A stretch of 64,000 nucleotides of DNA from Owenia fusiformis (lineage: Eukaryota; Annelida; Polychaeta; Sabellida; Oweniidae): contig CAIIXF020000009.1 of assembly GCA_903813345.2 (NCBI GenBank), forward strand, positions 6,566,030 through 6,630,029, written 5' to 3'. The position numbers and the translations under genes were made by a program. A model generated the notes under the pieces. The model saw nothing but the letters and a program-made list of their open reading frames with translations. It was not told the DNA's origin and ran no database searches. How positions within the stretch are numbered: the stretch's first letter is position 1; each line of letters opens with the position of its first letter. Of the stretch, positions 1 through 64,000 are shown piece after piece.

Positions 1-295
1 AAAGATGTTTAAAGACAAGAGAAATCTTAAATAGGAGACCCGTGGAGCTGGGGAATTTTGCTCCTATATGATTGCCATACATTCACTACAATTTATCACT
101 GGGATTAGTTAAAATTTTACCAAAAGGTTATAAAATTTAAAGGTGACTTTATTCGGAAATGTGATGTTGCCTCTGACACTCTATTTGAGATGGTTTTTTA
201 AAAAGATACACCATGTACCTCTATCCAAAACTGGATAGCACATAATGATGTCGTTACTCTAAGAACTTTTGAATAGCACATCAATGTGAAAGTCC

Positions 296-312
296 TTTAT
301 TCATTCTTTATT
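296..312 (-). promoter_or_regulatory. Polyadenylation signals of GH53 copy 1
   Basis: Two AATAAA hexamers on the minus strand (TTTATT at 296-301 and 307-312 on the plus strand) lie 40-60 bases past the stop codon of copy 1. This is the usual position for a short 3' UTR. Confidence 0.5.
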
Positions 313-353
313 TTTTTCCATACAATAAAATATGACTAATTACTTCTATTCAT

Positions 354-3300
354 TTAATAATGATAGCCGGGTTTCATATTATACACCGATGGATTAACAA
401 CACATCCATCCTCGCTATCAAAATGTGAAGATGAAACATGAAATTCAGTGTCTCCTGGTTTACACCAGTCTCCTCCCCACCATGTGACAGCAGTAGCCCT
501 TCTCACTGACTTTACGACATTGATGAGCCCCTGAGCGTAATCCTGTTGCCCTTGAGCAGTAAACGGAAACTCAGCCGTCTCTGGATAGCGTAATTTGGGA
601 TCCTCAACATGTCGATAGGGGTGCGTCGTTTCAGCAATATGGATGTCATGGTTTTTAAACCGTTCAGACAAGGCTTTAAGATTTGTTTCAAGATTGTTCA
701 AAAAGTACCCAGGATTATATTTTTGGTAATATGACACACCAATGACATCAATGAGGTTGACATCCATGTGATTGCCGAGTTCTGTATACCACCATAGCCA
801 GTTGATAGAGGCAGTGTGCACGATGACGTCAATGTCATCGGAAACATAATGCACAGCGTTGATCCCTGCAGTGACCAGTGCTGTAAATGAATCCCAGTTG
901 GCTCCACCTGAATTGAAATACAGCACACTTACGCAATTTACTTTTTATATTGTGAAATATTGAAGAAAAATTGCAATCTTTGCTGAAAACAGGAAATCTA
1001 TTCGACCAGGAATATTTTTAAGACAGTGTATTGTTCAAGACTTTTTTTATTATAAATTTATTATATATTTTTATTATAAATAGATGAAAACATATTTACG
1101 TATCACTGCGTTTCTCACATCCCACTACTTACATTCTTGCCAGAGTTTTCCGCCCTCAATACAGATCTGATCGGTTTCGTTATATAACATGCCATTGTTT
1201 ATTTCATTACCAACTTGAACAAAAGTGGGCAATGCGTTCACTGCACGTAACTGCTCTAAGGTACTTCTAAAACATATGTAACATTTCAAAATTTTGTTTT
1301 GATTTAGAAATTTGTCAATATCTTTAATTCGTTACAAATATGTGCCAGGATTTATACCAATTTTCCCCTCGCTTTGATAAAATTGTATGTGAAATATTTA
1401 CTCATAATAAACCTCATGCTAATAATCAAAATGAACATTCAGACTAAATATTCTTTAAATAGTCTCGACCATAAAAACAACACAAATGACAGCATGTATA
1501 GTGCATATATAAAATTTAAAAGAAGATTGACGACGAGTTTATGTTTGACTATATGACATTTCGTAGCCATAAACATTTTAATGTCATACATAGTAAAATG
1601 ATGATCAACAAATCAACCAAAACAATCAATCATTGCATCAACAATTATTCAAAAGTTACCCTTTACCTGGTATAATCATAGACTCTCTGAACAAGAGCAT
1701 CGAAGCTAAGAGACCTCCAAGTCGCAGGTTTTCTTTGCCATCCTGGATCAGCCCAAGTATCAGAGTAATGGAAATCCAAAACCCACTTCAGGCCCAGGCT
1801 GGTCAGTCTCTGGGCAAGTTGAGATACCATAGGGAACCCTAAATGAAATCAGAGTATATCTAGAGTCAAGGGAAAGGCTGTGGAGGAAAACACTTTGGGC
1901 GTTCCATGTGCAAAACTAAGTACTATGGTACAATGGACCTCTTTCCAGTAGAGGTTAACGGTAGTAAAATCCATTCAACACAGACATATATTTTAAAGTT
2001 GACTTTTTGATCTACGTCTTCGGACGATGCATTTAAGATCCCGCATACATCAATAGTAAAAAGTAAAATGTTACCTGCATATTCTTTATCAGGTAAAGGA
2101 TTGACCCATAGTCTAAGACGGACTAAGTTCCAGTTGTGACTGTGCATTATCTGAAATATATCATCCTGCCACACGTGGGTTGTATTTCTGTTGCGGTAAA
2201 ACAAACCACCATTTTCATATGTTGGTGATGCACTTAGGTCTGAACCCAACCAAAACCATTGGTAATCTAGAAAGAAATGGAGTGGACAATTATTTGCAAG
2301 TGTTGTCCCTTAAGACATGGGCTTTCAGCAGAAAGCTTAGGATGACATGCTTAGGATAACAGGCAATGGCTCATATATTGGGAGTACTTCTTGAGATTAA
2401 TTGCGGTTTCATTTGCTTCAACTTCATCAAGGTATGTTATAATCACCCTGGAAATCGAAGATGGAATAATTGTTTGAACTCTGCAATTATACTGCAATCT
2501 TGTCTGTATTGGTAATTGATAGTTTATGAGGAACTAAAATGTGGATATCGAGTCACTTGACCATTTTTGGTATTTATATGTTTCAATTCCTACCTGGTTG
2601 GTGGTGTGTCATTTCAAACATGTAGACAACCTTATCATAGCCTCTGTCGGTCCATGGTGAACAATGTACTGTTTTATCATCTAGAGCTTCGAGGAAGCAA
2701 TTGAAGTTTCTGTAATATTCAACAGTTAAATCCTTTATAAATAAGCACTTGATTGGCTGTTCCATTGGAGGTTCGACTAAGATTAATGTCCATCAGTGGC
2801 ATCATTGATCCTGCAAATATTGGTATTACTTGTTCCCAGGTAATGTTGTCATGGTAATACAAGTGATTCTGAAAGGTTAGTAATCGTACATGGTTGTCAT
2901 ATTATCTCTACTTTCATTACTTAATTTCTGTGCAGTTAGGGAAGGGGCATAAGACGTTGTTTTTTCTACTTTAGATCATTTGAGATATATGGAAGAGAAT
3001 GGTGTTTGTTATTTAACCTTATATTGGCTGTGCTGTAAGGTGCTGTTACTTATTCGATGTGCTTTCTTACACTCCTTGACTTTTCTTATTTTAGAATTAC
3101 GTCTGCTTACATACAGGGTGTATCAACGATATACTGATATAAATAAGGAATGACTATATGGGCCGAAGGGCTATTCTTTTTTGATCATCCGACTCCGACA
3201 GACAATTTATAATAATAATCATGTTGATCTAGAAATTTCACAATGTAACTTCTTTTAGCTTTGAGAACATTTTGTTTTAGTATTACAACCCATTTTTAAT

Positions 3301-4153
3301 GTTTGGAATCTCATTCAGTTCTGCATCAAAACTTGATAGAGGTAATTTAGAGCATGTCGTCTCAAATGCCAAATTTTCCAGAAAGTCTGTTTTGTGTGTA
3401 TACCCATCATTCAGTTTTCAACTCACATATTGTATATATAAACTTTATCTTTTTCCATCATTGTCTCTGTACCGCTACTGGAGGGTATAGTCCTCAATTG
3501 AAAACCTTGCCAACCAGATTTGTCCCTCCACTGCGCTTCAACTGAACGATTTTCTAAAATACAATTAACTGTTAAACAGTATTATGCAATATTATGTAAC
3601 TATGAAGTCAAATGGGATGCAATGTCTCTTGGAGTACAAGGCATGATATAGTATCTAGGGAGTAAATTTAAATGATAAGAAAAGGCAAGTACTTTTACCA
3701 GCCACATTTATATGATTTCCATTCCGACTCTCCAGGTAGACGGTCTCTGTATAGTTCAAGACTCCCACCACATCGTTCTCTTTGACATCCAAAACAATCT
3801 CTTGATCCCCATTCAGCTGGTCCGCTAGTACAACTTTGCAGGCTGTGACTGGACCTTGTACACTGAGGAACCTACCATTGTACATAGAGCGCAATGACAC
3901 ACGGCCACCTGCATCGATTATGTACAAGGTAGATGTAGGATGTACACAGTAGGATGTAGGATGTACATAGAGAAGAAGAGTAAACCATTCCTTTGAACAT
4001 TTTATGACACGACATGTATCTCATATCCAGCTAAATTCCATATGGTTATACATATCATTCCCCAGAGCCATCTGGATTCGTTTTCTTAATGTGGAGAGCT
4101 ATATCTAGTATACATATTGTACATACCTATCCATAATTCAAGGTCTATTGCTG
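354..4153 (-). CDS. GH53 galactanase-like gene, copy 1; N-terminal anchor exon missing
   Basis: Eight exons are visible: 4127-4153, 3699-3908, 3427-3553, 2594-2709, 2075-2266, 1667-1838, 1133-1266 and 354-907. All have GT-AG borders and lengths and phases matching copies 2 and 3, giving 509 residues before the stop. The first three exons plus 2594-2709 encode a beta-trefoil-like domain (VSLRSMYNGRFLSVQ). The rest is glycoside hydrolase family 53: LRLWVNP, LDFHYSDTWADP, VQVGNEINNG (acid/base Glu) and HIAETTHPYR (nucleophile Glu). This family cuts beta-1,4-galactan. The exon encoding the start and membrane anchor, found in both other copies, is not found upstream, although the flanking DNA aligns with theirs. 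The copy is therefore either a 5'-truncated pseudogene or uses an unseen start. All visible exons are open and the catalytic residues are kept. Confidence 0.82.
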
Positions 4154-4989
4154 CTGTAAGATAACAAAAAGGGATTAAGAATAAAACAAATCAATCAAAA
4201 TATAAAAATGTTTTCTAATTTGAGATTTATCTTATTTGCATAGTAATTTGGTATATTTACCTGCTGTAAAAATGAAAAGAAATGTAGTTAAATAAAGTTT
4301 CAAATACAGAAACAAGACCATGTTTAGAAGTTGATTAAAGGTATAAAAAGTTGGTAACATGAAATGTTTTTTTAAAAATCATTAAATATATAGCATGTAT
4401 GAGATACTAACATATGGAGTTCTATATTTATAAACTATGGTGACATTCTGTTTCATTTCATTTGAATTATCCAACACGAGACACCACAAGGCATATTTGT
4501 GTGGTCTGACAAAGTAACTTTATATCTTAATTCTTAAGGTAGAAACCGCTCCCTGTATTTATCTGCAGGAACTGGTATCTTACTTCTGGCGAACTTATTG
4601 TAGTCTTCATTTTTTGTTGACGGTATTTGATTTTCGGTGGTTGGTGTCTATCTGTTTTAAAGCGGGGCAGAGCGAGGTGCTATTTGGACCTACAGTATAT
4701 ACACACTGATAATTAGATATTTCTACTCTTACCAACTAAAAGTACAAACAATAAATAATAAATGTGTTAATTTCACATATGTAAACAGTGGCGGATCCAG
4801 GAACCAACAGGGGGGGGGGTCCAAATTTTAAGGTTGGAAAAAAATTTTGGGCCCCTAAAACCGAAAAGTGGGCCCAAATTTTGAAAATTTCTCTTTGTTG
4901 ATTACCTATCTCCCCTTGATGATTTTTGTGCTTTTTAAATTTAAAGGCGACTCTATGCATTAACGTCTATTCACTGATGAAAACCTTTT

Positions 4990-5082
4990 TGGAGCTGTCG
5001 AGCTGGCTGAGAAGTCTAGAGCACTGATGAAGCCATGACAGGCGCTGTATGTAACAATGAGGCTGTGCGTTCTCAACGCGAC
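4990..5082 (+). repeat. tRNA-derived SINE-like fragment
   Basis: An A-box-like TGGCTGAGAAGTC is followed about 60 bases later by a weak B-box-like element. The same structure lies at 15590-15680 with a better B-box (GAGTTCGAGACGC). The pattern suggests a SINE derived from a class II tRNA (Leu or Ser like). No functional tRNA cloverleaf is claimed. Confidence 0.4.
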
Positions 5083-5351
5083 AACTCCTTGTAATTGTGT
5101 TTGTTGATTTTGTTAATGTAATGTTGTCTCTAACACTCCTATGCATTTTGAGACTTATTTGTTTTATAGATATCCTAAATATTTGAAACTGAATATGCTA
5201 CATCTTGTTATACTTGTTGTTATAGGGATTATTGGGTATTGTATTTACATATCTGAACAATGAACAAAATCTGATTCATCTACTAATTCTTATAAGAGGT
5301 AAAATATTATGGTATGATTTTGGGAATTTGAAATAATTGAATAAACACAAG

Positions 5352-5412
5352 AAGTACACACGTCTCGAACTCGCAACCTCGTGGTTACGGCGCCCATCGC
5401 CTAGCCTGTGAC
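5352..5412 (-). repeat. Second tRNA-like SINE fragment
   Basis: On the minus strand, GGTTGCGAGTTCGAGACG contains a B-box-like GAGTTCGAGAC. It lies downstream of a segment reading like a tRNA D-stem and anticodon region (TAGGCGATGGGCGCC). It is probably a tRNA-derived SINE head rather than a working tRNA, because no acceptor stem pairs. Confidence 0.35.
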
Positions 5413-5684
5413 AACCCCAAAAAAGGTTGTTTTGTTAGTGAACCTGACTAGAGGCAGCTGATGTTAACGCTCAGACACACCAGAGGAAGCACAACTGACA
5501 TTTCCTATCCTTTTTTTGTTGATATTTGCGCTTATCAGGCCCGTAAGACACTTTTCTCCAAGGGGGGTGCGGTTTTTAGCTTACTAAAGAGAATATAAAA
5601 TTGTCAAATTTTTGCCGCGTAAATCAAATCGCGTAAGACAGAGGGGGAGGGGGGCAGTTACTCCCTATATTGGTTTGGAATTAA

Positions 5685-5775
5685 CTAGCCTTGAAGAAGG
5701 CTTTAGCATTTGTTGATTTTTAAAAATTGGATATTTTTAAAAATCAACAAATGCTAAAGCCTTCTTCAAGGCTAG
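5685..5775. repeat. Perfect 43 bp inverted repeat with a 5 nt loop
   Basis: Arms 5685-5727 and 5733-5775 are perfectly complementary by eye, with loop TGGAT. The transcript of either strand would form a 43 bp hairpin. It sits at the left edge of the G-rich tandem array. It is either a fold-back end of a mobile element or a recent palindromic duplication. Confidence 0.85.
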
Positions 5776-5779
5776 GAAT

Positions 5780-7330
5780 GCAACTTCCAATTGTTTTGTG
5801 GGGGGTGTGAGGAGTGGTCCACTCCCCCTAGAAAATTTTACAGTGTTGAAATGCTATTTGGTGCTTTCTGGGCACTTTCAAAGTGTAAGTTCCTAAGAAG
5901 TACGCCACCACCACAAGAATAAGAGTTGAGTGAATAAAAAACCGAGCATTCAGGGTACGTGGTCTGGTCAGGTTCTCCCCCAGGAAAATTTTGAAATTTG
6001 CTTGTATTTGGAGCGAATTTGCAACCATCTGGTCAATATGAGTCAATAAGAAAAATGTCAAATTCTTTTGGGGGTGTCAAAGAGGATGAAGTGGGGTGGG
6101 GTGCCAGTAGGGGAGCAAGGGGTTGTCCCCCAGAAACATTGACCATATCAAGGTGCTATTTAATGATGTCTGGGCACTTAAAAAATGTCTGAGACAATAC
6201 ATGAAATTCAGAATATTTATTTTGTTTTGTGGGGGATGTGGGGGGTGGCTAACTCTCCTAGAAAATTTTACAATTTAAAGATGATATTTGGTGCTTCTGG
6301 GTACTTTTAAAGGTATTAGTCAATAAAAACATTGAGAAAACAATCACATTTTTTTCAAATTTTGGGGTGTCAAAGGGGGGGGGAGGGGTGCCAGAGGGGG
6401 AGGTGGGGCTGGGGTGCCAGAGGGGGAGCAAGTTTTTGTCCCCCATATCAAAATTTACAATATCAAGGTGCTATTCGATGAAGTTTGGGCACTTTAAAAG
6501 TGTCTGTGCCTAAAAGCGCATATTTCCCAAGAAAATTTTACAATTTTAAGATGCTATTTGGTGCTTTCTGGGCACTTTCAAAATGTATGAGTCAATAAAA
6601 AAAATTGAAAAATCTCAATTTCTTTTTTTTTGGGGGGGGGTGTTAAGGGGGGGGGGGTTGCCAGAGGGGGAGGTGGAGTGGGGATGCCAGAGGGCGAGTA
6701 AGTGTTAGTCTTCCAGAATCATTAACTTTATCAAGGAGCTATTTGATGATGTCTGGGCAAGTGTCTGAGACAATACATAAAACAAATCCAGAACTTTTCC
6801 ATTGTTATGTTTGGTGTGTGAGGGGTGGCCCACTCCCCCTAGAAAATTAAAAAAATTTACGACGCTATTTGGTGCTTTCTGGGCATTTTCAAATTATATG
6901 AGTCAATTAAAGAAAATCACTTTTTTTTTGGGGGGGGGTCAAGGGGGGGGGCGCCAGAGGGGGGGGGGGTGTTATGCAAGTGCAAGATGCAAGAGGGGGA
7001 GCAAGTCCCCCAGAAACACTAACTATATCAAGCTATTTGATGATGTCTGGGCACTTTAAAAGTGTCTGAGACAAAACACTAAAATAAATTTAGAACTTTT
7101 CCATTGTTTTGTGGGGGGTGTGAGGGGTGGCCAATACCCCTAGAAAATTTTACAATTTTAAGATGCTATTTGGTGCTTTCTGGGTACTTTCAAAGTGTAT
7201 GAGTCAATGAAAAAAAATTAAAAAAAAAAAAAAAATTAAAAAAAAAAATTTTCAAATTTTTTTTTTAACTTTATTTTGGGGGGGTAACAAAGGGGGGTGC
7301 GGTCGCACCCATCGCACCCCCCCATCTGAC
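5780..7330. repeat. Degenerate G-rich tandem array, about five units of 270-430 bp
   Basis: A motif CTAGAAAATTTTACA followed by GATGCTATTTGGTG recurs at about 5829, 6258, 6526, 6838 and 7140. Between these lie G-runs of 7-10 bases, GCCAGAGGGGGA blocks and GATGTCTGGGCACTT. Reading frames across it are short and not homologous to anything recognised. It is likely the repetitive interior of a non-autonomous element, with GGGGGTGCGGT-type ends at 5565 and 7294. Confidence 0.7.
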
Positions 7331-7334
7331 GGCC

Positions 7335-7840
7335 TTGCTTATATATTCCTACACATACACACATTGCTCAACTGTCCCTAAGAACCCAAAGCGGGTAGGT
7401 AGTGGTAAGCTGGTCTATCTAAAAGGCCCTGTTAGCCTCCCAACTCCACACCTACAGTGTTGCGTTTGTGATGTAGATAGGGATTATATTAAAGTTGATG
7501 CATGCTTTATATGGAACAATCTACCCAATGATCTCAGAAGTTGTGTATCTCTTACAGAGTTCAAAAAACTAATTAAATCATGGAACGGTGAAAACTGCAA
7601 ATGTGCAATATGTAAATGTAAAATGTAAACCTTTCAGATTCTCTGTGCCACTATGTAAATGTATTTTAGTATGACATATGATTTTTTTTTAGTATTTATC
7701 TTGTTAACACTGTTACATGTTTAAAAAATTTATTTTAAAGATTTCTATGTCTATATGTCGGTCAATAGCGCTTGCGCTAATGTTTATTGTACAAAAATTA
7801 TCCGACTTGAAATAAATATTGATATGATATGATATGAAAG
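7335..7840 (+). mobile_element. 3' end of a CR1/L2-like LINE, reverse transcriptase C-terminus
   Basis: An open frame to 7628 ends with IWNNLPNDLRSCVSLTEFK, followed by WNGENCKCAICK. This resembles the C-terminal end of non-LTR retrotransposon polymerases. It is followed by about 200 bases of 3' UTR, an AATAAA, and a GATAT microsatellite tail (7822-7838) of the kind such LINEs leave at insertion. The element is strongly 5'-truncated and inactive. Class assignment is by motif only. Confidence 0.65.
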
Positions 7841-8331
7841 GTTGGAATTTTCAATATCTACATACAAATGAAACTCCTTGGACATGGAGTACATTTAGGC
7901 AGGTACCTGTACAGACGGTTTTATTAATTTTTCATATATTTCATATCCATCCATTATATATTGCACACTAAACATAACTAATTTTGGACACATACAAGCA
8001 TTAAATATTGAATAGACTTAGGTGATTTTTATAAGATAATGACGCGACGTCTATATTGAAACTTTAGAGTTCCTGAAACAATGCTACTTACATGTAAGTG
8101 TAATTATTAGAATGCATATTCTATAAATTAAAAATAGATTAAAGATTTTTACTTGAAAAACTCATCAATAATAGTGCAATCTTTGAGGAAGGCTACAACT
8201 TTCAACTTCTGATCGTGTACATGTATCTCTCGAGTTGGTATAAGTTACGGTAACCCAATCCAGTGTTTAAAATCTAGAATCTTTAACAGAAAACAAATCT
8301 TACAAAATATGGCTTAACGTCTGACCCTCTA
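7841..8331. other. Spacer downstream of GH53 copy 2
   Basis: This stretch has no gene. It aligns with 15840-16253 (GCAGGTA...AGACGG, TCATATCCATCCA and ATATTGAATAG motifs in the same order), so it belongs to the 7.95 kb tandem unit and holds the 3' flank of copy 2. Confidence 0.6.
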
Positions 8332-11300
8332 TTAATAATGATAGCCGGGTTTCATATTGTACACCGATGGATTAACAACACATCCATCCTCGCTATTAAA
8401 ATGTGAAGATGAAACATGAAATTCAGTGTCTCCTGGTTTACACCAGTCTCCTCCCCACCATGTGACAGCAGTAGCCCTTCTCACTGACTTTACGACATTG
8501 ATGAGCCCCTGAGCGTAATCCTGTTGGCCTTGAGCAGTAAACGGAAACTCAGCCGTCTCTGGAAAGCGTAATTTGGGATCCTCAACATGTCGATAGGGGT
8601 GTGTCGTTTCAGCGATATGGATATCATGGTTTTTAAACCGTTCAGACAAGGCTTTAAAATTTGTTTCAAGATTGTTCAAAAAGTACCCAGGATTATATTT
8701 TTGGTAATATGACAAACCGAACACATCAATGAGGTTGATATCCATATGTTTGCCGAGTTCGGTATACCACCAAAGAGCGTTGATAGAGTTGCCAGTGTGC
8801 ATTATGACGTCAACGTCATCTGAAACATGATGTACTGCGTTGATCCCAGCAGTTGCCAGCTTTGTAAATGATTCCCAATTGGCTCCACCTGAAAAGCAAT
8901 ACCAATATGCGTTTTACTTTGTTGCAGGCTTTTTTGAGAAAATGGTTAATTGTTGCTGAAAACAAAATAATGATTTGACGAGGGCCATTTTGTAATAATC
9001 ATGTAGACACCAAAAAGCCAGTTATTTCAGTTTGAGGATCTTTGTTATGCAATATTATTTAAACTGTATGCAAATATATTGAAAATTATGAATGCAAATC
9101 TTTCGCATCATTCAACTTACATTCTTGCCAGAGTTTTCCGCCTTCAATACAGCTCTCATCAGCCTCATGCCACAACATGCCATTGTTTATTTCATTACCA
9201 ACTTGAACGAAAGTGGGCAATGCATTCACTTCACGTAACTGCTCCAAGGTACTTCTAAAAGATATGTAACATTTTAGAATTAAAACATACAAAATGTGTT
9301 CACATTACAAAGAGAAATACCAATCTAAATGTTCTTATGATAATCAACCAAACTAAACCAAGGTTTTCTATACAGGACTTCTCCTTCAGGATCAAGGAAA
9401 TTGAACAAGATGCATTGCGACTTTCTAGAAAACCAAAACGTGTCGTTTCGTTGCCAAGTCTAAAACACTAAAATAATTACTTCCAATTATAACAATAAAA
9501 AGAACAAAGAACCATAGTACTAACAATCAAAATCAACAACAATCTAGACTGTTGCATTTTATATGTTTGAAATCTACCTTGTATATTCATAGACTCTCTG
9601 TACAAGAGCATCGAAGTGAAGAGACCTCCAAGATGGAGGCTTTCTCTGCTTGTTGGGATCTGCCCAATTATCAGAGTAATGGAAATCCAGGACCCACTTC
9701 AGTCCCAAGCTGGTCAGTCTCCGGGCAAGTTGAGACACCCTAGGGAACCCTTAATGAAATCAAACTATACCATAAATCCTTGTGATGGAGGAAGGCAGAC
9801 TCTATGGATTCTATGTAAAAACTACAATGGCATTATGGTCTTATGTCCAATAGGGGTCCAAGATGGCATGAATATACTAGTTAAACCTGTCTTAGTGAAC
9901 ACCTCTCTCTTGTGAACACTGTTCCTAGTGAACCCTCTTTCTCCGCACATACTCCACTGACTTCTGTATAAATTACCCTCTTCACGATCACGTACCTACA
10001 CTGAACACATTTTTGTGGCTCCATATTTGTTCGCTAAACACAGGTTTACAATTCATGCGTTCAACTCAGGTTTGTTTTGAAAAAGTGACCCACCAAGGTA
10101 CGCCTTTTGACGCTTGCCTGTGGTTAATGTTTTTGAGGTCCAACATAGATCCATACAAAAAATAAAGCAGGAAGTCATATAAACGTTACCTGCATATTCC
10201 TCATCGGGTAGGGGGTTAACCCAAAGTCTAAGACGGACTAAATTCCAGTTGTGACTGCGCATTATCTGAAATATATCATCCTGCCACACGTGGGTTGTAT
10301 TTCTGTTGCGATAAAATAAACCACCATTTTCATATGTTGCTGATGAACTTAGGTCTGAGCCCAACCAAAACCACTGGTGATCTGGAAAGAAATGGTTGAA
10401 GTAGCTTATAATGAGTCATCGCAATAGCAATGCTGTATTGTCCCATATACAAGAATGATAGCCGTATGGGACCGATGTGGCTCAAATTGTTTAATGAATA
10501 TAGTACTTTACAGACTCGATGACTATTTCATGAAATCCAGAATATTGTTTGAACATTAATCTTCGATGAAGTTTCAGAAATTAAATTGTTTATCTTATAA
10601 TTGTAATTTATATTAGGATCTAAAGTGGCATAGGATAAGAAACGGCCAGGATATTGAATTATAAAATATTAAAAAGGAGTGGTATCGATATGGAGAACTT
10701 TTTGAACACACGTTTCTCTTAAACAAGTTATGAAAAATACTTTATATACTTTCATCTATATTGTTTTGGAAAACACATCAAACACTTGTTTTGTTCTTAG
10801 TATCATGTTTCCAGAGTGAAATGAAACATCTTTCCGAACATCATTGGAACAAAACGACATAAACACAACATGTTTAAGTCTTTCAATGTAGTAATTGTAC
10901 AAAGGAAATTTTGGTTGATTTAAAAAAAGTATCTTGTTAATGAAATAAAAGGTTTGTCTTGATTTTTATCTATTTTGGGGGGATTTTTTTAACTTTTTGA
11001 ATACATTTTAAAATCAACCAAAAATTTCTTTGTATAACTATAATATTGAGAGGAAGAAAGACTTGGAAGAAAGGAGCAAAAACAATTGCAATAAAAAAAC
11101 CAAAAACGTTAACAAAAACAGTTATATAAAATATTTCTAAATAATTGTCGCATTAAATTGTTGTCAATCAGTCAACATTACATAAAATACCTTGTTTTTT
11201 TACAGAATTTTTTCAATATGATTGGTTTAAGAGAAAAACATTGTTGAATTCAGTTCTCAATATTTTGAACACACGTTTCTCTTAAACAAGTTATGAAAAA

Positions 11301-14271
11301 TACTTTATATACTTTCATCTATATTGTTTTGGAAAACACATCAAACACTTGTTTTGTTCTTAGTATCATGTTTCCAGAGTGAAATGAAACATCTTTCCGA
11401 ACATCATTGGAACAAAACGACATAAACACAACATGTTTAAAATTCTTCCTTTCAAATTCTAAAACTCAATCACACATACTACTCAACCTTAATATCATAT
11501 CCTTCATACGAGAACCACACTTGATATTATTAGTAATTTGTATATTGTCACCGAAGACAATGAGTATCAATATGTTATAATTGAAAAAGATTTCAAGTGC
11601 AAATACTAAATTAATAATTTATATAAAAACGTTTGTTTCAAAAACATTGCTTTCTTCCTTGGAAGAGACATAGAATGGTATTTATGATAACTGAAGTGGT
11701 GTTGATCTGGGTTATCAATGGATTACAGCCACTGATAAGTATTCATTTTTGTTAATTTTTACACATAATTTATCTCATGCTTAGCTGAGTGAATAAGTGA
11801 ATATATTTCAGTTTCATATTCATGCACATGATCTAGACGAAGAGTTAAATTCAGTACATCAAGTGGAAGCCATTTTGTTTTATTCCCTTAATACTAAAAT
11901 AACAGGAAATTCAAATATTTGAATCTAACGCCAAAAATATGTCTAAAAATGTGATTTTTTAAACTCTTCATGGTCCCTAAGTTGTATCTAGTTTTTATTT
12001 CGTACATGCTGCCATTTGTATTATTCATGATAACGGCACTTATGGACTTATGGACACTGATTTTGACTTTCAGCTAAGCACGAGGTAAATTATGTGTCAA
12101 AACTAACAAAAATGAATACTTACATTTTTACATTAATAAATTAACGTGCAAAATGTCACAACCTGCCATTTGTTCCAGATCCCGAGCGCCTACCGCCTGA
12201 CACCACCGTCCACAAAAAAGTTAGAGACTATAACAATATTTCACCAATTGTGGTGGTGACATAAAAAAATATTTCACATACATTTGAACGAGGGGCCAAA
12301 AGGGCATGTTATATCCCTTGGAGTATTTATATGTGTTTTTATACCTGGTTGATGGTGTGCCATTTCAAACATGTAGACAACCTTATTATAGCCTTTCTCA
12401 GTCCATGGTAGACACCTTACCGTTGTATCATCAACAGCTTGGAGGAAGCAATTGAAATATCTGGAATATTATTTCAATAGTTATTCAAAGATTCATGGCA
12501 GTGGTATATTGTATTTATAGTATCCCCAATTAATATAATATATTGTATTGATTAAACCCTGCATGGTTAGGGGAAGGGATATCCATTGCTTTTGTCCGTT
12601 TCTTCTTGTCATTTTGTTTTGCAACACTCTGTGGTCTTCGGTCTTAAAAGTACTTTTAAAGTGCTTACAAGTTACATATGAACTATTTATATGATATACT
12701 GTTACGCTGTATTTGATGTTATGTTTTTGGTATTTATGTGGAGTGAAAGCTGCTTGTTGCTCTCGCATCATTCAACTCACATATTGTATATATAAACTTT
12801 ATCTTTTTCCATCATTGTCTCTGTACCGCTGCTAGAAGGTGCAGTCTTCAGTTGAAATCCTTGCCAACCAGATTTGTCTCTCCATTTAGCTTCAACTGAA
12901 CCCTTTTCTAAATTATAAATACAAACCGGTCTACAGTAACAGTATTATCATGAATTGTATATATTATTTTATCTTCTTTGTAACCTGGTTTACAAAACCC
13001 TATGACATACAGTATCCAAGGAAAATATTTTGTACCTTTAAGTTCATACTTTTAAATCCTCATAATGATATTTTAACATGTTGTTTAAATTAAAGTGAGT
13101 ATGTTTACCAGCCACATTTATGTGATTTCCATTCCGACTCTCCAGGTAGACGGTCTCTGTATAGTTCAAGACTCCAACCACATCGTTCTCTCTGACATCC
13201 AAAACAATCTCTTGGTCCCCATTCAGCTGGTCCGCTAGTACAACTTTGCAGTCTGTGGCTGGACCTTGTACACTGAGGAACCTACCATTGTACATAGAGC
13301 GCAATGAAACACGACCACCTGCAAGTGTTATACAAAGTAGATACGTATATAGGACGAAAGAGAAGAACATACAGTATACTAGTACTGAAGTAAGTATGTT
13401 ATCTTCTTTAAACGTATGAAGAAGGGATATATTCTTTGGAAGAACAAAGGTTTGCAAAAAAATAATCCAAAAATTATATTAGTTGCAACTTACCCATATA
13501 AACTATGAAACAACTGTTATATGATGATTAAAAAGACGTCTTACATCCATTCAAATTATTTTTCTCAAATCAATAGCCATTCGATTTATCGCAAATATTA
13601 TTGTACTTACCTATCCATATTTCAAGGTCTTTTGCTTCTGTAATTCAAATACTAAAAACGATTAGAATAATAGAAATATATTGGAATTTAATACAATCAT
13701 ATTTAACTATATTTGGACAATCTCCCCTTGCTGATTCTTTTGTGTTTTATAGACTATGAGGAAGTATTTTGCGCATGGAATGTTGACTCTGAAACTCATA
13801 TGGATTTTTAGAATGGATTTTATCCCTTGTGTCTTCATGTATTTCAGTTTGTGTCCAGACTGGTACCAATTCTTATGAAAGCTTAGATCTGATTTTGCAA
13901 TGAGGTTAAACATTTCCGAATGTGCATATACTGTTTCGTAGCAATGAAGCAATGTGAATGACATGAAGAGGCAGGTACATGTATAGACGGCAAGAATTCA
14001 ATTACTGCAATTTTCATTAAATTCAATCTTATTTCATGTTTTATGTAGAATACCTACCTGTACGTCCAATTGATCCTTGTCGAAGGGGACTAGGAATATG
14101 GAAATTATTGAAATGTTCTTGAGACCTAAAAATCGTTCTATATAAAGCAAAGCACGATGCTAAAATTATGAGTACCGCCAATATTTTCTCGTACATGGAC
14201 ATCTTATTACGTCGCAATGCCATTTTAAATGACCTTGACATATTGTTGTCGGTGCTTGGATCTGTTATCAT
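8332..14271 (-). CDS. Membrane-anchored beta-trefoil/GH53 galactanase-like protein, copy 2
   Basis: Nine exons: 14058-14271, 13611-13637, 13109-13318, 12781-12907, 12345-12460, 10190-10381, 9578-9749, 9121-9254 and 8332-8888. They total 1749 bases (582 aa) with all phases closing. The start is the ATG at 14271, because the following DPSTDNNM is shared with copy 3. A basic stretch precedes one hydrophobic segment (ILAVLIILASCFALY), predicting a type II membrane protein with a lumenal or extracellular catalytic part. Then come a beta-trefoil-like domain with repeated V-L-x-S-x-x-N-G-x-F/H pattern and a GH53 domain with VQVGNEINNG and HIAETTHPYR. The family hydrolyses beta-1,4-galactan side chains of pectin or arabinogalactan; activity here is inferred. 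The intron after 12345 is long (about 2 kb) and full of repeats. Confidence 0.88.
9884..10046. mobile_element. Pogo/Tigger-like miniature element in an intron of copy 2
   Basis: Ends AACCTGTCTTAGTGAAC and (reverse) AACCTGTGTTTAGCGAAC are inverted repeats flanked by TA on both sides (9882-9883, 10047-10048). Copy 3 carries an empty site at the same place (near 18104). At 163 bp it cannot encode a transposase. The TIR style recalls Tigger/pogo families. Confidence 0.6.
10701..11440. repeat. Identical 177 bp direct repeats flanking about 386 bp
   Basis: Segments 10701-10877 and 11264-11440 appear identical base for base. The DNA between them contains an imperfect inverted repeat of about 45 bp (10878-10925 against 11009-11058). 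The arrangement recalls a tiny LTR-like or nested-insertion structure within the copy 2 intron. No coding capacity is seen. Confidence 0.75.
11737..12122. mobile_element. Miniature inverted-repeat element, about 386 bp
   Basis: The left end AAGTATTCATTTTTGTTA, continuing to GCTTAGCTGA, is matched in reverse at 12070-12122 over about 52 bases. TA lies on both outer sides, which fits a Tc1/mariner-type target duplication. The interior has no open frame. It lies in the intron between copy 2 exons at 12345 and 10381. Confidence 0.6.
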
Positions 14272-16253
14272 TTCATATGTCACTATACACCCCATCTGTG
14301 TACATGTTCATCATTTTATTGCACGATGTGTAACCTTCACAATGTTTCATTTCGTATGCCACCTTGGAATATATTCGTTCACATCCATGTAGGCCTATTC
14401 CTGAATTCAAATGTACACCGTGCATTACACTCTCGTATTCCTATATACCATTAATTACAAGATATATTTCTGTTAATTCGATGTCACTAGTATATATATT
14501 AAGCATATTCTTTTCACTACTATCGCTCAATTCGATATGTTATAAAAATGATATCAGACAAAACTTGGCTGTTCTAAAACCTGCAATAAGGGAAGTTAAT
14601 CTAAAAAGCCAATGTGATTATAATACACAGCTGCACGTTTTAATCTTCTGAATGAATTACTCCCCCTGAAAGGCAGTGTAATAGCCGTTGATCAGCTGTG
14701 GTCACATTTGTCACATTTGCTCCGATTTTCAGGACTGGCACCCACCCGATAAATATTTCGAACCAAATTGGATTCAGTTTTGAACAAAATACTCATCGGC
14801 CAGACGCTGGTGTTGAAGATCGGAGCAAATATGATCACGACATAAGTGTATACACTCAAAATACTATGTCATAAGTGCAATAGTAAACAGATAAGTAAAC
14901 AGGTCACAGTGACTGAACGAGTGAACATTCACAGTACATACATATCACAGACTCAAAAAAACTCTAAATAGTCTATTAACTAGTTTTGAAGCCAAAGCTG
15001 AAGTTTGTTTACAATCCGTTAATGAAATGCAATGAAGATTCTCAATAAAATGGTTTAAACCTTAACTAAAAGACATGTATTATTTAATAAATGATACACG
15101 TATTAATGGTGGTCAAACACAAAGCTAGGCAACATATTGAAAATTTAATACCCCTGTTGGAGGAACAAATTAGAAAATTACTCTATAGAAACACAAAACA
15201 AATTATTTTTATTTTCAGGATTTATTTTCTTTGGTTTGTCAAGGTTATTTCTTGTAAGTTGGTTTTATAAGTATGATATTGCAAACTTTATACGATTAAA
15301 ATCCAAGTGGGCATGTAATGCCTTGTTTATTTATGATTTCAATTGTATTTTAAAGCAGGGTAAGGTGATATTTGGACTTGTCTGCTGAATGATACTCTGC
15401 CCACCAAAACGTACAAGCAATGAATAATGTATATGTTATAATGCTAATGTAATTGAGAAAAAATCAGTTATTTCTCTTTGCTGATTACTTATCTCCCCTT
15501 GATGATTTTTTGTGCTTTATTTTAAAGGCGACTTTTTTTGATCACCTATTCCTTCAAGTCAGATTGGCTGACGAAACAAGCTTTCTTGGTGTTGTCGACC
15601 TGGCTGAGCAGTCAAGCTCTGAGAAAGCCATGCTAGGCTCTGTGTCGTAACAATGAGGTCGTGAGTTCGAGACGCGCGTACTTTAAAAATATAATGTTGT
15701 CTCTGACACGGATTTTGAGACTCGTTTTTTGAAAGAATTCTCAACATTTGAAACGGAATATGCTATATCTTGTATTTACTCGTTGAATATCGGGTAGTAT
15801 TGGGTTTTGTTTACTTATCCGAACACTGGACAAAATCTGGACAAAAATGAAACATTTGTATGACATGAAGTACATATAGGCAGGTATAGACGGTAGGTTT
15901 GATTAGTTTTTTCATATATTTTATGTCCATCCACAATTCATATTTTATATACATTGCACAATTCACATAACAAATGTCAAAGCGTACAAGCAATAAATAT
16001 TGAATAGGCTTAGGTGTTGTTCTATACATTAAAAACGAGTTAAGATTTTTAATGCAAGAGTTGATTCAATATTAGTGTCATCTTTAAGAAAGGCATTTTA
16101 TCCTGACTTATTTACAAGGTTTTACTTACGATCGTGTACATGTATCTCTCGAGTTGTGTGATACGGTAACAAAATTCAGTGTTTAAAATCTAGAATCTAA
16201 ACTGACAAACGTTAACGAATCTTAAAACATATGCCTCAATGTCTGACTCTCTA
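14272..16253. other. Spacer between GH53 copies 2 and 3
   Basis: No gene is recognised. It should hold the promoter of copy 2 (next to 14271); segments aligning upstream of copy 3 (21552-23500) are seen, including AAACAGATAA and the TTGTAAGTTGGTTTTATAAG motif. A tRNA-like SINE fragment lies at 15590-15680. The 3' flank of copy 3 ends the block. Confidence 0.55.
15590..15680 (+). repeat. tRNA-derived SINE-like fragment, better preserved copy
   Basis: An A-box-like TGGCTGAGCAGTC and a B-box-like GAGTTCGAGACGC are spaced as in a class II tRNA with a variable arm. It is the partner of the fragment at 4990-5082, at the same place in the tandem unit, so it predates the duplication. Confidence 0.45.
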
Positions 16254-19200
16254 TTAATAATGATAGCCATGTTTCATATTGTACACAGATGGGTTAACAA
16301 CACATCCATCCTCGCTATCAAAATGTGAAGATGAAACATGAAATTCAGTGTCTCCTGGTCGACACCATTCTCCTCCCCACCATGTGACAGCAGTAGCCCT
16401 CCTCACTGACTTTACGACATTGATGAGCCCCTGAGCGTAATCCTGTTGCCCCTGGGCAGTAAAGGGAAACTCCGCAGTCTCTGGATAGTGTAAATTGGGA
16501 TCCTCAACGTGTCGATAGGGGTGCGTCGTTTCAGCGATATGAATATCATGGTTTTTAAACCGTTCAGACAAGGCTTTAAGATTTGTTTCAAGATTGTTCA
16601 AAAAGTAGCCAGGATTATATTTTTGGTAATATGACAAACCGAACACATCAATGAGGTTGATGTCCATATGTTTGCCGAGTTCGGTGTACCACCACAGAGC
16701 CTTGATAGAACTGCCGACGTTAATCATGATTTCAATGTTCTTTGAAACATGATGTACTGCGTTGATTCCTGCAATTACCAGCTTTGTGAATGAATCCCAG
16801 TTGTTTTCTCCACCTGAAAAACAAAAACCGATCTACGTTTTATTTTGAACTATTGTGGCATGCTCTATTGAGAACATAGTATATTCCTATTTGCGCAAAA
16901 ATTGAGATTCATGTTACACTGCACGATAATGAAGTATTTCCCCAAGAGTGATGTAACCATTCTGGACTCGGTTCGACTTACATTCTAGCCAGAGTTTTCC
17001 GCCTTCAATACAGCTCTGATCAGTCTCGTTATATAACATGCCATTGTTTATTTCATTTCCAACTTGAACGAAAGTGGGCAACGCATTAACTTCACGTAAC
17101 TGTTCCAAGGTAGTTCTAAAACATTAATATGTAACAGTTTAAACTAAAGTACACACAATTTGTTCATATTGCAAGAAGTACCAAACTAAATGCCCTTCTG
17201 ATGATCATCAATTCATATTCAAGTATTTCTATCCATAAGACTTTCCTTCAAGATTAGGGAAACTAGCTGCTCATATGACGTTGCCATTTTCTAGACAACA
17301 CAAGTGTGGCATTTTACCGCCTAGTGTAATATAATACTATTATTAAGTACTATTAATATTATGTAATTAAAACTATTATATATACTATTCTAGTACAATA
17401 ACGTCATTTCTAAAGGCGATATAGTGAAATATTGGACCAAGGGCCGAATATTTCACTATATCGCTCGCAGAAATGACGTTATTAGTATTATTACCACCGT
17501 TAACGACCAGGACTGAAACAGCAAGAAAATCTTACGCATTGAACGATATCTAATTTCCCGGGGAAATTGCCGGTCCAGAATATATTCTAGACCGGTCCAT
17601 ATGGACCACCACTATGACGTCACACATTTCTCAGGTCGATATAGTAAAATAAACGCCTTCTAAACTAGCACTAAAACCCCTAGAACTGGCCCGGCAAGGT
17701 GGTAATAATACTAATTATAACGACAAAAAGAACAAAGAACCATTGCACCAACAATTAAAATCATCAACGGTCGAATACAGTTTGATTATATATTTTTGAA
17801 AGTTACCTAGTATAATCATAGACTCTCTGCACAAGAGCATCAAAGTTAAGAGACCTCCAAGTTGCAGGCTTTCTCTGCTTGCCGGGATCTGCCCAAGTAT
17901 CAGAGTAATGGAAATCCAAAACCCACTTCAGGCCCAAGCTGCTCAGTCTCTGGGCAAGTTGAGATACCATAGAGAAACCTTAATTTAAATCAAAGTATAC
18001 CTTAAGTCGAGCCGATGGAGGAAGACACACTCCGCTGAGTTGGAGTAGATTCAATGTACAAAACGACTATGGCATAATAGACTTAATGTCCAAAAAAGGT
18101 ACATGCTACTAAATCCATGCATTCAACTTGGGTTGGTTTTAAAAATGTCACCCACACAGGTAGATTTTTTGACGCCCTCCCGTGGTTAATGTTTTTGAGG
18201 TCCAACATAGATAATGTTTTTGAGGTCCAACATAAATCCATACAAAAATATAGCAGGAAGCCCTATAAAGTTACCTGCATATTCATCATCGGGTGGGGGA
18301 TTTACCCAAAGTCTAAGACGGACTAAATTCCAGTTGTGACTGCGCATTATCTGAAATATATCATCCTGCCATACATGTGTTGCATTCCCATTGCGATAGA
18401 ATAAACCACCATTTTCATATGTTGGTGCTGCACTTAGGTCTGATCCTAACCAAAACCACTGGTGATCTGAGAAAAAAGAGTATAATAAACCATTGAAATG
18501 GCAATACAATGTCGTCCTTAGGATGATAGGCATATGAGACCGATGGGACTCAGATTGTTTAATGTTATTAGATTTAACAGACCATTTGATGAAATTCAGA
18601 ATAGTTTTGAATAGAAATCTCCAATCGGTTTTCAGATATTAAATTGTTCTTCTTATATTTGTATCGATATTACAATCTCAAATGACATAGAAACTCGGCA
18701 ATGGATAAGTCAGGAAATGTCTCTGGATATCGACATAAAAATATCAAAACATTTTAAAGTCTAAATAGCCAACTCAAGCACACATAAACACCAAACCTTA
18801 ATATTCTATCCTTCTTCCGAGAATCCCAAAATATTAATTTGTGTCTCAATTAATGAGATATCGATATGTTTGAATTGAATGACAATTTAAGTGGAAACAC
18901 AATTGAGTTCCTTTGTAGAGGCATAGAATGCTTTTTCTTGAAGTGTTTTTTTTATCTTGGTTATCAATTGTCACCCAGTTGCGCTGAGCATGCTATTTTG
19001 ACACCTCAATAGTGCCGATAAAGTTGTATATATTTCAGTTGAATTCATGCTTAGCATAGGTTTATGGTTACAATTTGGCAAACAGTTAAAAATAAATACC
19101 CTTAGTGGCAACCATATTGTTTTTCCTCATTTTTACTGAAACACCAGGATATTAAGATATGTGAACACCAAAATATACACATACTATGATATGGTCTTTG

Positions 19201-21551
19201 TTTCTATTTTTATCTCGTACATGCTGTCATATGTATTCTACATGGTAACGACTACTTGTTTTATTTAGGATACTTATTTTAACTCTTAGCAGGACAGTAA
19301 TTAAAAAAATCACATACATTCAATAACAGGGACCACGCGGGCATACTAGTATTATATCCTGACTCATCCTTTGAGTATTAATGTGTGTTACCATACCTGG
19401 TTGATGGTGTGCCATTTCAAATATATAGACAACCTTATTATAGCCTTTCTCGGTCCATGGTAGACACCTTACCGTTGTATCATCAACAGCTTGGAGGAAG
19501 CAATTAAAATATCTGGAATATTATTTCAAGTCATTTAAAAATTCAAATCGTATACATGTACTTGTTTTTGAGGCGATTCCTTCAAAAGTTTGGCTGACTT
19601 TAAAATCATTGCTATTAATGGATATGATGTCACGGTAATACAAGAGATTTATGGTTTGCATATTATTCCTAATCTAAGTATTGGTTATATCTAACATGGT
19701 GAGAGTAGGGGATACTATCCATTGCTTTTTCTCTTTTCTTTTGTTTGATGTAGCACATTTTGGCATTTCCCGTTTAGAAGTACTTTTACTTATGATATGA
19801 AGGTATGTTAGATGTTATGTTTTAGATATTTAATATGTGAAGTTTAGGTTGCTTGTTGTTTTCGCATCGTTCAACTCACATATTATATATATAAACTTTA
19901 TCCTTTTCCATCATTGTTTCTGCACCGCTGCTGGAGGGTGTAGTCCTCAGTTGAAATCCTTGCCAACTAGATTTGTCTCTCAACTTAGCTTCAACTGAAC
20001 CCTTTTCTAAATTATAATAAAAACTCGTCTGCAATAATTTCTTATTATGATACGTACTCATTGCAGGATCCACAGCCTGTGTGATCTCTGGGAGAATGAG
20101 GCATTCTGTTAAGAGGAACTCATACTATATTCTCAATGGCTAAAGTGATAAAATATCGCGTGTATGCCGAACTGCAAAAGATGCTAAAGATGATGATGGA
20201 GAATAATTGCGTAATCTGGCTGACAAGACCGATGAAGCTGACATATTATACATTATAAGAGCATGTTTTGCTCCTTTAAGTTTATATATTTTTTATTTCA
20301 TTTTTCAGATCCTCATGATAAAATCTCAACATGTTGCTTAAATGGAACTAAGTGTTTTTACCAGCCACATTTATATGATTTCCATTCCGACTCTCCAGGT
20401 AAACAGTCTCTGTATAATTCAAGACTCCAACCACATCGTTCTCTTTGACATCCAGAACAATCTCTTGGTCCCCATTCAGCTGGTCAGCTAGAACAACTTT
20501 GCAGGCTGTGGCTGGACCTTGTACACTAAGGAACCTACCATTGTACATAGAGCGCAATGAAACACGACCACCTACAAGAGTTATGAATACGGTAGAGTAG
20601 AGGGTATACATCGAGGACATACGTACATACAGAAGTAAGTATATAGCCAATTATTTAACCTCAACCTCCTTTTACCTTCGGAAGTACACCATTTTACAAA
20701 AGAAAACAAGTCAAATCTATTCTCACACAACTATGAAACTGTTATATGATGGATAAAAAGATGGCTGTCTCACATCCATTTAAATTATTTTTTCTGAAAT
20801 CAGTCGGCATTCATGTGATTAATCTCAATATTTAATATACGTACCTATCCATATCTCAAGGTCTTTTGCCCCTGCAATTTAAATAATAAAAACAATCAAG
20901 ATACAAACAAATTGAAATGTATTACATATTTAATTGTACGCAATATCTAATTCGAAGTTTTGCGCATTGAAGATTTCTATATTTATTTTAATTTGATGTG
21001 TTTCATAAACTATGTGGACGGTTTTCTTTGTTAATGGGATGTTGACTCCATTGGATTTTGTCTAGTTGTCCATCCCAGCTGTCGAGTGTGGACTGGTTTC
21101 GATGTTGCAGTATTGGGTGTTCATCGTAGTCAATAAAATGTTTAACAAAACTGATTCCTCATTCTTTTTTATGATAGGTAAAGTGCTATGATATTACAAT
21201 ATGATTTTATGGTATATTGTATATATATATTGTCCTATCAATGAAGTAACTTGCATAAAGTGAAGTAGGTAGGTATACACACTTGATTTAATCAACTTTT
21301 CATTAAATTCAACCTTATAGCATTTTTTATGTAGACAACCTACCCGTACTTCGAATTGATCCTTGGGGACCAGGAATAACGAAATTATTGATATGTTCTT
21401 GAGATCTGAAGATCGTTCTATATAAAGCAAAGCACGATGCTAAAATTATGAGTACGGCAAATATTTTCTTATACATCTTTTTGCATCGCGATGCCATCTT
21501 AGATAACCTATAAATTAACATATTGTTGTCAGTGCTTGGATCTATTAGCAT
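16254..21551 (-). CDS. Membrane-anchored beta-trefoil/GH53 galactanase-like protein, copy 3
   Basis: Nine exons: 21344-21551, 20845-20871, 20362-20571, 19880-20006, 19397-19512, 18275-18466, 17807-17978, 16982-17115 and 16254-16813. They total 1746 bases (581 aa). The ATG at 21551 opens the same DPSTDNNM start as copy 2. Residues 1-28 are short and basic, and about 29-47 form the anchor (IFAVLIILASCFALYRTIF). About 78-229 form a beta-trefoil-like domain with three repeats (VSLRSMYNGRFLSV, VYLESRNGNHINVA, VYIYNIYFNCFLQA). About 235-570 are GH53. The acid/base is Glu372 (VQVGNE) and the nucleophile Glu490 (HIAET); LDFHYSDTWADPGKQ is a family signature. Exon lengths equal those of copy 2 except the first and last. 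The function is presumed to be galactan cleavage, tethered to a membrane. Confidence 0.9.
17396..17482. repeat. Hairpin in a copy 3 intron
   Basis: AATAACGTCATTTCT, followed by GGCGATATAGTGAAATATT, is mirrored by AATATTTCACTATATCGC and AGAAATGACGTTATT. This gives arms of about 37 bases with few mismatches around a short loop. It abuts the element at 17481-17715. Copies 1 and 2 lack it. Confidence 0.65.
17481..17715. mobile_element. 235 bp miniature element with 18 bp terminal inverted repeats
   Basis: ATTAGTATTATTACCACC at 17481 is exactly inverted at 17698-17715. The similarity weakens inward. There is no coding capacity. It is specific to copy 3, so it inserted after the gene duplication or was lost from the other copies. 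Confidence 0.6.
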
Positions 21552-23836
21552 TTCATGTCACTTTGCGTCCCATATGTGTACATGTTCCTCAATATTATTT
21601 AGATAGTTAGTTCCACTATTTGGTAATTCTTTTGGACAGCTTGATTCATGATGTCTAATTTGCTTTAACTTCATACGTCACATTGAACGTCGAATTTGCT
21701 TTATCTCTTCTAAGCATGCCCTTTCCTGAATCCAAAACCATCAAGACATCAAGATATTTCAAATGTACATCGTAAATTACAAAACCGTATTCTTATATAC
21801 TATTAAACTTTAAGCCATGCGAAATTTTTGTTGACTCATAATATTGCAATGTTTATATCTTGTAGCATATTCCTCTTTCAATACTATCGTTTAATACATG
21901 TCATATGCATGGTAAACAGATAATTAAACAGGTTACAGTGACAGAACAAGTGAACATATAATAAAGACTCATTTAGAAGCCAAAAGTCGCAGTTTGTATA
22001 CCTAGTTAATATGATGAAATGAAAATTCTAAATAAAACATATTAACTATAATAAGATACATCATTTTTATAAACTGATACACATAAAGATAATGTTCACA
22101 AAGAGTTCAAACACAAAGCTAGGTAACATGATCAAAAAGAAACTACATTCCTCTAAATCGCATTTAAAGCACCATGTAAAACACCACTACAATGTCATGT
22201 TAAACACCCCTGTTAACACAGGTATACATATATTATACTACTAGTAAACATTTGATTCTTGTAAGCAGTTATCCACGATCAGGTTTAATTGAATACTTGG
22301 TAGAAAGTCTTTGATAACAAATATCAAGCTTTTGATTTTCGAAGTTAATTCTCAACAATAATTCTATACAATATACACTATTAATTCATAATCGTATTGA
22401 GTTAAAAGAGATTAATTTAACATAAACTAATAAACGTGAAAAGCTTTTCACGTTTTCAAAATTAGTAAATATTAGTTAAGACTCAACTGCATAGTGGCTA
22501 TGGTGTGTGGACGAGGGAAAAGCAATTTACATTGGTGTACATTGTGATTTATATACCGATCAAACCAATCTACTTGGGCAAAAGAAGATTCATTTCGACT
22601 TCCACCCCAGTTGTGAATCAAGATGATGTAGATTCCGAACAGCATGGATCAATTGCAAGTAAGAACATTTATTTCAGATGTCTATGCGTCAACTTGTTAA
22701 CATTTTATTTTAAATACAACAGTGCTCAAAACTACATAAACAGTTCTATAATTATAATTGGTCTTAAATATGTATTATTTAGAAGTTAATTATAATTCTC
22801 TGATAATTAATCTAAGTAAATGGACAAAAATAATCTCTGACTTTTTGCGTATTATAAGTGTATTGCATTTGATTTTGGTGCTATGCCTCGTGTATTACTC
22901 ATCCTCATGCTGCTGATAAATTATCACTTGTTTCAGCATAATAGAATAACAATCAAAGTGACACGTATAGTTACACCCCCTCTAAAAGTATTACTACCTG
23001 AATGTACCCATCAAACCACGTGTTAACAACTGGTAAGTTTATATTGGGTGAATCTAACGAATTAATGTATAGCATATTCCTCCCCTATTGCAGTTTAGGA
23101 GGACATATTGAATCATAAATATGCTTTTTATTAAACCCTATCCAATGCCACTCCCAGTTTCAAAACTTATGGAAGAGGGTGTATCGCCAGGTAACCACAC
23201 CTGTATTAAATCACCACAAAAGAACTATTGTTGGAGGATTGGAATAAATTGGAAAATTACTCTATAAAAACACCTAAGAAATAGTGATTTTGTCCTCGTA
23301 ATCAATTGCTTTAAAAGATAAAATAAGGACACATACGATAAATAAGATAGATAAGAGCTAAATGATAGAAATAATAATTCTGTCACATAAAGTATTTCCA
23401 TGATTATTGTTTTAGATTTTTTGTGGACCTTATTTTCTATTGTTTTTCAAGGTTCTTTCTTGTAAGTTGGTTTTATAAGTATGAATGCAAGTGACACTAC
23501 GTTCATAAACCACCATATTGCAAGCAAGTCAATAATTTTGATCGATAGAACATGCTACTTAATTTGGTTGCTTCTTTCAGCTACTACGTACGTATTGTAT
23601 GCCCCAACAGATCAATTGGTATATATACTGTTAATATATAAAACTCTTAATTAAATCATGTAAGCACATGCAATGTGTGTATTATCAAAAATAGCTAGAA
23701 TAAACTAAGGAGAATCTATGACAACGTTAGTCAAATAGCAAACAGTGAAATAATGGCAATTAATTAATCAATTAATTTATAATGATTAATCAAAAGTTTC
23801 AGGAGAATCAGTGAGAAGCCGTGGTTATAAGGAATA
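21552..23836. other. Region upstream of GH53 copy 3
   Basis: It probably contains the copy 3 promoter near 21552. It aligns in patches with 14296-15260, with extra DNA at about 22150-23220 and the shared TTGTAAGTTGGTTTTATAAG near 23460. An open stretch ending STPVVNQDDVDSEQHGS with a possible donor at about 22660 could be a 5' exon of the following plus-strand gene. Its acceptor is weak and I do not call it. Confidence 0.4.
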
Positions 23837-26800
23837 ATGGCAAATATAAAAGATGTTGAATTTCTCAGGTAATTTTCTAATTTTATGCTTCTTTGAAAAA
23901 TTAAAAATGTTATCTCAAAATATAAATTAAAAATAAGTAGTTAAATGAAATAATTAATGTAACTTCCCTTACTAATAGGAAAAAGGGTAATTTCATATCA
24001 ATCAACGTCTTTTGTGTGGTTTTAGGACGATTCGATTTCTTAGGAACTGGCCTCTTGATAAGCTGATTGATGGTGATCCAAATGTCTGCACGTGCAAGCA
24101 TTTTAAGTATGATAGTAACTATAAAACACATTTTAAAGGGAAAATGCTACTTCTGCCATACACAGCGAGTACAAAATTTAGCATCGAGACAATACCAACC
24201 ATACAATATCGTACTTTTACATATTCTTTGTTGCATAGTAACTATACAATTTCTATTAAACTTTCGAGATTATCTTACTAAATAGTAAAATAATGCTACT
24301 CATATTAAGAGTGAATTTCTTCTTATAACATGTAAAATATGTGCAGTCCTGATCATGAAAAAACATATAAAGCTTATACTGTAGTCATTGTATTTTTATA
24401 TTCGACCTTTGTTTTTTAGAAGTGGCAAGGTGCTTGTGAAGGACAGTAGTCTTTCAGACTGGATATATGTAGTCAAATCAGTAAGTATACATAACATATA
24501 TACACCTTAAGTTCAATGTTTTGAACAAGAGAATAAATATCCAAGAAGGAGTATAAGAAATTGTTACCTTAAACATTCAATACCTTAGTTTGGGATATTT
24601 GGAGTTTGCTTTCTTTATGACCAGTTATACAGTTATACAGTTTGATGTGTTTTTTCTGTTTTGGAAGACATTAGTCTTCCCCTTTGGCACGTATCCACAT
24701 ATTTATTCGCTGAATTTGTATACTTATAATATATCATTTATGTACACCGACGGTATAATTGTTCTTATATATTCTATTTACAGGGAAGCCTTTCCATTTA
24801 CAAACAACTAAAGATCGACAGCCTTTCCGGACCTAATATTCCTTCTATTCACACAATCCAGAACACAACCAAGCGAACAAAAAGAAGCAATATGAGACAC
24901 AACGAAGCAAACCATATATCTACAAAACAAATGGTCCCAAAATATAGTAAAAGATCGCTAGATAATATGATTCATAAGACTGCGCACACATCAGAAGAAA
25001 ACCTCAACATTAAACTACGCGAACCATTGCCAACAATATTCAAACACACATATGAAGTAGATGAATACCTGGTTAGTGCTTTTAAAACCCTTTTGGTATA
25101 TGTACCAAATAGATAGATATTAATTCACACACAGCATGCATCAAAATATGTATTAACCATTATTATCATTCTCACAATTAACGCGTAAACAATCATACTT
25201 AATATTAATATATTTATATTAATGCTAAATAATATTGGTTATGACAGATCTAATAAAAAAGCATACTGTTTATACACGATTTATAATTTTCAGAGTAAGA
25301 GGCTCCCGGGATATCATAATCCTGATGATCGACTTGGAGTTATAAACTATGACACAATAATAAAACATCACAAAGCCAATGTTATACTTCCTCCAATAAA
25401 CCAGCACGAAGAACCAATGGATCATACGTCAGAACTTTCTAATGATGTTAAGCCACTTATCTTGCCAAGGAGAGCCAGTATTTTTCCAAATACGGTCGAC
25501 AAACTGGGGACATCACCGCCTAAGACAAAAACAACAATGGATGATAATCACGGTGTGAGTTTGTTTGAATATAGAAATCAATCATAGATTAACAGGAATC
25601 TATATTTTTAAACAAAACTCAACGAAAACACAAACTATTTTTATAATCTAGTTTTATGACGAAGAGAGCTAGAATATGAATTTTAGAATTTATCGAGTCT
25701 AATTTTTTTTACTCCAGGCTTTCCGTGTAACATCCCTTCAAAGAGAACGGAGGCAGGGAATTAACAGAACAGATTACGAGAAAAAGAAGCACCCACCATT
25801 CATCATGACATTGCCAAATATCACGGAGCTTGCTGAAGATAATGTTGAAGAAGACGAACTCCAACTAGACGACAGCGGTGATATGGTTCAAAATTTTACA
25901 AACAATGACAAACCAGTATTGATACCATCGCAGTACATTAGGGTGGGCATACTAGAGAAAGGGCAATATTTTGTAAGCATATTTTACACATGTTCTTAAG
26001 CTATATGCTAAGTAACTGAATTACGACTGAACATCTATGATAGTTTTATACTATTTCTAAGAATTTCTGATGATTTATTTCTTATGCTATGCAGGGTGTA
26101 ACTGATATCATATTTGAGAATCAACCCCAGTTTAGTCTAGTCAGTAATGGTGCAGACTGCCTTATGATATCAAAACGATTCTACTTGAGATATGCTGATG
26201 ATGATATCATGGAGGAGCTGAGAATGCTGGTAAATAGTTTTGATAAAAGGAATAACAACTACTTTACTTTACAATATTCAAGAAGATTTATAAAGCGACA
26301 TTAAGATTCAATGAATTCATAGACTCATTTTTTGTCCAATCTATGACTGGCAAAATATAAAGATGACAGATTAAAGGAAGTAGAAGGGATCAAGAGTGCA
26401 AAAACTTTCCCAATTTAATTTTTCTGAAAAAATAATTGAGATATCTGATCAAAACTAAAAGCTCAAAATTTTGTAGTTTCCATGCAAAAATTTTCAAAAT
26501 TAGGAAAGCTATCCTGAAATGAAGTGAGAACTGTTGGACCTCCTGGAATGCCTAGAGCATAAAATATAGTATTATTTTGTGACAGATTTTTCGAAACTTG
26601 TTCTAAACTCGTCACTGTCGATTCCACCCACTCCTTTTAATCAAGATGTATACAGAAATATAATGTGAAAATGTGGATAATTCTAAAAAATATTTAACAA
26701 GGTATCGATTTAAATTTTTGCAGGAAATCCCATTCCCTTCAGAAAAGGAAATGAGGGAAAGTCTCCAGAAACATAAGAGCTGGAAATCACACACAAAAAG

Positions 26801-26891
26801 AACAATAGGCACAATTATACAGAGACATCAACAGAGCAAACATTTACGAAAACAGAACATAGGTTATTCACCTAGGATACCCAAGTTATAG
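23837..26891 (+). CDS. CNBD2-like cyclic nucleotide-binding-fold protein
   Basis: Eight exons: 23837-23868, 24026-24106, 24420-24480, 24784-25071, 25294-25554, 25718-25972, 26095-26229 and 26724-26891. All phases close, giving 426 aa. The first half of a cyclic nucleotide-binding beta roll is seen as FKSGKVLVKDSSLSDWIYVV, then SGSLSIYKQL. A basic and polar insert of roughly 200 residues follows. The fold then resumes with RVGILEKGQYFGVTDIIFE and LVSNGADCLMISK, and a tail IPFPSEKEMRESLQ. This pattern matches vertebrate CNBD2, a testis-linked protein. The phosphate-binding cassette (normally FGE...R-A) reads FGV...SLV, so ligand binding is doubtful. The ATG at 23837 is the first in-frame start, but more 5' exons may exist. 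Confidence 0.75.
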
Positions 26892-27242
26892 GATAATGCT
26901 CCAACCCGCTTTGTTGGACACATGCATACAGTTCAATCAACAATATTTTACATTCTTTTAGAGAAAAATTAGCATTTCATATTGAATGTGTAAAATGAAT
27001 TGACAAATTCTTTTCCAATATCGGCCTTTGTTTTTTCTTTTCCGAAGACCCAGTGAAAAAATCCAAGCCTGTATTCGTGCACGAGTTGAGTAAATATCTA
27101 ACACCTTTCTCAATTAATTAATACTTAGCATATTTACACAAGTAGGAAATAAGCAATTGAATACCATCCCCTTTTATCACTTCCATTTAAAAAGAAGAAA
27201 TATTTCTTTAGACTTTCACTAGAATTTTAACAAACAGGAAAA
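26892..27242. other. Spacer between the CNBD2-like gene and astacin gene A
   Basis: AT-rich DNA without reading frames. It should hold the promoter and 5' UTR of the protease gene starting at 27243. No clear TATA box was picked out. Confidence 0.4.
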
Positions 27243-30200
27243 ATGAACACTTTTGAACTGGTTGTGATTTTTTTGTTCATTATTTTGGTACCAAATGCTG
27301 AAACTACGTTCTCTGGGGTAAGTCACATTTACGTTTTTCTATAATTATTAAAGATATGGTAATAAATACATATTCAAAATGAACAACGTTCTCCGATATA
27401 ACAGTGTGTGTTTAATGTATCATTTAGGCTAAATGTAAAGAAGAACAACAAGCAAAAGAGCCAGCGTCGACTAGATCGGATGAATTAGCAGGTCAGTTAT
27501 CAATTTACAGCATGTACAATGCTGTTATATTTTTAAACCATTTTATTTTATCTAGATGAAGTAATAACACATTTAACTTCAGTTTTTCTTAAAATATTGC
27601 ATATAAAAAGGGTTGAAATAGGTATCAGGTAAATGTAAAAGGTAAATGTACCCAATTTCACATTCTAAAGAAAATAAGGTGCTAAATTATGTATCAATAT
27701 CAAAGAAAATTCGATTCCCATTATTTCAAGAGATGTTTAGCTACAGGATATCAATATATTTTCACCAACAAAGATTTTCTTTGTTAAAAATGTATTCCGT
27801 GTAAGGGCTTCACAATGGGTATATTTCAATGATTTTATTGATATGATACAAGGATGCTATACATGAAAATGTGGGAAATTGGATTCTCACTATCATACAC
27901 TGCATATTGAATAAATCAATGTTTCTATCCTTTTCAATTGGTATGTATTGTATTTTGTATTGTATTATATTGTATTGTATTGTATTCGAACCACTTCCAT
28001 ATTGGATCTGGGTAATATGTATACGAAAAGAATTATAATACAAAAATATCACCACATATAACCAAAACATAAATATGCAGAAGTTATTTTTGTAGAGAAA
28101 GAACAACAACAAACAAAAGAACATAAATCTTCACCTCCAGATGAGTTGGAAGGTCAGTAATTGGATGTATTATGCAACAGGTACGATTTGATATATCAAC
28201 TGAAATTAATTCCACCAGGTTCACTTTAAAATCTTGATTGGTAATGCCAACTACATCGATCTGTTTCAGGCAAATATGAGGGGGATATTGATATTTCCGA
28301 AACACCAGACAAGGTAAACTACTTTATTTTTATTTCTACTTTCATGATTATATACATTATTTAGATTGTTAAAAATCAAAACGTTAATAGATTTTCATTT
28401 TCAAAATACAAATTGAAAACATATAAATTGTTTGAGTTATAAACTGATAAAGACAATTCTAAACATAATACGTCGAATAATATTCATGAATAATGTGAAG
28501 GTAGCCTAAAGTACAACTTATATTGTTCTTTGATATGTTTGCAATATATCAATGCAAACTTTGTTTACATATTTATGTTTAGTTCCGTAATGCTATGTTG
28601 AACAAAGATGCAAGGTGGCCAAATGGAGTGGTAACATATTCCATTGTCAGTAGTTACCGTAAGTATTGGAAACTTTATAACACTATACATCTGATTGTAC
28701 ATCGTCCCAACTCGAGTTGGTCATGTTGTTATTGTAATTTCAAAATTACAGTTAACAATGCCTTAATAGTCTAGATGCGAGTAGAAATAATCTTGATTTA
28801 CGTCATTAAAAATCCACAATTCAGTCAAACTGATATCATATTTGGAATCTACATGTAAAATCACACCTAGAAATGTGGTTTTGAAAATAGTTTATCAACT
28901 TTGAAAATTCAATTTTCTTTGAAAATGTGACTTCTAGGTCGAGGAGATTCCCCATAGACCCCATGATATAAAACCACAAAAAGTGAAATATCTTTTCTTG
29001 TGTTGGGCAGATAATATTTTCTTTCACTGGACATATTTTAATTTGTATAACTATCACATACACAAGGGAAATGTGAAAAGTGAACCACTAAAAATGATGA
29101 ATATTCAAGTTTAGGGGAATTTTGTAATACCCTGCCATGTTATTTCCCCCGACTCAGCCACCTGGTGTCGAAATTGGTAACTACCTACTCGCATCTGAGT
29201 AATTGTCAATGATGTTATTTGTAGCAACCTGGGCAGTTGATGTTTTTAAATCTGCCATGAGAGAAATAGAAGCGAACACTAGCTTTAATGGTCAAGAGTG
29301 CATCACATTCAAAGAAAGAACATTTGAGATTGACTATGTAGAACTTGCTCCTATTGGTGGGTATGTTATTTTCTTTTGATTTTTCCATCATGTACACAGT
29401 ACAACCAATTGCAAAATTTTCACTATGTACAATCTACTTAACACTTTAATATATTATTTCTTATTTTTATGATTACGTATATAAAGACAAAGAGGTAGAC
29501 TATAGTAGTAGTTATATTCTCTGTGTCTAGGTGTTACTCTAGGGTTGGGGTGTCTGGTGGGAAGCAACCTCTATCATTGGGAGCTGGGTGTGAAAGGAAG
29601 GGTACAGTCATGCATGAATTGCTACATACGCTAGGGTTCTGGCATGAGCAGAGTAGAGCAGATAGAGATATGTACGTCAAAGTCAACTGGACTAATATAA
29701 GAGATGGTAATGAATAACTTTCTGTTTTAACTTCTCTAAATGCGTACTTACTATTTCTACATTGAAAAGAACATAAACGCAATAATTGAACTGTGATATG
29801 TTTCCCAGGACATTCAGGGAATTTCAACAAGTTCGCCGATACTTCCATAGATCACCAGGACATGCCTTATGATTATGACAGCATAATGCACTACAGCGCA
29901 TATGCATTTGCAAAGGTATGAGTTTTGGAGCTTACAACTTGGACCCTTTCTTATTGTATCGTATAACGCATATAGCCATTTCAAGATATTTTATGAAAAT
30001 GTTTAACAACGATGAAATTTTATGACTGGATCAAGCCAAATGTAACACTGCTTTTCACAATGGCTGCACGTGACTAATATTGTATCGATTGTGGAAAACA
30101 AAAATTAATTATGAAAAGAGAATACAATATATGTATCACTTTTAGTAACTCTAACGTGTTTTCTGATAGAAATAATGTGACTGATGATGATCTTATTGCT

Positions 30201-32053
30201 TTATCCTGATTTATTTATGTCTCATTTCAGGACTATAAATATCCTACAATTATACCTTTGATTGGGAAACCATTCATTGGTCAAAGGTTACATCTTAGTG
30301 ACATTGATATTAACGAAATAAGAAAACTCTACAACTGCCAAGGTAAATTAAACACCCAACTTAGGCATTGCATATGACAAATGCAATACTCGTGATTTTA
30401 GATTGTACTTTCGTCAGATTCATATCACCATCCAATACATAATAGAATTATTGTAAATCAAACACACCAATGCTTTGATATGACGACTGTAGAGACCCAT
30501 TGATGACATTAGAGGTAATTCAAGTGGATTTAGGGTATATTGTATATATGAAGAGCTACACATGCCATATATAGATTAAAAACAAAAACACAAACTATAT
30601 CATTATGTATTTACATAGGGGCTGTGTCAGTTGCCTTCACAACACCAGTGTCAACAACGTTTGTACCTACAACTCAACCTGTTCCAATCGGACCCGGTAA
30701 ATATACATTAACTTGTATATGAAAACATTAAAAACAAATAAAGAAAACATAGATTTTCGACCAATTCATTCAAAACTGTCATCCTGTGGTTTTGAACTAA
30801 TGTATCCCAAGACAAAATATGCAGAACTTATTCTTGTAGATGTACCTCTTAAATGGGAGTGCACATTTGACGAGGGCATGTGTGGGTTAGAAAATGTGAC
30901 GGATTATCTAGAATGGATTCCCAAAAGGGGACCAACCCCTAGTTCAAGGACTGGCCCTACAATGGACCACACATCTGGCAATGGTAAGCCTAATATGAAG
31001 AGTGCATTAAAAAGACGACAACGTATCTATCAAATTTTACAGTTTACTAAAATTGGAAGCATATTTCATCCTTAGATAAAGTTCCACAAAACGTCTGCAT
31101 ATAAACTAAGCTCATAAATGTGTCGTAAGGTGCAACATGTACCCTGCTAATAGTGTTTGGAACCTAATTTCCACCATTTTTGCCAAATTCGAGGTTTCTC
31201 TTTCAGAGTTTCCTCGTGACTTCGCTGTGTACTTTTTGTACAATGCAAACTGATACTTATGTTTTATAGTTCATGAAATAATAAAATTAATGAAAATTTG
31301 GGTTCATTATTACAGGGACTTATGTTTACATAGAGGCTTCCAATCTCTATCAAAAGAAATACAGGATGGTAAAACGTAGATTACGCAAAAGAAACACGTG
31401 CGTTGACTTTTGGTACCACATGTATTCTGAGAATGAGGAGGAATCAGATCATCACGTTGGATACTTAAGATTCTATGCAGAATCGGGAAATACTGAACCA
31501 ACACAGTTGCTTGCATGGGAAAAGACAAGATCTCAGGGAAACAAATGGTTGAATGGGAGATTCACGGTTCGAAAGTCAGACTTATCTAGCAAAAGATGGA
31601 ATGTACGTTGAAAAGACCTGTACATAAATGCAGTTAGTTAAACACATGTCTAGGCTACAGAAGTCACCATTGGCGTCCCTGAAACATCTAACACCCCCCT
31701 AGAATATCAAAATTTCTAATTTAACAACCGATCTGTTTCTAGCACTATCAACTTACTTTGAATAAAGCCTTCTTTAGTTCGGAAATATCAACGAATTATC
31801 TACAAAATGGTCCGAAAAAGAAAATGAGGCTTGTATCGACATTGATATCAAGCAATAAGTCGACAAGTCGTTCTGAAGTTATACCGTTTAATGCTTTCTA
31901 GATTGAGTATAATTGATATAGTTTAGGAAAAATACCAATAATATTTTATGATTGTTTACTTTACAGTTGATTATTGAAGGGGAGACCTTGAGCAGCTTCA
32001 AAAGCGATATTGCAGTAGATGATATAAAAGTATATCGAGGGAAATGTCCATGA
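27243..32053 (+). CDS. Astacin (M12A) metalloprotease with MAM domain, gene A
   Basis: Thirteen exons: 27243-27317, 27428-27491, 28096-28152, 28270-28313, 28583-28658, 29225-29360, 29531-29706, 29809-29915, 30231-30342, 30619-30696, 30840-30983, 31316-31602 and 31967-32053. They total 1443 bases (480 aa). A signal peptide (MNTFELVVIFLFIILVPNA) is followed by a short polar propeptide with YEGDI, the aspartate-switch motif (Asp71) that blocks zinc in the zymogen. The catalytic domain starts near [14 protein letters not shown]. Zinc ligands are His179, His183 and His189 with catalytic Glu180 ([12 protein letters not shown]); the Met-turn is SIMHY (Met236). A Thr/Pro linker (about 283-308) leads to the MAM domain (about 312-478). 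It is a secreted endopeptidase; the target is unknown. Confidence 0.93.
27945..27990. repeat. TATTG pentanucleotide microsatellite
   Basis: About eight imperfect units of TATTG/TGTAT lie in intron 2 of astacin gene A. Confidence 0.75.
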
Positions 32054-32128
32054 CGCATCCTGGATGATTGACCCCATTCAGTTGAAGAACAAACTGCCTT
32101 TCAGTCTGCTTACTGAAGAATGACGTAG

Positions 32129-32134
32129 AATAAA
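32129..32134 (+). promoter_or_regulatory. Polyadenylation signal of astacin gene A
   Basis: AATAAA lies 76 bases after the stop codon of gene A, in the expected orientation. Confidence 0.55.
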
Positions 32135-32482
32135 AATGATGATACATCTATTAATTTCATAATCTGACAATCTAGTCTTTGCTTACAAACACTTAAACTG
32201 GATAAATATACACATTAGTTAAAGTATAAGGGAACAGTGGAGTAGATAATGTGTCGAGAAGTTTCCAATATGACAATGATAAAAAAACAAACACATAGGC
32301 TAAGATAAGGATGGGGACATATATGTAAAGAAACGTATTATAGTGTGATTCGTTCTTTAGATAACTAAATGAAGACTTTCCATACCATTCATACTTCATT
32401 TCAATTAAAATACCTCTTCAATACTCATTATCAATTAGAGAGGTCTTAGAATAGTATTATTAATACTTTACTATAATTATTA

Positions 32483-34105
32483 GACTCCAGATTTTCAATC
32501 TGGAGTCTATTGTTTTTGCCTGTTTTCTTATTCTTCTTCTTTTTTTTCTTCCTCCTAACAGATTTTCTCTCTAACTATAACATCTTACTTAATCCAACCT
32601 ACATGGTTGACTAGGGAATGTATCTGGCTTTCTGGGAAATTAGGTCAAATTTTTATCTAGGTCAAAGGTCAAGAACTAGGTCATGTCCTACATTTTCAAC
32701 ATTCTGACATTTATCTTCCTACATGTTTCATCTAACTCCTTCATCTTACTTTCATCAAATAGCTTAGAAAAAGCCCTTTCATAAGTGTGCCATCAGATTT
32801 TTGATTACTCTTACCGATTTTGAGATATGGCGTCCGGAAAGTAGGTCAGAACAAAAAGTTCTCCAAATTCAACATGTGAGTTATGTAATAGAATAGTGTA
32901 GAATAGTGTAGAATAATCTCAGGAATCCGAATCTGCAAACCAAATTTCAATCCGACTTTCGGTTCGGAAGTTATGGCGTTTTGAAAGCTCAAAATCGCTA
33001 AATTTGGTGCCTATGTTAAGTCAATGGGAAAAAAGATTTTTTCGAAGTGTAAAATACAAGATATAGACTTAGTACAGCTTAACATAATGAATGCTTATAA
33101 AAGAAGGGGACCTCAAAAGCTACATAGCTTCAAAATTTGGACACCAAAATGCCTAGGTCAAAATCTAGGTCAAATTCATAGTTTTTCCTTATTTTTACGA
33201 TTCTGACACTACACTTTAATAATTTACTTCAAAATTTTGTATACAGGTAGCAAAGAGTGTGCTAATAGTGCTAGCTTTTTGCCGTCAGAAAGTATTTTGA
33301 CCCACTTTTGAGATATGGTGTCCGAAAAGTAGGTCAAAATAAAAAGTTCTCCAAATTTAACATATGAGCTATGAATTAAGAGTAGAATTTTCCCAGGAAT
33401 CCGAATCTGCAAACCAACTTTCGATCCGACTACCGGTTCGAAAGTTATGGCGTTTTGAAAGCTCAAAAATCGCTAAATTTGGTGCCCCATGTTATGTTAA
33501 TGAGAAAAAGGATTTTTTTGAAGTGTCAAATACCAGATATAGACTGAGTACAGCTTAATATTCTGAAAGCCTATAAAAGGAGGGGACCTCGAAGGCTATC
33601 TAGCTTTAAAATTTGGACGCAAAAATGCCTAGGTCAAAATCTAGGTCAAATTCATAGTTTTTCCTTATTTTTGCGATTCTGACATTACACCTAAATGATT
33701 TGCTTCCAAATTTTGTAGACAGGTAGCAAAGAGTGTGCTAATAGTGTTAGCCTTTTGCCGTCAGAAAGTATTTTGCCCCATTTTTGAGATATGGTGTCCG
33801 AAATGTAGGTCAAAATAAAAAGTTCTCCTAATTTAACGTATGAGTTATGAATTAAGGGTAGATTTTTCTCAGGAATCAGAATCTTTAAAGCAAATTTCAA
33901 TCCAACTTCTGGTTACATAGTTATTGCAGTTTGAAGTCTCGAAAAGTCGATATGATGATTTCCCCAAGTTAAGCCAATGGGGTCGAAGATAACATTCTTA
34001 AGAGTTGTCTAAATGTCTATATTCTAGCTGACTCAGCTTATTCTGGATGACTCAGCTTACAAGTTCTGGATGACTCAGCTTAAAAAAAGTTTGAAATCTG
34101 GAGTC
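32483..34105. mobile_element. 1.6 kb non-autonomous DNA element with internal repeats
   Basis: The ends GACTCCAGATTT and AAATCTGGAGTC are inverted repeats. TTA lies on each side (32480-32482, 34106-34108), the target-duplication type of PIF/Harbinger elements. The left end adds a hairpin, as GACTCCAG is re-inverted at 32499-32507. Inside, a unit of about 480-490 bp recurs, anchored by GAGATATGGYGTCCG at about 32820, 33310 and 33787. No transposase frame is present. Confidence 0.7.
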
Positions 34106-34108
34106 TTA

Positions 34109-35561
34109 AATTGAACTTGTTCAATTTACATGTCTAGTTATAATTAAGCTTTAAGAAAAGTGATGTTGGGAAATGTAAGATTTCACTTTTCATTCATACA
34201 TCTCTATTTACTCCATATTCTGGAAGGTTCTGTAATTTATATGCAAATAGCCTGATTTAGTTGCATAATGATGACTCGAAATGTTCTTAGTGAATTGGTT
34301 AAAAAATCAATATACTGAATTTTATATACAATAAATCAAATGAAACAATCATAGAATGGTGTGTGTTGATGTTAAGTGTAGTAGATTCACAACCGAGCAA
34401 ATTGCAAACTTCTTTATTAGGGTTCGAAACCACCCTGGCAAAATAAGTAATCATAGACACGATATACGTATTTTGATTTGTGTTAATTTGATAACCATTT
34501 TAGTGGAAGAGACAAACATATCCGTCGTCATTATCTGAATTTAAGAGAATAAGTTTTTCAAAAATTAAAATAAGAATCCGCAAAAGAAAAATGATGTTCA
34601 CCATAAAATGATTGATCACATTACCCACAAATAATTTGGCTTCTGAAAACTTTTTTTTCGATTTGAGGCTATTTGATAGAACATATACTATCCTTAAAAT
34701 TAAGAGGCAACACTGATTTCAAGTTTTTCCTCGATTACATGATGCTGGATTGATTGAGGAATTGAGTTTATTAACATAGGCCTTAGGTAAGCGATGTACC
34801 TTTTGTTCCTTTAACAGACAAAAAGTAAGTTGCGTTATTTACTTAATCGGCCACTTGACGACTCGGTGAATACACTGTTTCATTCTACCCTACATGTATA
34901 TTTGGTCCAATGGAAAGACGATGCTAACGTTTGGAGCAGAGTGTAACCAATTCCTAAATTAATTCTAATGTTTAGCTCATCCTGAAAAGTTGAAAACACC
35001 GTTTGATCTTTTGATTATTGTAAAGCCATTCAATTGAATATATCGAGAGGCTTTGAACCGCTTCAGTTTGTTTGAAACTCATGATATACATGTAGTTAAT
35101 AAAGTGATAATTTTTTAATTAAAAATTCAAGGGGTCTCTTTTTTAGGTTCAAGAATAATAAAACATGAAATTCTGCAAAAGTTTCCAAGTAAGAATTAAA
35201 AAAACATTGTGTATATACAGACGTTTAAGTCAGTAGAGCGAGACAAGAGCGTTTATATGTCCATAATAACTATACCGGCGTATGTATAGAACTTACTGTC
35301 ATTAACAGTGTTTTATAACTTGCAAAATATGAAAAACGAACACCCGTTGACAGAGGGCAACAATAACAATTCGCCCATATGGTATCTTAAATTTAAACAG
35401 GCACACTATAAAAAGAGAAATGACGAGTTTAATCAACCTTCAAAAGATAAAAATTCAAGATTTTGATCATAGTCCATTTACAGAGTATCTAAAAATGTTA
35501 CAGTCTCAAGCTAGCTTTACATAAGCCAGTAAGAGAGGCAAATATTTGTATCTTAACTTAG
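34109..35561. other. Gene-free stretch before the ankyrin gene
   Basis: AT-rich DNA with only short unconvincing frames. It ends in the promoter region of the gene at 35562. No repeat structure stood out. Confidence 0.4.
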
Positions 35562-36152
35562 ATGATGGCGGCAGCAAGTGTATGTTGCTCAAATATATTT
35601 GATGCCGCCACAGAAGGACACGTTCAATGTATCAGACATGCGAGTCAAATGCAAACTGATGTAAACACGAGAGATGAAAACTACAAAACAAGCCTAATCA
35701 TCGCGTGTGCAAAGGGCCATAAGGATTGTATCGAATTACTTATTGAAAAAGGAGCTGACATCAATGCAAAAGACAAAGATGGTTGGAATGCTCTCATTAG
35801 CGCAGCGTCCAAGGGGCATCGGGATTGCGTAGAAATCCTTCTAAAACATTCTGTTTTAGACTTGAATGCTACTCAGAATGATAAATGGAGTGCTATTCTA
35901 TTAGCAGGATGTATGGGTGAAGCAGAATGCATGGAGCTCATCCTTAAATCAGGCGGTGATCCTAATAAAACCGATAGTGATGGTGCTACTGCCTTGATTT
36001 GTGCTGCTAATGAAGGACACTTGGAATGTGTTGAAATTCTCTTACGATACAACGCAGATGCGAGTATCAAGGATAGGGCTAATAAAACAGCAATGGATTA
36101 TGCCAAGGACAAGGGAAACAAGGAGTGTATAGAGTTATTGGGATTAATGTAA
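35562..36152 (+). CDS. Intronless ankyrin-repeat protein, 196 aa
   Basis: A single open frame encodes about six ankyrin repeats. The clearest are TSLIIACAKGHKDCIELLIE, NALISAASKGHRDCVEILL and TALICAANEGHLECVEILLR. There is no signal peptide and no other domain, so it is probably a small intracellular binding protein. The frame opens with two Met codons at 35562. An AATAAA at 36356-36361 could end the transcript. Lack of introns beside intron-rich neighbours suggests a retrocopy origin or a naturally intronless family, as for the ankyrin genes at 45372 and 59798. Its partner is unknown. Confidence 0.85.
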   Translation: MMAAASVCCSNIFDAATEGHVQCIRHASQMQTDVNTRDENYKTSLIIACAKGHKDCIELLIEKGADINAKDKDGWNALISAASKGHRDCVEILLKHSVLDLNATQNDKWSAILLAGCMGEAECMELILKSGGDPNKTDSDGATALICAANEGHLECVEILLRYNADASIKDRANKTAMDYAKDKGNKECIELLGLM

Positions 36153-36644
36153 TAATTGTTTTTCATACGAAATACCCACACGCTTTCAGATAATTAACTG
36201 ACTGTTAATGACTTATATTTGTCAGGAGGACGCTTATAGAAAATTAGACAGCATACTACATTTTTCCCAAGCACAGTTACAGATTTATTAATTAATTTCT
36301 TCATATTTATCTTATAGTAATTTGATTTGGGATGTTTTTGCAAATGGTGATTATAAATAAAAATATTATCTCGAATTTATACAAATTAAAATAATCGTGT
36401 GAATCTTTAGATAATTTATTGGTAGATTGTCATACAATCATAAGATATTTGGAGAAAATCATCAAAGTTTGTCAAACTTTTATGAAAAATCAAATTAGAT
36501 TCATATCATAATGCTTTCAAGCTGCATCGTTTTAATTCACCAACTCAATTCGCACCACCATTTTTATTTCAAGTTCATATATTATAACATTTAATATCAT
36601 ACAATGAAAATTCAATAAGGTTAATCAATTTAACTATTTCATCA

Positions 36645-37060
36645 CCAAATCACATCATAAAGTCACATCACCAAGTCACATCATCAAGTCACATCACAAA
36701 GTCATATCATCAAGTCTCATTACGTCACATCACCAAGTCTCATTATCAAGTCACATCATAAATTCACATCGCAAAGTCACATTATCAAGTCACATTTTAA
36801 TGTCACATCATTTAAATCTCATCAAGTCACATTACGTCACATCACCAAGTCTCATTATCAAGTCACATCATAAATTCACATCACATAGTCACATTATCAA
36901 GTCACATTCAATGTCACATCACCAAATCTCATCAAGTCACATTGCAATGTCACATCATCAAGTCACATTACAATGTCATATCACCAGATCTCATCATCAA
37001 GTTACATCGCCAAGTTACATCACCACGTCACATCATGAAGTCCACCAACAATAAGTCACA
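36645..37060. repeat. Minisatellite of CACATCA-type units
   Basis: About 30 imperfect 13-15 base units of the type TCACATCATCAAG run through this stretch, with local higher-order duplication. The block ATTACGTCACATCACCAAG occurs twice about 110 bases apart. The apparent reading frame over it is a by-product of the repeat. Confidence 0.85.
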
Positions 37061-37648
37061 CATTTAACCTTTTTAGCTGAAGTTTTAAACTCAGATCCTG
37101 AACTCAGGACTAAAGGATGCCATGCTATAATATTGTTCGGTTTTGGTATCAAATGGAAGTAAATCTTATATATAAGTATATAAGGACCAATTCGTTCATA
37201 TTAAGAGGTTATATCAATAGGTTGTGAAATATGCTACACACGTATATGTCGTAGTATTTCCATTCATTTATATATTTTCAAATATCCGGGGAAAAACAAA
37301 AATAATGTGAATGCTGGAATGACACCCCATTGAGCTCGAGCATACTATCCACGCATAATGGAGTATTTCAATTAATTGGGTGTACTATTGAGAAGATGAA
37401 AAATAAAACAATGTTGTATTCAATAAAAGTCTGATATTAATAGAACATGAAATCAAATATTTACCAATTAATACGTACGTCATTTTAATTAGTCTATGAG
37501 TGTCATCCAATTATAATCTGGAATTTCTTAGAAAATAGCAATTATCTACCATTCCCATTTTGCACATTCATTTAAAATAGTTTGTGTATACTTCTAACGC
37601 ACATTCTTTTCTTATACCTCGAGAACTCCGACTTAACTTTTCAGGAAA
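37061..37648. other. Spacer upstream of astacin gene B
   Basis: No gene seen. It includes the presumptive promoter of gene B. Confidence 0.4.
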
Positions 37649-40600
37649 ATGAACACGTTTTCACTAAGGCTAATATCCATATGTTGGATTTTAAATACAC
37701 ACTTTGTAACAAATTCGACTGGGGCTAGCAGTGAGGAAGACTATGGCTCTACAGGTCAGTTAAGATATTATATTAGACCTAGTAAATGCAATTATCTTAC
37801 TAAACGTAAATGTCTTACTGAATGAACTGATGCTTTTCTCTGATTTTTTTTCTTTTGGCGTTTCAATGACGCTTTGTTTTGAAAATGTTGAATTTTCAAC
37901 ATGATCTCTAAACCTTTCAGGCCACGAGAAATTACATTTGAGTAGTAAAAGAAAATTGTCGTGGTATTAAAACTGAATTTAAAAGAAACTTTGCTGAAAA
38001 TAAAACACTGTTTTTACAATACTTCGTTTGTGATAACTAATGGAAAAGATGTATTCTACTTTTTTAAATCTTTACTTAAGACACTTAGTTTAACAATATA
38101 GATCAAGGATTAAGACTTATTTTGCAGGAAATAATTAATTACACGCCGTATTTCAGTTGTTTATCTAATTTTAGCGAACTCTGGAACCGATGCGGATGGA
38201 ACCAAAAATGAAGAGAATAGCGGCAAAGGTCAGTAAAAGAATAGATTATCTAGTTCATTTTGAAAAGATTTCTAGAAATGTTATTTAATTGATTCACAGA
38301 TAAACACCTTTTGAAACACATGTTTTTCAATTATATTACTTTGCAGGATTTCTGTATGGTGATATTGAGATTTCAAGACATACGGTAAGATACTATTGAC
38401 AAACTAAACAATGTCAATACCGCTATCTTACCAACTTATATATCAAAGTCAAATCAAATACAATTCTGAAAAAACAATCGATTAATTTAATTGAGATATA
38501 AAAAACGCAGAAACTGCTAATGAAGGCTCAAGTTCAAATACATATTGAGCAAATATTTCCTTCCATAGAGGACAAAAATCACTGATTGTATTCATTTTTA
38601 TTTAGTTTCGTAATGCAATGCTCAACAAAGATGCAAGGTGGCCAAATGGATTTGTTCCATATTCAATTGTAGACGTCTATCGTAAGTACCATCTACCTTT
38701 TTAGAAATTAACTCTATAATACATTGAAGAATTTAAATTTCATAGCTTCTCCATAAAAATTTCAAATAGTACATATGTATAAAACATGCTACCAAATAAC
38801 AATATATTACAAGATAACTTAACATTACAATTTATTATTCTGTTGTAGCAACATGGGCGGTTGAGATTTTTAAATCGGCCATGAAGGAAATAGAAGCAAA
38901 CACTAGCTTTAATGGTCAAAGGTGCATCACATTCAAGGAAAGAACATTCGAGGAAAACTATGTAGAAATTGCTCCTATTGGCGGGTATGTATATTGTGCT
39001 AGTTTGTGAAAATTGTTAGCTTTAGCCTTGCCCAAGTCGGTATTTTTATACATCCTGATCTTGATTATTTCCGCGGCCATAATAAACATTAAGATAAGTA
39101 AAGAGAATGACTTGGGCAAGGCGATCTGATATTGTATGTGAATTCTGTCCTTAATTTGGTCCAATGGTATTTCAATACTTCCCATAGCTCCTATACAGTG
39201 GATCCTGGTCGTGAAAGATGTTTGAATTATGTTTAAGAAACATTTATGCAACACAATCTCGTAACCGTAGACAGATCACTAAATCAAGCGAGACATGCCC
39301 AATAGCCAAAGGAAAATTTAAGCAAAATAGATACAAGAATATCATCGTACGATCCAGGCGAACTTGGGTAAAATCTTGCAAAAATTGACGAATGTAAACA
39401 AATTACTAGGGATATTATATTTGCTCTCATGATAATTGACATTAAAATTCATTATGGTGCAAAATAAGTATGGCATAAGAAAATGCCTCAAATATTCAAT
39501 ATATAACAATATACAAACAATATATTATGTTTATTTTGTAGATGTTACTCTAGAGTCGGTGTATCTGGTGGGAAACAACCTATATCATTAGGAGCTGGGT
39601 GTGAAAGAAAGGGTACAGTCATACATGAATTGCTACATACGCTTGGGTTCTGGCATGAGCAGAGTAGAGCAGATAGAGATATGTACATCAAAGTCAACTG
39701 GACTAATATAAAAGAAGGTGATTACAATTTATCTCTAGAAGAAATACACTTTAATGTAAGCATTCAAACAGAAATTAATCACATATAATTTGTATAATTG
39801 TGTATCAGATTAGTCTCAATATAAAAATAACGTATATTTTTTAAATCGTTTTTATCATATTTGATTGACTGTGTGAGTGACATGTCTCAAATAATGTTTT
39901 GTCCCTTTCCTTCTAAAATAAGCGCATTGCCTGTTTAATTGATAAAACATATTTTTAATCACAGGATCTGCGGGGAATTTCAACAAATTCGACGATACGT
40001 CCATAGATCACCAGGATATGCCATACGATTATGACAGTATTATGCACTACAGCGCATTTTCATTCGCCAAGGTATATACAAATTGCCTCACATTTGTATT
40101 TAATGAATGTTAGTTGTATTTTCTAAGTTAAATATCCGATGGTTCATTAGCATCGATTGTTGATTTTGTATTGGTTCAATTGATGGTTATATGTTTGTAA
40201 CAACAATTGTACAACACACGTACATTTCTCCGAAAACGTATCTCCATGTCTTTTCATTTTACAATGACATTTTAGGATTACAGGTGGCCAACTATTGTAC
40301 CACTTATAGGGAAACCATACATTGGTCAAAGGCTTCAACTAAGCGACATTGACATCAATGAAATTAGAAAACTCTATAATTGCCAAGGTAAGCTTTTTTT
40401 TGTATTGAAGTGACCTATTCAAATGCAAATATATATATTTGTTATTTAAGTCTGCAAAAATATAATTTACACTTTATGAGAAGGCCCTTACAAAATAACG
40501 CATTTGATCAGTCTGGTAATTTTGGTATTGTAACATCGTCCAGAATTTCGAATGTCGTCCTCTCGGATGTTATCCAGGATTTGATACATATGATATAGAT

Positions 40601-42378
40601 TAACATCGTATATTGTGTTACAGACGATATTGATAATGTCTACCTTGATATTTATATTAATTCCTTAGGCGTCGTATCAGTTGATTTCACCACACCAATG
40701 GTAACAACACTTAAACCAACCACTCCCCCACAACCAATTGGTACAGGTGAGTGATGTATAAAACAATGATTTCAGGTGTATGCATGTACTGTACTTTTTG
40801 TTCGATGTCTAAATTATGTATATTACACAAATTCTCGAGTCACTACTCAAATCAAGAGATCTTACTTTCACTCGTCAATATCAGGACACGGTAACGGCTG
40901 TTACTTTCTCTTTCAAAAGGGCGGACGAAAAGAGCAGATTTCAAATTTTTTTAGCTTACATCGTAGTCTGGTTCTGTCACCATGACATTACATTCAATCG
41001 AATAATTAAATAACAATTGTTACTTCAACCCAATACATATTGATACATTACATTTAATTTTGCAGATCTCCCTTTGTATTGGGAGTGCACATTTGATGAG
41101 GGCAGGTGTGGATTAGAGAATGTGGAAAATTCCTTAGAATGGATTCTCCAAAAGGGACCAACTGCTAGTAGTAAAACAGGACCTGGAAGTGACCACACAT
41201 CGAGCACTGGTGAGAGCATTCAGACAAATAAATGAATGAATTATATAGGTTCACGTGTCAAAAGAAGGAAAAACAAGAAATATAAACAATTGGGAATATT
41301 CCAAGAAAAAAACTGTGCATAAGAAAATAAAAACAATGACAAAAACGTCAAAAATGTATCGGAATGACTTGATTGACTTGTCAACACCTAGTTTGATTTT
41401 TTGATAGTAACAGTGGTTCCTGTTTTAGAGAGGGTGTCAGACATCGTTTCCTTAAGCGTTAGATCATTTATCCGTTTATTTAGCATACTGTGTTTTGTAA
41501 AAGTTTGGTCCGTTTCTTTTGACACGGTGCTTATATATTATATATTTTCAAACATTGACTATTTTCTAATGTTTAATTTAGCTTAACATCTCTTTAAAAG
41601 ATATGCTGACTCTCAATACCTGGTATAACACGCGATCGGTCTAGTTATCTTACCTTTAAATTACATATTCATTTCATCATCTGTTTTAGGAAACTATATT
41701 TTCACAGAAGCTTCAAATCAATATCAAAAGAAGTACAAGATAGTAAAAACTAAACTACCGAAATCAAACATGTGTGTTGACTTTTGGTACCACATGTATT
41801 CTGAGAATGAGGAGGAATCAGATCATCACGTTGGATACTTAAGATTCTATGCACAATCAGGAAATACTGAACCAACACAGTTGCTTGCATGGGAAAGGAC
41901 AAGATCTCAAGGAAACAAATGGTTGAATGGGAGATTCACGGTTCGAAAGTCGGATATATCAAGCAAAAAATGGAAGGTACATGAATAAATCTGAGGAAGA
42001 CACGAAGTCTATCTTTTGATGTTTAATTCTATATTTCTATGTTTATATACACGTGATTTCTCTTTTAAAATGTATAATTGTTACCTCATTTCATGTTGAC
42101 TTTATTAATTTGATTTATGGAGTGCGCTGTCTTGTTTTCCAAATGTCAGCTAGGAGGCCGACGGCACAAAAGCGGTGATTACTAAAAAAAAGTTAGTGGT
42201 CTTCCGCGGGACTATATTCTATGACGGCATTCTCAAGAAAAAATTGCCATGATTAACATATACTGTAAACCAACATGTTCCTTTTTTGCAGTTGCTTGTA
42301 GAGGGAGAAATCTTGAACAATTACAAAAGTGACATTGCTGTAGATGACTTAAAGATATATAAGGGCAGGTGCCCATAA
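37649..42378 (+). CDS. Astacin (M12A) metalloprotease with MAM domain, gene B
   Basis: Twelve exons: 37649-37754, 38175-38228, 38347-38384, 38606-38681, 38849-38984, 39542-39717, 39965-40071, 40276-40387, 40669-40746, 41066-41209, 41690-41976 and 42292-42378. They total 1401 bases (466 aa). It is the tandem paralogue of gene A; the last nine exons have identical lengths and phases. The signal-peptide region reads [15 protein letters not shown]. The propeptide is shorter, lacking the A-type third exon, with LYGDI as aspartate switch (Asp59). Zinc site [12 protein letters not shown]: His165, Glu166, His169, His175; Met-turn Met222. A Thr/Pro linker precedes the MAM domain. It is predicted to be secreted and active. 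Conserved blocks around the active site are nearly identical to gene A, while the propeptide and introns differ strongly. Confidence 0.93.
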
Positions 42379-43490
42379 ATGGAAAAGTGCCAATATAAGG
42401 GCAATTGCACATAAACTGACAAGTACCCATATATGGGCAAGTGTAAAACATGTAAATAATCATAATGTCGCCATCGTTTTATTCATTTTGGAAGAATCGC
42501 ATCCGTACTTTTTTACAGTTCGTGTCTTAAACTAGGGAACAAAAAATGCATAACTACTCCGTTGGACACAGTGTGCACGTCTTAGCGCTTAAACATTAGG
42601 TACCTATATGTCTAAAGCAATGTTATCAGAAGTGCAGTATATACAGAAAAGCCAAAAGTGTATTAATTTTATCTTATTATGTCAATTTTTGCGAACCCCG
42701 ACTCGAAATTTTACAATAGTGTTCCAGATGGAATTACTTCTAGCCGAGAATTGGCTAGAGACTCGAGTAAGCTGCATCAAGCTATACCAAGTACGTATAT
42801 TATCATAACTAGTATTCCAAAATTGTAAAAATATAATTGATATGTACATGTAACTATGAAATAATAAATATGATTGCAAATTAGCAAAGCATACGCAATT
42901 CACATGTTCCTGGCTGTCCTCACCCCTGTTATTTTGACCTCCCTTGATCTACATGTACAGGGTGTCAAAAAAGCAACAGCACCCCCATCTATACCAAAAC
43001 TGTTACATGGTGCGTCATTTATATATCATTTGAAAGATGATTTAATTTTACTCATCAAATTTCATTTAATAAAACGTTATATCAAAAAGCTGCATTGTTT
43101 CAATATTTGCCACTTCAGTACCCTGTCTGCTACCTTGTGACTGTTTAAGGTCAAGTATCAGAAAGTGGAATATGTAAGAAATAACCCAGATATCAAGTGC
43201 GCTTAACATGCATGTACAAATGTGAAAGACAGGGTAGAGGAATTGATGGACAAAGGGCCTCTTTAAAAAAGATACAGTAAGAATGTATTAATAAAGATTG
43301 ACAAACCATGTAACAACAAGTACTTTTTGCTGCAGAGGGGGTGCCCCTGTATATTATGGTAAGGGCAGATACTACAGATATCAGTTATGGTCATCATTTC
43401 ATAAATAAAAGGTACAGTAACAAACATTGTTCCTTTTTTATTGAATCACACCTGTTATTGTAGGACTATTTGTTGATTTAAAGAATATTA
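42379..43490. other. Region downstream of astacin gene B
   Basis: The last bases of gene B (GGGCAGGTGCCCATAAATGG) are followed to about 42450 by three or four degenerate copies of a motif of about 20 bases (GGGCAAxTGCxCATA). This suggests local slippage from the stop-codon region. The rest is AT-rich without a supported gene. Confidence 0.45.
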
Positions 43491-43492
43491 CT

Positions 43493-43607
43493 GAATGATT
43501 TGAAGTGCAATACATGATATATTCTGATCGAGAAATTCTGTATTGGCACGGGACGAAGTCGAGAATATCGAGAGCACAATATATCTTTATTGCACTTCAA
43601 ATCATTC
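43493..43607. repeat. Fold-back repeat with perfect 20 bp arms
   Basis: GAATGATTTGAAGTGCAATA at 43493-43512 is exactly inverted at 43588-43607. The interior continues as an imperfect palindrome (GATATATT, CGAGAA, ATTGGCACGGGAC), so the whole 115 bases can fold. Confidence 0.7.
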
Positions 43608-43760
43608 TAGGCCAGTATATTTTCCTTAGTAGATAATCCCTAGGAAATATTCTGTATTCGGTTTTTTCGACCGGGTACCGGGTACCAAGTTTGAACCCAG
43701 CATAGAGGATTTACTAGCCGGTACCCGTTTTTTCTACAAACCCGAGATTGTGCCCTTCGT

Positions 43761-43827
43761 ACCAATATTTTCTGTATTGCTACGGAGATGATCAATGGGG
43801 ACAATCTCAGTAGCAATAAAGATTGGT
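43761..43827. repeat. Second hairpin downstream of gene B
   Basis: ACCAATATTTTCTGTATTGC pairs imperfectly with GCAATAAAGATTGGT across a short loop. Together with 43493-43607 it suggests one or two fold-back elements between 43.49 and 43.85 kb. Confidence 0.5.
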
Positions 43828-44877
43828 ACAGCACAAGAACTGACCAATCAGAGGGCTTCGTTTTACAGATCATACGATAAAGTACTATCTAGCAAATCAA
43901 ATACAATAGGTAAATAAAAAATCAATAGTCAAAATTAAACTACAAATCCTGACATATCTAAACCAGTGAAGATTATAAAGTGGTTAATCTAAAGTTCAAG
44001 TTTGAAAGGATATCCATTCCACATATTTATTTTTAACAATCGAATTCGTAAATTATCCAGATATGGCATACCGTTAACTTGTCACGAATCGGTGACCTTT
44101 TATATTCTAATTTAGATAAATCAAAAGCAAATAGTAAAAATGCGAAGTGCAACAGACGTGGATTGTATTTATAGGGTGACAAATGTTCGCATAGTCCCAA
44201 AATATTTTATTAAGATCCCTATAATGAAACTGGTCAATCAATTTTTAGAAAACGTATCTAAAATCAATAGTATCCCCATGAGTTATTACAGCTTATATTC
44301 AGCATTGCAATTCATCACTGTCAAAACAGCTCTTGAGACTTAAGCCCCAGTTATACTTGCTCCCTATTTTTTATGCTGCACATTTCTCACATTTCAATTT
44401 TGGGAAGCTACGTGGTCTTACGGCTGCCATAGGCTTTTGACAGACATCAAATGCGTTCGGTATTTTTTCGGCAATGTAATGACAGAATACAAAGTACTTT
44501 AAATGTTTATCATTCATTTACTATTTTCCTGACTTAAAAAAGTTACTTCAGATTTTTCAAAAAATATCGTTTTTAAAAAAGTTGTCAGCTTTTTATTTCT
44601 TAAAGATTCAAATCTCCCACAATTTTTCAAATTAAATTTTTAAATCATCAAATATTGCGCTATTTTAAGACCATTACAATGATTGAACAAAAGACACATT
44701 ATTTCAATAAGAGAATGCCATATTTAATGTGCCGATGTCAATCACCCCGCGATGTCACTTAGGGTGCAAAAGAATTAATGTCAATCATTTATTAATATGC
44801 AAAACTTTCAAATGTTGAGTGTTTACTAGGTTACTAGAACTAAATCTTTAATTGCATTTAAGACCATTTAAGACCAA

Positions 44878-44969
44878 GGCGCCTTAATTGCATGTATTTT
44901 ATTGGGCGAGGTCGTATAAAAATGGCGCCTTAATTGCATGTATTTCATTGGGCGAGGTCGTATAATAAT
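44878..44969. repeat. 46 bp tandem duplication
   Basis: Units 44878-44923 and 44924-44969 differ at only a few bases (GGCGCCTTAATTGCATG ... GGGCGAGGTCGTATAA). Copy B has a single unit near 59567, so the doubling is specific to copy A. Confidence 0.8.
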
Positions 44970-45371
44970 GTGATGTGTGGATATCCTTGAAATTCTCAAG
45001 CGTACTTTCATGTGTATTTAAACATGCTACATGTATACTAGTTGAGATTTATTTATAGTTGGTTTAAAATAGTTTTATTAGTAGCTTCAATATAGCAAGG
45101 CTACTCCCCACTTCAGCATCTTGTTTAGTATGGTCAATGCTAACAAATAGTTGAATATATGAACATTATGTACGTATACATTATTTACATTTACTACATT
45201 CTACAAACAAATGGGGCTCCGCATGACAAGTTAAGATTAAGAAAGGGTTACGTATTATAATAGAAATGAAGCAACATTGTTATAATACTATGTTCATACA
45301 GATTAGTTTAAAGCTAAGTTGCTTGAATACTAATTCTTCTCAATAATATAATACTTACGTATGAACACAAA

Positions 45372-46247
45372 ATGGAAAACAGACATGGAACTGATGACAT
45401 AACCCCACCGATGGAAGCAGTAAAGGAAACCCGAATTGAAGATTTTAGAAAGTTAGTAGGAGATGGCGCAGTTGTGAATCAGCAGACTCATTATATTGGT
45501 AAAACGGCACTCATGGAAGCGTGTAAGGAAAATAATGTGGAACGTGCAAGAATCCTTCTCATCAATGGCGCAAATGTCAATGCAAGCCATTCAATACATA
45601 GAAAAGATGACATCACGGCACTGATGTTAGCTGTGTGGTATGGAAGCAGGGCGTGTGCTGAGCTGATAATAGAACATGGGGCGAATATAAACTATGCAGC
45701 AAAAAACAGTGGGATGACTGCATTGATGTATGCTGCCTGGTCACCAGGCTACCAATGTATGGAACTACTTATTGACAACAATGCAAACATTAATGCAATG
45801 GACAACAATGGTAATAATGCCCTGATATGGGCAACAAAAACTGACACTACCTGTTCAGGAAGCAGAATATCAAGCCTTCATCATAAAGAATATCAATATG
45901 TTCTTCAAAGGGATCTTGTTTCAAGCATCAAAAGAAATCAGTTCTTGAAGTTCAGCATCTTGATAACAAAAGGGACCAGTAGTGTTAGTTTAAAAATCCT
46001 AGGAAGGTTAACTTCAAACCAAAACAAGCAACTTAAGGTACAGTCCATCTTCAAAGATCGAAAACTTAATTTACAATATATAGTAAAACAAAGTATTTTC
46101 AACACAATCAATAGCATTAGTTGCAGAAAATATATGAATGTAATTGAGCAATTGATACAAGATTCTTATTTACCACTGAGACTAAAACAGTTTATGTCAT
46201 TTGATGAGGATATTGATGAGCTGTATACTATTATCTCAAAACATTAA
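45372..46247 (+). CDS. Intronless ankyrin-repeat protein with an unusual C-terminal region, 291 aa
   Basis: Residues about 10-160 contain four to five ankyrin repeats (TALMEACKENNVERARILL, TALMLAVWYGSRACAELII, TALMYAAWSPGYQCMELLID, NALIWATKTDT). Residues 165-291 lack repeats and are rich in Lys, Ile and Gln. They end in a segment with LPLRLKQFM, faintly like the end of a SOCS box, as in ASB-type ubiquitin-ligase adaptors; this is speculative. Start ATG at 45372. An AATAAA at 46562-46567 lies 315 bases downstream. It is intracellular by lack of signal peptide. The paralogue at 59798 is a pseudogene, so this is the only intact member of the pair here. Confidence 0.85.
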   Translation: MENRHGTDDITPPMEAVKETRIEDFRKLVGDGAVVNQQTHYIGKTALMEACKENNVERARILLINGANVNASHSIHRKDDITALMLAVWYGSRACAELIIEHGANINYAAKNSGMTALMYAAWSPGYQCMELLIDNNANINAMDNNGNNALIWATKTDTTCSGSRISSLHHKEYQYVLQRDLVSSIKRNQFLKFSILITKGTSSVSLKILGRLTSNQNKQLKVQSIFKDRKLNLQYIVKQSIFNTINSISCRKYMNVIEQLIQDSYLPLRLKQFMSFDEDIDELYTIISKH

Positions 46248-46605
46248 CACATAAATTAATGTGCATGATATTAATTGTATCATTATATTCATTGGTAACT
46301 GGTTTACTTGGACCAAGGTCAACTTGGAACCCCTATTTTAAGCTCGGTCCCCGAACACATTAAATACAGTCAGTTGATATCGTATGGACAGAAACATTGA
46401 TTCAATTTGTTGATTGAGATATTTTGAAAATTGATTTAATTTGTTTATATACGTAAACAAGGCCTTAAATTAAAAATATCGAGTACGTTTCGAATTTTGG
46501 ATCATTTATCAACTTTCTTTAAACTGAACTAAAGAGCTACCTGAAACGCACTCGAATAGAAATAAATAATGGTTGTTAATGGAAGAAGAGTTTTTACTTT
46601 AATTA

Positions 46606-46890
46606 TCATTTCAATAATTTATTTAGAATTGAAGCAGAACTACTTCTAAAACAATTCAAGTTAACCACAGTCTTTATATTGACATCGTGGAAAACCACGC
46701 CTTCTCCATCCGTATCATTCTTGGACAATGGACAAGATCTATGATCTACGCAGCAAGGATCCGGAGATGTACTATGAGTATAAGAATAGGGTCCGAGTTG
46801 ACAAGTGTGAACGTACCATATACTGATTACAGAATATAGCCTACTATACAATGTTTTCTGTTTAGTTTGTTCGAATAGATCATTGATCAT
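46606..46890 (-). CDS. Small cysteine-containing ORF conserved in both duplicates, 94 aa
   Basis: The frame encodes MINDLFEQ and a cysteine-bearing core (SPDPCCVDHRSCPLSKNDTD). The counterpart at 62028-62309 is 93 aa, starts and stops at equivalent places, and differs by substitutions and one in-frame 3-base gap. It lies downstream of the MAM stop on the same strand and overlaps the likely 3' end of the ankyrin transcript in antisense. It may be a small gene, an alternative last exon (an AG before TATATGG lies near 46823), or chance. No known family was recognised. Confidence 0.35.
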   Translation of the reverse strand: MINDLFEQTKQKTLYSRLYSVISIWYVHTCQLGPYSYTHSTSPDPCCVDHRSCPLSKNDTDGEGVVFHDVNIKTVVNLNCFRSSSASILNKLLK

Positions 46891-47046
46891 AAATTCAAGG
46901 TAGAATCAAAAATAACGGGCAACTTTTCAAAATAAGATTCTCAGTTTCAAAACATGTTCTGTCACCATCTGAGTTGATTTGATGTATTATATTTTTAAAT
47001 TAGAGTTTATGTATTTTTGATAGAAAGAACATATTAGGATTTTTAC

Positions 47047-48918
47047 TTATAAAGTCTCTGATTCTCTCTCAGATCCCTCACAAAGTCCATCATATATACG
47101 TATATCATCTATACCCATATCACTCTTGTAGCTGTTCAAAATTGTCCCCTCAAATCTCAGCTGTAAATGTACACAGTATTTACATATTTAATTTGGTAGT
47201 CTACATTTTATTTTAAAAGCACACACATAATTGCGATTATTCAAAGTGAAAGACAAATAAGAGAATGAATTATCCTACACTTAGTGTACTAAATGTATAA
47301 TTAAATTTCAAAATTAATATATCTTTTCGCAAAATGAATAACCTGAGGATATTGCCACGATAAAATACGGAAAACCAATATGCAGAGGATATTGCATGTT
47401 ACGATATACTCCGCAGAATCAATATGTGGACAAGATAAGATGATGCGGATGATATTGTTACGATACTCCTCTTGTTGATTTCCCGCCAAATTGAACTATT
47501 TGAGATGACATTTATTTTTCAATGATATTATACATTAAGGTCACTATTAGTAAGTGTAGGATAATAAGAACATCCTATGATTTTTTCAGAATAGCATTTT
47601 AATCTACTCGGTGATTCTGATATATGCACTCGTTCAATTCCCTCACTCGTGCAAATATCAATATCATCTCGTAGATAAAATAAATGTTCGTCAAAATAAT
47701 GGAATATCCTATAATTATAGAATATATATTTAGAGGTTATGTCACTATGACGTGAAATATGCCTGAGTTCTCCCAATATAGGCCGACCTTGGGAGGCTCT
47801 ATATTTGGGCAAGAACGAAGGCATATTTCACGTCATAGTGACATAACTGATGTATTACATGCCTTTGTTCCCATGGTTACTTTGTATCAATGACGTGACG
47901 TCATGATATTATCATGGTTATTAAAGAAATCTAATATCAAAACGAGGTAAGCGGGCTATATCGGGGTAATCGGGCAATATCGGTGGATATAGCTCGCTAA
48001 CTTTCCCATTGACTTCCATACAAATGCTTCGCTAGGTATGTAATACAATATAATATTATAGATTCAAATTTCAAATTCAGATGAACGAAACCAAAAAGGA
48101 ATCAAACTCACTGAAAATGTCTTGCCAGTTGCTTTATCACCAGGTATTGAAACCCTTCCATTGTGCCATTTGTTGCCATGGTCAGCCTCAGCTGTCCATA
48201 CTTCCTCGACGGCTTTACCATTCACCACATTTACTACTATAGAACCTACATGGAATTCACTGTCTTCCTTTTCATCCTCTGACCACATATGATACCAAAA
48301 GTCTAGACATTTGGCACCCTTCGACAAGGCTGGAGAATCCATTTTGAATGTGTTTCTGTAATTTGATGACGCTTCGGTATACATGTAATGACCTATGTAT
48401 AGAGATATTGCACCATCAGCATGCATGTAAAATTCACTCAAAAAGTATATACAAACATTCAGCGTAACATTGATAAACGATATAAAAGATGAAAAAACTA
48501 AAACCATTTTCCAATTTTGGAGAAGGGAAGTTGAACGTGTTACTATCTTTTGATTTCAAAAGCTTATACCCAGATCCCAAATTTTGTAAGTTGTTTTCTA
48601 ACTCGACATTGGGTATTGGTGTATATTTTCTCCTCGGTTTATAAGGCTTGGATTGTGACATTTAATATTTCATTTACATCGATAAAGATAATCAGGCTTT
48701 AGCGTGTGAACCAGAGAGTTGATGTAATTAAATCTTTGATAGGAGTGTTTTTCGAAGTCATATCAAAGGTGTACCTTTGCCTGATGTATGGTCAGAATCA
48801 GGTCCTGTTTTACCACTATCAGTTTTTCCTTTGTGTCTTATCCAAGCAAGAGCACCAGCCACATTGGAAAACCCGCAAGTGTCTTTATCAAAGTTGCAAT
48901 CAACAGTGGCCTTTTTCC
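47047..48918 (-). CDS. MAM domain exons, 3' part of a secreted MAM protein
   Basis: Three exons: 48775-48918 (CNFDKDTCGFSNVAGALAWI), 48112-48392 (YMYTEASSNYRNTF, then CLDFWYHMWSEDEKEDSEFH) and 47047-47160 (GTILNSYKSDMGIDDIRIYD). They match the MAM exons of the astacin genes in length and phase (144, 281 against 287, and 114 against 87 bases). The MAM domain is an extracellular adhesion/oligomerisation module. No astacin catalytic exon is found upstream on this strand to 59 kb. Two upstream exons at 56144-56195 and 56635-56688 join in frame to give a 214 aa secreted protein without protease. The stop is 9 codons later than in the copy B exon. Confidence 0.75.
47721..48061. mobile_element. Hairpin-bearing insertion specific to copy A
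   Basis: This stretch is absent from copy B, where ATTATAG is followed after 15 bases by the common sequence. ATTATAG occurs on both sides (47714-47720, 48055-48061). Within it, 47736-47763 and 47820-47847 are perfect 28 base inverted repeats (GTTATGTCACTATGACGTGA ...), with further pairing inside. A second TGTATTACAT-type inverted pair lies at 47853 and 48046. It is a non-coding fold-back insertion in the MAM intron. Confidence 0.65.
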
Positions 48919-50880
48919 CTAACAAACAACAGAATTGTTAGTAAGTCAAAACAATACAACACATCTACAATTAAGTACAATTTGATTTTAAAAATTTTGC
49001 ATAAACTATAATTTCAATAACATGTAACGTTTCTAACGTATCTAACGTTAGCCAATCTTGGTGATTCTAATTCCACTTTAGATCGGGTTCCTATACCTGT
49101 CATGTAAAAATATAAATCTGGACACCTTGTTCTAAAATCGGGGTTGTTTGGACAAATCGCGGTTATTTTCTAGAATATCAGAAAAATTGGGAGAAAATCT
49201 GGTTTGCTATAAATCGGGGAAAAATCAGGGTTTACAAAAATATATAGATAAATCCGGGGTAATTCGTTGGAAAATCGGGAGTTTATAATGAAAACTCGGG
49301 ATTTTGACTAAAAAATCGGATAAGCACTACCAATGCGTACTAGACAATCAATGACAGCTATTAAAAGGTTACAGAAAACAAAAATATTATCTTCAAAATG
49401 CCAAAACAGTCATGTGTTTAAGAAACCAATGGGGGCTATATGTAGCATATGTATGTGTCTAAGACTAAATATAGCTTTCCACAAGTAAAAGTAGCTGACC
49501 ATCTATTGCTGAGATATTGAAGCTATAAATGTATATTTCAAAGTCAGTAAATGTTTGAACACAATAGCAAGACAAGAAAACTATGAATTTTGAACTGAAT
49601 TTCGATTTTCAAAAAAGTATTAGGTTTAAATACTCATATGCATATAAGCATATGACAATAGCTGATCAGTTCTGTAATATGTCTCTCAATATGATTTCCA
49701 ACCATTATTTGGGTTATACATCACAGACTTATATAACATTGGTCAAATAAAAGTTTTGGTGTAGTTCAAAACCCAATTGTTAAAGTTTATATAACAGAAA
49801 GACCTTTTATTTTATAGATAAATGAAATTATTTCAACCATCGAAATCCTTAATTTAACCATTCCGGTTCTACAACGGACTGAAATTGAGGATTCCCAATT
49901 GAATGTACTGTCATTTTAGAAAGATGGAAATTTTCCGTTTCAAAAATAAAATGCCCGCGTTCTGAGGAAAAACCAGTTCGACGGTGCTCGAGGATTTACC
50001 AAAACAATGGTTTTTGCAGAAGAATATAATATTGAGGTAAGATTATTTGTTCGAATAATGTGTCTCAATTTTGTGTTTTGTAGTTTGATGAGAAGTGACC
50101 ATGTTTTTATCCAAAATATACCACTGAACTGCTTCTTGTCCATTTACTTTACATAGGTGGAATAAGAACAATTTAGAGGTTTTGTAAAAAAATGTACCAT
50201 AGCATTTATAGTTCCATAACTACTTTGTTTAGATTATAGATTCAACGGAAAGTATTCATGAGAAAGTAGGTATGCCTAAACAGGACACTTCGGACGGGTG
50301 GTGTCCATAGAATAATGAAGAAGGTATATACACGTCGCACGAAACTGGGGACAATTAGCGTAACAGTATGGCGTCAAAATACCAAAACATTTGAATGGGC
50401 AGTATAGGGCGCAATCAGCCTTATAACGTCAAAAACGACAAGCGTTACAGTACGACGACACTTTGAAAAAAACATTGCTGTTTACATATCAAAGTGGTGT
50501 AGCGATATGTGACGTCATCGCACTACTTGTTTTTGGTCCGTTGGCTACCATTTATATGGGGTCCATTGAAACAGTAAACATTATAAATTTAAAAATGAAA
50601 GTTAAGGATAAAGACTTACTGTTCTCGTCTTTCTAATCATCTAATTTTCTTCTAAGAAAAATGAATGCACATAAATGGGTGTAAAATGCAATCGAAAACT
50701 AAAGACTTTCACTCATTTTGTACCCTGTATTCGTTCGAAATAAATATTAATTAAACATCTTTTTTTTTAAATTCTAAATTGCTAATAAGATAAAGGATAT
50801 ACAATATTTTGTAAGTACCAAATATCAGCCTGTTCCGATGAAATGCCTTAATTTGTTACATTTTCTGCGAAAACAGTTAG
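48919..50880. other. Gene-free stretch, probably intronic
   Basis: AT-rich. At 49130-49320 an AAAATCGGGG-like motif recurs at irregular spacing. No supported exon. If the upstream signal exon belongs to the MAM gene, all of this is intron. Confidence 0.4.
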
Positions 50881-52700
50881 GTATAATTTCAGTAGAAATG
50901 TGGATTTTACGACGTTATATGCCTGGCTGAACCCCAAAACTGGAAAAAGTTATATGTGCGTAAAAGTATGTTAATGTATTATTTTAAGTTGCTGAATTCT
51001 AAAACTGACAGTTATATCGTCTTTGGAACATCACCTTAGCACAAAATTATTTTTATAATTATTCTTTGGTCCCTTCCATTGGAAAATGCAATTTTAGACC
51101 TGACACGTATCAAAGACGTTTTAGCCGATTCACTGATTATTAAGAGAAGTGAAATGAGCGACACGTGGAAAGGTTATGTGTGCGTAAAAGCGCCAGGATA
51201 TTTGTTTTTTAATAGATAAAATAAAGTTTTGACATTTTTCTAAACTCTGGAACATTGCCTTAGCACATAATTATTTTTGAATTTTTGCTTGGTTCCTTCG
51301 ATGAGAAAATACATTTTTAGACCCAACACGTATCATAGATGTTTTTAGGAACGAGTACCGATTCACTGATTTTTAAGATGAATGAAATGAGTAAATCGGA
51401 GAAGATTATGTGTGCGTAAAAGCGTATAAATATTTAAATTTCAACAAAAGAATTAAGGTTTTGACATTTATATAATCTGTAGAACATCACCTTTGCACAG
51501 AATTATTTTTACAATCATTGTTTGGTCCCTTCAATGAGAAAATGCGATATTAGACCTAACACGTATCAAAGGTGTATTTAGCATAGAGTTCCGTCACGCT
51601 GATTTTTTAAATATAATGAGCAAAAGCGGAAAGGATGTGTACGTTAAAGTGTGGGAATATTCAACTTTGAATAAATTAATTGAAGTTTTGAGATTGAAAA
51701 ATCTGAGGAACATCACCTTAACGTTAACACTGAATTATTTTTATAATTATTGTTTGATTCCTCCCACGAGAAAATGCGATTTAGAACTAACAACCATATT
51801 TACCAAAGAGTCCTGTCTCCGTCTTAAGACAAATATTATGAGCAAAAGCGGAAAAGGTTATGTGTGCGTCAAAGTGTGTGAATAATCAATTTTGAATAAA
51901 TGAATTACAGTTTTGACTTTTATAGAATCTATGGAACACCATCATTATGTAGAATATTATTTTTATAATGATTTTACTTCCATGATAAAATGCGATTTTA
52001 GACCTAACACGGGTATCAAAGAAGTATTTAGCAATGAGTTCAAGCTCACTGAATTTTAAGCTAAATGAAATTAGCAAGATGGAAAGGGTATTGTGTGCGT
52101 ACAAGCATGTAAGTATTAAACTTTGAAGAAATAGATTAAAGTTTTGACATTTATATAATCTGCAGAATATCACCTTTCCAAAGAATTATTTTTATAACTT
52201 TTGCTTGGTTTCTTTCATGAGAAATGCAATTTTGGACAAAACACACGTATCAACGGTGTATAAAGCAATTACGTTCAGTTGCATAAGTGTTTTTAAGGTA
52301 AATGAAATGAGCAAAACTGGAAACGGTTTTGTGTGCAGAGTGTGTCAATATTTTATTTTGAATAAATAAACAAAAGTTTTGACATTATATAATCTATGGA
52401 ATCTCACCTTTACACAGAATTATTTTTATAATTATTGTTTGGTTCTTTCTATTGGGAAATGTAAAGCTGAGATTGGTTCTTTTGTATTTTTGTATTGTTT
52501 TAGATTGCATAAAAAGAGAAAATGTAACATGTGTAAACGTATCTAATATCTAATTTTAAAGACTAAATCATGATTTGACATTTCTATAAGCTTTGAATCA
52601 CTATCCACAGAATTATTTTCTTTTTAATCGAATTTTAAATTTCTTCATTGAGAAAGGCCAATGTGACTTGAACTGAGCAAAAAATGTTTGTAATTATCCG
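50880..52700. repeat. Satellite-like array, about eight units of 200-235 bp
   Basis: A core CACAGAATTATTTTTATAAT recurs at about 51040, 51270, 51495, 51725, 51945, 52180, 52415 and 52605. It is followed each time by a TTGGTYCCTTC block, TAGACCTAACACGTATCAAA and AAAGCGGAAAGGTTATGTGT. Units are diverged by many substitutions. No gene is encoded. Confidence 0.75.
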
Positions 52701-54006
52701 TGCATTTTAGTTATATTACGTCATACGGGTTTTTGTGCTTTAAACGGGTTGAAGGTGAAAAATGGCACCTGTACGAGAAAGTTTGTCATTAATTTATTTT
52801 GAAAATCACAGTTTTAATTTTGACATACGGGTATATATATTCTATGATATATTACCTATGTATAGAATTATTATCAAATTGAATGCTAGGTTACTTCAAT
52901 AAGCAAATCTGAGGTATATTTTAACTTTAATTTTATAGCAGATATGATTCAGTCAAATGTTTTAAAGTTCAAGAATAAATTAAAACTGATTAATATAAAT
53001 CTTATGATTCGACTCAGTAGACAATACTTGGTTCAATTCTGTTACTTCCATTCATACCAGGGTCGTAGCTAAACATAAGGAGTTGTTTAAATAACATACC
53101 ATTTTTTGTGGAAAATGAAAGAAAAGTTTGATGTGGTAAACACCCGGGCCCCGGGGAAAACAAAATCCTTCGTTTAGTTACACCTATCAGTTCAAGGAAT
53201 TATTTAAAAATGAAATTGAATATATATTTTAAACATTGAAATGCTTTAAGAAAGTACAAATATATTTTTGGAATTCATCAACTTTTCTCCACGGGATTAT
53301 TTTGCAATACAAATGCAGGTCATTCAAAGTATACACAGGTTTCAACATCCCCGTCTATTAATATTGATCTTTTCCAGAAAACAAAGGTTAGTTTAAAACA
53401 GATGTACTTGTTACGAATCAAAATTACAATTTAAATTTAGAATTGTAATCTACGATCTTCTGGGTATATAGTTACAAAATATTTGACAAGATACCCTCAC
53501 TCAACAGGACGTTATACATTTAATTAACTTTACAAGCATAATTAAAGGTATCATCGATTTTAGTATCTTCAAGTCAAAGCTCTGTGGTCTCAAGATTCAA
53601 ACGATTATCATATTTCATTTGGCCTGCTTTTGTAATTGTGAAAACAAAGGCGATGTTTATGGTTTATGAACATTAGCAAACTTTATTTTTGAATGTATTA
53701 AATCAGTAAAACCCATTACGTCGGGACTTGTTAGTTCACCAAATTAAAGGCAAATTTGCCGTCAATCAAAGAAACATGCACAGTGGTACCATGGTTTTTG
53801 ATAACATGACACTATAATTAAATATTTATCAAATGTTATGAAATTTTCACCATAGTTAAAAGGAATCTCGAAATTCACAATGACAAAATATTGGACAGAA
53901 TGAAACAAAAAACGGTTACATTTTTTCCGAAAAAGTAGTAAAATAAAAATTTAATGAAAAAATAAAATTTTCACGTCAATAAATAAATAAGTCAACTGTC
54001 TCGATT
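52701..54006. other. Gene-free AT-rich stretch
   Basis: Nothing beyond short frames and A/T-rich sequence is seen. Confidence 0.4.
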
Positions 54007-54444
54007 ATGCATGACGTTTTAAAAGAGTATAGAGCTAGATTTAAAGTACAGTTCCTGCGAGTTTCAAATGGAAATATTAAAAAACGCGCGCGTATGAGAA
54101 CCGCAACTTTCTATGTCTGCACTGACAGAAATCCCCTCTGTAAAGATATAGTCTCACGCGGATGTGCACTTCATAAAACTGATGGGTTAAGGCAATGTGT
54201 CGTCCTACTGTTACATTATGTCAAGTTTAGTCAACCTAAAAATAAGATGCTTTATTCTTATTCAATCCTGGTAAAATTCACAGAGCAACAAGATCTCGAG
54301 GACAATATTTTTAAAATGGTTTTGATTTTTGAAAAACGGTCAGGAAATACAGTAAAAATTGATATGTATGGGATTTGTGGTAAAAAATCGATGCGTTACA
54401 TTTTTCAAGTCTCTAAAAGCAACTCTTATTTTCTTATTATTTGA
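54007..54444 (+). CDS. Unrecognised 145 aa open frame
   Basis: It is the longest uninterrupted plus-strand frame in a gene-poor region. It starts at an ATG and encodes a basic, cysteine-containing sequence (ATFYVCTDRNPLCKDIVSRG) with no family likeness that I recognise. No splice-linked exon, signal peptide or repeat is evident. In DNA this AT-rich, a frame of this length can occur by chance, so it is a weak candidate. Confidence 0.15.
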   Translation: MHDVLKEYRARFKVQFLRVSNGNIKKRARMRTATFYVCTDRNPLCKDIVSRGCALHKTDGLRQCVVLLLHYVKFSQPKNKMLYSYSILVKFTEQQDLEDNIFKMVLIFEKRSGNTVKIDMYGICGKKSMRYIFQVSKSNSYFLII

Positions 54445-55842
54445 AAAATAAAGAAATCGGTTACTGTTTTGTAAATTTCGCCATGACAATATTGTGCAGT
54501 TAACTTTTTTTCTTAAATCAGACCGAAATTAGAAGGTTAAATAAAGGTATACTTAGTCCTTGTCTCCTTCGCCTTCAAAACCTTACACAAATTTTAAAAG
54601 CGTTCATATAAGACAATTTGAACTGTAGCCACACTGCAATTGTGACGTCATAAAATCACATGTTTTAATGAATAAAATGTGAAATTTTAGTAAAATTCTG
54701 ATCAGTATTTCAAAAGTAATCCCGATTTCAACGAACCGTGTAAGCGTGAAATGTTACGTCTTACAGCGCATTTGACGATGTCGGGGTACATTTAACTTTA
54801 AAAATATGGTAGATCCCATCGGACTTTTCAAGGAAAAATAATTTCAGTGAAATGCCAATAAAACATACTTCCAAATGATATGTAAGGCACATAGTTAGCT
54901 TTTTAAATAAGGCAGATATTAACACTAAAGCTAAGATTAGCCCGATTTCCCGAATTGTCCCCAGGTCCATGCACGTCATTTAGTGTTTTTAAAGAGGTTA
55001 GTAAATGCTTATTGGCACAGTACAATTCATATCACAGAAAACTAAAGAAATGTATGTCTGTGACGTGTCGCAAAAAGGTGGCGCATTTGTTTTTTAAGGG
55101 TATCGCGTGAATGTAACTTTGATTACCCGGATTATAAGATAATATTCCAATTAAAGTTATATATCATTTTAAAGCTGTTACGATGAAGTTCTTTTTTAAA
55201 AAAGAGTTTTTTTTTACCAAAACATCTGGCAAATATCGCCTGTTGACACGTTACATTTTGAATTATTTTTCGTCTTTAAACGCTCATAACTCAAACAATA
55301 TATGACTATTATACTTATTTTTGGTCTTGATAAAGGTAGATGGAAGTTTTATTTCAAAGGATGAATTTAAGTAAGCGTCCCATATTGTGACGTCATAGAG
55401 TTTGAAAAATAGAATCTGTTGACAGCGACCTTTTTTGCTCATTTTTTGTTATCTTCAACTTTTCAGGTGTACATTAAACAAAAAATACGAAATCAATTTT
55501 TAATAAATCATGCATGATTATTTTGCTCTTAAAGTCTAGTTTATTAACAAATAGTTGATTTTGTTCGCAAAAGTATGTGTTTTCTGTTGTATGTGGAAAA
55601 GTGGAGGACGAAAGGTTTTCAAAATTCATTAAAGTAGGGCTAATTTACGCCATTTGCCTATTTTCAAGCACAGCAACACGTATATTTATTTCACCTAAAA
55701 TATCAATTGATTCGTGTTTTATGATGCTCCTATTCCATTGTTAATACATATATGATATCAGAGTTATCCGTCTTAAATATTTTGAGATATAGAGGCAAAT
55801 GTGGAGGACGAAAGGATTTCCATATATGTACATTTTTTCACA
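54445..55842. other. Stretch with repeat remnants before the short-peptide exon
   Basis: A TGTGACGTCATA motif occurs at about 54640 and 55388. GTGGAGGACGAAAGG occurs at 55601 and 55801. AATAAA on the minus strand (55685-55690) lies about 150 bases past the stop of the short-peptide exon and could serve as its polyadenylation signal. No plus-strand gene is supported. Confidence 0.4.
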
Positions 55843-55912
55843 TTATTCACATTCTGTGGTGTTAAAAAGCGAAAATGTGTAACAATGCGTGCGCGACCTT
55901 TTTGCGACACGT
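55063..55912. repeat. Widely spaced inverted repeat, about 24-27 bp arms
   Basis: ACGTGTCGCAAAAAGGTGGC at 55063 is mirrored at 55886-55912 with few mismatches. This could mark a mobile element of about 850 bp, or an inverted partial copy of the exon at 55843-55943, which the right arm overlaps. Confidence 0.5.
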
Positions 55913-55943
55913 CTGTACATTCCTTCGGAATCATCTCGTTTAT
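55843..55943 (-). CDS. Possible alternative last exon of a short secreted peptide precursor
   Basis: After a strong acceptor (TTTATCTTTTCAG) the frame continues in phase from the exon at 56144-56195. It reads DKRDDSEGMYRRVAKR, then SRTHCYTFSLFNTTECE and a stop. Joined to the two upstream exons this gives a 68 aa precursor: signal peptide, acidic spacer, dibasic sites (KR, RR, KR) and a 17-residue tail with two cysteines ten residues apart. That layout is typical of peptide hormones or other small secreted peptides, but no known family was identified. The right arm of an inverted repeat overlaps the exon, so exonised repeat DNA is an alternative. Confidence 0.35.
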
Positions 55944-56143
55944 CTGAAAAGATAAAGAAACTGATTTAAAGATTAACAAATACAGAATAAATGTTGTTGC
56001 CCAAAGGTTGTAATGTTCGGTCTATTTATGAATTATTGTTCCTTTAATTTACTTTGTTTTGTGACAAACGTTAGTATATCTAAAATATATCTAAAATCAA
56101 TAACGGGGTTTCTAATCTGTGACGTTAGTCATACATGCTTTAC

Positions 56144-56688
56144 CTTCATCATTATCTGGATTTCCTTCGATTTCTATATCCTCTTCATTTTCATTCTTTT
56201 CCAAATGCAACAAACATTAATACAATAGTTATTAGTTTTTTCGTGGATATTGGGACATACTAAGTGCGAATAAAGAAATTCGAATGTTATGTACGCAACT
56301 AAGTGTTAACAAATATCATGTTTTAATAACAATAATGCTAAAGTGTTTTGGATAAGAATTCTGCAAACACTTACTTTTCTAGAAACAAGAATATCAAGAC
56401 AAGGAATTGACAAGACAAAATGTCACCAAATGCAAATGGTTGAACTACGATTTAATGCGAACAGTCGAGCTTCAATAATCAGTTACAATAAGTGTTGAGT
56501 GTAATGTCTACGCTTCTTGGTGGTGGCATAAGAATGTGTCAAGTATACACTCTTCATAATGACATTAAATGATAATTAGGGAGCATAAAGACCTTAGACA
56601 CTTCCAATGCAACTTTAACTTTTGATAAACATACCTGTACAGGTGCAGCAAATATTGTAACACATAACAAAATCCATATCAACTTCAT
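56144..56688 (-). CDS. Signal-peptide exon and acidic exon, 5' end of the MAM or short-peptide gene
   Basis: Exon 56635-56688 encodes MKLIWILLCVTIFAAPVQ, a classic signal peptide, ending in phase 0 at a GTATGT donor. Exon 56144-56195 encodes the acidic NENEEDIEIEGNPDNDE and ends in phase 1 at GTAAAG. These phases equal those of exons 1 and 2 of astacin gene A. Joining to 48775-48918, 48112-48392 and 47047-47160 keeps one frame of 645 bases. Joining to 55843-55943 also keeps frame. The acceptor of the acidic exon (GGAAAAG) is weak. Confidence 0.5.
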
Positions 56689-57614
56689 CTTTGAATTCTA
56701 TGATCCAGAAAAATTTCCCTTATGGGAAATGATATGATATGATATGCAAATGCCAAGTGAAATAGCACATACAATGGCGGAGTATTTTATTCATTATGGT
56801 AGAACAATGGTAAGAACATTGAAATAACTTTGTCATTAACTATTATAACAATCACGTCAAAACTATTGTGCACACAGTATTGTAAATGCTAGCATATCAG
56901 GCCACTTAAATATCAGCCTTAAAAACACATTGATCACGCTAGCTATAGCGTGCATGTAGAAAACGGCTGGAAGATAATGATGAAATTTGGCCATAGTCTA
57001 AACCTAAACTCCGGTATTAAATCCCTAATATCCATGTATGGTCTCTATCTGTCATCAGATTAATAAAGACAATATTAAGAAGTTGGTTTCTAGAACAGTG
57101 TGATCAATTTTGGTTCATTTCACAGAAGTGGTTATTCTTTAAGCTGCTTCTCAACTAAGCAGGTCATTTAGGATTGAATTATTTACTCAAAGATGGTCAC
57201 ACTTTAGAGCAAAAATACTGAAAAGTTTGACAGTGAAATAAAATTTTGTCATTAAGTAAATTTAAGAAAAATTAATTTAATTTTTTTTAAAAACAAACAA
57301 TAAAAACATGACTTACAATAAGAAATGAAAGAAATCTATCAGATAGTTTGCCTTGGAGAGCATTTACCCATCATCACACTTTGTCATCTAAATGGGCTTA
57401 GAAAATGTAATTGTACTAAATATAAATACTGAGATGCAGGGAATTAAATTGTCTTTTTATCTATGTAAGCATTTTGACAAAAAGCTTCGTAACAAAGCAA
57501 TTTTGGGCCAGTGTAGCACCTCCGCCTTCGTTAGAAAGCTTAGTTGATAACGAAGCAATTGAGTAGAAAATTCAACGAAGGTTAGGTCCCAACGAAGCTT
57601 TTTTGGCCAGTGTA
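56689..57614. other. Upstream flank of the minus-strand gene
   Basis: It should contain the promoter of the gene starting at 56688. A short GATATGATATGATATG run lies at 56729. Around 57480-57612 the motif AACGAAGC recurs in both orientations. The DNA after the transposon end (GTAGCTTCGTTAG at 58551) is a further inverted copy, so a fold-back repeat was the insertion target. Confidence 0.4.
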
Positions 57615-58544
57615 CAGGGTGGTAAAAAAACGGCAATCCTAATTTTTCCTCATATCTTTGTCATTTTTAGAATTTTTGCCCTGATATTTGGCACACATGT
57701 ACATCATTCAATTTCATACTAGACTGTGTTATTTCATGAACATTGGACTGATAGTCGCAATGTGACAGCAAACCTGCACACATTTTCCAAACCTGTCAAT
57801 GACATAACTGCATTCCTCAGCAAGTATGGCCTGAACGACACATGTGATCTTTATTTTGAGGTCAAATGTCTTTCTGGTGTTATTATCCTACACTCTATCT
57901 TTGGGGTATCCCCACTGGTAAAGATTAAATGGAGCCATATCTGGGCTATGGGGTGCCCATTCATTGTCTGTTGTACTGCTGATAACGTGGTCATTGAAGT
58001 GGTCCCAAAGCCATTATTGTGCATCATTGGGTGTATTGGGTATGGTTCTGTCTTGTTGGAACCACTGTTGCTGCCTATCAACCCCCCTGGGTTCACCTAA
58101 AGTCCTCAAGAACTCTATGGGGATCACAAAATAGAGTTTGATGTTGACAGTTATTGCATATCCGTTGATATCATCAAAGGTAAAGGACCCTATCTTCTGA
58201 GAACACATTAAACAGTGCATCTGTCTGTGTCAAGGTGCCTCTCCACTACTTCATCAAGTGCTTGGCTCCCCAAGAATACATAATTGTTAAGTTTATCAAT
58301 GCATCAAGTTGGAAATGGAGTTCATTTGAATAACAGACCAGCTCAGACAGCCCGAAAGTGGCCATCTTGGGCATGTTGTTTAAAATGCAGTTATATTGTG
58401 ACTATCAGTCCGATGGTCATGGAATTTAGTAGGTTGGTAGCTAGGAAATTGAATAATGTACAAATGTGTAAAATATCAGGTAGTTATTTCTTAGAATGAC
58501 AAAGATATTAGAAAAAACTAGGGTTGCCGTTTTTGACCACCTTG
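57615..58544 (-). mobile_element. Defective Tc1/mariner-superfamily transposon
   Basis: The ends (CAGGGTGGTAAAAAAACGGC and, reversed, CAAGGTGGTCAAAAACGGCA) form inverted repeats of about 50 bp. TA lies on each side (57613-57614, 58545-58546). Minus-strand fragments read WFQQDRTIPNTPNDAQ, then WAPHSPDM and YQWGYPKDRV in shifted frames, typical of the second half of a DDE transposase. The first catalytic part is missing. At 930 bp it is an internally deleted, frameshifted, inactive copy. Confidence 0.85.
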
Positions 58545-59139
58545 TACCAGGTAGCTTCGTTAGAAAATGTAATCTATGCTTACTAGATAGAATGACGTGG
58601 CATACATATTTGATATTAAGATTTTTTGCTCCTCGTATGATCATACCTTGGATATAATTATAATTAGATGTTGATACCATGATAGTATTACTTACCAGTC
58701 AATCACATCAGGGATTTAGCTGATTTAATTTATAAGAAGATGCCCCTACTCAACAATCGTATCCAACTGCCTATCGCCTTAGCTTTTGCAATTTTTATCT
58801 AGTCGTTCCATTATTTTATTCTTCGACGATTTTAATAATTGAACTTAATCTTCATGTTTAAATGGATTGAATTAACGTTTCAAAACTACTGTGTACATAT
58901 GCGGTAGGACCTGCGAACAAGGAACGCTCTCTGCACTGGCCAAAGCTGTTCCTTGTTGACAGGTATTTGCAACAGAGAGGACACATTTGTAAGGCCTGTA
59001 GCCTCGAAAACCAAAGTCGCACCTAGGCATCCATTATTGTTGCCTTTGAATTATTGATGTGTCCTAAGACGTTGCTTACAACTGATATTCAAGTTTCTTC
59101 CTATTTGCGTCACTTTCGAATTCAACTGACGCCATTAAT
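58545..59139. other. Spacer before duplication copy B
   Basis: No gene or clear repeat seen. Confidence 0.35.
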
Positions 59140-59881
59140 TTCCCGCAATTTTTAAAATTAAATTTTTAAATCATCAAATATTGCTCTATTTTAACACCAT
59201 TGGAATGATTGAACAAAGGACACACTATTTCAATAACAGAATATAATGCCATATTTCATGCGTTTAAATGTTTTAACACATTAAAAATATTGCACCCCGC
59301 GATGTCATTGAGGGTGCAAAAGAATTTTGAAAAAAATTAATGTCAATCATTTCTAAATATGCAAAACTTTCAAATGTTGAATGGCTAACTAGGTTGGAAA
59401 GAATAGTATATAATGTTATTGATATTAATGTACCATTGTTTTTATGAGAACTAAATCTTTAATTGCATTTCAAGACAACTTTTTGAAATACAAAAAGAAT
59501 TTCATGTTTCACATTATTATAACATTTGGTAACACTACAATATAAATCAAAGTGCTAAATGTGCCTTAATTGTATGTATTTTATTAGGCGAGGTCGTATA
59601 ATAATGTGATGTGTGGATATCCTTGAAATGTGCGTACTTTCATGTGTATTTAAACATGCTACATGTATACTAGTTGAAATTTATTTAAACCAACACTGTT
59701 ATAATACTATGTTCATACAGATTAGGTTTAAGTTCCTTGAATACTTTCAATACTATTAATTCTTCTCAGTAATATAATACTTTCGTATGGAAACAAAATG
59801 GATAGCAGACAAGAAGCTGATGACATAACCCCACCAATGGAACCAGTAAAGAAAAACTGCATTGAAGATTTTAGAAAGTTA

Positions 59882-60370
59882 CACCCCAGTCACATTTGTC
59901 GCACGGCGGCCGCAAGTCGGCCGCAGATCAATTAAATCGGTGAATTTCTGCGGCGAGCGTAGAAAAACTACGCTCGCCTTGCGGCCTCCGTACGGCGTAT
60001 CCAGTTTTTACACGCCGCAGGGTCGCCTTCGAAATTATAACTCGGAGTTATATTATTTGTTCATTTCTGAGGTTTCCGTAGAAATCAACTGGCTCAACAA
60101 GATTTAATCATTATTTGTCAATGTTTCACGATCACTTTTCATTTGATATCACATCCTAGCACTATAAAAGACATTTATAAATTGTCCTGATGCAAATAAA
60201 ATGAAAAAAGTATTATTTATCAACAGAAATTTAAAATTCACCGTGTGGCTGCCGTGGGAAATGTGACTGCAAAAGTATGAGAGCGCAGAAATTCTGCGAC
60301 GAGCGTAGAAAAGCAACTGGCCGCAGAAATGATAGACCGCACGGCGGCCGCAGGAACTGTGACTGGGGTG
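59882..60370. mobile_element. PIF/Harbinger-like MITE 1, TTA target duplication
   Basis: It begins CACCCCAGTCACA and ends with the inverse TGTGACTGGGGTG. TTA lies on both sides (59879-59881, 60371-60373), and the intact paralogue has a single TTA there, so the excised state is known. The 489 bp interior has GC-rich subterminal palindromes (GCGGCCGC, GGCGAGCGTAG) around an AT-rich core and no transposase. Confidence 0.88.
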
Positions 60371-60444
60371 TTAGTAGGAGATGGCGTAGGTGTGAATCAG
60401 CAGACTCATTAAAATGGTAAAACGACACTCATGGAAGCTTGTAA

Positions 60445-60940
60445 CACCCCAGTCACATTTGTCACACGGCGGCCGCAAGTCGACCGCAGATCAATTAAAT
60501 CGGTGAATTTCTGCGGCAAGCGTAGAAAAACTACGCTCGCCTTGCGGCCTCCGTTCGGCGTATGCAGATTTTTACAGGCCGCAGGGAAGGCGTAGAAATT
60601 ATAACTCGGAGTTATAATATTTGTTCATTTCTGAGGTCCCCGTAGAAATTAACTGGCTCAACAAGCTTAAGATTGAATCATTATTTGTCAATGTTTCACG
60701 ATCACTTTTCATTTGATATTACATCCTAGCACTATGAATAACATTTATAAATTGTCCCGATGTAAATAAAATGAAAAAAGTATTATTTATGAACAGAAAT
60801 TTAAAATTCACCGTGCGGCTGCCATGGGAAATGTGACTGCAAAAGTATGAGAGCGCAGAAATTCCACGGCGAGCGTAGAAATTTTAATGGCCGCAGAAAT
60901 GATAGACTGCAAGGTCGCCGTAGGAAATGTGACTGGGGTG
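60445..60940. mobile_element. PIF/Harbinger-like MITE 2, TAA target duplication
   Basis: The same family and orientation as the element 75 bases upstream (496 bp, same CACCCCAGTCACA ends). TAA lies on both sides (60442-60444, 60941-60943); the intact gene has one TAA at that point. Sequence differences between the two indicate separate insertions rather than a tandem copy. Confidence 0.88.
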
Positions 60941-62027
60941 TAAGGAAAACAATGATTGTGGAACTTGCAAGAATCCTTCTCATCAATGGCGCAAATGTCA
61001 ACGCGAGCCATTCCATAAATAGAAAAGATGACATCACGGCACTGATGTTAGCTTCATGGTATGGGAGCAGGGAGTGTGCTGAGCTGATAATAGAACATGG
61101 GGCGAATATAAACAGCAGCAAAAAACAGTGGGATGAGTGCATTGATGTATGCTGCCTGGTCACCAGGCTACCAATGTATGGAACTACTTATTGACAACAA
61201 TGCAGACATTAATGCAGTGGACAACAATGGTAATAATGCCCTGATATGGGCTACAAAAACTGATACTACATGTACCTGTTCAGGAAGCAGAATATCAAGC
61301 CTTCATCATAAAGAATATCAATATGTTCTTCAAAGAGATCTTGTCCCAAGCATCAAAAGAAATCAGTTCTTGAAGTTCAGCATCTTGATAACAAAAGGGA
61401 CCGGTAGCGTTAGTTTAAAAGTCCTAGGAAAGTTAACTTCAAACCAAAGCGCGCAACTTAAGGTACAGTCCATCTTCAAAGATCGAAAACTTAATTTACA
61501 AAATATAGTAAAACAAACCATTTTCAACACAATCAATAGCATTAGTTGCAGAAAATATATAAATGTAATTGAGCAATTGATACAAGATTCTCATTTACCA
61601 CTGAGACTGAAACAGTTTATGTCATTTGATGAGGATATTGATGAGCTATATACTATTATCTCAAAACATTAACACATCAATTAATGTGCATGATATTAAT
61701 TGTATCATTATATTCGTAACTGGTTTACTTGGACCAAGGTCAAGTTGGAACCTCTAATAAGCTCGGTTCCCGATCACATTAAATACAGTCAGTTTATGTT
61801 GTATGGACAGAAACATTGATTAAATTTGTTGATCGAGATATTTTGAAAATTGATTTAATTTGTTTAAATACGCAAAAGGCATTAAGTTAGAAATATCGAG
61901 TGTTTTTCGAATTTTGGATCATTTATCAACTTTCCTTAAACTGAACTAAAGAGCTACCTGAAACGCACTCGAATATAAATAAATAAAGGTTGTGAATTGA
62001 AGAGAACTGTTTTTTTAACTTTAATTA

Positions 62028-62309
62028 TCATTGCAATGATTTATTCAAAATTGAAACAGAACTACTTCTAAAACAATTCAAGTTAGCCACAGTCGCATTG
62101 GTATGGTTGAAAGCCACGCCTTCTCCATCCGTATCATTCTTGGACAATGGACAAGATCTATGATCTACGCAGCAAGGATTCGGAGAGGTGCTATGAGTAT
62201 CAGAATGGGGTCCGAGTTGACCAGTGTGAACGTACCATATATTGATAACACAATATAGCCTACTATACAATGCTTCTGTTGAGTTTTGTTCGAATAGATC
62301 ATTGATCAT
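62028..62309 (-). CDS. Small cysteine-containing ORF, copy B, 93 aa
   Basis: The counterpart of 46606-46890: same start (MINDLFEQ), same core (SPNPCCVDHRSCPLSKNDTD) and same stop position. It stayed open although the neighbouring ankyrin gene in this copy decayed. It is either a real small gene or exon, or chance preservation in a young duplicate. Confidence 0.33.
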   Translation of the reverse strand: MINDLFEQNSTEALYSRLYCVINIWYVHTGQLGPHSDTHSTSPNPCCVDHRSCPLSKNDTDGEGVAFNHTNATVANLNCFRSSSVSILNKSLQ

Positions 62310-62684
62310 AAATTCAAGGTAGAATCAAAAATAATAGGTAACTTTTCAAAATAAGATTCTCAGTTTAAAAACATGTTGTCACCATCTGATATGATTTGAT
62401 GTATAATATTTTAGAGGTTATGCATTTTTGATAGAGAGAACATATTAGGATTTTTACTTATTAAATCTCTATCTTTATTCTATTTTATATCTCTATTCTA
62501 TCTTTATTTCATATACAAAACCTTATATACTTAACAAAGAATATGTTATTTTTTAAATCACAAATTGCTTTATTACAGACGCTGGGGTCACCAAATTAAT
62601 GGAAAGATGCATTGAGCAATAGCAATGCTGATTCCTGCGCAAAATTGTTTCATTGTACAGTAAGCCATTTGAGATTTCTCTGGA

Positions 62685-63633
62685 TCACGGACAAAGTCCA
62701 TCATATATACGTATATCATCTATACCCATATCACTCTTGTAGCTCCTCAAAATTGTCCCCTCAAATCTCAGCTGTAAATGTACACAGTATTTACATATTT
62801 AATTTGGTAGTCTTCATTTTATTTTAAAAGCACACATAATTGCGAGTATTCAAAGTTAAAGACAAACAAGAGAATAAATTATCGTACACTTAGTGTACTA
62901 AATGTATAATCAAATTTCAAAATTAATATATCTTTTCGCAAAATGAATAACCTGAGGATATCGCCACGATATACTCCGGAAAACCAATATGCGGATAAGA
63001 TAAGATGATGCGGATGATATTGTTACGATACTCCTCTTGTTGATTTCCCGCCAAATTGAACTATACAAGATGACATTTATTTTCCAATAATATTATACAT
63101 TAGGTCACTATTAGTAAGAAGTGTAGGATAATAAGAACATCTTATGATTTTTTCAGAATAGCATTTCAATCTGCTCGGTGATATTGATATATGCACCCGT
63201 TCAATTCCCTCACTCGTGCAAATATCAATATCATCTCGTAGATGAAAATAATATTCGTCAAAATAATGGGATATCCTATAATTATAGTAGAGCCGTCGCT
63301 TGATTCAAATTTCAAATTCAGATGAACGAAACTAAAAAGGAATCAAACTCACCGAAAATGTCTTGCCAGTTGCTTTATTAGCAGGTATTGAAACCCTTCC
63401 ATTGTGCCATTTGTTGCCTTGGTCAGCCTCAGCTCTCCACACTTCCTCCACGGCTTTACCATTCACCAGATTTACTACTATAGAACCTACATGGAATTCA
63501 TTGTCTTCTTTTTCATCCTCTGACCACATATGATACCAAAAGTCTAGACATTTGGCACCCTTCGACAAGGCTGGAGAATCCAATTTGAATGTGTTTCCGT
63601 AGTTTGATGACGCTTCGGTATACATGTAATAAC
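62685..63633 (-). CDS. MAM domain exons, copy B, partial at the window end
   Basis: Exon 63353-63633 (YMYTEASSNYGNTFKLDSPA, then CLDFWYHMWSEDEKEDNE) and last exon 62685-62771 (GTILRSYKSDMGIDDIRIYD) are open with good splice sites. The last exon ends in GLCP and a stop, exactly 87 bases as in the astacin genes; the copy A version reads through. The first MAM exon should lie just past 64000. Compared with copy A, changes are mostly conservative, suggesting a working gene. Confidence 0.75.
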
Positions 63634-64000
63634 CTATGTATAGAGATATTGCACCATGTTAAATTCACTCAAAAAGTATATACAAACATTCATTGTAACA
63701 TTAGTAAACGATATAAAATATGAAAAAAATTAAGACCATTTTCCAAATGGGAGAAGGGTAGTTGAACATGTTACTATCTTTTGATTTCAAAAGCTTATAC
63801 CCAAATCCCAAATTTTGTAAGTCTGTTTTCCAATTCGACATTGGGTATTTGTGTATATTTTCTCCTCGGTTTATAAGATTTGAATTGTGACATTTAATAT
63901 TTCATTTACATCGATAAAGATAATCAGGCTTTAGCGTGTGAACCAGGGAGTTGATTCAATTAAATCTTTGATAGTGTTTTGCGAAGTCATATCGAAGATG

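Follow-up and report, generated by a model that had tools for sequence, protein, structure and literature searches.

At least four tandem genes for glycoside hydrolases of family GH53 are present in the annelid Owenia fusiformis. Each places a conserved domain of 152 residues before the catalytic domain, and each begins with one of two kinds of first exon, one resembling a signal peptide and the other a type II membrane anchor. We propose that the array encodes a galactan-digesting family with an accessory glycan-binding domain, in which secreted and anchored forms arose through exchange of exon 1; we consider this proposal about as likely to be right as wrong.

The analyzed window, a stretch of 64,000 nucleotides, lies in a 38.9-Mb contig. 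A GH53 profile search of the 498-Mb genome yielded 12 exon matches in a single cluster on the minus strand, corresponding to four tandem genes, a number that is a lower bound given that the search proceeded exon by exon on a gapped assembly. Copies 1, 2, and 3 are complete within the window (positions 4321-354, 14223-8332, and 21497-16254, respectively, all on the minus strand). The fourth gene, copy 0, is located to the left of the window, also on the minus strand (contig positions 6560935 to 6556029, that is, window positions -5094 to -10000). In our gene models, each of the four copies consists of nine exons separated by eight GT-AG introns with the identical phase series 1,1,1,2,1,1,2,1. 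The reading frames and phases that the sequence-only reading had assigned to copies 2 and 3 are thus upheld, both genes being intact. A variant of copy 3 exon 4 with an upstream acceptor, adding a stretch with EITQAVDPAMSTYHNKK... and ITQAVDPAMS..., was dropped because the acceptor TTTAG/AAAAG is common to all copies. The exons of the three copies in the window are as follows.

21344-21497, minus strand: copy 3 exon 1, type II signal-anchor-like N-terminus MASRCKKMYKKIFAVLIILASCFALYRTIFRSQEH... and stem (hydropathy, basic residues, codon constraint)
20845-20871, minus strand: copy 3 exon 2, micro-exon of 27 nt, AKDLEIWIG (conserved in four copies)
20362-20571, minus strand: copy 3 exon 3, first part of the N-terminal domain (dN/dS 0.04-0.23 among copies)
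19880-20006, minus strand: copy 3 exon 4, middle part of the N-terminal domain (acceptor TTTAG/AAAAGGG common to all copies)
19397-19512, minus strand: copy 3 exon 5, last part of the N-terminal domain (gene model)
18275-18466, minus strand: copy 3 exon 6, start of the GH53 barrel (GH53 profile match)
17807-17978, minus strand: copy 3 exon 7, GH53, motif DFHYSDTWADP (profile match and alignment)
16982-17115, minus strand: copy 3 exon 8, GH53 acid/base Glu354 (GNE) and Cys-containing insertion (alignment)
16254-16813, minus strand: copy 3 exon 9, GH53 nucleophile Glu472 (IAET), C-terminal tail, and stop
14058-14223, minus strand: copy 2 exon 1, type II signal-anchor-like N-terminus
13611-13637, minus strand: copy 2 exon 2, micro-exon of 27 nt
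13109-13318, minus strand: copy 2 exon 3, first part of the N-terminal domain
12781-12907, minus strand: copy 2 exon 4, middle part of the N-terminal domain
12345-12460, minus strand: copy 2 exon 5, last part of the N-terminal domain
10190-10381, minus strand: copy 2 exon 6, GH53
9578-9749, minus strand: copy 2 exon 7, GH53
9121-9254, minus strand: copy 2 exon 8, GH53 acid/base Glu358
8332-8888, minus strand: copy 2 exon 9, GH53 nucleophile Glu475, C-terminal tail, and stop
4261-4321, minus strand: copy 1 exon 1, signal-peptide-like MVLFLYLKLYLTTFLFIFTA (90% identity in copy 0)
4127-4153, minus strand: copy 1 exon 2, micro-exon of 27 nt
3908-3699, 3553-3427, and 2709-2594, minus strand: copy 1 exons 3-5, N-terminal domain
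2266-2075, 1838-1667, 1266-1133, and 907-354, minus strand: copy 1 exons 6-9, GH53, Glu323 and Glu439

The domain order in copies 2 and 3 is a hydrophobic N-terminal segment, the 152-residue domain, and GH53; copies 0 and 1 have the same two domains, but a signal-peptide-like exon 1. The splice sites of the micro-exon, like its sequence, are conserved in all four copies. For every pair and region tested, in both domains, dN/dS between copies is 0.04-0.26, and dS in the GH53 region is 0.26-0.42; hence the copies are constrained paralogs and not allelic duplicates. The structure shared by the four paralogs, together with these dN/dS values, is far beyond chance. In exon 3 alone, dS between copies 1 and 2 is unusually low (0.10), which may reflect gene conversion.

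Enzymes of family GH53 cleave beta-1,4-galactan internally by a retaining mechanism. Copy 3 matches the Pfam GH53 profile PF07745 with an E-value of 2.7e-70 (237.5 bits, profile positions 3-313 of 340), in agreement with the family assignment made in the sequence-only reading; the query was a draft of copy 3 with the extra 5' piece of exon 4 and without the micro-exon, its GH53 region being the same as in the final model. Galactanases from PDB match at E-values from 3e-34 to 8e-24, aligning over the catalytic domain. The acid/base Glu in the motif GNE and the nucleophile Glu in the motif ET occupy aligned positions in all four copies, and the residues previously pointed out in copies 2 and 3 are indeed the catalytic ones (E358 and E475 in copy 2, E354 and E472 in copy 3). 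Other residues of the GH53 barrel (R, R, H, Y, S, D, W, ADP, Q, P, W, Y) are also kept, the exception being N409 of copy 3. Among 29 columns in which at least 90% of non-animal GH53 sequences agree, copies 0-2 retain all 29 and copy 3 departs at one, although conservation around GNEINNGM is inflated because this motif was among the patterns used to fetch the bacterial sequences. The departure is Asn409 in place of a His found in 93% of GH53 proteins, and therefore the activity of copy 3 may differ. Compared with non-animal GH53, the animal copies carry an 8-residue segment with Cys immediately after the acid/base, and they end in a 28-residue tail with Cys; the insertion could change the substrate.

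We suggest that these enzymes are most likely endo-acting beta-1,4-galactanases with a retaining mechanism. They would most likely serve to digest beta-1,4-galactan from plants or algae in the diet, and the anchored forms would work at the membrane. Genes for a GH35 beta-galactosidase and a GH9 cellulase are present in the same genome. A polygalacturonase (GH28) was sought there and not found, and the genome thus does not evidently encode a complete set of pectin-degrading enzymes.

The first exons divide the array into two pairs. The sequence at the start of copies 0 and 1, MVLFLYLK(L/V)YLT(T)FLFIFTA, resembles a cleavable signal peptide. In copies 2 and 3, a basic stretch is followed by the hydrophobic core AVLIILASCFALY and then by RTIFRSQEH; in copy 3 the KD maximum of exon 1 is 2.08, with the basic residues N-terminal. 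Between copies 2 and 3, all four changes within the 22 codons AVLI..SQEH are synonymous, and thus this segment is under constraint. Neither type of exon 1 was found in the introns or the upstream region of the other pair. Since each of the two types is conserved within its pair, exon 1 exchange has probably produced two secreted and two anchored forms. The sequence-only reading had described copies 2 and 3 as carrying a type II anchor: the anchor-like character of their exon 1 stands by hydropathy, charge, and codon constraint, while anchoring itself is, judging from the sequence, the better reading than cleavage. The secreted-type half of the array, which bears directly on function, was absent from that account. 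All copies carry N-glycosylation sequons, located in the N-terminal and catalytic domains, which fits a lumenal or extracellular location. Under the proposed split in targeting, two copies would be secreted into the lumen or gut, and the other two would be type II membrane proteins, located at the cell surface or in the Golgi, whose catalytic domain lies on the non-cytosolic side.

Digestion is our first choice; its main rival is the processing of endogenous glycans. Type II topology, a short hydrophobic core, and a conserved stem are typical of Golgi enzymes, and the proposed topology of copies 2 and 3 fits this type. The anchored copies might then reside in the Golgi and trim galactans or Gal-beta-1,4-containing glycans of the animal itself, and remodeling of mucus, egg coat, or matrix might fall to the secreted ones. 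Full constraint on the amino acids of the anchor core and the presence near the active site of an insertion specific to the animal copies are consistent with such a role. However, the GH53 enzymes of known activity cut beta-1,4-galactan, the active-site residues here are those of an ordinary GH53 protein, and no endogenous substrate is known in O. fusiformis; we therefore hold endogenous processing to be possible but rather improbable.

It is similarly doubtful that all four enzymes are secreted, both types of exon 1 being cleaved signal peptides and no anchored form existing. If translation of copies 3 and 2 starts at the downstream ATGs (21497 and 14223, respectively), the core is short, at about 15 residues, and the small residues ASCFA that come next are possibly cleavable; the proposed anchor could then instead be a cleaved signal peptide. 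In-frame ATGs are also present upstream, at 21551 in copy 3 and 14271 in copy 2, and either start is possible. Translation from the upstream ones, however, would give the core a preceding stretch of about 30 residues, unsuited to a cleaved signal, and the absence of amino-acid changes in both the core and the following RTIFRSQEH also argues against cleavage.

The N-terminal domain corresponds to residues 61-212 of the copy 3 protein, which has 563 residues, or to 79-230 when counted from the ATG at 21551. Residues 78-229, given earlier for this domain by counting from 21551, correspond to 61-212, and thus the two gene models agree. The domain has no significant sequence match in Pfam, NCBIfam, or PDB, and a search of the same genome revealed no second occurrence of it. 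No relatives were found in viral contigs or detected among 80 bacterial GH53 loci, and the fascin profile gave no match. Weak matches (PDB 4xrp Rnl, E 0.06; SH3; expansin) were below significance and were set aside.

A beta-trefoil fold had been suggested for this domain, and by eye this lectin-like reading is plausible. The domain can be divided into three stretches of some 50 residues, each with strand-like pairs (RVSLRS..RFLSV, TVYLES..HINVA, and KVYIYN..CFLQA), which makes the trefoil a fair guess. It is neither demonstrated nor refuted: the domain has no relative in the databases searched and no threefold repeat that reaches significance across the copies, although dissimilarity in sequence does not exclude the fold. 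Three-way repeat alignment against shuffles gave p-values of 0.026, 0.079, 0.225, and 0.483 across the four copies, and the hydrophobicity peak at lag 52 is one of several weak peaks of similar size. The contiguous exon 3 fragment, modeled alone, contains strands only, with very low confidence (pLDDT 42, pTM 0.20), and a fold search with this model produced no meaningful match. The domain probably helps to bind glycan, and under the digestion hypothesis it would keep the substrate near the enzyme.

Constraint on the accessory domain (dN/dS 0.04-0.26) and the loss of a widely conserved His in copy 3 would also fit glycan sensing by an enzyme turned receptor or lectin, with little catalysis. We regard this as unlikely, since all four copies keep the two catalytic Glu and almost every conserved residue of the active site, and the GH53 part is under purifying selection.

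The origin of the family was addressed by a quick maximum-likelihood tree of the four copies with 80 bacterial, 3 fungal, 1 archaeal, and 1 further bacterial structure row, the fungal, archaeal, and bacterial labels of the structure rows being those we take to apply. The four copies form a clade with 100% support, its stem measuring 1.7 changes per column. The locus L021 is nearest to them, in a placement that is weakly supported and flagged as a long-branch join. No close bacterial or fungal relative nested with the animal copies is observed among the sampled sequences, so that comparison with bacterial and fungal GH53, proposed in the sequence-only reading, places the copies in a long-branch clade of their own. 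Recent transfer from the sampled groups thus appears unlikely; the sampled bacterial, fungal, and archaeal rows do not separate an old transfer from vertical descent. Bacterial contamination or recent gene transfer is very improbable even for a family found mostly in bacteria and fungi, given the long stem without a close sampled relative and the nine-exon genes in a 38.9-Mb contig beside astacin, MAM, and ankyrin genes, a setting that confirms the intron-rich animal context originally reported.

For comparison, we take the known GH53 endo-beta-1,4-galactanases to be the fungal 1HJS, 1HJQ, and 1FHL, Bacillus YvfO 1R8L, and 7OSK. The catalytic domain of the Owenia copies aligns with them whole, with the catalytic Glu and conserved active-site residues kept, whereas the anchor or signal exon, the unclassified N-terminal domain, the eight introns, the 8-residue Cys insertion, and the 28-residue C-terminal tail are added. 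Some bacterial GH53 proteins, for instance those of Cohnella (L025) and Thermobacillus (L026), show by eye extra sequence before the catalytic domain; the accessory sequence precedes GH53 in these as well, but none of the 80 bacterial loci has a detectable relative of the Owenia domain.

A single trefoil domain is combined with a glycosidase in plant GH5 (the fascin-like rice GH5BG) and in the bacterial GH16 LamC, and removal of the fascin-like trefoil domain from LamC lowers glucan binding and activity (PMC10858996). If the trefoil holds, the Owenia proteins share with these a single accessory domain joined to a glycoside hydrolase; they differ in the GH family, and their domain, for which the trefoil is only a candidate, shows no similarity to fascin. 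The animal nature of the host, indicated by the astacin, MAM, and ankyrin neighbors, is also supported by a fascin exon in the same genome, whose match to solved fascins has an E-value of about 1e-72. Marker searches of the genome gave no match to mitochondrial COX1, to a molluscan haemocyanin domain, or to hemerythrin, and few matches to C1q.

Among animals, GH53 is present in the plant-parasitic nematodes Globodera, Heterodera, and Pratylenchus, where it is used on arabinogalactan (PMC10899095; PMC4684371). The Owenia and nematode genes have in common a GH53 within an animal genome; the comparison is by description only, and the cited parts of these reports describe the nematode enzymes as secreted and bacterial-like, mentioning neither an anchored form nor an extra N-terminal domain. 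Our search of the open-licence literature did not turn up an anchored GH53 or an architecture with the 152-residue domain. Thus the enzyme type and the occurrence of GH53 in animals are already known, and it is the packaging of the array, with a new front domain and a swapped exon 1, that was not found described. More tentatively, the array could represent an endogenous membrane-anchored animal GH53 with a previously undescribed carbohydrate-binding domain, existing in secreted and Golgi or surface versions that arose through exchanged first exons, and a galactan pathway without plant parasitism.

Animals are generally said to be unable to digest arabinogalactan, plant-parasitic nematodes being the exception stated in the cited part of the source (PMC10899095). 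A constrained, tandem family of intron-rich GH53 genes, with secreted and anchored forms, would imply galactan processing by endogenous enzymes in a further animal lineage. Its unclassified N-terminal domain would make a candidate for a new carbohydrate-binding module.

Between copies 1 and 2 of the tandem GH53 array, exon 3, which encodes the first part of the N-terminal domain (window 3699-3908 and 13109-13318, respectively, minus strand), has a dS of just 0.10, compared with 0.28-0.39 in the rest of the pair. Because of this difference, the sequences suggest a gene conversion spanning exon 3 of the two copies.

In copy 3, residue 409, encoded within window 16254-16813, is Asn; the equivalent position is occupied by His in 93% of the compared GH53 sequences and in all three remaining copies of the array. 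An intron of the same copy contains a palindrome (window 17397-17483; 42-nt arms, 86% complementary, 3-nt loop), which has the appearance of a small hairpin or of a MITE-like element, and a related arm is found at 17625-17651.

Further features of the window are the following.

31294-39785 and 48067-48555: exons encoding astacin and MAM domains, outside the GH53 array
32818-33935: long tandem array, period 476 bases
51125-52449: long tandem array, period about 232 bases
45327-46244 and 60805-61669: pair of ankyrin-repeat genes with high mutual similarity

The ankyrin-repeat pair is an apparent segmental duplication that also takes in the adjacent MAM-like exons at 48067 and 63335.
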